Shown here one piece after another: positions 1 through 64,000 of a DNA stretch of 64,000 nt. A program made the position numbers and the translations under genes. The notes under the pieces are model-generated. The model ran no database searches and was not told where the DNA came from. It saw only the letters and a program-made list of their open reading frames with translations. The first letter of the stretch is position 1, and the number at the start of each line of letters is the position of its first letter. Origin of the DNA: Polaromonas sp. (GTDB lineage Bacteria > Pseudomonadota > Gammaproteobacteria > Burkholderiales > Burkholderiaceae_C); contig JAQGNE010000017.1 in assembly GCA_028291985.1 (NCBI GenBank), positions 124,001-188,000 on the forward strand, given 5' to 3'.

Positions 1-22
1 GTACTTACTCGGACTGAGCCCC

Positions 23-1024
23 ATGATTATATCGAGCGACCCGAGTGATGATCACCTCGCGCAGCAGCACCCAGACGATGTCGACGGTGAAACAGACGTC
101 GAATTACGACGCACGGTGGCACCTGTTGGATGCCATGGCGTACGTCTTGACCGCGTGTTGTCGGATCTGGTGCCGGAGTTTTCGCGCAGTTATCTTCAGC
201 AGTTGATTGAGGCTGGTGCTGTTCAGCTTAATGGCGCGCTGGTCATCAAGTCGTCCGTCAAGGTCAAGGCAGGCGACTCTTTCGCCATCGAACTGCGTCC
301 TACGCCCCAAAGCACCGCTTTCAAGCCCGAAGCGATGAATCTTGATGTTGTCTTTGAAGATGAACATCTGTTGGTCGTGAATAAACCGGCCGGCCTGGTG
401 GTGCATCCTGCGCCTGGTAATTGGAACGGTACCCTGCTGAACGGATTACTGGCCCGCGATTCGCAGGCTCTTTCAATGCCAAGGGCGGGTATCGTGCATC
501 GCCTTGACAAGGACACCAGCGGCCTCATGGTCGTCGCGCGAAACAGGCAAACGATGGACCGTCTGGTTGCAATGATCGCTGCGCGAACCGTGAGTCGCCA
601 ATATCTGGCTATTGGCCACGGTGCCTGGAGGGGCGCCAAGACACGTCAGGTGGAGCTGCCTATCGGACGTGATCCGCGCAATCGCCTGCGAATGGCGGTC
701 GTTGACCTTCAAACCAGTGCTGGAAAACTGGCGCTGACAGACATTTCCGTCGTAGCCACCAATGCCGACTACTGTCTGGTTCACTGTCGCCTGCATACCG
801 GGCGGACCCATCAGATACGTGTTCACATGGCCGCATTGGGGCATTGCCTGGTAGCGGACGAAACCTATGGCGGAAAACCTGCAGGTCGGCTTGAGCGCCA
901 GGGGCTGCATGCCTGCAAGCTGGCGTTTACCCACCCCATGACTGATGCCCATCTGTCTTTCGAATCGGGCTTGCCGGCAGATATGGCGCAGGCTTTGGCT
1001 GAGCTTGGTCTCGTATACAATTGA
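23..1024 (+). CDS. rluD: 23S rRNA pseudouridine synthase RluD
   Basis: Converts specific uridines of helix 69 of 23S rRNA to pseudouridine late in 50S assembly (family knowledge). The 333-residue product has an N-terminal S4-like RNA-binding domain at about residues 38-100 and a PseudoU_synth_2 domain at about 107-300. The catalytic motif HRLDKDTSG is present with the aspartate at residue 162, and the motif HTGRTHQIRVH lies near residue 260. The first 35 residues are acidic and poorly conserved, so the exact start is less sure than the gene. It is followed by scpB after about 110 bases. Confidence 0.93.
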   Translation: MIISSDPSDDHLAQQHPDDVDGETDVELRRTVAPVGCHGVRLDRVLSDLVPEFSRSYLQQLIEAGAVQLNGALVIKSSVKVKAGDSFAIELRPTPQSTAFKPEAMNLDVVFEDEHLLVVNKPAGLVVHPAPGNWNGTLLNGLLARDSQALSMPRAGIVHRLDKDTSGLMVVARNRQTMDRLVAMIAARTVSRQYLAIGHGAWRGAKTRQVELPIGRDPRNRLRMAVVDLQTSAGKLALTDISVVATNADYCLVHCRLHTGRTHQIRVHMAALGHCLVADETYGGKPAGRLERQGLHACKLAFTHPMTDAHLSFESGLPADMAQALAELGLVYN

Positions 1025-1132
1025 ATCTGGCGCGCAGCCGCCTACCTTTGCCGCGTTGAGCTGCACCGGGCCCACCGATTTATCCTCGCCAACCGAGGTT
1101 ACGGGCCGCATCTACCTATTTCGGAAATTATC

Positions 1133-1801
1133 ATGAATACGATGGATGCCAAACGCATCCTCGAGACAGCGCTAATTTGCGCGCAGCAGCCATTGCCTCT
1201 GCGGGATATAAGTGTTCTGTTCAACGGGGTGCTCACAGGTGACACGATCAGGCAGGTGCTTGACGAATTGCAGGAAGATTGGTGCGGACGGGGCGTCGAG
1301 TTGGTTCATGTCGCAACTGGCTGGCGTTTTCAGAGCAGGGCAGAAATGCGCGAGTATCTTGACAGGCTTCATCCGGAGAAGCCACCGCGCTACACACGGG
1401 CTGCGCTGGAGACGCTTGCCATCATTGCCTACCGCCAGCCGGTCACCCGGGGTGACATGGAGGATATCCGCGGCGTGACGATTAACAGTCTCATCCTCAA
1501 GCAGCTGGAAGACCGTGGTTGGGTGGATGTTATCGGTCATCGAGAGACTGTCGGACGGCCGGCGCTTTATGCGACCACTCGCCAATTTTTGGACGATCTA
1601 GGCGTCGAGTCACTCGACCAGCTACCTGCCATGGAAGGCTCGGTCACGGATGCAGCCGTGCTGGAGCAAATTGAGTTTGGACTTTCGGATCGCTTGCAGG
1701 GGACGGTCGATAGCGCATCGGCCGTTGCCAGGGAGACGCATGGAAGCGCAAGCGCAACACCAGACTACCTCGCTGCCGGTCCGGCTACTGCAATTGAATG
1801 A
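1133..1801 (+). CDS. scpB: Segregation and condensation protein ScpB
   Basis: Accessory subunit of the SMC-ScpA-ScpB condensin that compacts and segregates the chromosome; acts on the nucleoid. The 222-residue product shows the two winged-helix domains typical of ScpB: residues about 5-85, then 85-165 with the hallmark stretch [19 protein letters not shown] and the following GRPALYATT. The tail after residue 175 is variable. No scpA or smc is seen in the window. The ATG follows a short AT-rich leader. Confidence 0.92.
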
Positions 1802-1832
1802 CGTCTTACAACTTCAGCACGAGCATTGACAT

Positions 1833-3416
1833 ATGAACAAGACTGATCCGCTTCAACCCCTGATTGTTGAACAGACAATAGTATCGAAAACACCTATCGA
1901 TCGTGCGGAGACAGCTCATCCTGATGATGAGACGGACCTTACGTTAGCGCCTCCGGCAGTTTTCCCTTTTCGAAAGGGTGACGTTGCGGTGACGCGGTTT
2001 GAGGAGGTTGTCACCGGGCAGTTTGATGCCGATGAAGGTAACCAATCGCTGCCGCCTCCGAGGCGGGTGCTTGCCCCGCAGCTTGAAAGTCCCAAGCTGC
2101 ATAAGGTTCTTGCTCAGGCTGGATTGGGATCAAGACTGGAGATGGAGCAACTTATTCTTCAGGGGCGTATTTCAGTCAATGCCGAACCCGCGCATATTGG
2201 GCAGCGCATACAGTTCGGGGACACGGTAAAGGTCAACGGCAAGCAGGTCCGGGTGAGGATTGAGCCGCCGCCGCCCCGCGTTATTGCTTATCACAAGCCC
2301 GCTGGCGAGGTCGTTACACATGACGACCCGCAAAATCGCCCCACTGTCTTTCGTCGATTGCCTAAATTGTTTCAGGGAAAATGGCAATCGGTTGGCAGGC
2401 TGGATCTCAATACAGAAGGCCTTTTGCTCCTGACTAGCTCGGGTGAGCTTGCCAATAGGCTGATGCATCCGAGATTTGGCCTTGAGCGCGAGTACGCGGT
2501 ACGTGTTCTTGGCGCGCTCAACAACGAGGAGAAGGCGCGATTGCTGGAGGGCGTATCCCTTGAGGACGGGCCCGCACATTTCACGTCAATTGAACCGGGC
2601 GGTGGTGAAGGTGCCAACTGCTGGTACAAGGTCACCTTGTCCGAAGGCCGCAACCGCGAAGTGCGGCGTATGTTTGAGGCGGTAGGCCACGCGGTCAGCC
2701 GGCTTATTCGCATACGCTACGGAGCAGTTGTTTTGCCCCGCGGACTGAAGCGCGGTGCTTTTGTCGAGTTGGGTGAACAGGACATCTACGCGCTGGCAGG
2801 CGCTATCGACCGCGCAGAGGCAAAAGGGCCTAGGGCGCCATCGGGCGATGCCGTCTCTTCACGACCCGTGTCTGGGGCGAATCGTGGCGCCTCGTCGAGA
2901 GGACGTGGCACCGGCCCAGCAGGACCAGCGAGGCATACGAAAGCTCTGCGACAGGGCGATGAAGTGGTCTCCGACAGTTTAGAAAATGACCCCCATGAGT
3001 TCCAACCGCCAGATACCCACGTGAATGTTCAGGACTTCAAAAGCCCGGTCAAGCGACAGGGTGCTCAAGTTGCCCGGACCAGAGCCGGGGGTTCCGGTAG
3101 CAAGCCTGTCGAGGGACGTAACCGTTACGAGTCAGCTTCTCGGATCGGCGACAGCCGAGCACCTGCGCAAAAGAGCCGGAACCGTCGCGCAGACCCTGGT
3201 GTTAGTGTGAGCTCTTCCGCCCAGCCTGATCCGATGAAAACCTCGTTTGGCTATATCGGGGCTGAAACCTTCACGCGACAGCGCCAACAGCAAGGCCAAA
3301 GACGCAGCGGCTCGCCAGGAAATAGCGGTATTGGCGGTGCTCCACGTCGCGAGGGCACTGGGGCCGGCGGCAAAGGCGGTGGAGGCAATAAAGGCAACCG
3401 GGGCGGTAGGCGCTAG
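1833..3416 (+). CDS. rluB: 23S rRNA pseudouridine synthase RluB with long disordered tail
   Basis: RsuA/RluB-family enzyme that makes pseudouridine 2605 in 23S rRNA (family knowledge). The conserved core runs from about residue 85 to 330: an S4 domain starting [11 protein letters not shown], then the catalytic motif [14 protein letters not shown] with Asp191 and the motif [12 protein letters not shown]. At 527 residues it is much longer than the E. coli enzyme. The extra length is an N-terminal 85-residue acidic stretch and a C-terminal tail of about 195 residues rich in Arg, Gly, Ser and Pro that ends in an RGG-like segment. Placement straight after scpB is common in proteobacteria. Confidence 0.92.
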
Positions 3417-3529
3417 TTGCATAACCCCGACCTCCGAACGGCATGACTGCGTCTCCGATTGTCTTATGCAGGCTAAAATCAGAGGCTGTATTCATCTCGA
3501 ATATCTAAAAAACAGGTTAAGGAAAAGCA

Positions 3530-3955
3530 ATGGCAATCGAACGTACGCTCTCAATTATCAAACCCGACGCAGTGGCCAAAAACGTCATTGGCCAGATCTA
3601 TGCGCGCTTTGAAGCAGCCGGGCTGAAAGTTGTTGCAGCCAAGCTTGCGCATCTTTCGCAAAGTGAAGCAGAGGCCTTTTACGCCGTTCACAAAGCACGC
3701 CCATTCTTCAAGGATTTGGTCAGCTTCATGATTTCAGGCCCGGTGATGATTCAGGCCCTCGAAGGTGAGAACGCCATTTTGAAGCATCGCGACCTTATGG
3801 GTGCGACTGACCCGAAGAAAGCTGCCCCCGGTACCATCCGCGCCGATTTCGCGGAAAGCATCGATGCCAATGCAGTTCACGGTTCTGATGCGGCAGAGAC
3901 CGCGCAGACGGAAATCGGCTTTTTCTTTCCGGCGATGAATATTTATTCGCGTTAA
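3530..3955 (+). CDS. ndk: Nucleoside diphosphate kinase
   Basis: Transfers the gamma phosphate between nucleoside triphosphates and diphosphates through a phosphohistidine. The 141-residue length is standard. ATP-binding Lys11 sits in [10 protein letters not shown] and the active-site His117 in [12 protein letters not shown]. The ATG is preceded by a purine-rich ribosome site, AAGGAAAAGCA. It ends 69 bases before the chosen rlmN start, an arrangement (ndk-rlmN-pilW-rodZ-ispG-hisS) well conserved in beta- and gammaproteobacteria. Confidence 0.97.
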
Positions 3956-4024
3956 TGCTTGAGGTGCAACGCATGCGCTTTGCGGGGTTGCAAACAGCCG
4001 ATAGCAACGCGATTTGCGACTTCA

Positions 4025-5173
4025 ATGACAGTTAACCTACTCGACTATGACCTGGAAGGCTTAGCTGCTTTCTGTGAGCAGTTGGGGGAAAAACGTTTTC
4101 GAGCGGTTCAGCTTTTTCGTTGGATTCATCAGAAAGGCGCCACCCAGTTTGACCAGATGACCGACCTGGCGAAATCCCTGCGGCTGAAATTGCCGCAGGC
4201 TGCGCGGGTACAAGTCCCCCGTGTCGTCTCGCGCCATGAATCCACTGACGGCACCATCAAATGGCTTTTTGATGTCGGCAATGGCGATGTCATTGAAACG
4301 GTATTTATTCCAGAAGCTGACCGAGGCACTCTCTGCATTTCGTCTCAGGCCGGTTGTGCGGTTGGCTGCCGCTTTTGTTCCACAGGACACCAGGGCTTCA
4401 GTCGAAACCTGACGACTGGCGAAATTGTGTCGCAGCTATGGTTTGCGGAGCATTTTCTGCGAGGGCACCTAGGACGGGGCGATCGAGTGATTTCCAATGT
4501 GGTCATGATGGGCATGGGCGAGCCACTGCAAAACTATGGGCAATTGTTGCCCGCGTTGAAGGTCATGCTAGACGACCATGCCTACGGACTCTCACGTCGG
4601 CGCGTCACGGTTTCAACCTCTGGGGTGGTACCCATGATGGACCGCCTGGCCAGGGACTGCCCTGTCGCCTTGGCAGTCTCATTGCACGCGCCCGAGGATG
4701 CTTTGCGAAACAGTCTTGTTCCGCTCAATAAAAAATACCCTATTGCCGAGTTACTGAACGCTTGCGCCCGCTATCAAGCGTTTGCGCCGCGTGACTTCAT
4801 CACTTTTGAATACTGCATGCTCGACGGTGTCAACGATAGCGCCGAGCATGCGCGCGCACTCGTGGCCTTGATGCAGGAGCATGCTTCCAGCGGCCTGTCT
4901 TGCAAGCTGAATCTGATACCTTTCAACCCCTTTCCAGCATCTGGTCTTGTTCGATCGCAGATGTCTCAGGTTATGACGTTCGCTCAGGTACTGATGGATG
5001 CTGGCATTGTTACGACAGTCCGAAAAACACGGGGCGACGATATTGATGCTGCGTGTGGCCAGTTGGCAGGAGATATCAGGGATCGCACGGACGCAAATGC
5101 GCGTATGGCTGCTCAACGGCAGGGTATGCTCGGCGGCATCAAGGTCGTTGTGGCCGGTAAGGTAGCCCCATGA
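4025..5173 (+). CDS. rlmN: Dual-specificity 23S rRNA/tRNA adenine-C2 methyltransferase RlmN
   Basis: Radical SAM enzyme that methylates C2 of A2503 in 23S rRNA and A37 of some tRNAs. With the ATG at 4025 the product is 382 residues, the usual size. The iron-sulfur motif CAVGCRFC spans residues 111-118, and a second conserved cysteine, probably the methyl-carrying one, is Cys344 in the segment [12 protein letters not shown]. An in-frame upstream TTG at 3959 would add 22 residues without family resemblance, so I chose the internal ATG. It overlaps the start of pilW by four bases. Confidence 0.95.
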
Positions 5174-5979
5174 ATGTTGTAGCCCTCGCGACCGGTCTGT
5201 TGTGTCTTGGAACGGCTCTGTTGACCATGGGTTGTGCCGGTGTCCCTGCCGTGTCCAGTGCGTCAAGCGGTAAGGCTGACGTGCAGACGGAATCGGACGA
5301 ACCGGAAAGCCGCCGTCGCGCGCGTTTGAGGCTGGAACTGGCCAGTGGCTACTTCGAGCAGGGACAGACCAACGTCGCTCTGGATGAGGTGAAGCAGTCG
5401 CTTGTTGCCGATCCCACATTTGCCGATGCGTACAACCTGCGTGGCCTCGTGTACATGCGCCTGAACGACATTCCGCTTGCTGAAGACAGCTTTCGTCGTG
5501 CGTTGGCATTAAATCCTCGAGATGCGAGTACGGCGCACAACTATGGGTGGCTGCTGTGTCAGCAAGCGCGCTATCCCGAGTCGTTCGAGCTCTTTGGACG
5601 CGCGGTTTCTAACCCTACCTACGGTGCTCAAGGCAAGAGCCTGATGGCTCAAGGTGTATGCCAAGCCCGGGCCGGACTCAAAGCGGAGGCCGAGCAAAGC
5701 TTGACAAGAGCCTATCAGGCAGATGCAGGCAATCCTGTAATCGGGTTCAGCCTGGCCACGTTGCTATATGACCGAAGCGAATTCTCACGCGCACAGTTCT
5801 ACATACGCCGGCTCAACAACAGCGAGCTTGCCAATGCCGAGACGCTATGGCTGGGCGCGAAGATCGAACGGCGATTGAACAATCGCGAAGGCATGCAGCA
5901 ACTGGGAGATCAACTCAAGAAGCGTTTTGGTCAGTCCCGCGAAGCTGCTGCATACGAAAAGGGCGCGTTCAATGATTGA
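5170..5979 (+). CDS. pilW: Type IV pilus biogenesis lipoprotein PilW/PilF
   Basis: Outer-membrane pilotin-like lipoprotein needed for assembly of the type IV pilus secretin (family knowledge). The 269-residue product has a lipoprotein signal with lipobox LTMGC, lipidated Cys22, followed by at least four tetratricopeptide repeats (about residues 55-235) such as [17 protein letters not shown] and [17 protein letters not shown]. Its ATG overlaps the rlmN stop as ATGA. No other pil gene is in the window, but the position between rlmN and rodZ is the classic pilW/pilF locus. Confidence 0.9.
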
Positions 5980-6028
5980 CCGGGCATGGCCCGCGGTCGA
6001 TCACAGCGGTCTTACTTTTGGCACTTCC

Positions 6029-7009
6029 ATGAATAGCGAGCGTGAGGCTACGACTGCTGACGTGGCAAGCCCCGGCTTTCTACTGCGACGGGCGCGAGAA
6101 AAGGCAGGGCTGCATATCGGCGCCTTGGCGGTTTCGCTGAAAGTGCCGGTTAAAAAGCTTGAAGCGCTGGAAGCCGACAGACTCGATCTGTTGCCGGATG
6201 TTGTATTTGCTCGCGCACTGGCGCTGAGCGTGTGTCGTGCGTTGAAAGTGGATGCAACCTTGGTTCTTGAGCGTCTTCCGCAAGCAGACAGGCCACAATT
6301 CAGTAACCCCGCAATGAGTATCAATGCACCGTTTCGAGCGGCTGGCAAAACAAGTGGCTCCTTGTGGGGCCGTGCGTCACGCCGATCGGTTGTTGTTGGT
6401 CTGCTGCTGATACTGGGCGCTGCTGCTTTGATTTTCTTGCCTAGTTTGACAAATACGGCCGCATTTGTCAGCAACAGTGGCGCTTATCGGGCGCTCGCTG
6501 AAGCCGTTTCGAGCTTGTCTGGTGGTCTGTCGCAGGACTCAGGGCAGCGTGGCGCCGACGTTTCAAGCACAGGCGCAGGCAATGACGCACCCTCGTTAAC
6601 ATCGTCAAGTGGTGACATATTGTCGAACCCAGAGATTCGTGGATCCACGCTTCCGGACGTTGGCAATGCCGTTACGACATCTGTGGCAACCGTGAACATT
6701 GCAGGAACAGACGCGACGTCTGCAACCGGTCAAACTACCGCAGCCGCAAGTGGGGACGAGCAAAAGCTGCTGGCAGAAACCCTTGTGTTTATCGCAAAGA
6801 GTGAATCCTGGGTCGAGGTAACCGACGCCAAAGGCCAGGTGGTGCTGCGCCGCACGCTCGCCGCCGGGGAAGCTGTCGGCGTGTCCGGCGAATTGCCCCT
6901 GTCTGCTGTTGTGGGCCGGGCCGATGCGACGCGTGTTCAGGTTCGTGGGCAGACATTCGATCTGAATTCACACATCAGGAATAACGTCGCGCGATTTGAG
7001 GTGAAGTGA
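6029..7009 (+). CDS. rodZ: RodZ-like helix-turn-helix membrane protein (DUF4115)
   Basis: RodZ links the MreB cytoskeleton to the membrane and helps set rod shape. Counting from the ATG at 6029, a helix-turn-helix domain covers about residues 15-80, a single membrane span about 120-140, a Ser/Thr/Ala-rich linker follows, and a C-terminal DUF4115 domain lies at about 245-326. An earlier ATG at 5972 overlaps the pilW stop and is an alternative start that would add 19 residues; neither start has a strong ribosome site. The linker is long and of low complexity. The neighbours pilW and ispG support the assignment. Confidence 0.85.
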
Positions 7010-8283
7010 TGACGCAAACCTGCACGCCTATTGATGTGGCGTTTCCCAAGCAACGAAACACTTCTCAGGCACGGGTAGTCTGGGGCTCCAGGGTCGTTAC
7101 CGTGGGAGGTGACGCGCCGGTACGTGTGCAGTCGATGACAAACACAGATACGGTTGACGCAATTGGCACGGCCATACAGATTAAGGAGCTTGCTTTGGCG
7201 GGCTCCGAGCTGGTGCGACTCACGGTCAATACACCCGAGGCAGCTGAAGCGGTTCCTTATGTACGAGAACAACTTGACCGGATGGGTATTGACGTTCCGC
7301 TGATTGGTGATTTCCACTACAACGGTCATCGCCTGTTGACTGACTTCCCCGCGTGTGCACAGGCCTTGTCGAAATACCGCATCAACCCCGGCAACGTTGG
7401 CAAGGGTGACAAGCATGATCGTCAGTTCGGTCAGATGATTGAAGCCGCGCTTCGTTACGACAAGCCGGTTCGCATCGGGGTCAACTGGGGAAGCCTCGAC
7501 CAGGAACTGCTGGCGGAGCTTATGGATGAGAACAACGCCCGGGCCCAGCCCTGGGATGCCAAACAGGTGATGTACGAGGCGTTGATAACGTCAGCGATTG
7601 ACTCGGCGCGTCTGGCCGAAAAAATGGGGATGAACCGCAGCCAGATCATCCTGTCTTGCAAGGTCAGCGGCGTGCAGGATCTGGTGTCGGTCTACCGCGA
7701 ACTGGCGCGCCGCGATAACTATGCCTTGCACCTGGGCCTGACCGAGGCAGGCATGGGTACAAAGGGAACGGTAGCATCGGCCACAGCACTTTCCATTCTT
7801 TTGCAGGAAGGGATTGGCGACACCATCCGCGTCTCGCTGACGCCCCAGCCTGGAGAGGCACGAACGCAAGAAGTGGTTATCGCTTCTGAAATTCTTCAGG
7901 CATTGGGCTTGCGCAGTTTTGTACCCAGCGTTACCGCCTGTCCTGGCTGCGGCAGAACGACCAGCACGACCTTTCAGGAGCTGACCCAGGAGATTGATGG
8001 TTTCCTCAGGGGCCAGATGCCGGTCTGGCGGGCCCAGTACCCTGGCGTCGAAAAGCTCAAGGTGGCCGTCATGGGCTGCATCGTCAATGGCCCGGGCGAA
8101 AGTAAGCATGCGGATATCGGCATCAGCCTGCCGGGCTCGGGTGAGGCGCCTGCTGCTCCGGTTTATATCGACGGTGAAAAATCCGTAACGCTGCGCGGTG
8201 ACAACATCGCGCAGGAATTCCGCGTCATTGTTGAAACCTATATTGAAAAGCGCTTTGGCAGTCATTCCACTGCAAAGGCTTGA
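7006..8283 (+). CDS. ispG: 4-hydroxy-3-methylbut-2-en-1-yl diphosphate synthase IspG
   Basis: Iron-sulfur enzyme of the non-mevalonate isoprenoid pathway that reduces methylerythritol cyclodiphosphate to HMBPP. The 425-residue product carries the Fe-S ligand motif TACPGCGR and the later [17 protein letters not shown], and the N-terminal barrel signature [13 protein letters not shown]. Its start overlaps the end of the rodZ-like gene by four bases. The length is of the longer proteobacterial type. Confidence 0.96.
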
Positions 8284-8289
8284 GACCGC

Positions 8290-9615
8290 ATGGCTGAGAA
8301 AATAAGCGCCGTCAAGGGCATGAATGACATTTTGCCGCCGGAATCCGCGCGGTGGGAGTGGCTGGAGCAAAAGGTGCGCTCATTAATGTCGCGCTATGCC
8401 TATCGAAACATCCGCACTCCCATACTTGAACACACTCAGTTGTTCATACGCGGTATCGGCGAAGTTACCGATATCGTCGAAAAGGAAATGTATTCCTTTG
8501 AGGACCGCTCCGACAAGCATGGCGACCACAGCCATCTGACGATGCGTCCGGAAAACACAGCCAGCCTGGTGCGTGCGGTGACCGAACACAACCTCTTGTA
8601 CGAAGGTGGTAAACGCCTTTACTACATGGGGCCAATGTTCAGGCGCGAGCGCCCGCAGCGAGGCCGCTACCGGCAGTTCCATCAGATTGGCGCTGAAGCC
8701 TTGGGCTATCCTGGTCCGGAGGTCGACGCGGAGCTGATATTGCTCGCGGTCGCACTCTGGAAAGAGATTGGCCTGACCGACTGGCGCCTGGAAATCAACA
8801 GTCTCGGGCAGCCGGCCGAGCGAGCAGCGCACCGCGCGCAACTCGTCAGCTATTTTGAACAGCACGCTGGCCTGCTGGATGAAGACAGCACCCGGCGCCT
8901 TCGCAGCAATCCCTTGCGCATACTCGATACCAAGAACCCATCGATGCAGGCGCTGGTTGACGGCGCACCTCAGCTGATCAATTTTCTGGGTGCGCAGTCA
9001 CTGGCGCATTTTGACGGCCTGAAAGCCGTGCTGGATGCCAACAAGATCGACTGGACGCTTAACCCAAGGCTGGTGCGCGGGCTCGACTACTACAACCTGA
9101 CGGTGTTTGAGTTTGTGACGGAGCGCCTCGGCGCGCAAGGAACGATTTGCGCCGGTGGGCGCTATGACTACCTGATTGAACAGGTCGGCGGAAAGCCTGC
9201 ACCAGCGGTAGGGTGGGCGCTGGGGGTCGAACGGGTTCTTGATCTGATCAGGGAGCAAGGCCATCTGGTGCCTCCGCTGACACCAGATGTGTATGCAGTC
9301 ATTCCCAACGCTGCGTCTTTACCGCTCGTCATGCAGGTTCTGCAGGTACTGCGAGACGCTGGCATTTCGATACACATGCACACCAGTGCCAGTTCAGACA
9401 GCATGGGCAGTGTGAAGTCGCAGTTCAAAAAAGCGGATGCGAGTGGCGCCTTGTTCGCGTTGATCTTTGGCGAATCGGAGTTGGAGCAGCGTTCTGTAGC
9501 GCTCAAGCGATTGCGCGGCTCGCCGTCGCTGGCGGGCGAAGCACAGACGCTTTTGCCTCTTGACGATATCGCCTCATGGGCGCACCTGCTTGGGCGCGGG
9601 ACAACGCCTCATTAG
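8290..9615 (+). CDS. hisS: Histidyl-tRNA synthetase
   Basis: Class II aminoacyl-tRNA synthetase charging tRNA-His. The 441-residue product shows class II motif 2 ([19 protein letters not shown]), the HisRS signature [13 protein letters not shown], the glycine-rich CAGGRYDYL, and a C-terminal anticodon-binding domain from about residue 330. It sits six bases after ispG. A paralogue, hisZ, lies 9 kb downstream and lacks the anticodon domain. Confidence 0.97.
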
Positions 9616-9704
9616 GGTGGCGCGGTCCGGTCGACCGCTTTGATGAGCCGCCTACAATCCTCTCAACTCAAACCGCACCCGCAACAGGCTGCACAACCGA
9701 ATCT

Positions 9705-10397
9705 ATGGCAAAACATCTTGACTTGGAAGAACAGGAACAGCTTGATGAACTCAGGCATTTCTGGAAGCAGTATGGTGATCTCATCACCTGGGTGCTCATT
9801 GCCGTTTTTGGCGCAGTAGCGGCCTGGAATGGCTACCAGTACTGGCAGACCCGGCAGTCGGCGCAGGCATCGGTACTATATGACGAGGTGGACCGTGCGG
9901 CGCAGGCCGGCGACACCGAACGGCTTGATCGATCATTCGCCGACATCAAGGACCGCTTTGGCAGGACGGCATTCGCGCAGCAAGCTGGCCTGCTTGCAGC
10001 CAAAACCTATTTCGATAAAGGTAACCTGGACGCGTCCCGCGCGGCCTTGACCTGGGTCGTTGGCCATGCAAATGACGAGGCATACCAGGCAATTGCAAAG
10101 CTGCGCCTGGCTGCGTTGTTACTTCAAAACAAGGCCTATGCAGAAGCAACCCAGGCGGTATCTGGCAGCTTCCCAAAAGAGTTTGCGCCGCTGGCAGCCG
10201 ATCGGCTGGGAGACATTCTGGCTGCGCAGGGTAAAACAGCAGAGGCCAAGGCAGAGTACCAAAAGGCTTACAAAGGCCTGGACGAGAAAGCCGAATACCG
10301 CCGTTTGGTCGAGGTCAAACTGAACGCACTGGGCGTCGATCCTGCGCCGCCTGCCGCAAACGCTTCGCCAGATGCCGTTACGGAGGCTAAACGATGA
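9705..10397 (+). CDS. YfgM-like ancillary SecYEG translocon subunit (TPR)
   Basis: The YfgM family is a membrane-anchored periplasmic helper of the SecYEG-PpiD translocon. The 230-residue product begins MAKHLDLEEQEQLDELRHFW, has one membrane span at about residues 24-45, then a tetratricopeptide-type domain to about 210 and an Ala/Pro-rich tail. The ATG at 9705 is chosen because the extra upstream in-frame sequence overlaps hisS and lacks family resemblance. It overlaps bamB by four bases, matching the conserved hisS-yfgM-bamB-der order. Confidence 0.88.
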   Translation: MAKHLDLEEQEQLDELRHFWKQYGDLITWVLIAVFGAVAAWNGYQYWQTRQSAQASVLYDEVDRAAQAGDTERLDRSFADIKDRFGRTAFAQQAGLLAAKTYFDKGNLDASRAALTWVVGHANDEAYQAIAKLRLAALLLQNKAYAEATQAVSGSFPKEFAPLAADRLGDILAAQGKTAEAKAEYQKAYKGLDEKAEYRRLVEVKLNALGVDPAPPAANASPDAVTEAKR

Positions 10398-11542
10398 TTT
10401 TTAAGTCTTTTATGCCTCTAGCCCAGTATGCACGAGGGGTGTGCGCTTCTGTATTGATAGCATCGGTCGCGGGTTGCTCCCTCTTCAGCGGGCCTGTCAA
10501 ACCAAAACCAGCAGAGCTTCGACCGGTTACCGGTGAGCTTGCGGTGCGCCAAGCCTGGAGCGTTCGTCTTGGTGCGGTGTCATTTCCGCTCGAAGTTAAC
10601 GTGGCTGGGTCTACTGTTTTTCTGGCCAGCAGCGATGGCGTGGTCGCGGCGATTGATGCCCGCACGGGTCGCGACATATGGCGGGTCTCCGTTGGGCCGA
10701 TTGCTGCTGGCGTTGGTAGCGATGGCAAGCTGGCGGCTGTGGTAACGCAGGCCAATGAAATAGTGGCGGTTCAGGATGGCCGTGAATTGTGGCGTCAGCG
10801 GCTGGAGGCTCAGGCTTACACCGCACCGCTGGTCGCCGGCGGCCGCGTTTTTGTGCTGGCTGCAGACCGATCCGTCAATGCCTTTGATGGTCAGACCGGG
10901 CGAAAGCTCTGGGCTCAGCAGCGGCCGAATGAGCCCCTGGTGCTACGGCAGTCTGGCGTCATTCTGGCAGTGGGCGACACCCTGGTCGTCGGGCTTGCAG
11001 GGCGACTGGCTGCCTTGAACCCGGCGAACGGCTCGGTGCGCTGGGAGGCTCCGATCGCCTCACCGCGCGGCATCAACGATGTCGAGCGGCTGGTGGACCT
11101 GGTCGGTCCTGTCAACCGCGATGGCGACACGGTTTGCGCGCGCGCTTTCCAGGCCAGCGTCGGCTGTGTGAACACCACGCGTGGCTCGTTGCTCTGGACA
11201 AAGCCCGCCAATGGATATCAGGGTATCGCAGGCGACGAGCGGCTGCTGTTTGGCACCGAGTCCGACGGAAGCGTTGTTGCCTGGCTGCGCAGCAGCGGAG
11301 AGCGTGCGTGGGGCAGCGATGCGCTGCGCTATCGCAACCTGACAGCCCCACTCGTCGTGGGCCGCGCCATTGCAGTCGGCGACTTTGCCGGTTTCGTGCA
11401 TCTGCTGTCGCGCGAAAACGGTGCACTGCTGAACAGGCTGCCTACCGATGGGTCTGCTATCGCGGCGGTTCCTGTCCTCGCGGGCAACACACTGGTGACG
11501 GTTACCCGCGCCGGTACCGTTTTTGGGTTTGTTCCCGAATGA
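10394..11542 (+). CDS. bamB: Outer membrane assembly lipoprotein BamB
   Basis: Beta-propeller lipoprotein of the BAM complex that inserts outer-membrane proteins. The 382-residue product has a lipoprotein signal ending in VAGC (Cys28) and then repeated PQQ-type blades with the GR.LW pattern, for example AIDARTGRDIWRVSVG, AFDGQTGRKLWAQ and ALNPANGSVRWE. Translation is coupled to the upstream gene through an ATGA overlap. Confidence 0.94.
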   Translation: MIFKSFMPLAQYARGVCASVLIASVAGCSLFSGPVKPKPAELRPVTGELAVRQAWSVRLGAVSFPLEVNVAGSTVFLASSDGVVAAIDARTGRDIWRVSVGPIAAGVGSDGKLAAVVTQANEIVAVQDGRELWRQRLEAQAYTAPLVAGGRVFVLAADRSVNAFDGQTGRKLWAQQRPNEPLVLRQSGVILAVGDTLVVGLAGRLAALNPANGSVRWEAPIASPRGINDVERLVDLVGPVNRDGDTVCARAFQASVGCVNTTRGSLLWTKPANGYQGIAGDERLLFGTESDGSVVAWLRSSGERAWGSDALRYRNLTAPLVVGRAIAVGDFAGFVHLLSRENGALLNRLPTDGSAIAAVPVLAGNTLVTVTRAGTVFGFVPE

Positions 11543-11568
11543 CCCATGGGGTCGCATGAATTGAATTG

Positions 11569-12912
11569 ATGAAACCTGTAATCGCCCTTGTGGGCCGTCC
11601 CAATGTTGGCAAATCCACGCTTTTCAACCGCCTGACCAAAAGCCGGGATGCGATCGTTGCTGACTTTGCCGGGTTGACGCGCGACCGGCATTACGGAAAC
11701 GGCAAACTGGGAAGCCACGAGTACATCGTGATCGATACCGGTGGTTTCGAGCCGGATGCGCAAAGCGGTATCTACAAGGAGATGGCCAAGCAGACGCGCC
11801 AGGCTGTGGCGGAAGCAGACGTGGTGGTTTTCGTCGTGGATGCCCGTGCAGGCGTCAGCGCCCAGGACCACGATATTGCCAATTACCTTCGCAAGCTCGG
11901 CAAGCCGACCGTTCTGACGGCCAACAAGGCAGAAGGCATGACCGACGGCGTGCATTCGTCAGAATTTTTTGAATTGGGGCTGGGTGAGGTGCTGGCGGTC
12001 TCTGCTGCCCATGGTCAGGGCATGCGCACACTGGTCGATACCGCACTGGAAGTCTTGAACCTGCCCGATCCCGGGGAAGAGGCGGAGGCCCAGGATCCTG
12101 CTGTCATCCGGCTTGCCGTGGCAGGCCGCCCCAACGTCGGTAAGTCAACGCTGATCAACACCTGGTTGGGCGAAGAACGACTGGTAGCCTTTGACCTTCC
12201 TGGAACAACACGCGACGCGATCTCGGTGCCGTTTGAACGGGCCGGCCAGAAGTTTGAACTGATAGATACCGCCGGGTTGCGCCGCAAGGGAAAGGTTTTC
12301 GAGGCAATCGAAAAATTTTCAGTCGTGAAAACCCTGCAGGCGATCGAGAATGCCAACGTGGTGTTGCTGCTGCTCGACGCAACGCAAGGGGTGACGGATC
12401 AGGACGCGCATATTGCTGGCTACATTCTTGAAAGTGGCCGCGCAGTTGTACTGGCGGTCAACAAGTGGGATGCAGTCGATTCCTACCAGCGCGAGATACT
12501 TGCCCGATCTATCGAAACGCGGCTGGCATTTTTGAAGTTCGCAGCCATCCACCATATATCGGCCATCAAGCGGCAGGGCCTGGCCCCGGTCTGGACTTCG
12601 ATTGTGCAGGCCCACGCATCAGCCAATCGAAAAATGTCGACGCCGGTGTTGACCCGCTTGCTGTTGGAAGCGGTGCAATTTCAGCAACCGCAGCGCTCTG
12701 GGGTTTTCCGGCCCAAATTGCGGTACGCGCACCAGGGCGGCATGAACCCTCCGATCATTATTGTTCACGGCAATTCGCTGGAACATGTGAGTGAGTCCTA
12801 TAAGCGCTACCTTGAAGGGCGCTTTCGAAAGGAATTTGACCTGGTGGGAACACCGCTGCGCATCCAGATGAAGACCTCCCACAACCCCTTCACGGACAAG
12901 GAATCGAAATAG
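11569..12912 (+). CDS. der: Ribosome assembly GTPase Der (EngA)
   Basis: Double-GTPase needed for 50S subunit maturation. The 447-residue product has two tandem G domains: the first with [14 protein letters not shown] and DTGGFEP, the second with [24 protein letters not shown] and VNKWD, then the C-terminal KH-like domain from about residue 355. The ATG at 11569 is preferred over an in-frame TTG one codon earlier. Next gene is hfq after 68 bases. Confidence 0.97.
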
Positions 12913-12980
12913 GCCTACAGGGTCTCCATGGGGGTGTGGTAACGTAAGGTTCTATTAACTTTTTGAACACGGAAAATATC

Positions 12981-13232
12981 GTGAGCAATAACAAAGGTCA
13001 GTTACTGCAGGATCCGTTTCTCAATACGCTTCGTCGAGAACACGTTCCTGTTTCCATTTATCTCGTCAACGGAATCAAGCTTCAGGGGCAGATCGAGTCT
13101 TTCGATCAGTATGTTGTTCTGCTACGCAATACGGTTACGCAAATGGTTTACAAGCATGCCATTTCAACCATTGTTCCAGGCCGCGCAGTGAATTTTGCCG
13201 CGGCTGATTCAGAAGAAAGTACGGTCAACTGA
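12981..13232 (+). CDS. hfq: RNA chaperone Hfq
   Basis: Hexameric Sm-like protein that pairs small RNAs with mRNAs. Starting at the GTG at 12981 gives [20 protein letters not shown] and 83 residues. Both Sm motifs are visible: the Sm1 region [20 protein letters not shown] and the Sm2 motif YKHAIST. A TTG six codons upstream is in frame but would add residues absent from the family. The short acidic tail is normal. The der-hfq-hflX-hflK-hflC order is conserved. Confidence 0.97.
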
Positions 13233-13249
13233 GTTCCGTAGAAACCTCC

Positions 13250-14410
13250 GTGCAGGGTAAACCGCTTGCCCTACTGGTAGGCGTTGATCTAGGTCACCCC
13301 AATTTCGATTCCAGCCTGGAAGAGCTTGGCCTGCTCGCTCAGACGGCAGGCCTGGAGCCGGTTGAACGCATCACCTGCAAACGTCGGGCGCCCGATGCGG
13401 CGCTGTTTGTGGGCAGCGGCAAGGCCGATGAGATCAAGTTGTTGGCCGCACAAACCGGTGCAACCGAAATTCTTTTCGATCAGGCGCTCAGCCCGTCGCA
13501 GCAGCGAAACCTTGAGCGTCATATTGAGCTTCCGGTTAATGACCGAACCTTGCTGATCCTTGAGATATTTGCACAGCGTGCCCGCAGCCATGAGGGAAAG
13601 CTGCAGGTCGAACTTGCGCGTCTTCAGTACCTGTCAACCCGACTCGTTCGCCGTTGGTCCCATCTCGAGCGCCAGACGGGCGGCGCAGGGGTTCGGGGAG
13701 GTCCGGGCGAAAAGCAGATCGAGCTGGACAAACGCATGATTGGCGATGCCATCAAACGTACCAAGGACCGACTGGAGAAAGTAAAAAAGCAGCGACAGAC
13801 CCAACGTCGCCAGCGTGAGCGCCGCAATTCTTTCACTATCTCACTCGTGGGTTACACCAACGCTGGGAAATCCACGCTGTTCAACGCATTGGTCAAAGCC
13901 CAGGCTTATGCTGCCGACCAGCTTTTCGCAACGCTGGATACGACAACCCGGCAACTTTATCTGGGCGATGCAAAACGCTCGGTTTCCCTTTCAGATACGG
14001 TGGGTTTCATACGCGATCTGCCGCACGGCCTTGTGGATGCATTTGCGGCAACGCTGCAGGAGGCAGCCGACGCCGACCTTTTGCTTCACGTGGTCGACGG
14101 CTCCAACGCGAACCATCTGGAACAGATTGAGCAGGTGCAGCGCGTGCTGCAAGAGATAGGCGCGGCAGATGTGCCGCAAATTCTCGTCTTCAATAAGCTC
14201 GATGCTCTTGAAAAGTCGCGCTTGCCGCTACATTTGAGCGATACCTTTGAGATTCGGGACGCGTTTTCGGAGTCGACGAACCGGGTCGAGCGCGTTTTCG
14301 TCAGCGCTCGCAGCGGCGAAGGCTTGCCCCAGTTGCGGCAGTTGCTCGTGGCGCGTGCCTCACGCCAAAGCCCGGACGATACCCCGTCGGCGCCTGAGGT
14401 CGTTGTCTGA
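13250..14410 (+). CDS. hflX: Ribosome-associated GTPase HflX
   Basis: GTPase that splits stalled or heat-damaged ribosomes. The 386-residue product (GTG start) has the N-terminal glycine-rich HflX domain with GGAGVRGGPGEKQIELD at about residues 143-160, a coiled helix, and the G domain with GYTNAGKSTLFNAL, the switch region DTVGFIRDLPHGLV and NKLD. It begins 17 bases after hfq. The C-terminal tail is short. Confidence 0.95.
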   Translation: MQGKPLALLVGVDLGHPNFDSSLEELGLLAQTAGLEPVERITCKRRAPDAALFVGSGKADEIKLLAAQTGATEILFDQALSPSQQRNLERHIELPVNDRTLLILEIFAQRARSHEGKLQVELARLQYLSTRLVRRWSHLERQTGGAGVRGGPGEKQIELDKRMIGDAIKRTKDRLEKVKKQRQTQRRQRERRNSFTISLVGYTNAGKSTLFNALVKAQAYAADQLFATLDTTTRQLYLGDAKRSVSLSDTVGFIRDLPHGLVDAFAATLQEAADADLLLHVVDGSNANHLEQIEQVQRVLQEIGAADVPQILVFNKLDALEKSRLPLHLSDTFEIRDAFSESTNRVERVFVSARSGEGLPQLRQLLVARASRQSPDDTPSAPEVVV

Positions 14411-14534
14411 CGGGTAGATCGAATTAGGCACAATGTCGTAGTCATACAAAAGCGAGCCTTTCTACATGAATTTGAACCCTGTGCGGCAATCCTTGTGGTC
14501 ATTGCCGGCCCGACTAAGGCAGCGCGCGAGCGGC

Positions 14535-15896
14535 ATGTTTAACTTGAATGATCCTCGCTGGGGTCGCGACGATGACAAGTCGCCCCCCGACGAGTCGCAG
14601 CCCAGGCAGACACCCGATCACAATAATCCTCCCTCCAACAGGCCGTCCAATCGTCCCCAGGGGCAGGGGCCGAACCAGGGCCCACCTGATCTGGATGAAC
14701 TGTGGCGGGACTTCAACCGCAAGTTGGGCGGACTGTTCGGTGGTGCGAAAAACGCCGGTCGCGGACGCAATGGTGGCAGTCCAGGTGGCGGCAACGGCGG
14801 CAATGGCGGAGGCTTTCAGCCAGACATGAAGAACGCGGGCATCGGTGTGGGATTGATTGCGGCAGTCGCCGTGCTGATCTGGCTGGGCACGGGGTTTTTC
14901 ATCGTGCAGGAGGGCCAGCAGGCTGTGATCACCCAGTTTGGGAAATACCACTCTACGGTGGGCGCCGGCTTCAACTGGCGACTCCCGTATCCGGTGCAGC
15001 GCCATGAGGTCGTGGTGGTAACGCAGATTCGTTCAGTGGACGTCGGTCGTGACAACATCATCAAGGCTACTGGCCTTCGTGAGTCGGCCATGCTCACTGA
15101 AGACGAGAACATTGTCGAGATCAAATTTGCGGTCCAGTACCGGCTGAGCAACGCCAGGGCTTACCTCTTCGAGAGCAAGGATCCATCGAGCGCAGTCATT
15201 CAGGCGGCTGAAACCGCGGTGCGCGAAGTCGTCGGCAAAATGAAAATGGATTCCGCGCTGGCAGAAGAGCGCGACCAGATCGGCCCGAGGGTTCGGGTTC
15301 TGATGCAAACGATACTTGACCGCTACAACGTCGGTGTTGAAGTGGTCGGGATCAACCTGCAACAAAGCGGCGTGCGACCCCCTGAACAGGTTCAGGCTGC
15401 TTTTGATGATGTGCTCAAAGCCGGCCAGGAGCGTGAGCGTGCCAAAAACGAAGCACAAGCCTATGCCAATGATGTCATTCCACGCGCGGTCGGATCGGCC
15501 TCACGGCTGAAAGAGGAATCGGAGGCTTACAAGGCGCGCGTGGTTGCCCAGTCACAGGGTGACGCGCAGCGATTTGCATCGGTACTCACTGAATACCAGA
15601 AAGCGCCACAGGTCACCCGCGACCGCATGTACATCGATGCCATGCAGCAGGTGTATGGCAATGTCACCAAGGTTTTGGTCGATTCGCGTCAGGGCTCCAA
15701 CCTGCTGTATCTGCCGCTTGACAAGATCATGCAGATGACGGGGCAGGGCGGTGCGGCCTCAACTGGCGACGCCGGGATGGCAGCAGGCACCGCTTCGTCA
15801 GGCACCGGCGCCGCTACCGCGCCCGTTACGCCGCTACCTCCTCTGACCGCCCCGACGTCAGCGGATCCGCGTGCCCGTGACGCACGCACACGCTAA
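14535..15896 (+). CDS. hflK: FtsH modulator HflK
   Basis: Together with HflC forms the membrane ring complex around the FtsH protease and restricts its activity. From the ATG at 14535 the product is 453 residues: a Gly/Pro/Asn-rich N-terminal region, one membrane span beginning near residue 100 (IGVGLIAAVAVLIWLGTGFF), an SPFH/band-7 domain with VQEGQQAVITQFGKY, and a coiled helix. An upstream in-frame ATG at 14466 would add 23 residues; the start MFNLNDPRWG matches the family. hflC follows 85 bases later. Confidence 0.94.
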   Translation: MFNLNDPRWGRDDDKSPPDESQPRQTPDHNNPPSNRPSNRPQGQGPNQGPPDLDELWRDFNRKLGGLFGGAKNAGRGRNGGSPGGGNGGNGGGFQPDMKNAGIGVGLIAAVAVLIWLGTGFFIVQEGQQAVITQFGKYHSTVGAGFNWRLPYPVQRHEVVVVTQIRSVDVGRDNIIKATGLRESAMLTEDENIVEIKFAVQYRLSNARAYLFESKDPSSAVIQAAETAVREVVGKMKMDSALAEERDQIGPRVRVLMQTILDRYNVGVEVVGINLQQSGVRPPEQVQAAFDDVLKAGQERERAKNEAQAYANDVIPRAVGSASRLKEESEAYKARVVAQSQGDAQRFASVLTEYQKAPQVTRDRMYIDAMQQVYGNVTKVLVDSRQGSNLLYLPLDKIMQMTGQGGAASTGDAGMAAGTASSGTGAATAPVTPLPPLTAPTSADPRARDARTR

Positions 15897-15981
15897 GTCG
15901 AGATTTAGCATGGTGAATATGCAATTTTTGATCCCGGCCATAACCGCCACGACTACCCGCCGCGCCGCCAAGGAATAAAAA

Positions 15982-16890
15982 GTGAACAGAGTCGGATTTA
16001 TCGCATCGTCTTTCCTGGTTGTGCTTGCGCTGATCAGTTCCATGCTGTTCGTCGTCGACCAGCGGCAGTTTGGCATTGTTTACGCGTTGGGTCAGATCAA
16101 GGACGTGATCACCGAGCCCGGTCTTCACTTCAAGTTGCCGCCTCCTTTTCAGAATGTCTCGTATATCGACAAGCGTCTGCTGACGCTTGATAGCGTGGAT
16201 ACCGAGGCCATGCTCACTGCTGAAAAGCAGCGGGTTGTGATCGACTGGTACGTTCGCTGGCGCGTGACGCAGCCGTCCGAGTACATCCGTAACGTCGGAC
16301 TTGACGAAACGGCTGGTGCCAATCAGCTGAATCGTGTGGTGCGCAATGCCTTTCAGGAAGAAATCAACAAGCGAACCGTTAAGGACTTGTTATCACTCGA
16401 GCGTGAAAAGTTGATGGCCGATGTGAAGCGTGCGGTATTGCAAGTGGTGCAGGGCGCCAAACCGTGGGGTATTGATGTGGTGGACGTGCGAATTACCCGC
16501 GTCGACTATGTTGAGTCCATCACAGAGTCGGTATACCGCCGAATGATTGCCGAACGCCAGCGTGTCGCCAACGAGTTGAGATCAACTGGCGCTGCTGAAG
16601 GCGAAAAAATCAGGGCCGATGCCGATCGCCAGCGTGAAGTAACAATCGCCAATGCCTACCGTGAAGCCCAAAAAGTAAAAGGCGAGGGTGACGCGGAAGC
16701 GGCGCGTATTTATGCCGAAGCGTTTGGTCGCGATGCACAATTTGCGCAGTTTTACCGCAGCCTGGACGCCTACCGCTCCAGCTTCAGCAAGAAGTCGGAC
16801 GTCATGGTGCTGGATCCCTCGTCCGAGTTTTTCAAAGCCATGCGCGGTTCGGGGACGGCAACCACTCCGCCAGCGCCACGCAACCGATAA
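15982..16890 (+). CDS. hflC: FtsH modulator HflC
   Basis: Partner of HflK in the FtsH-regulating SPFH complex. The 302-residue product has an N-terminal membrane anchor at about residues 4-24, then the band-7 domain starting VVDQRQFGIVYALGQIKDVI, and a long helical segment with ANELRSTGAAEGEKIRADAD typical of HflC. The gene lies directly downstream of hflK. Confidence 0.95.
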   Translation: MNRVGFIASSFLVVLALISSMLFVVDQRQFGIVYALGQIKDVITEPGLHFKLPPPFQNVSYIDKRLLTLDSVDTEAMLTAEKQRVVIDWYVRWRVTQPSEYIRNVGLDETAGANQLNRVVRNAFQEEINKRTVKDLLSLEREKLMADVKRAVLQVVQGAKPWGIDVVDVRITRVDYVESITESVYRRMIAERQRVANELRSTGAAEGEKIRADADRQREVTIANAYREAQKVKGEGDAEAARIYAEAFGRDAQFAQFYRSLDAYRSSFSKKSDVMVLDPSSEFFKAMRGSGTATTPPAPRNR

Positions 16891-16898
16891 GCTCGGCC

Positions 16899-17090
16899 AT
16901 GAACAGCCATAGCTTTTGGCTGGCTCTTGCATTGGTGTTTGTGCTCGAGGGTCTGATGCCCGTTCTTGCGCCACTCCGGTGGCGGAAGCTGTTCGAGCAG
17001 ATTCTTGCCCTGAATGACGGCCAGATTCGCTTTTTCGGCTTTTGCAGCATGGCTGCCGGTGGGGCAGCACTCGCGTTGCTGACCTGGTGA
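16899..17090 (+). CDS. DUF2065 family small membrane protein
   Basis: A 63-residue inner-membrane protein with two hydrophobic segments (about residues 6-25 and 45-62) joined by the conserved loop PLRWRKLFEQILALNDGQIR. This is the YjeT/DUF2065 family, which is often encoded next to hflC and purA; the function is unknown. It starts eight bases after the hflC stop and is probably cotranscribed. Confidence 0.85.
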   Translation: MNSHSFWLALALVFVLEGLMPVLAPLRWRKLFEQILALNDGQIRFFGFCSMAAGGAALALLTW

Positions 17091-17226
17091 AACCTGACGC
17101 ACATCTAACAATGTGCGTGACAGGATCTCTTCTGTGGGCTTGATCACCTCATATAGCGCCGCCCGCAGGTCCGAAACCCAACGGCAAGCCGGTAAAATCC
17201 TGTTTTTAACAGCCTCCCACATTTCT

Positions 17227-18447
17227 ATGCCCGCCTGGTCGTCAACATGGCAATTGCCGGATCAAATTGCCGATGTCCTGCCCTCCGAGGCGCGTCATAT
17301 CGAAGAGCTGCGGCGCTTGTTTCTGGATACTGCACGGACCTACGGCTATGAACTGGTCATGCCGCCCTTGCTCGAACACCTTGAGTCGCTGCTGACAGGT
17401 TCCGGCGAAACTCTTGACCTGCAGACCTTCAAACTGGTCGATCAGCTGTCAGGCCGCACGTTAGGCCTGAGGGCTGACACCACTCAGCAAGTGGCCCGCA
17501 TTGACGCCCATCTGCTCAACCGAACGGGCGTGGCGCGACTTTGCTACTGCGGTCCAGTCCTGCACACCCGCGCCGACCGCCCGCATGCCACGCGTGAGCC
17601 GCTTCAGTTCGGAGCCGAAATTTATGGACATGCCGGACTGGAGGCTGACCTCGAGGCCCAGTTGCTCGCGCTGCAGGGTTTGACGTTGTCGGGCGCGTCC
17701 AGCCTGTCCATCGACATGGCTGATGTGCGCATTGTCAACAGCGTTCTTGCGGGCTCAGTGGTGCCACGTAAAACCCAGGCCTTGATACATGCTGCTTTGG
17801 CGGCCAAGGATGCCAGCGAGCTTGATAGCCTCACATCGAGCTTGAGGGGTGGCATATCCACCGCCGCCCGTCAGGGCCTCAAATCCTTGCTGCAACTTTA
17901 TGGTGACGTAAAAGTGCTGGATGAAGCGCAACATGCGCTTCACGCCTTTGAGGGTGTTGCCGAGTCGCTGCAGAACCTCAAATGGCTTGCATCGCATACC
18001 GCGGGCGGCGCGGCAGGCGAAACAACTTCGATCCCGCAGAAGGATGGCGTCAAGGTAACTTTTGATCTGGCCGATTTGCGCGGCTACGCCTATTACAGTG
18101 GCATCCGTTTTGCCATTTATGGGCAAAACGCCGAACTGGCTCGTGGCGGCCGCTATGACGAGGTCGGTGCGGTTTTCGGCCGTAACCGCCCGGCGGTGGG
18201 TTTCAGCCTTGATTTGAAAGAACTCGTCAATGTGCTGCCGGCGCGTGCGCTGCGTGCGGCGATTCGGGCGCCATGGGCCGACGACGTACAGCTGCGCGGC
18301 CTGATTGCCCAGCTGCGTTCTGGTGGCGAAACCGTGGCGTGCGTGCTGCCGGGGCACGAGCATGAGGTTAATGAGTTCAATTGCGACCGTGAACTTGCCA
18401 GGGTGGACGGGCAATGGGCCGTCCGCTCGTTGGCCAGGGCTTTGTAA
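17227..18447 (+). CDS. hisZ: ATP phosphoribosyltransferase regulatory subunit HisZ
   Basis: HisRS-like protein that lacks tRNA charging and instead activates the short form of HisG in histidine biosynthesis. From the ATG at 17227 the product is 406 residues and begins [19 protein letters not shown]. It retains the class II core ([17 protein letters not shown] and [20 protein letters not shown]) but has no anticodon-binding domain. hisG is not in the window. An imperfectly conserved upstream extension in frame from 17113 is not supported. Location between hflC and purA is typical of Burkholderiales. Confidence 0.93.
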
Positions 18448-18557
18448 TTGCATTGTTTGCGCTCCGCACCTTACTACCGCAACACTCGACGCCACTGCGG
18501 CTCTGCACACCCGGCGTCTTTATGGCGCGTGGCAGCGCCGCCGTGGCTTTTCACTGA

Positions 18558-19928
<1,371 letters not shown>

Positions 19929-19935
19929 TTGTTTA

Positions 19936-19993
19936 CATAAAAAATGCCTCTGGACCTAGTAGGTATTACGCTTGCAGCTATTGAATCAGGAGC
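19936..19993. repeat. Dispersed ~60-bp repeat, copy 1 (intergenic)
   Basis: Lies between purA and the phosphoribosyltransferase gene. Its reverse complement carries the shared core of the family in this window, an AATAGCTGCAAGCG block, followed after some 20 bases by a weaker match to the second block. It ends about seven bases before the next start codon, so it may contribute the ribosome site AGGAGC. Confidence 0.55.
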
Positions 19994-19999
19994 ATCATC

Positions 20000-20524
20000 A
20001 TGTTGACAGAAGACGGCAAACACCTTTACATCAGTTATGACGAATACCATAACCTGATCGAAAAACTGGCGATCAGGATCTACCAGTCGGGCTGGAATTT
20101 CGACACCATTTTGTGCCTGGCGCGCGGTGGTATGCGCCCTGGCGACATACTCTCGCGCATTTTTGACAAACCGCTGGCGATCATGTCCACCAGTTCATAC
20201 CGGGCTGACGCCGGCACGATGCAGGGCAACCTCGATATTGCCCGCTTCATCACCACGCCCAAGGGCGAAATAGCCGGAAAGGTGCTGCTCGTAGACGATC
20301 TGGCTGATACAGGTCATACGCTCCATGCGGTCGTCCATCAGCTGCGCACCAATTACAAACCGATTACCGAGTTGCGCAGCGCGGTGATCTGGACCAAGGG
20401 AGTCAGCAATTTTCAGGCAGACTATTCGGTGGAATTGCTGCCTACCAATCCGTGGATACATCAGCCTTTCGAGGGATACGACGCCTTGAGTCCCGAGCAG
20501 CTGATGCAAAAGTGGAAGCTCTAG
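20000..20524 (+). CDS. Gpt-like purine phosphoribosyltransferase
   Basis: A 174-residue type I phosphoribosyltransferase. The PRPP-binding loop VLLVDDLADTGHTL is clear at about residues 95-108, and the N-terminal half (YHNLIEKLAIRIYQSGWNF, ARGGMRPGDILSR) resembles xanthine-guanine phosphoribosyltransferases. A role in purine base salvage is the likely function, in keeping with purA upstream, but the base specificity cannot be read from the sequence. The ATG follows the site AGGAGCATCATC. Confidence 0.85.
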   Translation: MLTEDGKHLYISYDEYHNLIEKLAIRIYQSGWNFDTILCLARGGMRPGDILSRIFDKPLAIMSTSSYRADAGTMQGNLDIARFITTPKGEIAGKVLLVDDLADTGHTLHAVVHQLRTNYKPITELRSAVIWTKGVSNFQADYSVELLPTNPWIHQPFEGYDALSPEQLMQKWKL

Positions 20525-20580
20525 CTGGCCTCGACCACGCCTGGGGATTGGGCCTGTACAGCATGCCGTAACATGTGCGC

Positions 20581-21777
20581 ATGAGCGACCTTTCCACCCA
20601 GCTGATTCACCATCCTTACAAGCCCCCGGCGGGTTTTGACGCCATACCTCCGGGCGTCTACAAAGCCTCGACCATCGCTTTTCCCACGGTGGAGGCGCTG
20701 CGTACGCGGGACTGGAAACACAAGACCGGCTACACCTACGGCCTGCATGGCACGCCCACCACATTCACGCTGGAAGAGCGCATCGCGACGCTTGAAGGCG
20801 GCAGGTTCTGCACACTGGTACCCAGCGGCTTGGCAGCGGTGGTTTTGGTCGGCATGGCGCTGCTCAAGTCCGGCGACGAGATGCTGATTCCGGACAATGC
20901 CTACGGTCCCAACAAGGCATTTGCACAGGGTGAACTGGCGAACTGGGGCATCACGCACCGGTTTTACGATCCAATGAATGCGGCCGATCTGACCAGCAAG
21001 TTGACGGCGAGGACGCGGCTGGTCTGGCTGGAGGCGCCTGGCTCCATAACGCTCGAGTTTCCAGATCTGCCGAAGCTTGCTGCAGCCGTCGGGGCGCATG
21101 CCGACTGCCATCCCGCAGGCATCGTCACGGCCCTTGACAACACCTGGGGTGCCGGCATTGCCTTCAATGCCTTTGAGCTGGGCGCCGATATTTCAGTGCA
21201 CGCCCTGACGAAATACCCCAGCGGTGGCGCTGACGTTTTGATGGGCTCGGTCGTCACGCGCGACGAAGCGCTCCATCATCTGGTTCACTTTTGCCATATG
21301 CGTGTCGGCTATGGGGTGGCTGGCAATGACGTTGAGCTGGTATTGCGTGGTCTTCCTTCGATGGCGCTGCGCTACGCGGCGCAGGATAGCGCCACACGCG
21401 CGCTTGCAGCCTGGTTCCAGGCGCAGCCGCAGGTTGAGGCAGTGTTGCATCCTGCCTTGGCTGGGTCTCCAGGGCATGAGGTGTGGAAGCGTGATTGCAG
21501 CGCAGCGGCCTGTCTGCTCAGCGTGGTTTTCAAACCAGGCTTCGCGCAACCGGAGGTGGATGGTTTTTGCAACCGCCTGAAACTTTTCAAGCTGGGCTAT
21601 AGCTGGGCAGGCCCTATGAGCCTTTGCGCTCCTTACGACATTTCTGCCCTGCGCACTGTGACGGCATGGCCTTTCAAAGGGGGGCTGGTGCGGTTTTCAG
21701 TGGGTCTGGAAGCCCTTGCTGACCTGCAGGCTGATATCAGTCAGTCGCTGGCAGGCATGCATTACAGTAAGGGCTGA
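20581..21777 (+). CDS. metC: Cystathionine beta-lyase-like PLP enzyme
   Basis: Cys/Met-metabolism PLP enzyme (fold type I). The product of 398 residues starts MSDLSTQLIHHPYKPPAGFD; a GTG two codons earlier is an alternative. The PLP lysine lies in the segment ISVHALTKYPSGGADVLMG, and the cofactor-binding GLHGTPTTFTLEERIATLEG and DNTWGAGIAFNAF are present. Cleavage of cystathionine to homocysteine is the most likely reaction; the related gamma-synthase and gamma-lyase activities cannot be excluded. Confidence 0.85.
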   Translation: MSDLSTQLIHHPYKPPAGFDAIPPGVYKASTIAFPTVEALRTRDWKHKTGYTYGLHGTPTTFTLEERIATLEGGRFCTLVPSGLAAVVLVGMALLKSGDEMLIPDNAYGPNKAFAQGELANWGITHRFYDPMNAADLTSKLTARTRLVWLEAPGSITLEFPDLPKLAAAVGAHADCHPAGIVTALDNTWGAGIAFNAFELGADISVHALTKYPSGGADVLMGSVVTRDEALHHLVHFCHMRVGYGVAGNDVELVLRGLPSMALRYAAQDSATRALAAWFQAQPQVEAVLHPALAGSPGHEVWKRDCSAAACLLSVVFKPGFAQPEVDGFCNRLKLFKLGYSWAGPMSLCAPYDISALRTVTAWPFKGGLVRFSVGLEALADLQADISQSLAGMHYSKG

Positions 21778-21797
21778 ACATTCATGAAAGCACTCTA

Positions 21798-21995
21798 GTG
21801 GCAACTCCAAATTACTCGTACGAAAAGCGCCAGAAAGAGCTAGCGAAGAAACGAAAAAAAGAAGAAAAACTCAAGCGCAAGGCTGAAGGAAAACCTGACG
21901 AGCCCGACGATGCGGAAGACGCGGCCGAAGAGGGCGCCGTCCCTGAAGTATCGCCCGGCGGTGCGGCCGCTGCATCGGACGGACAAGGCAGCTGA
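21798..21995 (+). CDS. Small charged conserved hypothetical protein
   Basis: A 65-residue protein (GTG start) that begins MATPNYSYEKRQKELAKKRK, followed by a Lys/Glu-rich helix and an acidic Ala/Gly-rich tail. I recognise this N-terminus as a short protein widespread in proteobacteria without an assigned function. It is soluble and highly charged, possibly nucleic-acid binding. It is the last + strand gene before the convergent hairpin at 22082. Confidence 0.7.
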   Translation: MATPNYSYEKRQKELAKKRKKEEKLKRKAEGKPDEPDDAEDAAEEGAVPEVSPGGAAAASDGQGS

Positions 21996-22081
21996 AGAGC
22001 CTTCAAAGGGCCGAAAAGCCTGCTGCTTTAGCTGGTGGCCGCATCTCAGGCCGATTGCACGGGCCCGATCGCTGCGCGCAT

Positions 22082-22134
22082 AAACAACAAACCCCGGATG
22101 GCAGAACAGATCTGCCTTCCGGGGTTTGTTGTTT
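22082..22134. terminator. Bidirectional rho-independent terminator
   Basis: A 24-base inverted repeat with one mismatch and a five-base loop: the left arm begins AAACAACAAACCCCGGA and the right arm ends TCCGGGGTTTGTTGTTT. The stem is GC-rich next to the loop and A/T-rich outside, so it provides U-tracts in both directions. It lies between the convergent small protein gene and mnmH. Confidence 0.85.
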
Positions 22135-22183
22135 TGCGCCGTGCCCCTGGGCCAGGATGTTCAGGGCGATGCCTTTTTTCCGA

Positions 22184-23281
22184 TCACACGGCGACCCGCA
22201 GGGCACCTGTCGCCTGTAATCGCTCACCAGCCTTGAGCATGTTGCGGGCAAGCTCCTGCATGGCGCCGGCTGTCCGATCCCGGGGCTGTAGAACCTCGGC
22301 CAACGGGTACTGCTCGAAGTTGCGTCTGATCGAGTGCATATAGACCGGGTCGTAATGCAGCACGAGCAATTCACGCACCACGCTGGCGACATCTCCTTGT
22401 CGCGACGACTCCTGCCACCTGGCGACTGTTTCCTTTCCGCGAGCCAGCGTCAGTGCCGACAATTTTTCGCAGAAGAATTCGATGTCCTGAACGAAAAAAT
22501 CGTAGTCCTCCAGCAGCAGCGCAATCCGTTCATCCTCCGGCAGGTCGAGCTGCAGGCAGGGCGCGGCGCGCATGGCGGTTATCAGGCCCTCAGGCACTGC
22601 CACGTTGCCGACCTTCTTGCTCTCGCTTTCCACATAGACAGGATGGGCCGGATCGAAGCTTTTCAATGCAGCCCATACCAGCCGGTCAAATGCTTTCTGG
22701 CTGGGCTGAGGCCGGCCAGGAATCACACCGAGTACCGAACTGCGGTGGTTTGCCAGCGCTTCAAGGTCAAGCACCTGTGCCCCTTCGGCACGCAAGGACT
22801 GCAGCAGCCGGGTTTTGCCCGAGCCTGTGGTGCCGCATATCACGCGGTAATCAAAGCGCGCCGCCAATTGCGGCAGGTCAATCAGCATCGCGGCGCGAAA
22901 GGCCTTGTAGCCGCCTTCGATCAGTGTCACCTTGAAGCCGATCTGGTCCAGTATCAGCGCCAGCGATCCGCTGCGCTTGCCACCTCGCCAGCAATACACC
23001 AGCGGTTGCCATTCGCGTGGCTTGGGCAGCACCTGCTGCTCGATATGCGCCGCTATGTTTTTAGCCACCAGTGAAGCGCCCAGTTTGCGCGCCTCGAAAG
23101 CGCTGATCTGCTTGTAATGCGTACCCACCAGTCTGCGTTCGTCATCGTTCAGGCTCGGCCAGTTCGCCGCCTGCGGCAGGTGGTCTTCTGCAAATTCAGA
23201 CGGGCTGCGCGCATCAATCACATCGTCAAAGCCGGCGAGCCTGACCAAGGCATCCTGGGCTGAAATATGTTCAACGCTCAT
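22184..23281 (-). CDS. mnmH: tRNA 2-selenouridine synthase (MnmH/SelU)
   Basis: Replaces sulfur with selenium in 2-thiouridine at the tRNA wobble position, via geranylated intermediates. The 365-residue product has an N-terminal rhodanese domain with the cysteine motif VYCWRGGKRSGS near residue 97 and a C-terminal P-loop domain with GTTGSGKTRLLQSL. It overlaps the end of tesA by 11 bases and is probably cotranscribed with it. The selenophosphate synthase gene selD that should feed it is not in the window. Confidence 0.93.
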   Translation of the reverse strand: MSVEHISAQDALVRLAGFDDVIDARSPSEFAEDHLPQAANWPSLNDDERRLVGTHYKQISAFEARKLGASLVAKNIAAHIEQQVLPKPREWQPLVYCWRGGKRSGSLALILDQIGFKVTLIEGGYKAFRAAMLIDLPQLAARFDYRVICGTTGSGKTRLLQSLRAEGAQVLDLEALANHRSSVLGVIPGRPQPSQKAFDRLVWAALKSFDPAHPVYVESESKKVGNVAVPEGLITAMRAAPCLQLDLPEDERIALLLEDYDFFVQDIEFFCEKLSALTLARGKETVARWQESSRQGDVASVVRELLVLHYDPVYMHSIRRNFEQYPLAEVLQPRDRTAGAMQELARNMLKAGERLQATGALRVAV

Positions 23282-23942
23282 TGATCAGCTTCTTGAGTTC
23301 TGGCCACACATTGGCAAGCATTTTTGCCTGTGACTTTTCGTTCGGGTGGATGCGGTCAGCCTGAAAGTTGCCGGCTGCATCGTCGCCATCGGCGACTCCC
23401 TTGAGGAAGAAGGGCACTACCGCCGTTTTTTCGGCCTTGGCCACCTTGTTGAAGAGGCCCGAAAAGGTGGCGGCGTAGGCGCCACCATAATTGGGCGGTA
23501 CCTGCATACCCACTAACAACACCTTCGCGCCGGCTTTTTTTGCAGCCTGGGTCATGGTCAGCAGGTTTTTTTCGGTCATGTCCAGCGGCAGGCCGCGCAG
23601 GGCGTCATTGCCGCCAAGTTCAATCACCACAATGCCTGGCTTGTGCTGTGCCAGGAGTTTTGCGATCCGGGACGCTCCGCCAGAAGTCGTGTCGCCGCTG
23701 ATGCTGGCATTGACAACCTTCACGGGTATTTTCTCGTCGGCCAGCTGCTTTTCCAGCAGCGGCACCCAGCCGGTTCCCCGCTTGAGGCCATATTCGGCGC
23801 TTAAAGAGTCCCCCACCACCAGCAGCGTCTGCGTGTTGCCGGTGCCTGCACCAGAACTTTGTGCCGCTACGGGTATCGACATCAAAGCTGCCAGCAACAG
23901 CATGGCGAGCTGTCCCAGGCGGTTCCGCACAAGCGCTTGCAT
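23271..23942 (-). CDS. tesA: Periplasmic SGNH esterase/lysophospholipase TesA
   Basis: Multifunctional thioesterase, arylesterase and lysophospholipase L1 family. The 223-residue product has a signal peptide of about 28 residues ending PVAA-QS, then the four SGNH blocks: GDSLSAEYG, the Gly in SISGDTTSGG, GGND and DRIHPN. The start at 23942 is chosen because longer in-frame starts overlap the divergent ABC gene. Divergent tesA and ybbA is a classic proteobacterial pairing. Confidence 0.93.
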   Translation of the reverse strand: MQALVRNRLGQLAMLLLAALMSIPVAAQSSGAGTGNTQTLLVVGDSLSAEYGLKRGTGWVPLLEKQLADEKIPVKVVNASISGDTTSGGASRIAKLLAQHKPGIVVIELGGNDALRGLPLDMTEKNLLTMTQAAKKAGAKVLLVGMQVPPNYGGAYAATFSGLFNKVAKAEKTAVVPFFLKGVADGDDAAGNFQADRIHPNEKSQAKMLANVWPELKKLINER

Positions 23943-24015
23943 GAGCTTGTTAAAGTGCAAAGCCCGGGCGCGGTGGCCCGCATGGCTCAATGTTGAATTT
24001 TCGGAGAACGCTGAC

Positions 24016-24741
24016 ATGTTTGAACCTCTGGTTACGGTGGGCAGCACTGCTGCTACAGCAAGTGCTGCAATGCCTGCAATTATTTCCGTGGAGCATGTTT
24101 TCAAGTCAGTGACCGACTCGACCGGCAGCCTGACGATTTTGCGTGATATCGATTTTGCACTGGCGCCAAGGGAGACTGCGGCCATCGTGGGCGCGTCCGG
24201 TTCTGGTAAGAGCACTTTGCTGTCCATCATCGCGGGGCTGGATACGCCAACGCAGGGAACCGTCCGGCTTGCAGGTCAGGATCTGTTTGCCCTCAACGAG
24301 GATGACCGTGCCGCATTGCGGGCGCAAAAGGTCGGGTTTGTGTTTCAGAGCTTCCAGCTGATGGGGAACCTGTCCGCGCTTGAAAACGTGATGCTGCCGC
24401 TGGAGCTATCGGGTGCTGCCAACGCGCGCGCGCAGGCTACCGACATGCTCAGGCGCGTGGGGCTGGGCGAGCGCCTCGGCCACTATCCAAAGGTTTTGTC
24501 GGGTGGTGAGCAGCAGCGCGTGGCGCTGGCCAGGGCATTTGTGGTGCAGCCTGCCGTCCTGCTGGCTGATGAGCCTACCGGCAGCCTCGACTTTGCTACC
24601 GGTGAAAAAATCATGGGCCTGATGTTTGAGCTCAACCAGGAGTTGGGCACGACATTGGTTCTGGTAACGCATGACCGCGCAATCGCATCCCGCTGCGAGA
24701 GGCGCATCACCATAGAAGCGGGCCAGGTCGTTCAGGATTAG
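24016..24741 (+). CDS. ybbA: YbbA-like ABC transporter ATPase
   Basis: LolD/YbbA-type cytoplasmic ATPase, 241 residues. Walker A is GASGSGKST, the signature is LSGGEQQRVALARAF, and Walker B is VLLADEPTGSLDF. The ATG at 24016 has a GGAGAA ribosome site; a second ATG at 24070 is closer to the family start. It is divergent from tesA by 73 bases, as in E. coli. The usual partner permease YbbP is not next to it here: the following gene is on the other strand. Confidence 0.88.
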   Translation: MFEPLVTVGSTAATASAAMPAIISVEHVFKSVTDSTGSLTILRDIDFALAPRETAAIVGASGSGKSTLLSIIAGLDTPTQGTVRLAGQDLFALNEDDRAALRAQKVGFVFQSFQLMGNLSALENVMLPLELSGAANARAQATDMLRRVGLGERLGHYPKVLSGGEQQRVALARAFVVQPAVLLADEPTGSLDFATGEKIMGLMFELNQELGTTLVLVTHDRAIASRCERRITIEAGQVVQD

Positions 24742-24742
24742 T

Positions 24743-24805
24743 AGACAAATTGTGCTTTAGCCCTTACAAGTACAGGCGTGGCAGCTGCATTAACGATAGC
24801 AAATT
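24743..24805. repeat. Dispersed ~60-bp repeat, copy 2 (between convergent genes)
   Basis: Fills most of the space between ybbA and the cyclase gene. Its reverse complement contains TTGCTATCGTTAATGCAGCT, then AAGGGCTAAAGCACAATTTG, matching the family pattern of an ATAGCTGC-like block followed by GGGCT.NAGC and an AT-rich end. Confidence 0.65.
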
Positions 24806-24876
24806 GACCTGCAGCCAGAGTTGCTGACCAGCCGGGGATGAGTTTGCTCGACAAGTTCCAGCGCTTGCCGAAAGCG

Positions 24877-26043
24877 CTAACCCGCCAAAAAAGACCGGCG
24901 AGATACGCCATCGGCGATGGCAACTGCCAGTAAGCGGCGCAAGTTGCGGTTGTCGGTTGCGCGCGGCGCTGCCTTTTTGACCAGCACTTGCGCCAGCGGG
25001 CCTATCCACCGGTTCAGCTCAGCCTCGATGCGCTCAATAGCCTCTGCCGTCAGGCTCCGCATGGTGCGGTCGCGTGCGGTGTCGGCAAACTCGTCACTGG
25101 CTTGCAGCTCGTTGCTTGCTTGCGGGTTGTGCAGGCTTTGCACCGCATAAATGTCATGCGCGCGCAGGTCCCTGTCGAGGTGAGCGCCCAGGGACTTGAA
25201 GAGCGGGGTCGGCATGTCGGAAATGGCCGAGATCAGCCGGAAATATGCCTTGGAAGCCACGATCTGGTTGGCGTGTGCAAAGTCCATCACCCGCTGCGCC
25301 ACGTTGACGCCATCACCCAGCACGCGGGTCTGCTGATTAAGACCTGGCACCGTTCGTAACGGCCCGATATGCACGCCGATACGAATTGGCAGGCGCTCGC
25401 CGTACTTATGCAGACAAAGCCCGCGCAGCACCAGGGCCGCGCACAGGGCCTCTTCAGGATCGTCAAGGAAGCACAGGAAGATGCCGGTATCGCTTTCTGT
25501 GGTGATACAGCTTGCTTCTGAGACACCGCACAGTGCCTTTGCCGCCAGGTCCTGCACCCGCCTTTTCGCGCCCGCACGTCGGGGTTCCTCCAGGCTGCCT
25601 CCGGCGATGGCATCGACGGACATGAGGGTAGCCAGCACGCTTCTGCGTGTCGATTCAAGCCGCACCCGGGATGCACAGCTTCGATGGCCTGACGATGGAT
25701 TGCCGGGCGAGTAGATCAGCCGCGTGTCCGTCGGCAAGGTTGACTGCGTGAGCTTGGTCCAGTGCCTTGCGTGGCGGTCTGCGCCCGGATGCGCGACGTC
25801 GTCAACCGTGTCATCCGGCCGGCTGTCGAGGTCGCTGATGACGAAGTCACTGCAGCCGGCGTCAGTTGTCGGGGGCCACCAGCTAGGCATGAACTGCAGC
25901 CTGGCGGGACGAAGGCGCGCCCATGCCTGCGGACGGTGCTGCAGGGCTTGTGCAGCCTGTTCCTGACTGCTGATTTTGGTTGTAATGACCGCTGACCATG
26001 CTGGACTCCTGGTGCATCTTTTGATGCCGGTTAAATATAACAT
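24877..26043 (-). CDS. Class III adenylate/guanylate cyclase-like protein
   Basis: A 388-residue cytoplasmic protein. Residues about 135-310 look like a class III nucleotide cyclase domain: the segment RLPIRIGVHIGPL and the GDGVNVAQRVMDFA motif carrying the usual Asn are present, while the metal-binding positions are hard to identify (SVDAIAG and ESDTGIFLCF in place of the usual FADI and GDG). The C-terminal 65 residues (from LTAEAIERIEAELNRWIGPLA) match a small domain that I associate with bacterial kinases and cyclases (DUF8082-like). The first 110 residues are unlike known domains. The start is uncertain; the most upstream ATG has a GGAAG site. Confidence 0.65.
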   Translation of the reverse strand: MLYLTGIKRCTRSPAWSAVITTKISSQEQAAQALQHRPQAWARLRPARLQFMPSWWPPTTDAGCSDFVISDLDSRPDDTVDDVAHPGADRHARHWTKLTQSTLPTDTRLIYSPGNPSSGHRSCASRVRLESTRRSVLATLMSVDAIAGGSLEEPRRAGAKRRVQDLAAKALCGVSEASCITTESDTGIFLCFLDDPEEALCAALVLRGLCLHKYGERLPIRIGVHIGPLRTVPGLNQQTRVLGDGVNVAQRVMDFAHANQIVASKAYFRLISAISDMPTPLFKSLGAHLDRDLRAHDIYAVQSLHNPQASNELQASDEFADTARDRTMRSLTAEAIERIEAELNRWIGPLAQVLVKKAAPRATDNRNLRRLLAVAIADGVSRRSFLAG

Positions 26044-26141
26044 TTGGTTACTTCCGGGCGGTATCGGTAGCCATCCGCTTGTCGGTCATCACCGCCTGCT
26101 GTCTGCCAAATCCTGAAAGACGCTGCAGCGATAATTGCCCG

Positions 26142-26891
26142 ATGTCTTCTTCTCACAAAGTGCTGTTTGGCTTTCATGCCGTGGGCGTGCGCATCAAAAC
26201 CGCGCCTCGTTCGGTATTCGAAGTGTTTTTCGATGTGTCGCGCCGCGATGCCCGCATGCGGCAGTTCACCGACCGCGCGCGGGAAGCCGGTGTCAAGCTG
26301 GTTGAATCGGACGGCTTGCGCCTGGCCAAGATGTGCGGCAGCCACGGTCATCAGGGTGTGGTGGCGCGGGTGGATGCACTTGCGCAGGTCAGGTCGCTGG
26401 ACGAACTGCTTGAGCAACTCGAGGCTGCGGGCACCGCCAACCCTTTGTTGCTGGTGCTTGACGGCGTGACCGATCCGCACAACCTCGGTGCCTGCCTGCG
26501 GGTGGCCGATGGCGCTGGCGCCCATGCCGTGATTGCGCCCAAGGACCATGCCGCCGGTATCAATGCCACCGTTGCAAAGGTGGCCAGTGGCGCCGCCGAA
26601 ACGATGCCCTACTTCATGGTGACCAATCTGGCCCGCACGCTGGGCGAACTCAAGGAGCGCAACATCTGGTGTATCGGCACCAGTGAAGACGCGCCCCGGA
26701 CCATTTACGACGTCAAATTGACCGGCCCTGTTGCGCTGGTGCTGGGCGCAGAAGGCGAGGGCATGCGCCAGCTCACACGCAAGAGTTGTGACGAACTGGT
26801 CAGCATTCCGATGCAGGGCGCTGTGGAAAGCCTGAATGTGTCAGTTGCCAGTGGCGTGTGCCTGTATGAGGCCCTGCGGCAGCGGCGTTGA
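26142..26891 (+). CDS. rlmB: 23S rRNA (guanosine-2'-O-) methyltransferase RlmB
   Basis: SpoU/TrmH-type SAM methyltransferase that methylates the ribose of G2251 in 23S rRNA. The 249-residue product has the N-terminal substrate-binding domain (about 1-80) and the knotted SPOUT domain with the motifs LDGVTDPHNLGACLRVADGA, VLGAEGEGMRQLT and IPMQGAVESLNVSVA. The ATG at 26142 gives the standard length. Confidence 0.95.
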   Translation: MSSSHKVLFGFHAVGVRIKTAPRSVFEVFFDVSRRDARMRQFTDRAREAGVKLVESDGLRLAKMCGSHGHQGVVARVDALAQVRSLDELLEQLEAAGTANPLLLVLDGVTDPHNLGACLRVADGAGAHAVIAPKDHAAGINATVAKVASGAAETMPYFMVTNLARTLGELKERNIWCIGTSEDAPRTIYDVKLTGPVALVLGAEGEGMRQLTRKSCDELVSIPMQGAVESLNVSVASGVCLYEALRQRR

Positions 26892-26985
26892 ACAAGGCCT
26901 CGCTGCGAACCTGTCCTTGCTACCCGGCCTTAGCGCCAGAGCTATCGGACGGCAAGCAAATAGCCACATGCGCGCAGCATTCGTA

Positions 26986-27042
26986 TTTGCTATTAAAAGA
27001 GTAGCTAAAACTGCTTGCATCCATTAGGCTACAGCCATTTTT
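26986..27042. repeat. Dispersed ~60-bp repeat, copy 3 (covers the end of the AraC gene)
   Basis: Contains TTTGCTATTAAAAGAGTAGC, then CTGCTTGCATCC and GGCTACAGCC followed by a T-run. It lies between convergent rlmB and the araC-type gene and includes the latter's stop codon and last residues. The T-run adjoining the repeat may also aid termination. Confidence 0.7.
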
Positions 27043-27880
27043 TTCTTGTAAACTGGCTGGGCGACTGTCCCATCGCTGCTTTGAACATCGCCGAAAAAGC
27101 GCTGTCGCTGGCGTAACCGGTGGCCGCAGCCACTTCGCTAACCGGCCAGCCACGCGCCAGCAAGGGCAGCGCATGTGCCAGCACGGCCTGCTGTCGCCAC
27201 TGCTGGTAGCTCAAACCGAGCTCATCCCTGAAGAGCCTGGCAACCGTGCGCTCGCTGGCGCCGATGTCAGCGGCCCATTCAGCCAGCGTCGAGCGTTTTG
27301 CCGGCGCCTGCATAACGGCTTCGCATAGCGCACGCAGACGCTTGTCTCCGTGCTGCGGATGCGGCAAGGGTACGCCGATCAACTGCGCATCGGCTCGCGC
27401 GATCTCATCCAGCACCAGGCTCGCGAGCAGGCCTTCACGCGGACCGGGTGCATTCAGGGCAGCAGCTTCGTCCAGTGCCTGTATCGCTTCACGCAGCAGC
27501 CCCGACACCACGATCATCCGGCAGCCTTCCCAGCCCAGGGGTACTGCGTTCGCATGGATATACAGCGTGCGGAACTGCGCCGCCTCTCGCACGGTGATGT
27601 GGTGCGCTGCACCTGGCGCAATCCAGACCGCTCGGGAGGGCGGCACGATATAGGTGAACTCGTCCGGGCTTATGGCTGCAGGCAAGCCTGCATGCGCGGC
27701 CGTTACCTGCACAATGCCGGTTGCGCAGTAGGCCAGTTGCGCCCAGGGATGCGCATGGGGCTCAAAGTGGGTATCGGCCGGCAGGCTGCGCGAGCGAACG
27801 CGCACCGGCTGCTGCACGCTGGGTGTGAACAAACCCGTGTTGCCGAGGGGCGTCGTCCGTGGACTGGCAGTGCGTTTCAT
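27029..27880 (-). CDS. AraC-family transcriptional regulator
   Basis: A 283-residue regulator: N-terminal cupin-type sensing domain with FEPHAHPWAQLAYCATG and a C-terminal double helix-turn-helix at about 185-283, including RTVARLFRDELGLSYQQWRQ and GYASDSAFSAMFKAAMGQSP. It is divergent from the MFS transporter gene with about 157 bases between starts, so it probably controls that gene. The ligand is unknown. The last codons and stop come from a dispersed repeat. Confidence 0.88.
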   Translation of the reverse strand: MKRTASPRTTPLGNTGLFTPSVQQPVRVRSRSLPADTHFEPHAHPWAQLAYCATGIVQVTAAHAGLPAAISPDEFTYIVPPSRAVWIAPGAAHHITVREAAQFRTLYIHANAVPLGWEGCRMIVVSGLLREAIQALDEAAALNAPGPREGLLASLVLDEIARADAQLIGVPLPHPQHGDKRLRALCEAVMQAPAKRSTLAEWAADIGASERTVARLFRDELGLSYQQWRQQAVLAHALPLLARGWPVSEVAAATGYASDSAFSAMFKAAMGQSPSQFTRKKWL

Positions 27881-28037
27881 AGCTAGCTCCTGTTCGGTCT
27901 TGCAGCCTTGTTATTCGAATCACGCCTGCTTCGCGGCGGCATTTTTGCGGGACACCCCATCGCAGTTTGTCCGAAATTCGCATGAATGTGGCGTTTTGTC
28001 GCTTTTCGGCCGGCTGTGCCGATACTACGATCAAGTG

Positions 28038-29336
28038 ATGACAACCTCCAGCATCCGCGGCAGCCGGGTGGGCACCACGCCACTGCGCCAGGACGCCAGT
28101 CTGATAGGCCTGGTCGGCATCGCGCACCTGACCAGCCATTTCAGCCAGCTCTTGCTGGCCCCGCTGTTCCCCTGGCTCAAGGTCGAGTTCAACGCGAGTT
28201 ACGCCGAGCTAGGCTTCTTGATGACGGTGTTTTTTGTGGTGTCCTGTGCAGTGCAGGCGGCGGCGGGCTTTGTGGTCGACCGTATCGGCCCGCGCCCGGT
28301 GATGTTTGCCGGGCTCGCATTGCTGGGTTTGGCCGCTTTCGGCTTCGCAGCCAGCGCCAGCTACGCCATGCTGGCCGGCTTTTCGGTGCTGGCCGGATTG
28401 GGCAACGGTGTCTTTCACCCGGTGAATTACACGCTGCTCAACCGCAAGATCAGTCCGGCACGCCTGGGCCACGCCTACAGTATTCACGGCATCACGGGCA
28501 GCCTGGGCTGGGCTTTGGCGCCAGCCATGCTGGTGCCGCTGGCGCTGGCGTTTTCATGGCGTGTTGCGCTGGTCTGTGCCGGGGCTCTGGCTTTTGCGGT
28601 GTTGTTGCTCCTGCTGACCAAACGTGACCGATTGAGCCTGCGTGTCGCCGTCCCTGCCAATTCCGCACCCGGTGGGCTTGCGCCGGCGTCGTCAGCTGCA
28701 CAGGCAACCGCATCAGGAAACTTTGACTTTTTGCGCATACCAGCGGTGTGGATGTGTTTTGCTTTTTTCTTTTGCTATGCGATTGTGCTGAGCGTGGTGC
28801 AGGCCTTTGCGCCGGAAGCCGCGCGCCAGCTGCATGATGTGCCGCTTGCGCTGGTGGCATCCTGCGTGAGCATCTACATGCTGTGCAGCGCTGGCGGCAT
28901 GTTGATGGGCGGCTTTCTGATCGCCAATCCAGCCCGCTGCGAACGTATCGTTGCGCTCGGTTTTGGCGTGGCGGCGTGTATTGCCCTGCTGCTCGCCCTC
29001 GGTACCTATGCCGCATGGGTTGTGCCGGTGCTGTTTGGCGCCATGGGTTTCGCATCGGGCATTGCAGGGCCCTCGCGCGACATGCTGGTGAAGCGCTCGA
29101 CACCTGAAAACGCCTCGGGCCGCGTCTATGGCGTGGTGTACGCCGGCCTGGACATCGGCCAGGCTGTCTCGCCACTGATCTTTGGCCTCCTGATGGACAA
29201 GGGACAGTTTCAAAGCGTGCTGATAGGTCTGGCCATGATGCAGGGCGTGTTGATTGCCAGCGCCTTCAATGTGCGGCGTGTGCGCCGTACAGCGCACGTG
29301 CCCGCACTGGCTGCGGGTGCGGTAGCACGCCAATAA
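28038..29336 (+). CDS. MFS exporter, FSR-like family
   Basis: Twelve-span major facilitator, 432 residues. The N-terminal half (HLTSHFSQLLLAPLFPWLK, DRIGPRPVMFAGLALLG, GNGVFHPVNYTLLNRKI) resembles fosmidomycin-resistance type exporters. The ATG at 28038 is chosen because the frame upstream lacks hydrophobic or family-like sequence and overlaps the AraC promoter. The divergent AraC regulator suggests induction by its substrate, which cannot be told from the sequence. Confidence 0.85.
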   Translation: MTTSSIRGSRVGTTPLRQDASLIGLVGIAHLTSHFSQLLLAPLFPWLKVEFNASYAELGFLMTVFFVVSCAVQAAAGFVVDRIGPRPVMFAGLALLGLAAFGFAASASYAMLAGFSVLAGLGNGVFHPVNYTLLNRKISPARLGHAYSIHGITGSLGWALAPAMLVPLALAFSWRVALVCAGALAFAVLLLLLTKRDRLSLRVAVPANSAPGGLAPASSAAQATASGNFDFLRIPAVWMCFAFFFCYAIVLSVVQAFAPEAARQLHDVPLALVASCVSIYMLCSAGGMLMGGFLIANPARCERIVALGFGVAACIALLLALGTYAAWVVPVLFGAMGFASGIAGPSRDMLVKRSTPENASGRVYGVVYAGLDIGQAVSPLIFGLLMDKGQFQSVLIGLAMMQGVLIASAFNVRRVRRTAHVPALAAGAVARQ

Positions 29337-29423
29337 AGGGCTCGGGAAGAAGCTTTCGTTATCGCGTCCAGCGCAGGCGGAAAACCTGGATGTGATGGGT
29401 CAAAGGCGATTTGCCACCCCTGA

Positions 29424-30053
29424 CTATCCCGCCATCGCCCGGTAGGTTGCCGCACCTAGGGCACCCGACAGTACTGGGACCACCATCAGGCACGATTGCC
29501 CCGTGCGGGTAAGCCGGTTGAAGTGCGGGCTTGCCAGGAGCAGGCCAAGGGTGAGGAGGGAAGTAGGCTCTGGCACCAGCCCCCAGACCTCTGCTTGCGC
29601 CCACTCCCGCCCGGCAATCAAGGTTGCAAGCGGATAGACCACACCGGCCGTGGCAAGAGTCCAGCCCAGCTTGCCTGGCCAGCCATTACCCTGCGCGGCG
29701 TGTGCCTGTGTTGCTGCAGCCGCTGGCCGTCCCATCATGCCCAGGCTCAGCAGCAGCATCGCCTGCAGACCACAAGCCACAGCCAGATACGAGGCTGCCC
29801 AGTTGATGGCGGCATAGCGCTGCCAATGGAATGCCCAGCCTACCCACAGCCATGCAAGTGCCAGCAAGATCGCAAGCGCGCGGCCCGCGGCAACCGCAGG
29901 TGAATGCGCCAGCCGAAGTGCACCCAGGCCCACGCTGGTTAGCAACAGCTGCGCCGGCCAGTACTGCTGGTTGTAAAGCGCCACCATGCGCCAGTAGGTT
30001 CTGGGCGAGAACATCAGGAAGTCGGACAGGCGATAGGTCCACCACTCCGACAT
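29424..30053 (-). CDS. DUF6064-like multi-spanning membrane protein
   Basis: A 209-residue protein starting MSEWWTYRLSDFLMFSPRTY with about six hydrophobic segments after residue 30. The opening motif is the one I know from the DUF6064 family, of unknown function. The start at 30053 lies two bases before the stop of the upstream aldo/keto reductase gene, so the two are likely coupled. Confidence 0.75.
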   Translation of the reverse strand: MSEWWTYRLSDFLMFSPRTYWRMVALYNQQYWPAQLLLTSVGLGALRLAHSPAVAAGRALAILLALAWLWVGWAFHWQRYAAINWAASYLAVACGLQAMLLLSLGMMGRPAAAATQAHAAQGNGWPGKLGWTLATAGVVYPLATLIAGREWAQAEVWGLVPEPTSLLTLGLLLASPHFNRLTRTGQSCLMVVPVLSGALGAATYRAMAG

Positions 30054-30055
30054 GG

Positions 30056-30952
30056 CTATAACCTGCCGATATCGGCAACCATGCGTCTGCGAAGCGCCTC
30101 GTCGGGCAAACGGCCTGTGGCTGACGCCATGTTTTCGCGCACATGCGCGATGCTTGATGTTGCCGGAATCGCGCAGGTCACTGCCGGATGTGAAATGATG
30201 AACTTGAGTGCAACCTGTGCCCAGGCGGCGCAATCGATCTCGCGCGCCCAGGCTGGGAGCGGGTGGCGCTGTAGCCGGCGCAGCAACGCACCTTCTTGAA
30301 AAGGCCGGTTGATCAGCACGGCGATACCGCGGTCACGGGCCAGTGGCAGCAAGGTCTGCTCGACTTCCCGGTCCATCAGGCTGTAGCTCAGCTGCACAAC
30401 ATCGATGCGCTGCTGCCGCATGATCTGCTCGACCTCGCGGTGGCGCCGGCCTTCGGATGTGGTGATGCCCACGTAACGTAACTGTCCGGCCGTCTTCATC
30501 GCCTGCAGTAGCGGCAGCTGCTTTTCCCATGCCAGCAGGTTATGCACCTGTAAAAGGTCAAACCGCTTGACGCGCCAGAGCTGCCGCGACGCCTCGATCT
30601 GGGCTGCGCCGTCCGATGACGTCCAGACTTTGTCGGCCGAAAAAACCTGCTGTTGCCGTCCCAGCTTTTGAAGCGCCTCGCCGAGAACGCCCTGGGATGA
30701 GCCGTACATTGGGGATGAGTCAACCAACCGCCCTCCGGCGTCGAAAAATTGGCGCAAGACCTGCGCGCACTGCTCGCGTGCTGCCGGGTCATTGCCTACA
30801 TTGAAGCTGATCCAGCTACCAAGTCCTATCGCTGGAATCGCTTCGCCAGAAGAAGGAATGACCCGCGTGTGCAGCGCAGGCGCCGTTGACTGCGCGAGCG
30901 AGCTGCCTGCGGCCATGGCAGACATCAGCTGAATGAGATGGCGGCGGCGCAT
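30056..30952 (-). CDS. Tat-exported aldo/keto reductase
   Basis: A 298-residue aldo/keto reductase. The start MRRRHLIQLMSAMAAGSSLA looks like a twin-arginine export signal ending at about residue 22, so the enzyme probably folds in the cytoplasm and acts in the periplasm. The (beta/alpha)8 core shows GLGSW, the catalytic Asp and Tyr in LVDSSPMYGSSQG, and Lys in VFSADKVWT; the usual His may be QVHNLL. Substrate unknown. It is followed directly by the DUF6064-like gene. Confidence 0.83.
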   Translation of the reverse strand: MRRRHLIQLMSAMAAGSSLAQSTAPALHTRVIPSSGEAIPAIGLGSWISFNVGNDPAAREQCAQVLRQFFDAGGRLVDSSPMYGSSQGVLGEALQKLGRQQQVFSADKVWTSSDGAAQIEASRQLWRVKRFDLLQVHNLLAWEKQLPLLQAMKTAGQLRYVGITTSEGRRHREVEQIMRQQRIDVVQLSYSLMDREVEQTLLPLARDRGIAVLINRPFQEGALLRRLQRHPLPAWAREIDCAAWAQVALKFIISHPAVTCAIPATSSIAHVRENMASATGRLPDEALRRRMVADIGRL

Positions 30953-31057
30953 CTCTTCAATCCGGCAGTTTGTGTACGCGCACTGACTGATAACGGGCTG
31001 AAGTCGGCAAGCCAGGTGCATTCAGAGAAACCGCAACGGCCGGTTGTCTCATGCGGC

Positions 31058-31366
31058 TCATTCGGGTGTGGCGGGGTCGTTGTCACCGCCTCCGGCAGCC
31101 AGCGCCTGCCGGGCCAACTCGTCATCGCTGAGCGGTGGTGCATGTTCGAGTGCGGCAACTTCTTCCAGAAATTCCTCGCTGGGTTGCTCATGCTCGAGCA
31201 ATACCTCCTCCAGTTTCTGATGGGCTGTTTCCGGGTGCGGCGAACTGACATGCAGTTCGGTGGGCGGCACCGGAAACCGCTCGCCCAGTTCATATTTCAG
31301 CACTTCAGATTTTTCGTCAACCCACCTTGCAAAGTCACCATCGTTCGGGGTGTTTGAGCTGTTCAT
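31058..31366 (-). CDS. Hypothetical acidic protein
   Basis: A 102-residue soluble, strongly acidic protein starting MNSSNTPNDGDFARWVDEKS; the ATG has an excellent ribosome site, AAGGAGACGACC. I do not recognise a domain. The composition (Glu-rich helices with Pro) suggests a small helical protein. It stands alone between the aldo/keto reductase and the divergent ThDP enzyme gene. Confidence 0.65.
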   Translation of the reverse strand: MNSSNTPNDGDFARWVDEKSEVLKYELGERFPVPPTELHVSSPHPETAHQKLEEVLLEHEQPSEEFLEEVAALEHAPPLSDDELARQALAAGGGDNDPATPE

Positions 31367-31582
31367 GGTCGTCTCCTTGAAAGTTGCAAGAGCATGCCGC
31401 CCACTGGCAAGGTACACGCTTCAGGCGGCCAACTCAGCATAACGCCTTCGACGGGCGGCCTGATGCACGCAGGGCTATTGTTTCCGTCAGTCATTGCCTT
31501 GATGAGGCCGGCCCTGCGTTCGTTCGGCGGCACGGCGACCAAATCGGCCTTCAGTTGCTTCCCGGGGCGGCACAATAGCCTG

Positions 31583-33280
31583 ATGACTGCACAAATCGCT
31601 GGCCATCTTCTTGTCGACTGCCTTCTGGCCCAAGGCGTTACCCATGCATTCGGCGTACCCGGAGAAAGCTATCTGGCGGTGCTTGATGGCCTGCATGCCC
31701 GGCAAGACAAGATCACTTTCGTGACCTGCCGTCAGGAAGGCGGCGCTGCCTACATGGCTGAAGCACACGGCAAGCTGACGGGCCGTCCGGGCGTCTGCAT
31801 GGTCACGCGTGGGCCGGGCGCCACCAACGCATCGATCGGCGTCCACACTGCTTTTCAGGACTCCACACCGATGGTGTTGCTGGTGGGCGATGTAGCCAGC
31901 GATTGCCGTGACCGCGAAGCTTTCCAGGAGGTTGATTACTTCAGTTTTTTCGGGCCCAGCACCAAGGGATTCGCCAAGCGTGTAGAGCGTATAGACCATG
32001 CTGACCGCATACCCGAATATGTGGCACGGGCTTTTGCAACCGCCATGAACGGACGTCCGGGCCCGGTGGTGCTGGTGCTGCCTGAAGACATGCTGACCCG
32101 GATGACCAGCGCGCAGCCTTTGCCGCGGGTTGAAGCCGTACAGGCCTGGAGTGACCCCGGTTCGCTGCGCACCTTGCGCGAGATGCTGCTGCAATCAGAG
32201 CGACCGCTGGTGATTGCGGGCGGCGGTGGCTGGACGCCCCAGGCCGCCCAGGCGCTGCAGCGGTTTGCTGAAAATTGGCGGCTGCCGGTGGGTAATGCCT
32301 TTCGGTTTCAAGACACGTTCGACAACCATCACCCGCAGTACGCCGGTGACATCGGCATCGGCCTGAACCCCAAGCTTGCTGCGCGCGTCAAGGCCAGCGA
32401 CCTGATCATCGCCGTCGGCCCACGGCTGGGTGAAATGACCACTGGCAATTACACGCTGCTGGAGGCCCCGCGGCCACGCCAGAAGCTGGTTCATATTCAT
32501 GCCAGCGCCGAAGAGCTCAACCGTGTTTACCAGGCTGACCTGGCGATCAATGCCACCATGAATGCGGCTGCGCGCTCATTGGAGGTACTGGCCGCGCCGG
32601 TGTCGGTCCCGTGGGAAGCGTGGACGCAATCGGCCAGTGACGACTATGTTGCCAATTTGCAGCCCCAGCCGCTACCGGGCAATATCGACATGCCCGCTAT
32701 CGTCGGGTTACTGCAACAGCATTTGCCAGATGATGCGGTGCTCACCAATGGGGCGGGTAACTTCGCCAGCTGGGTGCACCGGTTTTTCAAACACCATGGC
32801 CTGGCCAAGGGACACAAAACCCAATTGGCCCCGACCGTTGGTGCCATGGGGTATGGCGTGCCGGCTGGTATTGCCGCTGCGATCACGACGGGCAGGGTGG
32901 CTTTCACCATCGCCGGTGATGGCGATTTTTTGATGAACGGGCAGGAGCTGGCGACGGCCGTGCAACATGGCGCTAAAACCATCATCGTGCTGCTCAACAA
33001 CGGCATGTACGGCACGATCCGCATGCACCAGGAGCGCGACTACCCGCAGCATGTGAGTGGTTCCAGCCTGAACAACCCTGACTTTGCAGCGCTGGCAAGG
33101 GCTTATGGTTATGCGGGTGTTCGCATCACCCGCACGGCTGAATTTGAGGCCGAATTGCTGGCTGCGCTGGCAAGGCCGCAAGGCACGTTGATAGAAGTCA
33201 CGCTGGACCCTGAGGTCATCACCACCCGTGCCACGCTGTCCGCTATCACCCAGAACGCACTGGCCTCAAAACCGGGATGA
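31583..33280 (+). CDS. Thiamine diphosphate-dependent enzyme, acetolactate synthase-like
   Basis: A 565-residue ThDP enzyme with the three-domain layout of the acetolactate synthase/benzoylformate decarboxylase group. The ThDP-activating Glu lies in FVTCRQEGGAAYMAEA (about residue 53), and the diphosphate/metal motif is GDGDFLMNGQELATAVQ followed by LLNN, near residues 450-480. The ATG at 31583 gives MTAQIAGHLLVDCLLAQGVT, the family start. No small regulatory subunit gene accompanies it, so a catabolic role is more likely than branched-chain amino acid synthesis. Exact substrate unknown. Confidence 0.85.
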   Translation: MTAQIAGHLLVDCLLAQGVTHAFGVPGESYLAVLDGLHARQDKITFVTCRQEGGAAYMAEAHGKLTGRPGVCMVTRGPGATNASIGVHTAFQDSTPMVLLVGDVASDCRDREAFQEVDYFSFFGPSTKGFAKRVERIDHADRIPEYVARAFATAMNGRPGPVVLVLPEDMLTRMTSAQPLPRVEAVQAWSDPGSLRTLREMLLQSERPLVIAGGGGWTPQAAQALQRFAENWRLPVGNAFRFQDTFDNHHPQYAGDIGIGLNPKLAARVKASDLIIAVGPRLGEMTTGNYTLLEAPRPRQKLVHIHASAEELNRVYQADLAINATMNAAARSLEVLAAPVSVPWEAWTQSASDDYVANLQPQPLPGNIDMPAIVGLLQQHLPDDAVLTNGAGNFASWVHRFFKHHGLAKGHKTQLAPTVGAMGYGVPAGIAAAITTGRVAFTIAGDGDFLMNGQELATAVQHGAKTIIVLLNNGMYGTIRMHQERDYPQHVSGSSLNNPDFAALARAYGYAGVRITRTAEFEAELLAALARPQGTLIEVTLDPEVITTRATLSAITQNALASKPG

Positions 33281-33303
33281 GTAAATGATCGAATCTCGGC
33301 GAA

Positions 33304-33361
33304 TGCTATGAAATAAATAGCTAATTGCCGTTGAAGGCATTGGGCTATAGCACGATTTGAT
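33304..33361. repeat. Dispersed ~60-bp repeat, copy 4 (intergenic)
   Basis: Lies after the ThDP enzyme stop. It contains AATAGCTAATTGCC, then GGGCTATAGCACGATTTGAT, the second block of the family in its fullest form. Confidence 0.7.
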
Positions 33362-33370
33362 CAATGATTG

Positions 33371-33398
33371 AAAAAGGCCGGTATCAACCGGCCTTTTT
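33371..33398. terminator. Bidirectional terminator hairpin
   Basis: Perfect hairpin with arms AAAAAGGCCGGT and ACCGGCCTTTTT around a four-base loop, between the convergent ThDP enzyme gene and dppA. The A/T flanks allow use in either direction. The same stem recurs at 39754. Confidence 0.85.
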
Positions 33399-33443
33399 GC
33401 TGCAAGCCCCCGCAGGGCTTACTTGAGAGCTTGGCGCTACGGC

Positions 33444-35081
33444 TTACTCCTTGATGTCCACCGCGTAGAAGTTGTGGCGACCGAAGGGGCTGTTCTTGTA
33501 GCCGATGACGTTTTTACGAACCGGCTTTAACTGCACCGCATGCGCAATAGTGAACCAGGGTGCCTGCTCTTTGAAGATCACCTGAGCCTGCTGGTACAGC
33601 TTGGTGCGCTCGGCCGGGTTGGTTACCGACTTCGCCTTGAGCACCAGGTCTTCATACGGCTGATGGCAAAACTTGGCGATGTTGGAGCCGCTCACCGACT
33701 GTGCAGACGCGCAGCCCAGCAGGGTGTACATGAAGTTGTCAGGATCGCCGTTATCGCCGGTCCAGCCCAGCATGCCCATCTGGTGCTCGCCTGCCTGCAT
33801 GCGTTTCCTGTACTCGCCCCATTCAAAGCTCTTGATCTCGGCTGTGACGCCAACTTTGACCAGATCAGCCTGCATCAGCTCTGCAATACGCTTGGCGTTC
33901 GGGTTGTACGGACGCTGTACTGGCATAGCCCACAGATCAGTGGTGAAACCATTCGGAAAACCTGCCTGGGCCAGCAGTTTTTTTGCGGCTTCCGGGTTGT
34001 ACTCGTCATCCTTGATGGCGTCGTTATAGGCGGCCATGGTCGGTGGAATCGGGTTCTTTGCGGGAACACCGGTGCCGAGATACACACCGTCGACAATGGC
34101 TTTCTTGTTGATGGCCATGTTGATGGCCTTGCGAACGCGCACATCGTCAAACGGCTTCTTCGTGGTGTTGTAGGCGAGGTAACCGACGTTCAGGCCGGGT
34201 TGCTCGATGACCTGAACATTGGCGTCCTTGCGAATGGCATCCAGGTCAGCGGGGTTGGGGTAAGGCATGACATGGCATTCGCCTTTTTGCAGCTTGGCCC
34301 AGCGCACTGATGCATCAGGCGTGATGGCATAAACCAGATCGTCGATCTTGGCCTTGCCGCCCCAATAAGTCGGGAACGCCTTGTAGCGAATGATGGCGTC
34401 TTTCTGGTACTGCACCAGATAGAACGGGCCGGTGCCGACCGGGTCCTGGTCGATTTTTTCTGGCGTGCCGGCTTTCAGCATGGCGTCCGCATATTCCTTG
34501 GACTGCACCGCAGCGTAAGGCATGGCCAGGTTGGACAGGAAGGGCGCTTCCGGTTTGTCCAGCGTCACCTTGACGGTGTAGTCATTGACTTTCTCAACCG
34601 ATTTCAGCAGCTTGGGCATGCCCATGTCACTGAAGTATGAGTGGTTGGGGCTGGTGACTTTGAAGAACGGGTTGTCTTCCTTCCACTGGCGCTCGAACAT
34701 GAACAGCACGTCGTCGGCATTGAAGTCGCGCGTGGGCTTGAAGCTCTTGCCCGTGCCGTGCCACTTCACGCCCTTGCGCAGGGTAAAGGTGTATTCCTTG
34801 CCGTCTGCGGAAATATCCCACTTTTCGGCAAGGCCCGGCACAACCTTGGTGCCGCCGTATTCAAACTCGACCAGTCGGTTGTAAATCGGCTCGTTGGCAT
34901 CAAACGATGTGCCCGTGGTGTTGACGCCAGGGTAGAAGTTTTCCGGGCTGCCTTCGGAGCAAAACACCAGGGTTTTGGCAGATGCAGGCGCAAGCGCCAA
35001 CAGGGCAGGCAAGGCGATGGCGCAAAGGGCCGCCCGTTTTAGCGGGTGAAAGCGGCCTGCGCGGGTTGAAGATGGCATCAT
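33444..35081 (-). CDS. dppA: Dipeptide/oligopeptide ABC transporter substrate-binding protein
   Basis: Periplasmic SBP_bac_5 protein, 545 residues, with a signal peptide of about 34 residues ending ASA-KT. The mature part begins TLVFCSEGSPENFYPG, close to E. coli DppA, and contains the conserved VGTGPFYLVQYQKDAIIRY and VRKAINMAINKKAIVDGVYL. The start at 35081 has a GAGG site and removes an unrelated in-frame extension. It is the last gene after dppB, dppC, dppD and dppF, 132 bases downstream of dppF. A role in heme or aminolevulinate uptake is possible for this family but not shown. Confidence 0.92.
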   Translation of the reverse strand: MMPSSTRAGRFHPLKRAALCAIALPALLALAPASAKTLVFCSEGSPENFYPGVNTTGTSFDANEPIYNRLVEFEYGGTKVVPGLAEKWDISADGKEYTFTLRKGVKWHGTGKSFKPTRDFNADDVLFMFERQWKEDNPFFKVTSPNHSYFSDMGMPKLLKSVEKVNDYTVKVTLDKPEAPFLSNLAMPYAAVQSKEYADAMLKAGTPEKIDQDPVGTGPFYLVQYQKDAIIRYKAFPTYWGGKAKIDDLVYAITPDASVRWAKLQKGECHVMPYPNPADLDAIRKDANVQVIEQPGLNVGYLAYNTTKKPFDDVRVRKAINMAINKKAIVDGVYLGTGVPAKNPIPPTMAAYNDAIKDDEYNPEAAKKLLAQAGFPNGFTTDLWAMPVQRPYNPNAKRIAELMQADLVKVGVTAEIKSFEWGEYRKRMQAGEHQMGMLGWTGDNGDPDNFMYTLLGCASAQSVSGSNIAKFCHQPYEDLVLKAKSVTNPAERTKLYQQAQVIFKEQAPWFTIAHAVQLKPVRKNVIGYKNSPFGRHNFYAVDIKE

Positions 35082-35213
35082 GTGTGAAGGCTCCTCTAGG
35101 GTTATGCTGCCAGGCAGCGGAAAATTTGACATCGGAACCGGGGCTCTGGTGTCATAAAAAACTCGGTTGTGACGCGGGCTTCGAGCTTGCAAGCGGTAAC
35201 GACCTTCCGGTCG

Positions 35214-36275
35214 TCATGGCGCAAGAAACTGTTCGGCATAGTGACAGGCCACCTGCCGGCTGCCCACCTCGCGCAGCGGCGGACGCTCTTGCCTGCAGCG
35301 TTCGGTGACATGCGGGCAGCGGGTCGAAAAAACGCATCCTGATGGCGGGTTGAGTGGCGAGGGCAGCTCCCCCTTCAATACGATGCGTTGCCTTGCAGCC
35401 CCGCTGCCGGCAAGGCCCGGCGTCGACGCCAGCAATGCCTGTGTGTAGGGATGCAAAGGGTTGGCGAAGATCGTGGTTTTCTCGCCCTGCTCAACCGTAT
35501 GGCCGAGGTACATGACAAGCACATCATGCGCAATGTGCCGAACCACGCCCAGGTCGTGCGAGATGAAAAGATAGGCCAGCCCCAAAGTTTGCTGCAGATC
35601 AGCCAGCAGGTTCAGCACCTGGGCCTGTATCGACACATCCAGTGCCGACACCGGCTCGTCGGCCACTACCAGCGCAGGGTTAAGCATCAAGGCGCGCGCA
35701 ATCGCGATACGCTGGCGCTGCCCACCTGAGAACATGTGCGGATATCGGTCGTAATGTTCTGGCCGCAAGCCCACCAGCGCCAGCATGTCCTTGGCCTTGC
35801 GCGCACGTTCCGCAGGGGTAAGCGCGGTGTTGATCTGCAGTGGCGCTTCGAGGATGCCGCCAATTTTTTTGCGCGGATTCAGTGAACCATAGGGATTTTG
35901 AAACACCAGTTGCACCGATTTGCGCAGCGGCTGCCGGGACGCGGCCGAGCCGCCTACCGCATCGTGGTCGCGAATACGCAACTGGCCCGACGAAGGGGTT
36001 TCGATCAGGGCGACCATGCGTGCCAGTGTTGACTTGCCGCAACCGGACTCTCCCACCACCGCCAGCGTTTTACCGGACCGTATGACGAAAGACACACCGC
36101 CGACTGCCTGCAGCTTGGCTGGCGCGGTGAAAAACCCGCGCCGGATCTCGTAGGTACGGGTGAGGTTGGTGGCCTCGACGACATAGGTGTCATCAGGGCT
36201 CGCTGCGCCGACGGGAAGCGCACCAGCGGCAGCTGGATGTGCGGAGGAGCGCTGCAATGAGGAAGCCGCCGTCAC
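35214..36275 (-). CDS. dppF: Dipeptide ABC transporter ATPase DppF
   Basis: One of two ATPases of the importer, 353 residues. Walker A is [14 protein letters not shown], the signature [15 protein letters not shown], Walker [13 protein letters not shown]; the C-terminal oligopeptide-transporter extension contains [14 protein letters not shown], the cysteine pattern of this family. The first 30 residues are variable. Its start overlaps the end of dppD. Confidence 0.93.
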
Positions 36276-37285
36276 GATACAAGCTCCGACACGGGTCCGT
36301 CGGCCTCAATCAATACGCCTCGCTGGGGGTCGCCCAGGGCGTAGTGACAGCGCACCATGCCGTCCTGCCAGGGCCGCAGAGTGGGGCGAACCTCGCGCGA
36401 GTGCTGTGTGGCATACGCGCAGCGCGGCGCAAACAGGCAGCCTGAGGGACGGTCATAAAGACCCGGAACCATGCCCGGAATGGTCGCCAGCCGTGTACTG
36501 CCGTCGCTGCGTTCAGGCAAAGCGGCCAGCAGGGCTTCGGTATAGGGATGCTGCGGCGTGTTGAAAAGCGCCTGCGCGCTGCGCTCTTCCATAATCTGGC
36601 CGGCGTACATCACCGCCACACGCTGGGCCATCTCCGATACAACGCCCATGTTGTGGGTGATCAGCACGAGGGCCATGCCGCGTTCTTTCTGGAGACTGCG
36701 CAGCAAGTCGAGAATTTGCGCCTGGATGGTGACATCAAGAGCGGTTGTGGGTTCGTCAGCGATCAAAAGCCGGGGGTTGCACGCAATCGCCATCGCAATC
36801 ATCACCCGCTGGTTCATGCCGCCCGACAGCTGATGAGGATAAGCCTTCAAGCGACTCTCGGGGGCCGGAATGCCCACCTGATCGAGCAGTTCTATCGAAC
36901 GTTTTTTCGCAGCCCTGGCGTCCAGCCGCAGATGCAGCCTCAGGGTTTCCGCCAGCTGGTAGCCAATCGTGAAGCAGGGGTTGAGGCTGGTCGTCGGCTC
37001 CTGAAAGATCATGGCGACATCCTTGCCGACCAGCTTGTTGCGCTCGCCCTGCGACAGCGCTAGCAGGTCATGGCCTGCAAAGCGCAATTTGTCTGCCGTG
37101 ACGCGGCCCGGATACGCCACCAGACCCATCAGGGCCATCATGGTCACGCTTTTGCCAGAGCCTGACTCGCCAACGATACCGAGCACTTCGCCCTCGTCTA
37201 TGGAAAGACTGACGCCATCGACAGCATGCATCACCCCATTTTGAGAGGGGAACTCAACCGAGAGGTTTTCTATTTCAAGAAGCAT
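36272..37285 (-). CDS. dppD: Dipeptide ABC transporter ATPase DppD
   Basis: Second ATPase of the importer, 337 residues. Walker [15 protein letters not shown], signature [15 protein letters not shown], Walker [13 protein letters not shown], and the C-terminal [12 protein letters not shown] segment of oligopeptide transport ATPases. It starts 129 bases after dppC and overlaps dppF by four bases. Confidence 0.93.
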
Positions 37286-37414
37286 GACGCACGCTCCCTT
37301 CGCGGCTCAAGGGGTGAAGCCCGATCGCACCGTCCGGCGCAGTAGCTGGGTCTCTGCAAAGCCGCTTCCGCGCTCCTACCGGCAAGACATCCATGGTCAA
37401 TATGAGGGTCGTGG

Positions 37415-38326
37415 TCATCGTTTGAGTTTGGGATCAAAGGCATCACGCAGCCCGTCTCCGAGCAGGTTGAAAGCCAGCACCGTCACCAGGATCGCCAGCC
37501 CCGGGAATGTGACGACCCACCATGCGCGAAGCACAAACTCGCGGGCATCGGCCAGCATGGTTCCCCATTCAGGCGAAGGCGGTTGCGCGCCCAGACCCAG
37601 AAAGCCCAGCGCCGCGGCGTCCAGAATGGCGGTTGAGATGCCCAATGAAGCCTGGACAATCAGCGGCGCGATGCAGTTCGGCAAAATTTCCCGGAACATG
37701 AGGCGAAGGCGCCCGGCGCCGCTCATGCGAGACGCCGTGACATAGTCGCGCGAGGCTTCAGCAATGACAGCGGCACGGGTGATGCGAACATAGTGGGGCA
37801 ACACGACCACGGCCACGGCCAGCATGGCGTTCATCAATCCCGGTCCAAGGATTGCCACGATCACGATGGCAAGAAGAAGACTTGGCAAAGTCAGGATGAT
37901 GTCCATCAGCCGCATGATGGCGATTTCAAACACACCGCGAAAAAATCCGGACAGCAGTCCCAACACGGTGCCGACGATCACCGAAATCGCAACCACCGCT
38001 ATGCCAATCGTCAAGGACAGGCGTGCGCCGTACATCAGGCGGGAGAGGATATCGCGTCCGATGGCATCGGTCCCCAAGGGGTAGGTCAGCGAGCCGCCCT
38101 GTTGCCAAAAGGGTGGTTTCAAAAAAACCGCGCTGTTCGTCAGGTCGGGCGCATGCGGCGCAAGCAGGGGGGCAAAGAGCGCTATCAAAAGCACGCTTAC
38201 CACGATGACGAGCCCCGCAACTGCGCCCCGGTTGGCGCTGAAATAGCTCCAGAATTCCCGCAGTGGATGAGCAGGTGCCGGCACCGCGCCAGCTGGCATC
38301 TGTGGAGTGGTGAAAGTTGCGCTCAT
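37415..38326 (-). CDS. dppC: Dipeptide ABC transporter permease DppC
   Basis: Inner-membrane permease, 303 residues, about six spans after a soluble N-terminal region. The EAA-loop region reads SRDYVTASRMSGAGRLRLMF, and LGTDAIGRDILSRLMYGAR is the DppC/OppC signature. The start MSATFTTPQM overlaps the stop of dppB by four bases. Confidence 0.93.
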   Translation of the reverse strand: MSATFTTPQMPAGAVPAPAHPLREFWSYFSANRGAVAGLVIVVSVLLIALFAPLLAPHAPDLTNSAVFLKPPFWQQGGSLTYPLGTDAIGRDILSRLMYGARLSLTIGIAVVAISVIVGTVLGLLSGFFRGVFEIAIMRLMDIILTLPSLLLAIVIVAILGPGLMNAMLAVAVVVLPHYVRITRAAVIAEASRDYVTASRMSGAGRLRLMFREILPNCIAPLIVQASLGISTAILDAAALGFLGLGAQPPSPEWGTMLADAREFVLRAWWVVTFPGLAILVTVLAFNLLGDGLRDAFDPKLKR

Positions 38327-39333
38327 CTCTGGTGCCTGATACGTGGATTGATGATGCCGTAGGTGATATCCACCAGCAGATTGACCGCCATCACCAGCAA
38401 GCCCAGCAACAGGATGCCGCCTTGAAGCACAGGATAATCGCGCCGGCCGATGGCCTCGATCAGCCATTTGCCAACGCCGGGCCAGGAAAAAATGGTTTCG
38501 GTCAGTATGGCGCCGGTAAACAGTACGCCTACCTGCAGGCCGATGACGGTGACGACAGGAATCAATGCGTTTCTGAGCGCGTGCACGCCAACGACGCGCA
38601 GGTTTGAAAGCCCCTTGGCTCGTGCGGTGCGAATATAGTCCTCGCCCAAAACCTCCAGCATGGCTGAACGGGTCATGCGGGCAATGACGGCCAGTGGGTT
38701 GGTTCCAAGAACCACCATCGGCAGCACCAGATGCGAGGCTGCCGACCAGAAAGCGCCTTTCTCGTTCGACAGCAGGGAATCGATCAGCAGAAAACCGGTG
38801 GTGGGCTCAATAAAGTACTGGACCGATATGCGGCCTGACACTGGCGTCCAGCCGAGCTGTACCGAAAACAGCAGGATCAGGAGCAGTCCCCACCAGAAAA
38901 TGGGCATGGAGTAGCCGGTGAGCGAAACGCCCATCACGCCGTGATCCAGAACCGAGTTGCGTTTGACCGCTGCAATAATGCCGGCTGGAATGCCGAGTAG
39001 CAGCGCGAACAGCATGGCGCAAATGCCCAGCTCCACAGTTGCCGGAAACAGTGTCAAAAATTCATTGAGCACGGGTTCCTGGGTGATCAGTGACTTGCCC
39101 AGATCACCTTTCAGCACCCGAGCGATATAGATGCCGTACTGGACGATCACCGGCTTGTCGAGACCGTATTCCTTGAGCAGCTGCGCATGCCTTACCGGGT
39201 CGATACCGCGCTCGCCTGCCAGTGTCTCGATCGGGTCGCCGGGTACCAGCCGTATCAGAAAGAATGCCAGCAGCGTCATTCCGATAAACGTCGGAATGAT
39301 CAGGCTGAAGCGGGTCAATATAAAGCGCAGCAT
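38323..39333 (-). CDS. dppB: Dipeptide ABC transporter permease DppB
   Basis: First gene of the importer operon, 336 residues and six spans. It starts MLRFILTRFSLIIPTFIGMT and carries GDPIETLAGERG and the EAA-loop GEDYIRTARAKGLSNLRVVG. Upstream in-frame sequence beyond 39333 lacks family resemblance. Its promoter must lie in the 470-base gap before it. Confidence 0.93.
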   Translation of the reverse strand: MLRFILTRFSLIIPTFIGMTLLAFFLIRLVPGDPIETLAGERGIDPVRHAQLLKEYGLDKPVIVQYGIYIARVLKGDLGKSLITQEPVLNEFLTLFPATVELGICAMLFALLLGIPAGIIAAVKRNSVLDHGVMGVSLTGYSMPIFWWGLLLILLFSVQLGWTPVSGRISVQYFIEPTTGFLLIDSLLSNEKGAFWSAASHLVLPMVVLGTNPLAVIARMTRSAMLEVLGEDYIRTARAKGLSNLRVVGVHALRNALIPVVTVIGLQVGVLFTGAILTETIFSWPGVGKWLIEAIGRRDYPVLQGGILLLGLLVMAVNLLVDITYGIINPRIRHQR

Positions 39334-39803
39334 GCTAGAGCTCTGCAGCCAAAGCAGGGCAGATCCGGGCGACGCGTTTGGTAGCGCGCATCCCCATGTC
39401 AACGTGCCTGGGTTGCGAAATAGGTGCGTTGGTCAAAGCGTGGCCTGTGGCATATACCCGTTAAAAAGCTCAAAACTGCAGCTGCATGATCGCGTGAATC
39501 TTAGCAATGAAGGTGCGAATTAACCGCCATACGGCGACCATTCTGTTTCTCCAAAACCCTTGCTCTCGCACCCGGCAGCCCGCAAAGTTCGTGTTTTATT
39601 GGTAGCGCACAAAGCATGCCAGCCGCAGTCGCTCTGGTGACTAACTTGTGCAACCGCCTAACCGCAGTCCTGAATAATGTTCAAGCCTATACATTCCAGG
39701 CGCAAAGTATATGGTCCGCCACTTTACTGGCGATGTGCTTCGTGGGACAGACGAAAAAAAGGCCGGTAGAAACCGGCCTTTTTTGAGTCATAAGCGAATC
39801 GCG
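39334..39803. other. 470-base gap between dppB and the histone-like gene
   Basis: No open frame here looks coding on either strand. The left part must contain the dpp promoter, and the right end holds the shared hairpin terminator of the histone-like gene. No tRNA-like fold or further repeat of the dispersed family was recognised. Confidence 0.5.
39754..39784 (-). terminator. Terminator of the histone-like gene
   Basis: Hairpin with arms AAAAAAGGCCGGT and ACCGGCCTTTTTT around AGAA, about 20 bases past the stop of the minus-strand gene at 39804. The stem is the same as the one at 33371. Confidence 0.85.
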
Positions 39804-40217
39804 TTACTTTACGTGCTTGCCGATGAGGCCGGCCATCTCGAACATTGACACCTGGGCTTTTCCAAACACAGCCTTGAGTTTGTCGTCGGCATTGATCATG
39901 CGCTTGTTGACCTTGTCCTGCAGCCCTTTGGATTTGATGTAAGTCCAGAGCTTGCTCACGATCTCCGTGCGTGGCAGCGGCTTGTCGCCAACCACTGCAG
40001 CCAGGGCCGGGCTCAGGTCCAGGGCCTTCATGAACGCTGCGTTGGGCGTGCGTTTCTTTGCAGCTACTTTTTTCGCGGCGGGAGCCTTCTTAGCAGGCGC
40101 CGCTTTTTTTGCCGCTACTTTCTTTGCAGGTGCTGCTTTTTTAGCAGCTACTTTTTTTGCCGGTGCAGCCTTTTTTGCAGGCGCTTTTTTTGCCGGTGCT
40201 TTTTTTGCAGTTGCCAT
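39804..40217 (-). CDS. Histone H1-like protein fused to SWIB/MDM2 domain
   Basis: A 137-residue basic protein. Residues 1-55 are tandem AKKAPAKK/AAPAKKVAAKK units like the tail of histone H1, suited to binding DNA. Residues about 58-137 form a SWIB/MDM2 domain (NAAFMKALDLSPALAAVVGD and TEIVSKLWTYIKSKGLQDK), a fold best known in eukaryotic chromatin remodelling and also found in Chlamydiae and some proteobacteria. The start MATAKKAPAKK has a GGAAG site. A nucleoid-associated role is likely. It is divergent from the Lrp-type regulator. Confidence 0.88.
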   Translation of the reverse strand: MATAKKAPAKKAPAKKAAPAKKVAAKKAAPAKKVAAKKAAPAKKAPAAKKVAAKKRTPNAAFMKALDLSPALAAVVGDKPLPRTEIVSKLWTYIKSKGLQDKVNKRMINADDKLKAVFGKAQVSMFEMAGLIGKHVK

Positions 40218-40525
40218 GATTGATTTTCCTTCCAGAAGTTGATAAATCACCACTGGAGATAACTACTCACCGGTGGCAGAGCGGATGCTACTGGAGAAAA
40301 ACCGCCCTTCATAGGGGAAAGGCAGTTTTTTTAGGTGTTTGTGGTGCCGATTTCCCTCTGGAAGTCAAAAAACAAGAATGAAGTGTTCGTCATCGGCATC
40401 TTCACTGGCGGAAACGCAAAGAAAAGCGGCGATATCAGAGCTGTTCCCGCAGAGAATTGATTCACCCGTGCCTGCAAAATGCTGGTGAATATCAGCTTTC
40501 ACATGTAATTCAAAGGTCAAAAAAG
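40218..40525. promoter_or_regulatory. 308-base divergent promoter region
   Basis: Lies between the divergent histone-like and Lrp/AsnC-type genes and must hold both promoters. The stretch near 40260-40310 is rich in short inverted repeats such as CCACTGGAG and ACCGGTGG; I cannot assign a specific operator. No open frame here looks coding. Confidence 0.4.
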
Positions 40526-41020
40526 ATGTACGCCGACATTTCGGAATTTGATAACTTCGACAGCCGTATCCTGCAGCTGCTTCAGAAAGATGCCCGAATC
40601 AGCATGGCTGAACTGGGTCGCCGGGTCCATCTGAGTCAGCCTGCGGTCACCGAGCGTGTTCGCAAGCTCGAACTTGGCGGTGTCATTAAGGGCTATCGAG
40701 CGGAAGTGGACCTGGCCCGCCTCGGCTACGGGATCAGGGCCATCATCCGCATGGGGCGGGCGGACTACGCCAGCATGGTGAAACTGATCGAGCAAACGCC
40801 CGAGGTCGTCAATGCCTACAACGTCACCGGTGAGGACAGCTGGGTCCTGGAAATCGGCATCATCGATGTAGCGCATCTGGACGCGGTGGTAACGAAGTTT
40901 TGTATGCTCACCGAGACTTCGACCTGTATCGTCTTGAACGCGCCGCGTGAGAACGCTGTGGTGCTACCCGCCCGCAGGGAAAATATCAAACCGTCGATTA
41001 AAAAAGTCACCGGAAAATGA
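40526..41020 (+). CDS. Lrp/AsnC-family transcriptional regulator
   Basis: A 164-residue feast/famine regulator. The N-terminal helix-turn-helix (about 12-60) reads LLQKDARISMAELGRRVHLS and QPAVTERVRKLE; the C-terminal RAM/AsnC domain follows (AIIRMGRADYASMVKLIEQT). The start MYADISEFDNFD is preferred over an in-frame ATG 23 codons earlier. Ligand and targets are unknown; its divergent neighbour is the histone-like gene. Confidence 0.9.
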   Translation: MYADISEFDNFDSRILQLLQKDARISMAELGRRVHLSQPAVTERVRKLELGGVIKGYRAEVDLARLGYGIRAIIRMGRADYASMVKLIEQTPEVVNAYNVTGEDSWVLEIGIIDVAHLDAVVTKFCMLTETSTCIVLNAPRENAVVLPARRENIKPSIKKVTGK

Positions 41021-41058
41021 CAAGGCAGCATCCATTGCTTCCTAGCGGTCCACATCAT

Positions 41059-41114
41059 CTGCGACCTGCGACCTGCGACCTGCGACCTGCGACCTGCGAC
41101 CTGCGACCTGCGAC
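41059..41114. repeat. Tandem array of eight CTGCGAC heptamers
   Basis: Eight perfect direct copies of the 7-mer CTGCGAC, followed directly by TTGGGC. The last unit forms part of the broken rraA reading frame (ACC TGC GAC TTG encodes TCDL), so the array probably arose by slippage in the 5' end of that gene. Confidence 0.95.
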
Positions 41115-41634
41115 TTGGGCGACGAACACCGCATGACACGACAGACACGTTCAGGGTGCTGCCGCAAGTGTTCCAAAGCTTCGGCGGACTGGTCAAATTT
41201 CAGGGGCTGATCGACCGTCAAATGTTTCGAGGACAACCCGATGGTCGAGTCCGCTGTTGAGTCACCCGGCGAAGGTCGTGTGCTGGTCTTCGATGGTGGA
41301 TCGTCATTACGCACTGCCTTGCTTGGGGGCAAGCTTGTCAAGGCGGCAGGCGGCAGCCGGCAACGGCTGGGCACGCATAGCGGTTGATGGCTGCGTGCGC
41401 GTCCTCGCAGAGCTTGCGCTGTTCGAGCTGGGTATAAGGACACTTGCGACCGTACCCATGCCTCCTGACAAGCCAAACCAAGGGCGGCGCGATGTCGCCC
41501 TAAGGATCCAGGGTATAGGGGCCCGCACTCGCAACTGTTTGTAGGCTGACGAAGACGGCATGGTTCCCATGGCGGGGGCGTTGCGCGCGGCCCTGCGCAC
41601 GCTTGAAGCTTATTTGCACTCTGGGCTGCGCTGA
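41104..41634 (+). pseudogene. Decayed rraA-like (RraA/HMG aldolase family) pseudogene
   Basis: Pieces of an RraA-family protein can be read in three frames: TCDLGDEHR (frame at 41106), DTFRVLPQVFQSFGGLVKFQ (from 41144), [20 protein letters not shown] with [18 protein letters not shown] (from 41214), [15 protein letters not shown] and LAELALFELGIRTLATVPMP (from 41356), then ADEDGMVPMAGALRAALRTL after an in-frame TAG at 41542. Order and spacing match the intact family, which regulates RNase E or has 4-hydroxy-4-methyl-2-oxoglutarate aldolase activity. Three frame changes and one nonsense codon make it nonfunctional. Confidence 0.85.
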
Positions 41635-41670
41635 CAAGCGCAGTACCGACAGCGCTATTTGGCACGCAAC

Positions 41671-42489
41671 TCAAAAAGTCGACAGGCCTTTGTAGAGCAT
41701 GTACGCCGCCAGCACATAAAGAATACTGGCGAACACGCGTTTGAGTTTGCCAACCGGCAGGCTGTGCGCTGCCCTGGCGCCTAAAGGTGCGGTGAAAAAG
41801 CTGCAAACCGCAATAACGATCAACCCCGGAAGCCAGATATAGCCAAACGATGAAGGAGGAAGGTTTTCCACCTTCATGCCGCTGATGACATAGCCGACAA
41901 CGTTGGCCAGCGCAATCGGGAAGCCCAATGCGGCTGACGTTGCAACAGCGCTATGGATAGCCACATTGCACCAGGTCATGAAGGGCACGCTGATAAAGCC
42001 CCCTCCCGCGCCCACCAGTCCCGAGAGGAAACCAATGAAGCCCCCAGCTGCGAACTGGCCTGCAGCTCCTGGCATCTGGCGGGTCGGCTTGGGTTTCTTG
42101 TCCAGGAACATCTGGGTGGCTGAAAAGCTCACGAACAAGCCGAAGAAGATGGCGAGGTACGAGCCTTTAAGCAGGGCAAAAACGCCCAGACTGCCGACAA
42201 TGCTGCCCACGACGATGCCGGGTGCCAGTCGCTTGACGATGTCCCAGCGTACCGCGCCGCGCTTGTGATGCGCCCTGACGCTGGAAATTGATGTGAAGAT
42301 GATGGTTGCCATCGAGGTCGCGATCGCCATCTTGACGGCCAGATCCGGCGACGTGCCGCGGTTGGAAATGATGATGGTGATAAACGGCACCATCAGCATG
42401 CCGCCTCCGATGCCTAGCAGCCCCGCCAGGAAGCCCGTGCCAACGCCAAGCAGGGCAAGTTCAATGATGAGTAGTGGTTCGAAAATCAT
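41671..42489 (-). CDS. TauE/SafE family sulfite or anion exporter
   Basis: A 272-residue membrane protein of about eight spans with the two family repeats GVGTGFLAGLLGIGGGMLMV and GGFIGFLSGLVGAGGGFISV. Family members export sulfite, sulfoacetate or related organic anions; the substrate is unknown here. The start MIFEPLLIIELALL at 42489 is favoured over in-frame ATGs at 42552 and 42627, because the longest form would run into the 6S RNA candidate. Confidence 0.87.
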   Translation of the reverse strand: MIFEPLLIIELALLGVGTGFLAGLLGIGGGMLMVPFITIIISNRGTSPDLAVKMAIATSMATIIFTSISSVRAHHKRGAVRWDIVKRLAPGIVVGSIVGSLGVFALLKGSYLAIFFGLFVSFSATQMFLDKKPKPTRQMPGAAGQFAAGGFIGFLSGLVGAGGGFISVPFMTWCNVAIHSAVATSAALGFPIALANVVGYVISGMKVENLPPSSFGYIWLPGLIVIAVCSFFTAPLGARAAHSLPVGKLKRVFASILYVLAAYMLYKGLSTF

Positions 42490-42612
42490 GGGAGCGGTGC
42501 TGGGCACCGCAGACGCAAGTGCTTCAGAAGATAGGTTGAGAAAATTGCGCATTGTCTCGTCGACAGTCTCGGCAAGACCAGCTAAAACGATAAGCGCAAT
42601 GACCAAAAAGGT

Positions 42613-42783
42613 GTCTGCAGGTGCCACCGGACCGTCATCCTGAACCGGGGTTCAGGTGGGCGAGGGCAGTCAAGCTTCGGGTTCGTCTAACGCGAGACGA
42701 TCACACCAGCCTGACAATGTACCAAGCCCGAGCTCGTAGAGCATTGGTTCAAGGAAATATAAAGCCCGACGCGCACTGCAGAC
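42613..42783 (-). ncRNA. ssrS: 6S RNA (ssrS) candidate
   Basis: Directly downstream of zapA on the same strand, the usual 6S RNA site in proteobacteria. The minus strand folds into one long rod: closing stem GTCTGCAG with CTGCAGAC at the two ends, a large asymmetric central bubble, then CCTTGAACC with GGTTCAGG, further GGGC/GCCC pairing, GTCAGGCT with AGCTTGAC, and a terminal hairpin CGTCT-loop-AGACG. About 171 bases, near the 184 of E. coli. A -10 like TACAAT lies just upstream. Ends are approximate. Confidence 0.75.
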
Positions 42784-42867
42784 AATGTTGATTGTAGGCG
42801 CTTGCAGCAAGTTCTGCGTAGGTGCGGGACTAGCGTTAATGTCGCTCGACGCCGCTGCCTGCAGCTC

Positions 42868-43191
42868 CTACAGCAGCTGTCCGTCGATGCCCAGCGCAGC
42901 ATCCAGGCGATGCAAAAGAGCTTCCAGCTGCGGCTGGGACGGGAGCTGTCCGGCAGCTGCGGGCGCAGCATCTGCAACCGGAGATTCGGTCACCTTTTCG
43001 CTGAGCTCGAACGCCAAGTTGAGCGCTGCCAGCACGGCAATCTTGTCACGCGCTTTTATCTTGCCGGCATCGCGAATTTTGCACATGGCAATATCTACGC
43101 GGTTCACCGCGTCAAGCATGCGCGCATCGCCGTTTTCGGGGCAACCCAGCAAGTAGCTTTGGCCCATGATCTGTACTTCGAGCTGTTTCAT
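42868..43191 (-). CDS. zapA: Cell division protein ZapA
   Basis: Promotes bundling of FtsZ filaments at the division ring. The 107-residue product starts MKQLEVQIMGQSYLLGCPEN and contains the N-terminal globular motif followed by a helix with IAVLAALNLAFELSEK, both typical of ZapA. It follows the coiled-coil ZapB-like gene and precedes the 6S RNA candidate. Confidence 0.9.
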   Translation of the reverse strand: MKQLEVQIMGQSYLLGCPENGDARMLDAVNRVDIAMCKIRDAGKIKARDKIAVLAALNLAFELSEKVTESPVADAAPAAAGQLPSQPQLEALLHRLDAALGIDGQLL

Positions 43192-43230
43192 CCGTCGATA
43201 CCTGCTATGGCCGGGCTGTCCGTTGAAGTG

Positions 43231-43476
43231 TCAATAAGAGCTGCTGGACGGAGATACCGCGCTTGCGTTTTCAGGCAGCCGTTCCAGCAAGGCATCAACC
43301 CGCGCGCGTGCAGCGCTCAGTCGTGATTTGAGTGAATCACGCTCGTAGGTGAGGGCGTTGACCTGCTCCTGCAAAAGGATGTTGGCGCGCTGTGATTCTT
43401 CATAACGCAACAACAAGCGCTCCACGCGCTCGATCACGCGATCAGTAATGTGGTCTGGTGAAAATGAGTCCGGCAT
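43231..43476 (-). CDS. ZapB-like coiled-coil protein
   Basis: An 81-residue protein that is almost all coiled coil (VERLLLRYEESQRANILLQE onwards) with a short Ser-rich end. Small coiled-coil genes of this type often precede zapA and are thought to act with it in cell division; direct orthology to ZapB is not certain. It lies 39 bases before zapA on the same strand. Confidence 0.75.
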   Translation of the reverse strand: MPDSFSPDHITDRVIERVERLLLRYEESQRANILLQEQVNALTYERDSLKSRLSAARARVDALLERLPENASAVSPSSSSY

Positions 43477-43528
43477 GGCAAGGGCGATTGTAGGGCGATG
43501 CCAGGATTTGACGCGTAGAATCGCTCGC
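43477..43528. promoter_or_regulatory. Divergent promoter region upstream of the cobalamin operon
   Basis: Short space between the ZapB-like gene start and the riboswitch. A -10-like TAGAAT at 43516 would start transcription close to 43528, at the riboswitch 5' end; the best -35-like TTGTAG is too far away, so the assignment is weak. Confidence 0.3.
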
Positions 43529-43779
43529 TGTTGGTGCTCGCGGTGTGGTTCACACGCTGCAGTTCAACGGGAAGCAGGAAATTTCCGGAGCCAGGCAAAT
43601 TGTTCACATTTGCCTGCGCTGAGGTTCTCAACCTGCGCTGCCCCCGCAACGGTAAAACGGACGAAGGCTTTGCCAGCATATAGCTGGCGCTGCCTCCAGA
43701 TGTCATCTCGGCCACTGAGCGTTTGAACACACGCTTGGGAAGGCGATGGCGTCAGTTCCGTCAGCCCGGATACCGGCCA
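43529..43779 (+). promoter_or_regulatory. Cobalamin (adenosylcobalamin) riboswitch
   Basis: All the conserved blocks of the class I cobalamin riboswitch occur in order: GGTTCACAC and AACGGGAAGCAGG in the 5' part, the core GCTGCCCCCGCAACGGTAA at 43638-43656, GCCACTGAGC near 43710, GGGAAGGCG near 43737, and the B12 box CAGCCCGGATACCGGCC at 43762-43778. It precedes the TonB receptor gene by about 95 bases, so bound cobalamin should repress btuB and probably the genes behind it. Confidence 0.95.
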
Positions 43780-43786
43780 ACAAGGT

Positions 43787-43866
43787 GAATGCACTGCCCT
43801 CACACGGTATTGCATTCGTAACGCTCATGCACTGGCGGGGAAGCCGGTGAGAGCTTCTGCTTTTTC
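43787..43866 (+). promoter_or_regulatory. Possible expression platform of the riboswitch
   Basis: Two hairpins lie between the B12 box and the receptor start: GAATGCA with TGCATTC (43787-43817) and GAAGC with GCTTC (43840-43857), the second followed by CTTTTTC. The second could be a weak intrinsic terminator or hide the ribosome site. The mechanism cannot be decided from sequence alone. Confidence 0.4.
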
Positions 43867-43874
43867 ATTCGATC

Positions 43875-45734
43875 ATGAAATCCTCTGCTATCAAATTGCG
43901 CCTTTTCGCGCCTGCTTTCGCATTAGCCGCTGCTGGCTCTACTTCCATTTTGACCTGGTCATCCAGTGCCATGGCTCAGGCAGTGCCCCGCCTGAAAGAA
44001 ACCGTGGTGTCCGCCAATCGCACGCCGACGCGGACCGACGAACTCGTGAGCGATGTCGTGGTGATCAACCGCGCAGACATCGACCGGGCTGTGGGCCGCA
44101 CCCTGCCTGAGTTGCTGGCCCGCGCTCCAGGCTTGCAGTTCAGCTCCAACGGTAGCCTGGGCAAGGTCAGCAATGTGTATGTTCGAGGGGCTGAACCTCG
44201 GCACACCATACTGCTGGTCGATGGCGTTCGCTACGGGTCGGCCACTGCCGGCACGCCCGCCTGGGACACGATTCCACTGGACATGATCGAGCGTATCGAA
44301 ATACTCAAGGGTCCGGCCTCCGCGCTTTACGGCAGCGAGGCTGTCGGGGGCGTGGTGCAAGTGTTTTTGCGAAAAGGCGCCAGAGGCATCAGCCCTTACG
44401 CATCGACCACGCTGGGCAGCAAAGACTACCGCCAGTTCGCAGCTGGCGTATCAGGCGGCAGTGAAGCCGTTACCTATTCGCTGGGGGTGCAGAAAACACG
44501 CGAATCGGGAATCTCCGCGACCAACCCTAGGGTTGGTAGCGGCTTCAATCCAGACACCGACGGCTTTAACCAGAACGCGTTGAACGCATCGGTGTCCTAT
44601 CAGCTGCAACCCAACTGGAAGATCGACGCAAGTCTGTTGTATGCCGACAGCGTGAGCCATACCGACGATGGCCCGAATCGCGACACCCGGTACGCGGGTC
44701 TGACCACGGTGGCGCAGGCAGGCGTGGAAGGAAGGCTTGCACAGGCCTGGAAGTCCCAGCTGCGATACAGCCAGAGCGTGGATTCAAGCCGTGCCATTGT
44801 GGCGTCGCCGGCGCTTCTGCCCAGCCTTTTCAAGACCACGCAAAACCAGCTCACCTGGCAAAATGATATTGACACGCCAATAGGCGTTGCGCTGGTTGGG
44901 GTCGAGCGCCTGACACAAAAGATCGACAGCACCACGCGCTACAGGGTCAACCAGCGCGACATCACCTCTTATTTTGCGGGGCTCAACGGCAGCCATATGC
45001 GGCATAGCTGGCAGGTCAACCTCAGACGCGACAGTAATTCGCAGTTCGGCCGGAGCAGCACCGGCTTTGCGGGTTATGGCTTCGCGTTGACCCCAGCCTG
45101 GAGGGTCAATGCTTCGTACGGCACCAGCTTCGTCGCACCGTCTTTCAATCAGCTTTATTTTCCCGCCAGCGCTAATTTCAGAGGCAATCCGTTGCTGCAG
45201 CCGGAACACGGCCGCAACACCGACTTTGGAGTCACGTGGTCTGATGCTGGCCAGACCCTCAAGCTGGTGCGCTACGACAACCGCATCAGCAACATCATCG
45301 TGACGAGCGGCACCACGCCGATGAACCTGTCGCAGGCGCGCATTGACGGTCTTACCTTGTCTTACGACGGAGTGTTTGGCCCGCTGACGCTCAGGGCTTC
45401 CATCGATACACTCAACCCGCGCAACGAACAGACCGGCAGGCGACTGCCGCGGCGCAGTGCCGAGCAGCTGCGACTTGGCGCTGACTATGAAACCGGCCCC
45501 TGGACACTGGGTGGTTCGGTGCTTCGCGCCGGGGGCAGTTTCAATGATGTGGGCAATCTGCAGCCGCTGGCAGCCTACACCACGGCGGATCTGTACGCAG
45601 ACTACCGACTGAACCGGGAGTGGAGCCTGCAGGCCAAGGTCAACAACCTGACCAACAAGGCTTACGAAACCATTTTGGGCTACAACCAGCCCGGCCGTGC
45701 AGCTTACGTCACGGTGCGGTATCAGCCCAAATAG
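43875..45734 (+). CDS. btuB: TonB-dependent cobalamin/corrinoid receptor BtuB
   Basis: Outer-membrane gated barrel of 619 residues. Signal peptide of about 34 residues ending AMA-QA, TonB box LKETVVSA at 40-47, plug domain with RGAEPRHTILLVDGVRYGSA and ERIEILKGPASALYGSEAVG, then a 22-strand-type barrel ending in an aromatic-containing AYVTVRYQPK. The riboswitch upstream and the cobalamin genes downstream point to corrinoid uptake. It is similar in size to E. coli BtuB. Confidence 0.92.
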   Translation: MKSSAIKLRLFAPAFALAAAGSTSILTWSSSAMAQAVPRLKETVVSANRTPTRTDELVSDVVVINRADIDRAVGRTLPELLARAPGLQFSSNGSLGKVSNVYVRGAEPRHTILLVDGVRYGSATAGTPAWDTIPLDMIERIEILKGPASALYGSEAVGGVVQVFLRKGARGISPYASTTLGSKDYRQFAAGVSGGSEAVTYSLGVQKTRESGISATNPRVGSGFNPDTDGFNQNALNASVSYQLQPNWKIDASLLYADSVSHTDDGPNRDTRYAGLTTVAQAGVEGRLAQAWKSQLRYSQSVDSSRAIVASPALLPSLFKTTQNQLTWQNDIDTPIGVALVGVERLTQKIDSTTRYRVNQRDITSYFAGLNGSHMRHSWQVNLRRDSNSQFGRSSTGFAGYGFALTPAWRVNASYGTSFVAPSFNQLYFPASANFRGNPLLQPEHGRNTDFGVTWSDAGQTLKLVRYDNRISNIIVTSGTTPMNLSQARIDGLTLSYDGVFGPLTLRASIDTLNPRNEQTGRRLPRRSAEQLRLGADYETGPWTLGGSVLRAGGSFNDVGNLQPLAAYTTADLYADYRLNREWSLQAKVNNLTNKAYETILGYNQPGRAAYVTVRYQPK

Positions 45735-45747
45735 CGAGAACAGTAGC

Positions 45748-47118
45748 ATGTCCCGTTTCAGCTGTCCCACAGTATTGGTTGCCGCGCCGGCCTCTGGCCA
45801 GGGAAAAACCACGCTGTGTTGTGCACTGGCGCGACTGCACACCCGTGCTGGCCGCCGCGTCAGCGTCTTCAAGTGTGGGCCGGATTTCCTGGATCCACAC
45901 TGGCTCACGCTGGCAAGCGGTCGGCCGGTCCATCAGCTGGACCTGTGGATGACCGGACAGGCCGATTGCGAACAACGCCTGCACCAGGCGGCCCAGACGT
46001 CGGACCTCATCATTGTGGAAGGCGTGATGGGTTTGTTCGATGGCGATCCCAGCGCTGCCGACCTGGCCCGGCGCTTTGATCTGCCGGTGCTTGCGGTCAT
46101 CGATGCCAGTGCCATGGCCGGCACGTTTGGTGCGTTGGCCTGGGGTCTGCAGCACTACCGCGAAGGCATGCGCTGGGCTGGCGTGCTGGCCAACAGGGTG
46201 GCCTCTACAGGTCATGCGCTGATGCTGGAGACCAGTTTGCGGGACCCTGCATCGTGGCTGGGCGCCCTGATGCGTGACGCGGCACTGGCACTGCCCGAGC
46301 GCCATTTGGGCCTGGTGATAGCGGGTGAACTCGACGACGCGATGCAGCGGCTGGATGCCGCCGCCGATGCGTTGCTGGAGACGCCATTAGGCCAGATGAG
46401 CAGTGACGCTCTTCAGGCGTGGGCGGTTGAGTTCAAGCCCCCACCGTCTGAGCCGGATCAGCCCAATCGTGCTGCGCCCGGTATGGTTTTCAGACCTCTG
46501 GAGGGGCGGGTCATCGCGGTTGCGCGCGATGCCGCATTCTGTTTTATCTACGCTGCCAACCTGAGCACGCTTGAAAACCTCGGCGCTGACGTCGTGTATT
46601 TTTCGCCACTCGCCGACGAGCAGCTTCCGCCTTGCGATGCCGTCTGGCTGCCAGGAGGCTACCCCGAACTGCATGCTGAAAAGCTTGCTGCGAACCAGGC
46701 GATGAAAAACGCCATCGCGGCGCATGTCGCAGCCGGCAAGCCGCTATGGGCAGAGTGTGGCGGCATGATGGCACTGTTTGACGAGCTGGTGCTGGTCAAC
46801 GGGGAGCGACATGCGCTTTGGGGCCTGCTGGAGGGCAGGGTGACGATGCAGCCGCGCCTGGCTGCGCTGGGTCCCCAGCAACTTGAACTGCCTGCTGGCC
46901 TGCTGCGCGGCCACACCTTTCACTACTCCACCTGCAGTACGCTTCTGGCCCCCGCGGGCCGCACGCAGGCGGCACCGGGCCGCAAGCTGCGTGGCCAGGG
47001 CGAAGCGCTCTATGTGGCTGGGCCCACCGGCGCGCTACGGGCAAGTTACTTTCACGCCTGGTTCCCCTCCAGCCCTGAGGCCACTACAAACCTTTTTCTG
47101 GAAGCTGCACATGATTGA
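45748..47118 (+). CDS. cobB: Cobyrinate a,c-diamide synthase
   Basis: Glutamine-dependent amidase that converts the a and c side chains of (hydrogeno)cobyrinate to amides. From the ATG at 45748 the product is 456 residues: P-loop ATPase domain with APASGQGKTTLCCALAR and a C-terminal type I glutamine amidotransferase domain with WLPGGYPELHAEKL and the nucleophile cysteine in WAECGGMMALFDE. It starts 13 bases after btuB. An upstream in-frame start would overlap btuB and is less likely. Confidence 0.93.
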   Translation: MSRFSCPTVLVAAPASGQGKTTLCCALARLHTRAGRRVSVFKCGPDFLDPHWLTLASGRPVHQLDLWMTGQADCEQRLHQAAQTSDLIIVEGVMGLFDGDPSAADLARRFDLPVLAVIDASAMAGTFGALAWGLQHYREGMRWAGVLANRVASTGHALMLETSLRDPASWLGALMRDAALALPERHLGLVIAGELDDAMQRLDAAADALLETPLGQMSSDALQAWAVEFKPPPSEPDQPNRAAPGMVFRPLEGRVIAVARDAAFCFIYAANLSTLENLGADVVYFSPLADEQLPPCDAVWLPGGYPELHAEKLAANQAMKNAIAAHVAAGKPLWAECGGMMALFDELVLVNGERHALWGLLEGRVTMQPRLAALGPQQLELPAGLLRGHTFHYSTCSTLLAPAGRTQAAPGRKLRGQGEALYVAGPTGALRASYFHAWFPSSPEATTNLFLEAAHD

Positions 47119-47995
47119 CAAGGCGCTGCTGGATTGGCGTGTACGCACAGGTGGCATCAAGGCGCCTCTTGGGCCACAGCGCATCGTCTGCCTGACCGAA
47201 GAGCCTACCGAGTGGTTGTATCTGTTGGGCGAGGAGAGCCGTATCGTCGGCATCTCGGGCTACACCGTGCGCCCGCCACGCGCGCGGGAAGAAAAACCGA
47301 AGGTCAGCGCTTTCCTGAGCGCAAAGATAGAGAAGATTGTTGAACTGCAGCCCGACTGCGTGATCGGCTTTTCAGACCTGCAGGCCGACATCGCTGCGCA
47401 ACTGGTCAAAAAGGGAATTCAGGTCACCATCTTCAACCAGCGCAGCGTGGCGGAAATCTTTGCCATGCTGTACCAGCTTGCAGCCATGGTTGGACAGGAG
47501 GCCAGGGGCCTCACGCTGATCGAAGGCATGCAATCCCGGCTGATGGCTATCGAGCGTGCTGCTGCCGGCTTGACGCGTCGCCCCCGCGTGTTTTTCGAAG
47601 AGTGGTACGACCCGCATATCAGCGCCATTGCCTGGGTGTCCGAATTGATCGGCATCGCGGGCGGTGACGACTGTTTTCCCGAACTGGCCAAAGAGCCGAT
47701 GGGCAAGGGCCGCATCATTGCCGACGGGCAGGAGATCGTGCAGCGAAACCCTGACATTATTTTGGGCTCCTGGTGCGGCCGCCGGTTTCGCCCCGCGCAT
47801 GTGCGCGCCCGTCCAGGCTGGGCAAACGTCAACGCGGTGCGTGATGACCAGCTCTTTGAGATCAAGTCCGCCGATATCCTGCAGCCTGGCCCGGCCGCGC
47901 TGACCGATGGCGTCGAGCACCTGCACCGCATCATCATGGCCTGGGGCGAAGGCAGCGGCGCCAGCATCCCACCTGCGGAGCGCACCCATGGGTGA
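47111..47995 (+). CDS. BtuF-like cobalamin-binding protein without signal peptide
   Basis: A 294-residue protein with the periplasmic-binding fold of BtuF/FhuD (RIVCLTEEPTEWLYLLGEES, LQPDCVIGFSDLQADIAAQL, RNPDIILGSWCGRRF). The start MIDKALLDWRVRTGG has no hydrophobic leader and overlaps the cobB stop by eight bases, so it is most likely cytoplasmic. A separate, exported BtuF is encoded 580 bases downstream, so this is a paralogue with another job, perhaps holding or delivering corrinoids inside the cell. I do not know a characterised homologue. Confidence 0.75.
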   Translation: MIDKALLDWRVRTGGIKAPLGPQRIVCLTEEPTEWLYLLGEESRIVGISGYTVRPPRAREEKPKVSAFLSAKIEKIVELQPDCVIGFSDLQADIAAQLVKKGIQVTIFNQRSVAEIFAMLYQLAAMVGQEARGLTLIEGMQSRLMAIERAAAGLTRRPRVFFEEWYDPHISAIAWVSELIGIAGGDDCFPELAKEPMGKGRIIADGQEIVQRNPDIILGSWCGRRFRPAHVRARPGWANVNAVRDDQLFEIKSADILQPGPAALTDGVEHLHRIIMAWGEGSGASIPPAERTHG

Positions 47996-48578
47996 AGCAT
48001 TGGGCGTTTCCGGTAGCGAGCTCATTCTGGGCGGCCAGAAGAGCGGCAAGTCGCGCCGCGCCGAGATGCTGGCTGCTGCCTGGCTGGCGCAGGCATCCGG
48101 CCGCCGCGCGCTGATGGTGGCTACCGCCCAGCCCTGGGATGAAGAGATGCGCCAGCGCATCGCACGGCACCAGCAAGACAGGGCCGAGCGGGTTCCCGGC
48201 ATGCTGACACTGGAGGAGCCCCTGGCGCTTGCCGAAACCCTGCTGCAGCACAGCCTTCCGTCCACGCTGATCGTGGTTGACTGCCTGACGCTCTGGCTGA
48301 CCAACCTGCTGATGCCGGCACCAGATTCAGCATCAAATACGGCTGTAGCCAAGCACGCGCGAGGGGATGTAGCTATGCTTTCAGGAGCAATCGGCAAGTT
48401 GCCAGGCCCGGTGATTCTGGTCGGCAACGAGATCGGCCTGGGGGTCATACCCCTGGGGCCTGAGGTCCGGGCTTTTGTGGATGAACTGGGCTTGCTCAAC
48501 CAGAGCGTTGCAGCTGCCTGCAAGCGCGTGACGCTGATGGCGGCGGGCCTGCCCCTGACGCTGAAGGAGGTGCCATGA
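47988..48578 (+). CDS. cobU: Adenosylcobinamide kinase/guanylyltransferase CobU (CobP)
   Basis: Phosphorylates adenosylcobinamide and adds GMP, activating it for lower-ligand joining. The 196-residue product has the P-loop LGGQKSGKSRRAEM at about 14-27, the GTP-binding region RIARHQQDRAERVPGM with its His, and VVDCLTLWLTNLL. A dispersed repeat lies in the coding sequence at 48331-48390 and encodes about 20 residues of the linker before GPVILVGNEIGLGVIPLGPE. It overlaps both neighbours. Confidence 0.92.
   Translation: MGEALGVSGSELILGGQKSGKSRRAEMLAAAWLAQASGRRALMVATAQPWDEEMRQRIARHQQDRAERVPGMLTLEEPLALAETLLQHSLPSTLIVVDCLTLWLTNLLMPAPDSASNTAVAKHARGDVAMLSGAIGKLPGPVILVGNEIGLGVIPLGPEVRAFVDELGLLNQSVAAACKRVTLMAAGLPLTLKEVP
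48331..48390. repeat. Dispersed ~60-bp repeat, copy 5 (inside cobU)
   Basis: Reverse orientation: ATCAAATACGGCTGTAGCC first, then GTAGCTATGCTTTCAGGAGC. Its frame is open and it is read through as part of cobU. Confidence 0.7.
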
Positions 48579-49519
48579 CGACGTCAGCCAACCGCGCGCC
48601 GATCTTGCCGAGGCGCTTTGTGCCGCCGCGTCATCACTGCAGGTGGATAAGGGTAGCTTTCTTCACGCTTGTGTTTGGTCTCGCCGGTGGTGCGCAGGCG
48701 CTGCAGGTTGTGGATGACCGCGGCATCACCGTCACGTTTGCGCAGACACCGCAGCGCATCGTCAGCTTGCTGCCATCGCTGACCGAAAGCGTTTGTGCGA
48801 TGGATCAGTGCCAGCGCCTGGTTGGCCGTGACCGTTACTCCAACCATCCCGTAAGCGTGCAGCCCTTGCCGGTGCTGGGCGGCGGGATAGACCCCAACAT
48901 AGAGGGCATCGTCGCATTGAAGCCTGATGTGGTGTTGCTGGCGGTGTCGTCCCGCGCCAGCCAGCGCCTGGAGTCGCTGGGCATCAAGGTCGTGGCCCTG
49001 GAGCCGAGGAGCCATGCCGATGTGAGGCGCGTGTTGCAGACACTGGGCGCCTTGTTGGCGGTGCCTGACGAAGTGGGCGCGCTGCGCTTGTGGCGCATCA
49101 TCGACAGCAGCGTCAGCGCTGCCAGCCAGTCGCTGTCGCCGCAAGCTAAAAAGTCGCGGGTGTACTTTGAAGTCAGCCGAGGCCCTTACGCCGCTGGCGA
49201 GTCGTCCTTCATCGGTGAGACCTTGATGCGGCTGGGCGTGAAGAACGTGGTGCCCGCATCGCTCGGGCCTTTCCCGCGTTTGAATCCCGAATTCGTGGTG
49301 CGGGCCAACCCTGACATCATCATGGTGGGCAACCGCAGCATGCAAAGCATGGCACCTTACCCCGGCTGGGGCGGCATCGCCGCCGTCAGGCAAGAGCGCA
49401 TCTGCGTCTTCACGGCGGAAGAGTCGGATGTGGTCGTGCGTCCAGGTCCCCGTATGGCAGAGGCGGCGCGCATCATGGCCCGCTGCCTGGAAAAATACGC
49501 GCGAGGCAGCGCCAGTTGA
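48575..49519 (+). CDS. btuF: Periplasmic cobalamin-binding protein BtuF
   Basis: Binding protein of the BtuCDF importer. The 314-residue product has an unusually long basic n-region before the hydrophobic core (FFTLVFGLAGGAQA, about residues 31-44), then the BtuF fold with RIVSLLPSLTESVCAMDQCQ and GGGIDPNIEGIVALKPDVVL. It overlaps cobU and btuC by four bases each, forming a transport block inside the biosynthetic operon. Confidence 0.9.
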   Translation: MTTSANRAPILPRRFVPPRHHCRWIRVAFFTLVFGLAGGAQALQVVDDRGITVTFAQTPQRIVSLLPSLTESVCAMDQCQRLVGRDRYSNHPVSVQPLPVLGGGIDPNIEGIVALKPDVVLLAVSSRASQRLESLGIKVVALEPRSHADVRRVLQTLGALLAVPDEVGALRLWRIIDSSVSAASQSLSPQAKKSRVYFEVSRGPYAAGESSFIGETLMRLGVKNVVPASLGPFPRLNPEFVVRANPDIIMVGNRSMQSMAPYPGWGGIAAVRQERICVFTAEESDVVVRPGPRMAEAARIMARCLEKYARGSAS

Positions 49520-50535
49520 TCGCCAAACACGAGGTCCAGCATCGCCGGGCCCGGCTGCTCGCTGTAGGTCTGCTGCTGGCAACTGCCGCGCTGCTGGCGC
49601 TTGGGGTCAGCGTTGGCAGCACCGGGTTCGACAGCCTGCTCAACATGCGCGAGGACGCGCAGGCCCGGCAGATCGTCTGGGAGATCCGTTTACCCCGAAC
49701 CGCCGGTGCCTGGCTGGCCGGCGCGCTGCTGGGCCTGGCCGGCAGCGTGGCGCAAGGACTTTTTCGCAACCCCCTGGCTGATCCGTATCTGCTGGGCAGC
49801 GCGTCTGGTGCGTCGTTGGGCGTGGCCCTGGCGATGGCGCTCTTTGGCGTCTCGCCACTGGCCACCCACTGGATGGCGCGTATCGGGCTCACCGGAGCGG
49901 CCTTTCTGGGCGCGGTAGCAGCGGTACTGCTGACACTGCTACTTGCAAAGGGGGTGCAACACACCTTGCGTCTGCTGCTGGCTGGCGTGGTGGTCGGCGT
50001 GGTACTGGGGGCGATGTCATCGCTAATTCTCTTGATGACGCCCGACATCATGCAGGCCATGCAGTCCTTCATGCTGGGCAGTACAGCCTTTGTGGGCTGG
50101 ACGGCGTGTGCCGTGATGGCGCTGATGCTGCTGTTGACAGTTGCAGCGGGCTGGCTCATGAGCCATGTGCTGGACGGCCTTGCGCTTGGCGAATCGACCG
50201 CGCAAAGCCTGGGGCTGAAGCTGCCACAGATGCGGGCTGCGCTGGTGGCGGTACTGGCGCTGGCTACCGGAACGGCGGTCGCGCAAACCGGGCTGATCGC
50301 ATTTGTCGGTCTGGCAGCTCCGCATCTGGTGCGCTCGGTCGTCAAGACCACGCACGGCCGGTTGATCATGCTCTCGAGCCTGATGGGCGCGGTGCTGCTG
50401 ACTGCGGCTGATACGCTGGCGCGCTGGTTGGTCGCGCCGCAAGAACTGCCGGTGGGCGTGCTGACAGCCGTGTTGGGCGGCGGCTATTTGCTGTGGCTGA
50501 TGCACCGCCGTAACGGACGTGAGGCGGGGCTGTGA
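49516..50535 (+). CDS. btuC: Cobalamin ABC transporter permease BtuC
   Basis: FecCD-family inner-membrane permease, 339 residues with about nine to ten spans. Family signatures include IRLPRTAGAWLAGALLGLAG near residue 56, GSASGASLGVALAM near 95, and GLIAFVGLAAPHLVRSVVKT near 258, the loop that contacts the ATPase. The start at 49516 is TTG overlapping the btuF stop by four bases; the first ATG lies inside the gene. Confidence 0.92.
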   Translation: MIAKHEVQHRRARLLAVGLLLATAALLALGVSVGSTGFDSLLNMREDAQARQIVWEIRLPRTAGAWLAGALLGLAGSVAQGLFRNPLADPYLLGSASGASLGVALAMALFGVSPLATHWMARIGLTGAAFLGAVAAVLLTLLLAKGVQHTLRLLLAGVVVGVVLGAMSSLILLMTPDIMQAMQSFMLGSTAFVGWTACAVMALMLLLTVAAGWLMSHVLDGLALGESTAQSLGLKLPQMRAALVAVLALATGTAVAQTGLIAFVGLAAPHLVRSVVKTTHGRLIMLSSLMGAVLLTAADTLARWLVAPQELPVGVLTAVLGGGYLLWLMHRRNGREAGL

Positions 50536-51326
50536 CGCGCACCATGGCTACAGATGCCACGAAAAAAATAGCTATAAGCGCCCGGGAAATAAGGGCTGGC
50601 CTCGGGAATGTCCAGGTTTTGCACGACATTTCGCTTGACCTTCCCGCCGGCCGCTGGACCAGCATCGTCGGCCCCAATGGCGCGGGCAAGTCCACACTGC
50701 TGCGGGTCCTGGCAGGTTTGCTGGCCTGCCGGGGAACCATCAGGCTGTCGGGCCAGGACCTTCAAACACTGCCTGCCCGCGCGCGGGCGCAGCAGATGTC
50801 ATGGCTAGGTCAGAACGAGGCTTCAACGGATGACCTGGTGGCTTATGACGTGGCCATGCTGGGCCGGCTTCCGCACCAGCCCTGGCTGGCGCCACCCAGC
50901 GCTGCCGACCATGCGGCAGTTGAGCGCGCGCTGCGCCTGACCCAGGCCTGGGACTGGCGCTGGCGCACCCTGGGCCAGTTGTCGGGAGGCGAGCGCCAGC
51001 GGGTGCTGCTGGCGCGGGCACTCGCCGTGGAGGCCCAGGTGCTGCTAATGGACGAGCCGCTGGCCAACCTCGACCCGCCGCATCAGGCCGACTGGCTCGC
51101 CAGCGCCAGGCAACTGGTTGCCAATGGCAAGACGGTGGTCAGCGTGCTGCACGAGATATCGGTGGCGCTGCAGGCCGATGAAATGGTCGTCATGGCCAAT
51201 GGCCGCGTCACGCACCAGGGCCTGTGCCTTGAGGCGTCAACACACCGCGCGCTGGAATCTGTATTTGACCAGCGCATTGCAGTGCATGCGCTCGCTGGCC
51301 AGTGGGTGGCCTTGCCCAGACTCTGA
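50532..51326 (+). CDS. btuD: Cobalamin ABC transporter ATPase BtuD
   Basis: Cytoplasmic ATPase of the importer, 264 residues. Walker [15 protein letters not shown], signature [15 protein letters not shown], Walker [13 protein letters not shown]. The start is GTG at 50532, overlapping the btuC stop; an ATG at 50544 is an alternative. A dispersed repeat covers codons about 11-23 (encoding [13 protein letters not shown]), so the family-type N-terminus appears to have been replaced by repeat-derived sequence just before the core beta strand. Confidence 0.92.
50561..50599. repeat. Dispersed repeat, copy 6 (inside btuD 5' end)
   Basis: Contains GAAAAAAATAGCTATAAGCG followed by AAGGGCTGG, the two blocks of the family; shorter and less complete than other copies. 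Read through in frame as the N-terminal part of BtuD. Confidence 0.55.
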
Positions 51327-51364
51327 AAGTTGCGCAGCACGGTATCTCTTTTCAAAGGAGCTTC

Positions 51365-51946
51365 ATGAACATCGAATCGCCACCGTCCGCCAAGCCCTAC
51401 GACAAGCCCGAGGGCGAGCGCCGCGGCCTGATCATCGTCAACACCGGTGACGGCAAGGGCAAGAGCACGGCGGCCTTCGGTCTGGCCCTGCGCGCGCAGG
51501 GCCGCCACCATGTACATGGCAAGGCGGTCAAGGTCTTTCAGTTCATGAAGGTGCCTACAGCGCGTTTTGGCGAGCACCGCATGTTCGAGCAACTGGGCAT
51601 CCCGATTGAAGGGCTGGGTGACGGCTTCAGTTGGAAAAGCCAGGACCTGGAACATTCTGCGCAGCTGGCAAGAGACGGCTGGCAGAAAGCCAAGAACGCC
51701 ATCATGAATGGCGAGAACTTCATGGTGGTGCTCGACGAGCTGACCTATCCCCTGATCTATGGCTGGATGCCGCTGGATGACGTGCTGCAGACGCTGGCAA
51801 GCCGGCCGCGCGATGTGCATGTGGTCATCACCGGCAGGCGTTGTCCGGCCGAGATTATCGCGATCGCTGACACCGTGACCGAGATGGCCAAGGTCAAGCA
51901 CGCGTTCAATGCCGGCATTCCCGCCCAGCGCGGCATCGAGGATTGA
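51365..51946 (+). CDS. cobO: Corrinoid adenosyltransferase CobO (BtuR)
   Basis: Transfers adenosine from ATP to the cobalt of reduced corrinoids. The 193-residue product is of the CobA/CobO/BtuR type with P-loop [15 protein letters not shown] at about 24-38 and [14 protein letters not shown] and [16 protein letters not shown] later. The ATG at 51365 follows the strong ribosome site AAAGGAG. It comes 38 bases after btuD. Confidence 0.95.
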
Positions 51947-51950
51947 CCCG

Positions 51951-52658
51951 GTGCACTTGGCAGCCACGGACCATGCCTTCAGCCGTTCTGAGCGGGATGC
52001 GGTCTACCGCGCCATCAACGAGCGACGGGACATGCGGCATTTCATCGGGGGTTCGGTGCCCGACGAGGTGCTGCTGCGTTTGCTTTCCGCCGCGCACCAC
52101 GCGCCCAGCGTCGGCTTCATGCAACCCTGGCGCTTTATCCGGTTGCGCAGCCAGACCGTGCGGCAGGACACGCATACCCTGATCGAGCAAGAACGCATTC
52201 TCACGGCCCGCGCCCTTGGCAAGCGCGAGGACGAATTCATGAACCTGAAGGTGCAGGGCGTGCTGGAAGCGGCGGAAGTGCTGGTGGTGACCTTGCCTGC
52301 CGGGCGCGAAGCGCATGTTTTTGGCCGCCGCACCCTGCCGGAAATGGACCTGGCATCGGCTGCCTGCGCCATCCAGAACCTCTGGCTAGCGGCCCGGGCC
52401 GAAGGGCTGGGCATGGGCTGGGTCTCGATTTTCTGCCCCGTCAAGCTGGCCGGGCTGCTTGCCATGCCGGACGGCAGCAAGCCGATAGCCGTGTTGTGCC
52501 TGGGTCCGGTGCAGGCGTTTTATGACCAGCCCATGCTGCAGGCTGAAAACTGGGCACGCCGCGCTGCGCTGCCCGATCTGGTGTTTGACGATGGCTGGGG
52601 CCGGCCTGCGTCGCTGTTTGCCGATGTTGCCCCGCAGGCCTTGCCTGCCCAATCCTGA
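51951..52658 (+). CDS. bluB: 5,6-dimethylbenzimidazole synthase BluB
   Basis: Oxygen-dependent fragmentation of reduced FMN to 5,6-dimethylbenzimidazole, the lower ligand of cobalamin. The product of about 235 residues has the nitroreductase fold and BluB-specific stretches RRDMRHFIGGSVPDEVLLRL, HHAPSVGFMQPWRFI and GWVSIFCPVKLAGLLAMPDG. The GTG at 51951 follows the cobO stop closely; an ATG at 51909 inside cobO is an alternative. The need for O2 fits an aerobe. The stop codon is the first unit of a heptamer array. Confidence 0.92.
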   Translation: MHLAATDHAFSRSERDAVYRAINERRDMRHFIGGSVPDEVLLRLLSAAHHAPSVGFMQPWRFIRLRSQTVRQDTHTLIEQERILTARALGKREDEFMNLKVQGVLEAAEVLVVTLPAGREAHVFGRRTLPEMDLASAACAIQNLWLAARAEGLGMGWVSIFCPVKLAGLLAMPDGSKPIAVLCLGPVQAFYDQPMLQAENWARRAALPDLVFDDGWGRPASLFADVAPQALPAQS

Positions 52659-52688
52659 AACCTGAAACCTGAAACCTGAAACCTGAAA
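52654..52688. repeat. Tandem array of five CCTGAAA heptamers
   Basis: Five perfect copies of CCTGAAA that start in the last codons of bluB (its TGA stop lies in unit 1) and end eight bases before the next start codon. The array fills nearly the whole bluB/ExbB-like spacer. Confidence 0.95.
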
Positions 52689-52695
52689 GTAAACG

Positions 52696-53169
52696 ATGCC
52701 TTTCGAGAACGCGCTTTTTCAGCTGGCCCAGCTGTTTCTCTGGCCTGTCACCCTGATGGTGTTTGGCGTGTTCGCTTATTCCTTGATGTGCCTTGGCGGC
52801 TTTGCCGTGGAAGCGTTGCGCCGGCGCAGGCAGCCTGGCCGTGTTCTGGTGCTGTCCAGATGGGCCGGCGGCTCAGCCGAGGCCCTGGAGCTGGCGGTGC
52901 TGAAGGAACTGGAAGGCCTGCGCCTGTGCAGCCGGGTGGCGCCGATGCTGGGCCTGGTGGCGACAATGATCCCGATGGGCCCTGCCCTGGTCGCCGTGGC
53001 ATCCGGGCAGTCGCAAGGCGTGGCGCAAAGCCTGGCACCAGCGTTTGCGGCTGTCATCGTCGCGCTAGTCGCAGCGTCAATCACCTTCGTGGTCTACAGC
53101 GTGCGGCGCCGCTGGCTGCTGGCGGAAATGCTCCAGTTGCTTGACGGCCCTGACGGGGCCAACGCATGA
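52696..53169 (+). CDS. MotA/TolQ/ExbB-like proton channel protein
   Basis: A 157-residue membrane protein, shorter than ExbB. One span lies at about residues 9-33; a pair of spans at about 78-105 and 113-135 holds the TolQ/ExbB signature APMLGLVATMIPMGPAL and the second helix SLAPAFAAVIVALVAASITF. The cytoplasmic loop between is compact. It overlaps the DUF2149 gene by four bases, which in turn overlaps the CobN-like gene. I infer that it forms a proton-driven motor for the CobN-like protein. Confidence 0.85.
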   Translation: MPFENALFQLAQLFLWPVTLMVFGVFAYSLMCLGGFAVEALRRRRQPGRVLVLSRWAGGSAEALELAVLKELEGLRLCSRVAPMLGLVATMIPMGPALVAVASGQSQGVAQSLAPAFAAVIVALVAASITFVVYSVRRRWLLAEMLQLLDGPDGANA

Positions 53170-53519
53170 ACACGCCAGGCGCACCTGCCAAACCGGCGCG
53201 GCCCCGGCTGCGCATCCTCGACGAAGACGACGACGACCCGGTGCTGTCCACCATCAACCTGATTGATGTGTTTCTGGTGGTGATCGGCATGCTCTTGATT
53301 GCGGTCATCAACAACCCGATGAACCCTTTCGCCGACGACAAGGTCACGATCATTCGCAACGAGGGCAAGCCGGACATGGAGATCATCACCAAAGAAGGCA
53401 GCAAGGTCACGAAGTTCAAGTCCAGTGGTGCCTCGGGCGAGGGTGATGGCGAGAAGGCAGGCACCGCCTACCGCATGAAGGACGGCAGCATGGTTTACGT
53501 GCCCGCCACAGCGCCATGA
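53166..53519 (+). CDS. DUF2149 protein, ExbD-like topology
   Basis: A 117-residue protein: short cytoplasmic N-terminus with an acidic run (DEDDDDPVLSTINLID), one membrane span at about 33-52 with an Asp at its start (NLIDVFLVVIGMLLIAVINN), then a periplasmic domain of about 60 residues. The topology and the acidic residue at the membrane entry recall ExbD/TolR. DUF2149 genes typically sit between a MotA/TolQ/ExbB-type gene and a CobN-like gene, as here. Function is unproven. Confidence 0.8.
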   Translation: MNTPGAPAKPARPRLRILDEDDDDPVLSTINLIDVFLVVIGMLLIAVINNPMNPFADDKVTIIRNEGKPDMEIITKEGSKVTKFKSSGASGEGDGEKAGTAYRMKDGSMVYVPATAP

Positions 53520-56500
53520 TCGCCGCATTGCGGCTGACCGGCTTGGCGCGCAGGACATGGCGCTGCGTGGTCGCCGGATTGGTATTTCTTGGTTTTTTGC
53601 TGGCCGGCGGTGCGCTGACGCCTGTGGCAATCGCCCAGGCACCGTCCCTGGGCCAGGGCCAGGCGTCTTCGCAAGCTGGCGAGCGAGTCGTACTGCTGAC
53701 CACCTATCTGGTGTCTCCAGCCCGGCTGGCCAAGCTGGTGGCTGCGGCAGCCCGGGCCGGCATACCTTTGCAAACCGTGTCGGCAGAAGGCAGCACCCCC
53801 GAGGCGCTTGGCCTCGCATTGCAGGGCGCCAAGCTGCTGCTGGTGGATGCGCCGCATGTCAGCGTCGGACAAAGCGTGGCCGCAAAGTTTGGCGATGTGA
53901 TTGCAGGAAACAGCGCGCCTTATGTGGTGGTGGGCGAATTCGCGTCAGTGTCCAAAAACCAGACGCAGGGCCTCCTGCCCCTCCAGGGCGAAAGGGGCGT
54001 TAACACGGCCTGGGCGCAGCGCCTGCGAGAGTACTGGCGCTTCAGCGGCGCCGACAACACGCGCCAGGCCATGGCGGCCTTGCAGCGCGGCGCTGTGACC
54101 ACAGATGCCGCGCTGGCTGCCATGCCGCCAGCGGTGCAATTGCCGTTGGCCGGTTTTTACAACCCCTCGTGGCCGAAAGTCGAGGCCAGTTCCGGCGCTG
54201 TAGCCACTATTTATGCATCAAAAGAGCCGCTATCCCAGGTAAATCAAGGGATAGCAGCTATCAATGGGGTAGCACCAAAGACGGTAGCCATTGCGGTCAA
54301 CAATGCAGTGTTCACCTCTGACGACACCGGCTGGCTGGATGTGCTCATCACGGCCTTGGAGCAGCGTGGCCTGCGTGCCTATGCCTTCTACGGCCCGCGC
54401 CAGCAAACCGACCTGTTTTATCAGGCAACGCATACGCCAACGGCCCAGGGCCAGCAGCGCATGGCGGATGTCATCATCAATTCCGCGCTGGTGTTCAACC
54501 CGACAGAGCGCAAGGCAGAGCTGGAGCGCATCGGGGTGCCGGTGCTGCAGACCATGCCGGCGCTTGCCATGGACCCTGCACAGTGGGCCGCCAGCAAGGA
54601 CGGCCTGGCGCTGGGCGATGTGGCGTACTACTACACGCCCGGCGAGCTTTCAGGCATGGTCGACGCGATGCTGATCACGGCGCGCGACGCCCAAAGCGGA
54701 GCGCTGCTGCCGCTTCCCCTGCAAATCAATGCAGTTGCCGACAAAGCCCTTGCATTGACGCGCTTGCAGCAGACGCCGCCCGCGAAGCGGCGGGTGGCCA
54801 TGATGGTCTACAACTACCCTTTGGGCGAAAGCAATTTTGGTGCGTCGTTCCTGAATGTTCCGAAAAGCCTGCACAACATGCTAGTTGCCATGAAGGGCGC
54901 CGGCTATCTGGTGGACGCCCCAGGCGGCGAGCAGATCACACCGCTGGTACAGGCCACGCTGGGTGCGTTTTACAAACCCGAAACGCTGGACAGCCTGCCC
55001 GCGCAAGGTCTTGCCGATACCCTGCCGCTGCGTGATTACCTGGCGTGGTTTCGGGCGTTGCCGCCGGCCACCCAGCAGCGGATCGAAAGCTATTGGGGCA
55101 AGCCCGAACAGGCGCTGATGCTCAGGCCGCAGGTGTCTGTCAATGGCCGTACCGAAACCGCATTCGTCATTCCCCGCGTGCTGCTCGGCCATGCGGTGGT
55201 GATGCCACAGCCCCTGCGCCAGGAGATCACTGCCGCCGCCGATGCGGGGCTGCGCAAGAAACGCATCAGCCATCGCTCGGCGGTGCCGCTTAGCCACAAC
55301 TACCTGGCTACTTACCTCTGGCTGCGCCAAGCGTTTGGCGCCCATGCGGTGGTGCATGTGGGAACCCATGGCACGCTGGAATGGGCGCCGGGCAAGGAGC
55401 GCGGGCTGTCGGCGCTGGACGACCCCTTGCTGGCACTGGGCGACATGCCCAATATCTACCCCTACATCATGGACAACCTGGGCGAGGCGCTGACTGCCAA
55501 GCGGCGCGGCCGCGCGGTGCTGGTGAGCCATTCCACGCCGATGTTCACACCGGCGGGGTTTCGCCCCGGCGTGCATGAGATGCACGACCTGATGCATGAC
55601 TGGGAAACGGTTGCGCCCGGCGCTGTCAAAAAAGAACTTGAAGCCCGGCTGATTGCGCAGTTCGTCGAACACAAGCTACACCGTGACATCGGTTGGAACC
55701 AGCAAAAAATTGCCGCCGACTTTGCAGGTTTCATGGAGCTGCTGCATCCCTATCTGGACGATGTTGCCCAAACCGCGCAGCCCCTGGGGCTGGCAGCCTT
55801 TGGCGAGGTACCCGATGCGCAGCGCCGTTTGGGCACCATCATGCAGTCGCTGCGAAAGCCCCTGATCGACGCGCTGGGCGAAGACATTGACGAGGTCTTT
55901 TTGCTCGACGCCAAGAAAATCGTCAACTCCCGCCCAGCCCGCTGGCTGCAAGTGGCGTTGAAGGACGCTGAAGCCGCCAGCCAGCTGGATTTGCGCCAGC
56001 GTGATGCGCAAGAGGCCGCCAGCACAGGCGCGCACAGCGCCGTGCCCAACAAGGCAGGCGCCAAGTTGCTTGACCCGAGAGTGTTGCTGGCATTGGCGCG
56101 GCGGGCGCAGCAGCTGGAAAAGGCGCTTGCCAACAATGAAGAAATCAGCGGCTTTCTGGCTGCCCTGGACGGTGCGCATGTCAAGGCCAGCTACGGCGGC
56201 GACCCGGTTCGCAACCCGGACAGCCTGCCGACTGGCCGCAACCTGTATGGCTTTGATCCCAGCCGGGTTCCCACGCGTCAGGCCTGGGACACAGGCGTTG
56301 CCGCGTTCGATGCCTGGATGAAAAAGCACCAGGCTGATCACGGCGGCAAATTTCCTGAAAAGATCGCTTTCACCTTGTGGGCCGGCGAGACCATGCGGCA
56401 TCAGGGCGTGATGGAGTCTCAGGCCTTGCATGCCATGGGTTTGCGGCCGCGCTGGGATGACGCCGGGCGCGTGATCGGGCTGGACATTGTTGCGGCCAGC

Positions 56501-57805
56501 GAGCTGAAGCGCCCGCGGCTGGATGTGCTGATCAGCGTCACCGGTTCTTACCGTGACCAGTTTCCCACGGTGATGCGATGGATCGATGAAGGCGTACGGC
56601 AGGTCGCGCAGATCCAGGAGCCCGGCAACACCGTCGCTGTCAATTCGAAAAAGCTGGCGGCGGAATTTTCGCTGCAGGGCACTGGCGCGGCGGACGCAGA
56701 GCGCTGGTCGACGGCGCGGGTGTTTTCCAACGAGCAGGGCACCTACGGCACGGGCCTGAGCGAAGCCGTGCAGGCCACCGATGGGTGGGCGCAGTCCCGA
56801 AAAGGTGGGGGCGACGCCGCGATGTCGCAGTTGTACATTGAGCGCATGGGCCATGCCTACGGGCAGGGGCCGGGCGGCGACGCAGCTTCCGGCGCTCCTG
56901 GCAAGGTCTACGCCCGCAACCTGGCCCAGGTTGATGCCGCCTTGCTTTCGCGCACCTCGAACACCTACGGCATGCTGACGAGTGACGACCCCTTTCAATA
57001 CCTGGGTGGCATTGCCATGGCGGTTCGCCAGATGACGGGCAAGGACCCGGCGCTCTATGTACAGAACCTGCGCGATGCGAGCGAAGTCACGACCGAAAGT
57101 GCTGCCAGTGCCATCGCCAAGGAAATGCAGACCCGCTACCTGCATCCCCAGTGGATTGGTGCACAAAAGGCAGAAGGCTATAGCGGCACGCTGCAGGTGC
57201 TCAAGACCGCGCAGTTTTTGTGGGGCTGGCAGGTGACGGCGCCGCAGTCGGTGCGGCAGGACCACTGGCAGTCGCTGCATGACGTGTATGTGCGCGACCA
57301 GTACAAGCTTGGCACACGGGAATGGCTCGAAGGTGATAACCGCGCCGCGTTTGCACAGACGCTGGAGCGCATGATGGACGCGATTCGCCTCAACTACTGG
57401 CAGCCGGATGCGGCGACCCGGCGCGAGCTGACCCAGGCCTACAACCGGGCGCTGAAAGCCACCGGCTTGCGCGAAAGCAATGCGGCGGTGCAGCGCTTCG
57501 CAGCGGCATCGAACAGTGCCGCGGCTGCCAGCGCAAAGCCGCGCGCAGCACAGGCGGCACCACCTGATAACGCTGCGCCACAACCCGGCACGCAACCGGA
57601 GCAGCCACCACCGCAACCGGATGTCATTAAAGGCCTGAAGCTTGAATTGCAGCCCCCCGAGGCGGCTGAACCCATGGAGGTTGTCAACAGTCTGGCGGTG
57701 CTTTGGGGCATGGCGCTGCTGCTGGCCCTGGGCGCATGGCGGCAATCGCGGCGCTGGCGTTCGTCGTATCCTGGTTCCGCAGCCCACCTGGGCCGGGCGC
57801 GCTGA
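53516..57805 (+). CDS. Exported, membrane-anchored CobN-like chelatase homologue
   Basis: A 1429-residue protein of the CobN/BchH magnesium-/cobalt-chelatase H-subunit family. Unlike true CobN it starts with a signal peptide (residues 1-40, hydrophobic core VVAGLVFLGFLLAGGALTPV) and ends with a Pro/Ala/Gln-rich linker (about 1331-1372) and a membrane span (about 1389-1408), so nearly all of it should face the periplasm. The family core includes VVHVGTHGTLEWAPGKERG with His614, DMPNIYPYIMDNLGEALTAK and LDVLISVTGSYRDQFPTVMR near residue 1005. No cobS or cobT partner is present; ExbB-like and DUF2149 genes overlap it upstream. A dispersed repeat lies in its coding sequence at 54197-54272. Confidence 0.88.
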   Translation: MIAALRLTGLARRTWRCVVAGLVFLGFLLAGGALTPVAIAQAPSLGQGQASSQAGERVVLLTTYLVSPARLAKLVAAAARAGIPLQTVSAEGSTPEALGLALQGAKLLLVDAPHVSVGQSVAAKFGDVIAGNSAPYVVVGEFASVSKNQTQGLLPLQGERGVNTAWAQRLREYWRFSGADNTRQAMAALQRGAVTTDAALAAMPPAVQLPLAGFYNPSWPKVEASSGAVATIYASKEPLSQVNQGIAAINGVAPKTVAIAVNNAVFTSDDTGWLDVLITALEQRGLRAYAFYGPRQQTDLFYQATHTPTAQGQQRMADVIINSALVFNPTERKAELERIGVPVLQTMPALAMDPAQWAASKDGLALGDVAYYYTPGELSGMVDAMLITARDAQSGALLPLPLQINAVADKALALTRLQQTPPAKRRVAMMVYNYPLGESNFGASFLNVPKSLHNMLVAMKGAGYLVDAPGGEQITPLVQATLGAFYKPETLDSLPAQGLADTLPLRDYLAWFRALPPATQQRIESYWGKPEQALMLRPQVSVNGRTETAFVIPRVLLGHAVVMPQPLRQEITAAADAGLRKKRISHRSAVPLSHNYLATYLWLRQAFGAHAVVHVGTHGTLEWAPGKERGLSALDDPLLALGDMPNIYPYIMDNLGEALTAKRRGRAVLVSHSTPMFTPAGFRPGVHEMHDLMHDWETVAPGAVKKELEARLIAQFVEHKLHRDIGWNQQKIAADFAGFMELLHPYLDDVAQTAQPLGLAAFGEVPDAQRRLGTIMQSLRKPLIDALGEDIDEVFLLDAKKIVNSRPARWLQVALKDAEAASQLDLRQRDAQEAASTGAHSAVPNKAGAKLLDPRVLLALARRAQQLEKALANNEEISGFLAALDGAHVKASYGGDPVRNPDSLPTGRNLYGFDPSRVPTRQAWDTGVAAFDAWMKKHQADHGGKFPEKIAFTLWAGETMRHQGVMESQALHAMGLRPRWDDAGRVIGLDIVAASELKRPRLDVLISVTGSYRDQFPTVMRWIDEGVRQVAQIQEPGNTVAVNSKKLAAEFSLQGTGAADAERWSTARVFSNEQGTYGTGLSEAVQATDGWAQSRKGGGDAAMSQLYIERMGHAYGQGPGGDAASGAPGKVYARNLAQVDAALLSRTSNTYGMLTSDDPFQYLGGIAMAVRQMTGKDPALYVQNLRDASEVTTESAASAIAKEMQTRYLHPQWIGAQKAEGYSGTLQVLKTAQFLWGWQVTAPQSVRQDHWQSLHDVYVRDQYKLGTREWLEGDNRAAFAQTLERMMDAIRLNYWQPDAATRRELTQAYNRALKATGLRESNAAVQRFAAASNSAAAASAKPRAAQAAPPDNAAPQPGTQPEQPPPQPDVIKGLKLELQPPEAAEPMEVVNSLAVLWGMALLLALGAWRQSRRWRSSYPGSAAHLGRAR
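54197..54272. repeat. Dispersed repeat, copy 7 (inside the cobN-like gene)
   Basis: Reverse orientation: GCTGTAGCCACTATTTATGC at one end and ATAGCAGCTATCAATGGGG at the other, about 76 bases, longer than other copies. The frame stays open and encodes about 25 residues (AVATIYASKEPLSQVNQGIA and following) that have the look of an insertion loop. Confidence 0.65.
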
Positions 57806-57939
57806 GCGGTGGGGCGGGCCATGTCTTCATACTGCAATCGGCAGCGAGCCAAAGGTGAGGGCGTTTTGCTGTCGCCTGCCCGATACGGCAAGCCGGTGGC
57901 GTTTGTCCGGCAGGCAAAAGCGCCCGGCGCGGCATCGCC
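57806..57939 (+). other. 134-base gap with a possible 41-residue frame
   Basis: The only sizeable break in the second half of the cobalamin gene run. A short frame at 57821-57946 (MSSYCNRQRAKGEGVLLSPA at its start) ends across the cobD start codon, as translationally coupled leaders do. I do not recognise the peptide, and coding use is doubtful. Confidence 0.25.
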
Positions 57940-58917
57940 ATGTTGACAAGCCTGGGCAGTTTCGCATGGGTGTTTGGCGGCGCGATTGCGGTGGCGCTGG
58001 CCGTTGACCATGTGTTTGGCGAGCCCTCCGGCAGATGGCATCCGGTGGTGTGGATAGGAAATGCCCTGAGTTGGGCCACGCCCTGGGTACTGCAGGCAAG
58101 CGCCGGCACCACAGCGGCTTCAAAATTGAAGTGTTTAAGCCGTGGAGCCCTTGTAAATATTGCCTTCTCCGCTATTGTTTTGCTAGTAACGATCACCTTG
58201 CAGTCGGTCCTGCTGCAGCTGCCCGGCGTGCTGGCGGCCTTGCTGATGGGACTTGCGTTGAAGCCCTTGCTGGCCTGGGCCATGCTGCGCAGCGAAGTGC
58301 AGGCGGTAGAGTGCGCGCTGGCTGAATCGCTGCAGGCAGGGCGTGAGCGTTTGAGCTGGCTGGTCAGCCGTGACACCTCTCTGCTGAGTGAAAGCGAGGT
58401 ACGCCAGAGCGCCATCGAGTCGCTGGCTGAAAACCTCAATGACTCCGTGGTGGCGCCGCTTTTCTGGTTTTTTATCTTCGGCTTGCCCGGCGCGGCGGTC
58501 TACCGGTTTGCCAACACCGCTGACGCGATGTGGGGCTACAAGGGGGTGCGCAACGGCCAGAACTGGGAATGGGCGGGCAAGTGGGCGGCGCATATGGACG
58601 ACATCCTGTCTTATCTTCCGGCGCGCCTTACAGCGCTGCTGATGGCGCTGATCGGCGGTGGCATCAGCATCAGCGCACTGCTGCGCGAAGCGGCCAAAAC
58701 CCCGTCGCCCAACAGTGGCTGGCCAATGGCTGCCATGGCGCTGCTTGTCAACATACAGCTGTGCAAACCCGGCGTGTACACGCTCAATTCCGGCGGCCGC
58801 TCACCACAGCCAAACGATACTGTGCTTGCCCAAAAATATGCATCAAAAGTGATCGCAGCCCTTTTGATGATCGGGCTTGCAGCTACGCTTTCAATAGCAT
58901 TATGGCAAACCGCATGA
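57940..58917 (+). CDS. cobD: Adenosylcobinamide-phosphate synthase CobD (CbiB)
   Basis: Inner-membrane enzyme that attaches the aminopropanol arm to adenosylcobyric acid. The 325-residue product has about five spans and the family motifs DHVFGEPSGRWHPVVWIGN, SAIESLAENLNDSVVAPLFW and ADAMWGYKG. Two stretches are repeat-derived: residues about 61-82 (from 58120) and the C-terminal 24 residues (from 58831). It overlaps cobC by four bases. Confidence 0.92.
   Translation: MLTSLGSFAWVFGGAIAVALAVDHVFGEPSGRWHPVVWIGNALSWATPWVLQASAGTTAASKLKCLSRGALVNIAFSAIVLLVTITLQSVLLQLPGVLAALLMGLALKPLLAWAMLRSEVQAVECALAESLQAGRERLSWLVSRDTSLLSESEVRQSAIESLAENLNDSVVAPLFWFFIFGLPGAAVYRFANTADAMWGYKGVRNGQNWEWAGKWAAHMDDILSYLPARLTALLMALIGGGISISALLREAAKTPSPNSGWPMAAMALLVNIQLCKPGVYTLNSGGRSPQPNDTVLAQKYASKVIAALLMIGLAATLSIALWQTA
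58120..58185. repeat. Dispersed repeat, copy 8 (inside cobD)
   Basis: Its reverse complement has CAAAACAATAGCGGAGAAGG then AAGGGCTCCACGGCTTAAAC, the block order of the family. It is in frame and encodes part of a loop and the start of a hydrophobic segment in CobD. Confidence 0.6.
58831..58902. repeat. Dispersed repeat, copy 9 (at the 3' end of cobD)
   Basis: Its reverse complement has TGCTATTGAAAGCGTAGCTG, then AAGGGCTGCGATCACTTTTG. It encodes the hydrophobic C-terminal end of CobD and reaches to the cobC start region. Confidence 0.65.
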
Positions 58918-59960
58918 TGGCAACCCTTGCGATAAACGGACCGCTTCAGCACGCACGCCAGCATGGCGGGCCCGACGCGCTGGGTGTTCCGCTCCACGAT
59001 TTCTCGAGCAACAGCAACGCCTGCGGGCCGTGTCCGCCGGCGCTCGCGGCGGTTTGCGCGGCCGACCCAAGGCGCTATCCGGACGCCAGCTACAGCGCTT
59101 TGAGGCAGCTGCTGGCGCGCTTTCACGGTGTCGATGCGGCGCGCATCGTTCTGGCGGGCAGTGCCAGCGAATTTATTTTCCGGATCACGTCGCTGTGCGC
59201 ACGGCAGGGCGGCGTCGCCGTCAGCCTGCCGGCGCACTGTTATGGGGACTATGCGCAGGCGTCCAGGGCGTTCGGATTACAGATAACGGCTAACCTGGCG
59301 GACGCGCAATTGCACTGGGCGTGCGAACCTTCCAGCCCGCTGGGTACGGCAGACTTGCGCGTGCTGGCTCTGGCGGATGTCGCCAGCGCTGCGCAGCCCG
59401 GTCTTGTGGTGCTGGACAGAGCCTATGAGCCGCTGCGTCTGAGCGGCGCGCCAGCCTTGACGCAGCCGCAGCTTGGATCAATATGGCAACTTTTCAGCCC
59501 CAACAAGACGCTGGGCCTGACCGGTGTGCGGGCGGCGTACGCCATCGCGCCGGAAGGCGCCGGTGTGCAGGTTGATGCGATGGAGCAGCTGTGCCCGTCA
59601 TGGCCGCTGGGCACACATGGTGCGGCCATGCTGCAGGCCTGGACGCTGGATGAGACCCAGGCGTGGATTGCTGACAGTCTGCTCCGGCTGCGCGCATGGA
59701 AGCTGAGGCAACTTGGCCTGTTCGAGGCCATGAGATGGCACTGCCTGCCCAGCGATGCCAATTTTTATGTGGCAAGACCAGTGTTGCCAGTCGGGCTGGC
59801 GTGGGCCGACGCCTGGGCCCGATTGCGCACCGGCGGCATCAAGCTGCGTGACACCGCATCCTTCGGTCTGCCCGGGCACCTGCGTATCGCCGTACAACCG
59901 CCCGAAGTGCAGGACGCCCTGTGCCAGGCCTGGACAAAACTTATCGAGGCCTGCCAATGA
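58914..59960 (+). CDS. cobC: Threonine-phosphate decarboxylase CobC
   Basis: PLP enzyme of the histidinol-phosphate aminotransferase-like group that makes (R)-1-amino-2-propanol phosphate from L-threonine phosphate (family knowledge). The 348-residue product has the core HDFSSNSNACGPCP, DRAYEPLRLSG and the PLP lysine in FSPNKTLGLTGVRAAYAI. The start ATGATG at 58914 overlaps the cobD stop; an ATG at 58902 is an alternative. It overlaps cobQ by four bases. Confidence 0.9.
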   Translation: MMATLAINGPLQHARQHGGPDALGVPLHDFSSNSNACGPCPPALAAVCAADPRRYPDASYSALRQLLARFHGVDAARIVLAGSASEFIFRITSLCARQGGVAVSLPAHCYGDYAQASRAFGLQITANLADAQLHWACEPSSPLGTADLRVLALADVASAAQPGLVVLDRAYEPLRLSGAPALTQPQLGSIWQLFSPNKTLGLTGVRAAYAIAPEGAGVQVDAMEQLCPSWPLGTHGAAMLQAWTLDETQAWIADSLLRLRAWKLRQLGLFEAMRWHCLPSDANFYVARPVLPVGLAWADAWARLRTGGIKLRDTASFGLPGHLRIAVQPPEVQDALCQAWTKLIEACQ

Positions 59961-61420
59961 CTGCCAAATGCGTGATGGTTCTGGGCACCACCAGCGGTGC
60001 CGGAAAAAGCTGGCTGACCACGGCGCTGTGCCGCTACTACGCTCGCCAGGGCCTGAGGGTCGCCCCGTTCAAGGCCCAGAACATGAGCAACAACGCACGG
60101 GTGGTGGCGGGTGGCGAGATCGGAAGTGCCCAGTATTTCCAGGCGCTGGCGGCCCGGGCAGTGCCTGAAGTGCGCATGAACCCGTTGCTGCTCAAGCCCG
60201 AAAAAGACACCCGCAGCCAGGTCATCCTGCTGGGGCAGGTCCACCCTGAGCTGTCACGCATGGCATGGCGTGGACGCAGTGCATCGGTCTGGCCCGTGAT
60301 TGCACAGGCGCTGGATGATCTCATGGCCGAAAACGATGTGGTGGTGATCGAGGGCGCCGGATCGCCCGCCGAGATCAACCTGAAGGACAGCGACATCGTC
60401 AACATGCGGGTAGCGCTGCACGCCAACGCGGCCTGCCTGCTGGTGACCGACATAGACCGTGGCGGTGCATTCGCGCATCTCTACGGCACCTGGGCCATGC
60501 TGGATGCGGCTGAACAAAAATGCATCAGGGGTTTTGTGCTGAACAAGTTTCGGGGCGACGCCTCCTTGCTGGCACCCGGCCCGCAGATGCTGCGGGACCT
60601 GACCGGCGTACCGACGGTTGCCACGCTGCCGATGTGGTGGCAGCACGGCTTGCCCGAGGAAGACGGTGTGTTTGACGACCGGAGCCAGTCGACCGGACTT
60701 GTCACCCTGACGGTGGCAGTGGTCGCTTATCCGCGTATCAGCAATCTTGACGAATTTCAGTCGCTCAAGAATGTGCCAGGGGTGCGGCTCAAATGGGTGC
60801 GCGGGCCGGCAGAACTGGCGGATGCGGACTGGATCATTCTGCCGGGCTCCAAGCACACCAGTGGCGACTTGGCCTGGCTGCGCGCGCAGGGGCTTGACTA
60901 CGCCATCCATGCCCATGCAGCGCGCGGTGCGGCGGTGCTGGGCATTTGTGGCGGCCTGCAGATGCTGGGTGAAGCACTGATTGACCCGCACGGCATCGAT
61001 GGCAATGCGCCTGGCCTTGGCCTGCTGGCGGTCGTGACGGTGTTCGAGGAAGGCAAGACGGTGCAGCATCGCCAGGCGCGGTTTGAAGGTACGTCCGGTC
61101 TGTGGTCAAGCTTGTCGGGCGTGGAGGCTGCGGGTTATGAAATTCATCACGGGCAGACCGACGTGCACCCGGCCATGGCTGCAGCAGGCGACAAGGCGCT
61201 GCCGGTCATGCAGTCCGGCCTGGCCTGGCAAAACAGTACGGGCAATGTACTGGGCGTGTACCTGCATGGTCTGTTCGAGGACGCGCGGATACTCCAGGCG
61301 CTGTTTGGCGCTGCAGCGCCCACGCTGGAGCAGGTATTTGACGGGCTGGCCGACTATGTCGCGCAGCATGTCGAGCCCGGCGTGCTGGCATCGCTGATTG
61401 CCGACCAGCAGGTCGGCTAA
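59957..61420 (+). CDS. cobQ: Cobyric acid synthase CobQ (CbiP)
   Basis: Glutamine-dependent amidation of side chains b, d, e and g of adenosylcobyrinic acid a,c-diamide. The 487-residue product has the ATPase domain with GTTSGAGKSWLTTALCRYYA and FKAQNMSNNARVV, and a C-terminal glutamine amidotransferase domain with the nucleophile in GICGGLQMLGEAL and the His in GYEIHHGQT. It overlaps the cobC stop. It is the last recognised gene of the cobalamin run. Confidence 0.95.
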   Translation: MTAKCVMVLGTTSGAGKSWLTTALCRYYARQGLRVAPFKAQNMSNNARVVAGGEIGSAQYFQALAARAVPEVRMNPLLLKPEKDTRSQVILLGQVHPELSRMAWRGRSASVWPVIAQALDDLMAENDVVVIEGAGSPAEINLKDSDIVNMRVALHANAACLLVTDIDRGGAFAHLYGTWAMLDAAEQKCIRGFVLNKFRGDASLLAPGPQMLRDLTGVPTVATLPMWWQHGLPEEDGVFDDRSQSTGLVTLTVAVVAYPRISNLDEFQSLKNVPGVRLKWVRGPAELADADWIILPGSKHTSGDLAWLRAQGLDYAIHAHAARGAAVLGICGGLQMLGEALIDPHGIDGNAPGLGLLAVVTVFEEGKTVQHRQARFEGTSGLWSSLSGVEAAGYEIHHGQTDVHPAMAAAGDKALPVMQSGLAWQNSTGNVLGVYLHGLFEDARILQALFGAAAPTLEQVFDGLADYVAQHVEPGVLASLIADQQVG

Positions 61421-62009
61421 CGCCAGGTATTCGCTAGAAACTAAAAAGGCCCAGCACTGGACAAGGGCGAATCTGCACCAGGCCATCAGCAGTGTCTGCG
61501 TCAACCGGGGCGGATCCGCAAAGCGCCGGGTAATGCCGGTGGTGATGGCGGCGCGCCTTGCATTGTTGGCCCCCCGGGTGGCATCGCCAGTAGGCGCAGC
61601 TTCAATGGCCCTGGCCAGCGTTGGTAAGGCGGAGGCAAACGGGTTCGAGCAGCGGCCTTCGTGTCGCGTCGCACGCGCGGGGCTTTGTCCTACGTTCGTC
61701 GTCGTACCGAAATCGGTATTTTTTCTCTCAATTTGTTAGGATTCCCTGGCTTGTAGCAGCGGCTGTCTGCGCTCTCATGCAAGCTGCGCGCGAGGCCTGA
61801 TCAGGTAGTGACACTATCGTCAGGCTGGCCGCCCAAGACAGCATAAAAGTTCAGGATTCGGGGGAAACATTGACTGAAGCACACGCATTGAAGCGTTCTC
61901 GTGGGCGTTTTTCGGTTCGCGACCGCACACCGTTGGCGATGCCGCAGCATCATGCGGCGTTGCGCGCCGATGTCTGCCATCAACGCGTCGCTTGTCAGGG
62001 TTCATCAGC
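61421..62009. other. 589-base gap after cobQ
   Basis: A frame of 113 codons at 61398-61739 overlaps cobQ and does not look like a real protein. A stretch at 61700-61760 is AT-rich and could carry the promoter of the next gene (TACCGAAATCGGTATTTTTT). A 49-residue TTG-started frame at 61870-62019 overlaps the next start and is unsupported. No terminator hairpin with a clear T-run was found just after cobQ. Confidence 0.4.
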
Positions 62010-62687
62010 ATGCCGATGACGCCCGAACATCTTGACGAACGCCTGGCCGAAGCGGCACGCTATGCCGTGCTGCGGCGTCTGGCGCCTGCGATACGGCATG
62101 ACATGGCCGGCGTACTTCAGCCTATCAGCATGATGGCCGCGATGCTTGAAAAACGCATTCGCAAGCCCATGCCGGACCTGGTTGCCCTGGGGACGAACAG
62201 CGCGGCCATCAGCACGATGTCGCGCGAGGCGGCGGGGTCATGCATGAGCCTCATGACCTGGCTGGCACCGAAAGAAAACAACCCGGTGCCGCTGGGCGAA
62301 GGTATCGCAGACGCTATCGGGCTGGTGCAGACCGAGCTGTCCTTTCGCGGTTTCAACCTCGTCAACGAGAGCACCGGAATCGATGCAAAACTTCCGCGCA
62401 GCGTGTTGCGCAGCGCCTTCATGGCGGCCCTGTTGGCGCTCACGGACGAGTCCGAGGGGCCGGCCACCGTGACGATCAGCGCCGCGGCAAACGATATTGA
62501 CGCCACGATAGCCATTCTGGTGCAGCCTGCCGGAGGTGAAGCGCCCATGCCCAACCCGCACAACTATCGCCGGCTCGACTGGGACGACGCACAGGCCATA
62601 GCCCGCATCGAGCATGTCTATATGGTGCAGTCGGCAGGTCGGGTTGACATGCGCTGCCCGATACCGCCGCCTGAAGAAAGTGCCTGA
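62010..62687 (+). CDS. Histidine-kinase-like protein lacking a clear ATPase domain
   Basis: A 225-residue soluble protein (ATG at 62010; ATG at 62016 is close by). Residues about 25-60 contain LRRLAPAIRHDMAGVLQPIS, an H-box-like phosphoacceptor region, followed by helices resembling the dimerisation domain of two-component kinases. The C-terminal half has no recognisable N, G1 or G2 box. It could be a phosphotransferase or a degenerate sensor. No response regulator is next to it in the window. Confidence 0.55.
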   Translation: MPMTPEHLDERLAEAARYAVLRRLAPAIRHDMAGVLQPISMMAAMLEKRIRKPMPDLVALGTNSAAISTMSREAAGSCMSLMTWLAPKENNPVPLGEGIADAIGLVQTELSFRGFNLVNESTGIDAKLPRSVLRSAFMAALLALTDESEGPATVTISAAANDIDATIAILVQPAGGEAPMPNPHNYRRLDWDDAQAIARIEHVYMVQSAGRVDMRCPIPPPEESA

Positions 62688-62830
62688 CCGGCGGCGAAAC
62701 TGCCAGGCCGCCGGCCGGTCGATTTGACAGGACCGGCAGACGCGGCGCATGTGCCGGGTCGCTGGCCCTGTTGATGCCAACAACGCAAATTACCAGTGAA
62801 TCAGGCCCCCGGCCCAATGGCCACGCCGGG

Positions 62831-62862
62831 TTCTAGCTACTAAAGGCATAGCAATGCTCGGC
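62831..62862. repeat. Possible partial dispersed repeat, copy 10
   Basis: TTCTAGCTACTAAAGGCATA with AGCAATGCTC resembles one block of the family, upstream of the 3' end of the ABC exporter gene. The match is short and doubtful. Confidence 0.3.
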
Positions 62863-62888
62863 TGAGTGCGGCAAGCCTGCGGCAGCCA

Positions 62889-64000
62889 TCATTTGCCATC
62901 AACCAGAAATCCGCCGCTCTGGTGCGTCCACAGCCGCGCATACAGACCGCCCTGTGACAGCAGGTCTGCGTGCGTGCCTTCCTCGACGATTTTTCCCTGG
63001 TCGAGCACGATGAGTCTGTCCATGGCGGCAATGGTCGACAGCCGGTGCGCAATCGCAATGACGGTCTTGCCGCGCATCAGCGTGTTCAGGCTGCTTTGAA
63101 TCGCTGCCTCCACTTCGGAGTCCAGCGCACTGGTGGCTTCATCCAGCAGCAAGATGGGCGCGTTCTTCAGCATCACGCGGGCGATGGCAATACGCTGGCG
63201 CTGGCCGCCCGACAGCTTGACCCCGCGCTCACCCACATGCGCGTCGTAGCCGGTACGGCCAGACAGGTCGGTCAGGGCGCCGATGAACCCGTCAGCCTCG
63301 GCCTGCGCTGCGGCAGCCAGCATGTCGGCATCGCTGGCATCAGGACGGCTGTAGGTGATGTTGTCGCGCACCGAGCGGTGCAACAGCGACGTATCCTGCG
63401 TCACCATGCCGATATGGCTGCGCAGGCTGTTTTGCGTGACCTCTGCGATGTCCTGGCCGTCAATCAGAATCTTGCCGCTGTCCAGGTCATGAAAGCGCAG
63501 CAACAGGTTTACCAGGGTTGACTTGCCAGCGCCCGAGCGGCCCACCAGCCCGATCTTCTCGCCGGGCCGCACTGTCAGCGACAGCTTGTCGATGACGGGC
63601 TTGCCGCCGCCATAGCTGAAGCTGACGTCCTTGAAATGCACCTCACCGCGCGGTACGGCTAGCTCTGTTGCCGCCGGGCTATCGACAATCGCACGCGGCC
63701 GGCTCAGCGTGTTGATGCCGTCCTGGACGGTTCCCACGCTTTCAAAAAGGCTGGTGGTTTCCCACATGATCCAATGCGACATGCCCTGCAGCCGCAGCGC
63801 CATGGCTGTGGCTGCGGCCACAGCCCCTGCGCCGACCTGGCCGGTGTTCCACAGCCACAGCGACACCCCCGCCATGCCCAGAATCAGGCCCATGCTCAAG
63901 GCATGGTTGACGGTTTCAAAGGCACTGACCAGCCGCATCTGGCGGTAGCCGGTCTTCATGAATTCATGCATCGCCGACCGGGCAAACGCAGCTTCGCGGT
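62889..64000 (-). CDS. ABC exporter (MsbA/LapB type), 5' end beyond the window
   Basis: Half-transporter with the last membrane spans of the permease domain (LGMAGVSLWLWNTGQVGAGA) and a full ATPase domain: Walker A GRSGAGKSTLVNLLL, signature [15 protein letters not shown], Walker B ILLLDEATSALD, and the H-loop IAHRLST. The frame stays open from an ATG at 63971 to the window edge (REAAFARSAMHEF upstream of it), so the gene is cut at its 5' end and the internal ATG is not the true start. Substrate unknown; lipid or drug export is typical. Confidence 0.88.
   Translation of the reverse strand, partial: REAAFARSAMHEFMKTGYRQMRLVSAFETVNHALSMGLILGMAGVSLWLWNTGQVGAGAVAAATAMALRLQGMSHWIMWETTSLFESVGTVQDGINTLSRPRAIVDSPAATELAVPRGEVHFKDVSFSYGGGKPVIDKLSLTVRPGEKIGLVGRSGAGKSTLVNLLLRFHDLDSGKILIDGQDIAEVTQNSLRSHIGMVTQDTSLLHRSVRDNITYSRPDASDADMLAAAAQAEADGFIGALTDLSGRTGYDAHVGERGVKLSGGQRQRIAIARVMLKNAPILLLDEATSALDSEVEAAIQSSLNTLMRGKTVIAIAHRLSTIAAMDRLIVLDQGKIVEEGTHADLLSQGGLYARLWTHQSGGFLVDGK

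Follow-up and report, generated by a model that had tools for sequence, protein, structure and literature searches.

A CobN-like chelatase with ExbB-like and DUF2149 partners in a corrinoid-salvage operon: a possible machine for periplasmic cobalt insertion

Results

The window, a 64,000-nucleotide stretch of a Polaromonas contig, carries a cobalamin riboswitch followed by genes for corrinoid uptake and assembly, among which lies a three-gene set at 52696-57805:

43515..43795, + strand: cobalamin riboswitch RF00174, preceding the operon (64.6 bits, gathering threshold 31.5)
43875..45734, + strand: BtuB-type TonB-dependent receptor (TIGR01779, 430 bits, below cut-off 599.7)
45757..47118, + strand: CobB, cobyrinic/hydrogenobyrinic acid a,c-diamide synthase (PRK01077, 413 bits, cut-off 254; start chosen by hand, ORF opens at 45697)
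47108..47995, start approximate, + strand: second BtuF-like binding protein (PF01497, E 1.2e-50)
47988..48578, start approximate, + strand: CobU-type kinase/guanylyltransferase (153.9 bits, below cut-off 161)
48575..49519, + strand: BtuF (PRK03379, 65.8 bits, below cut-off 234)
49516..50535, + strand: BtuC (best match BtuC, 187.5 bits, below cut-off 334)
50532..51326, + strand: BtuD-type ABC ATPase, named from position (below every cut-off)
51365..51946, start approximate, + strand: CobO/CobA corrinoid adenosyltransferase (TIGR00708, 190.5 bits, cut-off 167.75)
51909..52658, + strand: BluB, 5,6-dimethylbenzimidazole synthase (TIGR02476, 242.8 bits, cut-off 150)
52696..53169, + strand: ExbB/TolQ-like three-helix protein (Pfam, AlphaFold model, alignment; T90 aligned with ExbB T148)
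53166..53519, + strand: DUF2149 protein (Pfam; its membrane helix holds the invariant D34, which aligns with ExbD D25)
53516..57805, + strand: CobN-like class I chelatase (H618 corresponds to HmuS H538, D1158 to HmuS H1209)
57940..58917, + strand: CbiB/CobD (TIGR00380, 224.7 bits, cut-off 165.9)
58896..59960, start approximate, + strand: CobC/CobD-type aminotransferase (TIGR01140, 99.7 bits, below cut-off 290.55; ORF opens at 58530)
59921..61420, + strand: CobQ, cobyric acid synthase (PRK00784, 528.9 bits, cut-off 273)

CobB, CobO, BluB, CbiB and CobQ score over the NCBI curated cut-offs; BtuB, CobU, BtuF, BtuC and the CobC/CobD-type aminotransferase fall below theirs with a best match that fits, and the top-scoring row for BtuF is another binding-protein model. 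The BtuD-type protein falls among the ABC ATPases of heme/corrinoid/siderophore type, matching those of heme, corrinoid and F420-0 transporters at E about 1e-56. The riboswitch and these salvage neighbors bear out the corrinoid setting that the first-pass annotation had given the three-gene set. A home-made B12-box pattern was given up after missing all nine riboswitch-positive controls, and Rfam took its place.

The three ORFs of the set overlap, both times by ATGA, and their products match Pfam MotA_ExbB (2.1e-06; 27.9 bits, cut-off 22.9), DUF2149 (E 1.2e-26) and CobN-Mg_chel (PF02514; E 1.3e-280), which upholds the coupling proposed for them earlier. By hydropathy and sequence, the chelatase (1429 residues) opens with a hydrophobic stretch followed by an AxA site and closes with a Pro-rich linker, a membrane span and a basic tail. 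It is therefore predicted, as had been suggested, to be an exported periplasmic protein anchored in the inner membrane.

We compared this protein with canonical CobN and with HmuS, the dechelatase that removes iron from heme (PMC12583661; this and other papers are cited for the portions of their text available; HmuS is PDB 9d26). In a tree of 64 of the 134 proteins, chosen by hand, plus the HmuS stretch, relatives of the window chelatase form one clade, class B, apart from HmuS and canonical CobN; HmuS falls within the periplasmic clade on a separate branch. By hydropathy, a C-terminal span is present in 54/56 class B proteins, as opposed to 2/12 canonical CobN and 0/14 BchH proteins. Both class B misses (L122, L136) run into contig ends; of the 6/35 misses in class A1, one (L155) is at a contig end and the others are just under the rule or oddly ended. 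The window chelatase scores below the cut-off of NCBIfam TIGR02257 (499.3 vs 822.05 bits), a model that the canonical CobN of L062 matches at 1536.3 bits, and passes NF004644 (1311.6 vs 1248), as do the proteins of L114, L124, L142 and L171; the canonical L062 protein fails the latter (538.6).

The HmuS motif LSLDHxxEFMGG is absent from the window chelatase, which has SDDPFQYLGG in its place. Class B and canonical CobN share DD..Q where HmuS has DH..E, with Asp at the position of HmuS His1209, and H618, D1157, D1158 and Q1161 are invariant in 8 aligned class B proteins. The region of the HmuS heme ligands Met79 and His254 gave no alignment with the window chelatase. Two loci that are class B by context (L110, L132) and three canonical ones (L067, L069, L087) were left out of the motif comparison, the anchor test and the tree, the wrong frame having been picked; L137 contributes a class B protein and a class A protein.

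Gene neighborhoods follow the same division. Corrinoid-assembly genes accompany 39/46 named class B loci and 0/33 loci of the sister class A, which mostly shows the order TonB receptor-CobN-ExbB-DUF2149. A cobalamin riboswitch was found at 20/22 class B loci tested (8/10 family loci, 6/6 named operons, 6/6 stand-alone) vs 0/13 class A loci tested; the two family loci without one, L057 and L060, stop short of the operon's beginning, and L049 is the window itself. Seven class B loci lack corrinoid-assembly genes, and all six with enough upstream sequence share one order: riboswitch, ZrgA-like protein, ExbB-like, DUF2149, CobN-like. This stand-alone, separately regulated form occurs in Azonexus, Parazoarcus, Thauera and Caldimonas. 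Class B is also carried by laboratory strains, for example of Variovorax paradoxus and Acidovorax delafieldii. At L131 and L136 the DUF2149 gene, missed by tblastn, was found by reading the gap.

CobW-CobN-ChlI-ChlD is an ATP-driven cobaltochelatase. It takes the place of the class B set in the same salvage operon of a same-genus genome, G099, and is likewise found there in G120; G044 has the operon with no chelatase, and G122 has the class B set and the canonical system together. CobW adjoins all 8 canonical CobN loci read (14 were found) vs 0/58 class B loci. CbtA is also missing from the 58, which says little because only 1/8 canonical loci has it. CbiC is present in 4/20 named class B genomes; its absence from 10/10 family class B genomes, against 20 of 80, is marginal (p = 0.06, among related genomes). 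Neither class B nor canonical CobN occurs in 44/60 CbiB genomes without CbiC, and the class B copy of G003 is apparently split between frames.

The window's own genome (G000, 97% complete) has one CobN. We found in it no CobT (PF06213) and no ChlI-type ATPase at E 1e-8, in line with the missing ATPase partner remarked on earlier; CbiC/CobH was not found there either, and the host apparently cannot make the ring of vitamin B12 itself. Another stretch of this genome, L061, was left out of the analysis.

The ExbB-like protein was modeled by AlphaFold as three long helices (pLDDT 92.8), with TolQ/ExbB as best structural matches. Its T90 is invariant in 27/27 sequences and was paired by HHalign with ExbB T148 (E 0.0055, probability only 6.6%); that alignment holds no counterparts of ExbB E176 and T181, which we take to be functionally important, and a PDB sequence search with the profile gave nothing at E 1. 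The DUF2149 model, of low confidence (pLDDT 70.9), comprises a helix at 25-48 and a small beta domain. D34 is invariant in 32/32 sequences and was paired with ExbD D25 over 20 columns (E 0.0026, probability only 11.6%). Pfam reported only DUF2149, and no ExbD, at E 0.01, and Foldseek found no fold match (best E 0.56). Searched against the PDB, the DUF2149 profile returned unrelated-looking rows, the best being a designed protein (E 0.00018, four weak stretches), which were rejected.

Discussion

The reading we favor, at a probability of about 45%, is that the set forms a periplasmic machine that inserts cobalt into salvaged corrinoids, driven by proton-motive force through an ExbB-like/DUF2149 channel. 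More tentatively, it could be a proton-motive-force cobaltochelatase with which ring-auxotrophic bacteria metalate cobalt-free corrinoids before import, the ExbB-like/DUF2149 pair being its motor. The first-pass annotation had allowed insertion, removal or remodeling; CobW-CobN-ChlI-ChlD in the same operon of two related genomes favors insertion over the other two, and we narrow the claim accordingly. We infer the metal, the direction of the reaction, insertion into a corrin, its substrate and the use of proton-motive force. The three-gene set in this salvage operon suggests that cobalt handling may take place outside the cytoplasm with no need for ATP.

Scarcity of B12 would, through the riboswitch, permit expression of the three genes. 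Corrinoids with no cobalt, or with the wrong metal, would enter through BtuB and be captured by the CobN-like protein, which would insert periplasmic Co(II), perhaps brought by the ZrgA-like protein in stand-alone forms; BtuF-BtuCD would import the product, and CobB, CobO, CobQ, CbiB, CobC and CobU would complete assembly. The ExbB-like/DUF2149 pair would convert proton-motive force into conformational energy via the C-terminal anchor and Pro-rich linker, standing in for the ATPase pair ChlI/ChlD or CobS/CobT. To our knowledge, all class I metal-inserting chelatases use AAA+ ATPases. The substrate of canonical CobNST is hydrogenobyrinic acid a,c-diamide (PMC7689651); CobB, presumably cytoplasmic, makes this compound, so a periplasmic substrate must differ from it. 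The literature covered, in partial texts, documents no metal-free corrinoids as a nutrient.

Besides the swap, observations on the side of insertion are the corrinoid context, the riboswitch and the lack of CobW in class B, the lack of ChlI and CobT in the host, the ZrgA-like protein in 6/6 stand-alone operons and the DD..Q site; the T90 and D34 alignments and the ExbB/TolQ-like fold speak for the motor. Against insertion stand HmuS, the nearest characterized periplasmic relative, which removes metal, the 44/60 genomes that manage with neither chelatase, G122 with both, and CbiC in 4/20 named class B genomes; against the motor stand the HHalign probabilities of 6.6 and 11.6% and the missing E176/T181 counterparts.

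The set might instead energize corrinoid handling with no metal chemistry, its CobN-like body serving a TonB-like machine for BtuB unloading or BtuF hand-over. TonB likewise combines a Pro-rich linker and an anchor next to ExbB, and the three genes lie among those for BtuB and BtuCDF, but the four invariant residues of class B, the stand-alone operons with a ZrgA-like metal-binding protein and no receptor, and the 44/60 genomes lacking either chelatase make this unlikely. Next in rank, and improbable in our judgment, is a periplasmic de-chelatase that strips imported corrinoids, or other tetrapyrroles, of their metal, be it cobalt or a wrong one, much as HmuS takes iron out of heme. HmuS, a shown dechelatase (PMC12583661), sits in the periplasmic clade, and its essential H538 is matched by H618; however, the HmuS motif has given way to one near the canonical CobN pattern, a B12 riboswitch on a cobalamin-assembling operon argues against destruction of cobalt-corrinoids, and the swap with CobW-CobN-ChlI-ChlD points the same way. 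Cobalt acquisition unrelated to the corrin ring, with the set stripping periplasmic chelates for importers, would suit the TonB receptors beside class A sets and the Zur regulon membership of Pseudomonas PA1922-1925 (PMC4542158, PMC9431628), yet the B12 riboswitch of class B and its 58 loci without CobW or, less tellingly, CbtA (1/8 canonical) leave it quite doubtful. A functionless relic or passenger, for which the 44/60 genomes and the split G003 copy could be cited, is very improbable given the conserved active site, the overlapping genes and the separately regulated stand-alone form.

Should periplasmic cobalt insertion be correct, class I chelatases would gain both another energy source and another compartment, cobalt-free or mis-metalated corrinoids would be a real nutrient, and the DUF2149 family would be explained along with "CobN" proteins named by a model that excludes canonical CobN. 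A clean genetic test is possible, since relatives have the ATP-driven cassette in the corresponding operon.

Comparison with known systems

The literature searched, in partial texts, yielded no description of a periplasmic CobN/ExbB/DUF2149 set under riboswitch control. For Chlorobaculum tepidum, it has been remarked that chelatase genes next to a cobalamin receptor might insert cobalt into the cobalamin taken up (PMC8620254); BtuS goes back to a 2003 comparative-genomics paper as cited in PMC6460266.

HmuS occurs with HmuU/HmuV in Bacteroidota hmu operons with MotA/TolQ/ExbB and DUF2149 partners (PMC10434189), and is exported and membrane-anchored (PMC12583661, PMC13227078). The kinship drawn earlier with such sets stands as to chelatase family, anchoring outside the cytoplasm, partner types and the conserved essential His, and is narrowed in that class B is a clade distinct from both HmuS and canonical CobN: the window set belongs to a corrinoid operon with RF00174, HmuS to hmuYR, and DDPFQYLGG replaces DHVYEFMGG on a separate branch. 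Recombinant HmuS with heme and NADH gave product in only 1-2 turnovers, the available text mentioning no channel partner (PMC12583661), so one round of the related reaction can do without a channel. Canonical CobN, with CobS/CobT or ChlI/ChlD and CobW, shares the CobN/Mg-chelatase domain and the DD..Q pattern and stands in the corresponding salvage operon of two related genomes, but has ATPase partners and no anchor, and the window protein fails its model TIGR02257.

Pseudomonas aeruginosa PA1922-1925, likened here by published description, comprises a TonB receptor, a CobN-like protein, a protein annotated as ExbD/proton channel and DUF2149; it differs in zinc regulation and gene order, with no corrinoid genes reported in the portions available. 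The cobN-exbB-exbD-tonB cluster on Geobacter lovleyi pSZ77, for which its authors proposed siderophore, B12 or corrinoid-precursor transport, likewise combines a CobN that lacks CobS/CobT with ExbB/ExbD-like genes and lies next to B12 clusters, but is plasmid-borne, and its host strain needs no B12 supplement to grow (PMC3403914). With ExbB/ExbD and TolQ/TolR the set shares an ExbB/TolQ-like fold and, at low alignment probability, counterparts of T148 and D25; its channel protein is shorter, DUF2149 replaces ExbD, and the CobN-like protein replaces TonB/TolA.

Gene set and operon

The set described in the first-pass annotation was recovered as three reading frames at the positions reported there, with ATGA overlaps. 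The Pfam families are MotA_ExbB, DUF2149 and CobN-Mg_chel, respectively:

52696-53169, + strand, ExbB-like protein
53166-53519, + strand, DUF2149 protein
53516-57805, + strand, CobN-like chelatase

Behind a cobalamin riboswitch, one strand encodes BtuB, CobB, a second BtuF-like protein, CobU, BtuF, BtuC, BtuD, CobO and BluB, then the ExbB-like, DUF2149 and CobN-like proteins, and finally CbiB, a CobC/CobD-type aminotransferase and CobQ. CobB, CobO, BluB, CbiB and CobQ exceed NCBI curated cut-offs; the remaining neighbours are family matches below them. In frames, Pfam assignments and riboswitch context, the original observation of the set is sound. A 6S RNA gene lies upstream of the riboswitch, on the opposite strand to it:

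42608-42787, - strand, 6S RNA gene

The genome (97% complete) encodes one PF02514 protein and five B12-binding domain matches; searches of it for CbiC/CobH, used alone as a proxy for corrin-ring synthesis, for CobT, and for ChlI at E 1e-8 returned none of the three.

Two genomic contexts

DUF2149 is present in 24 of 150 family genomes, with 26 matches, and we read stretches of up to 20 kb around all 26. Ten loci, in ten genomes, carry ExbB-DUF2149-CobN amid corrinoid genes (class B, the window protein's clade), and in 14 a TonB receptor accompanies CobN, ExbB and DUF2149, while corrinoid-assembly genes are absent (class A). At one class A locus from the window's own family (L048), the receptor is on the opposite strand and the chelatase bears DHVYEFMGG, the motif of the heme dechelatase HmuS. 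The other two loci have ExbB-DUF2149 without CobN (L050, about 9832-11549; L054, about 10076-11966); judged from translations, these pairs adjoin an apparent Sel1-repeat protein and a sensor kinase/regulator pair, and the ExbB-like/DUF2149 motor may serve partners other than CobN.

None of the ten family class B genomes has CbiC, and one (G122) has a canonical, ATP-driven CobN alongside. CbiC occurs in 20 of the 80 family genomes with CbiB above 200 bits; among the 60 CbiB genomes lacking it, class B is present in 10, canonical CobN in 7 and at least one of the two in 16.

Among named organisms, the best 80 loci of 571 relatives cover Polaromonas (72% identity), Rhodoferax, 14 Variovorax, Acidovorax, Aquabacterium, Roseateles, Azonexus and Parazoarcus, among others. 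Assigned by active-site motif, with L110 and L132 left out and L137 counted twice, these best 80 comprise 46 class B, 22 A1 and 11 A2 loci; corrinoid-assembly genes lie near 39 of the 46 class B loci (three or more near 37) and near none of the 33 class A loci. CbiC was found in 4 of the 20 named class B genomes searched, two of which have the stand-alone form described below. In Azonexus hydrophilus (L137), class B and class A sets are adjacent on opposite strands. At L055, in a one-contig genome (G003), the class B CobN is seemingly broken across two frames.

Riboswitch control and a stand-alone form

A cobalamin riboswitch precedes 8 of the 10 family class B loci, including the window's; at the other two (L057, L060) the sequence is cut before the operon start. 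Among the matches listed, it was found at all six named class B operons and all six stand-alone loci tested, and at none of the 13 class A loci tested. Among the comparison operons, a riboswitch was seen in L093 and not in L062 or L090, both of which start within the operon. L132 has two on opposite strands (8414-9006), one facing BtuB-CobB and following genes, the other ExbB-DUF2149-CobN-CobO and following genes.

The class B loci that lack corrinoid genes, seven among the matches listed, group in a single clade within class B. One (L133) opens inside the first gene of its contig; the six that reach upstream (L124, 8264-13978; L126, L131, L136, L137, L166) all read riboswitch, ZrgA-like, ExbB-like, DUF2149, CobN-like. 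The ZrgA-like gene matched PF10986 in all four loci put to Pfam and by tblastn in all six. In Vibrio cholerae, ZrgA is a periplasmic zinc-binding protein (PMC9820375). B12-riboswitch control of a metal-binding protein in the periplasm would be hard to explain unless metal is handled there; for the ZrgA-linked set, we infer that this metal is cobalt.

Exchange with an ATP-driven cassette

The window's set stands directly after BluB. In a genome of the same genus (G099), the salvage operon instead holds CobW-CobN-ChlI-ChlD, then DUF1636 and CbtA, between CobO and BluB; in G120 the same interval holds CobW-CobN-ChlI-ChlD, a TonB receptor and a PepSY gene, and the salvage operon of G044 has no chelatase. 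CobW adjoins all eight canonical CobN loci read, out of 14 found, and none of the 58 class B loci among the matches listed; CbtA is at only one of the eight. CobW delivers cobalt to CobNST in vivo (PMC7689651). Cytoplasmic CobW and the periplasmic ZrgA-like protein are consistent with the same job in two compartments.

A second TonB receptor with a PepSY_TM protein was seen at 7 of the 58 class B loci among the matches listed (L055, L056, L057, L059, L115, L117, L125) and at one of eight canonical loci (L090), possibly as an uptake-and-release pair for a cobalt chelate.

Predicted topology and candidate motor

The window chelatase begins with a hydrophobic stretch and an AxA site, and ends in a Pro-rich linker and a final membrane span with a basic tail. 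From this basic tail, the chelatase body is predicted to be periplasmic. By a hydropathy rule, among the matches listed, the final span occurs in 54/56 class B proteins (both exceptions run into contig ends), 29/35 class A1, 11/11 class A2 and 1/1 HmuS-type proteins; canonical CobN (2/12) and BchH (0/14) mostly or wholly lack it.

The predicted ExbB-like structure is confident, with TolQ/ExbB as top structural matches; a fold search with the soluble part of the DUF2149 protein gave no match. T148 of ExbB and D25 of ExbD are proton-carrying residues. Single-pair HHalign places T90 of the ExbB-like protein with T148 (probability only 6.6%) and D34 of the DUF2149 protein with D25 (only 11.6%); T90 is invariant in 27 sequences and D34 in 32.

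Tree, active site and proposed direction of metal transfer

In a quick 65-row tree with SH-aLRT supports only, class B is a single clade (99) with class A1+A2 as sister (97). Two HmuS-type rows adjoin them, the whole periplasmic group having support 99, and canonical CobN and BchH fall outside; the HmuS row is partial and long, and the program flagged the branches separating canonical CobN from BchH as long. In the alignment, H618 of the window chelatase corresponds to HmuS H538, and D1158 and Q1161 replace H1209 and E1212, both as in canonical CobN. Class A2 has DH like HmuS and class A1 has DD, so Asp by itself does not mark corrinoid use.

The first-pass annotation had proposed a proton-motive-force-powered periplasmic machine that inserts, removes or remodels the cobalt or corrinoid. 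That frame appears mostly right and can be narrowed: because of the cassette exchange, the riboswitch regulation and the active site, putative metal insertion is favoured over removal.

Comparison with known systems

For heme, HmuS and a 2026 Porphyromonas study (PMC13227078) establish extracytoplasmic CobN-like proteins that have ExbB/DUF2149-type partners. The study states that operons with CobN genes lack Hmu-type partners, and that HmuV is similar to no known family. To the former statement class B forms an exception, for proteins that NCBIfam NF004644 (cobaltochelatase subunit CobN) names CobN; D34 of DUF2149 bears on the latter. NF004644 accepts the window protein and the four others tried from class A or B, and does not accept the canonical CobN of L062. 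Also described are a cobN-exbB-exbD set adjoining B12 genes, without CobS/CobT, in Geobacter lovleyi (PMC3403914), and the Zur-regulon set PA1922-1925, with CobN-like and DUF2149 proteins (PMC4542158, PMC9431628). As far as literature searches show, three features are new: a single riboswitch-controlled corrinoid branch of CobN-like sets, the swap between this set and the ATP-driven cassette, and the stand-alone form linked to ZrgA.
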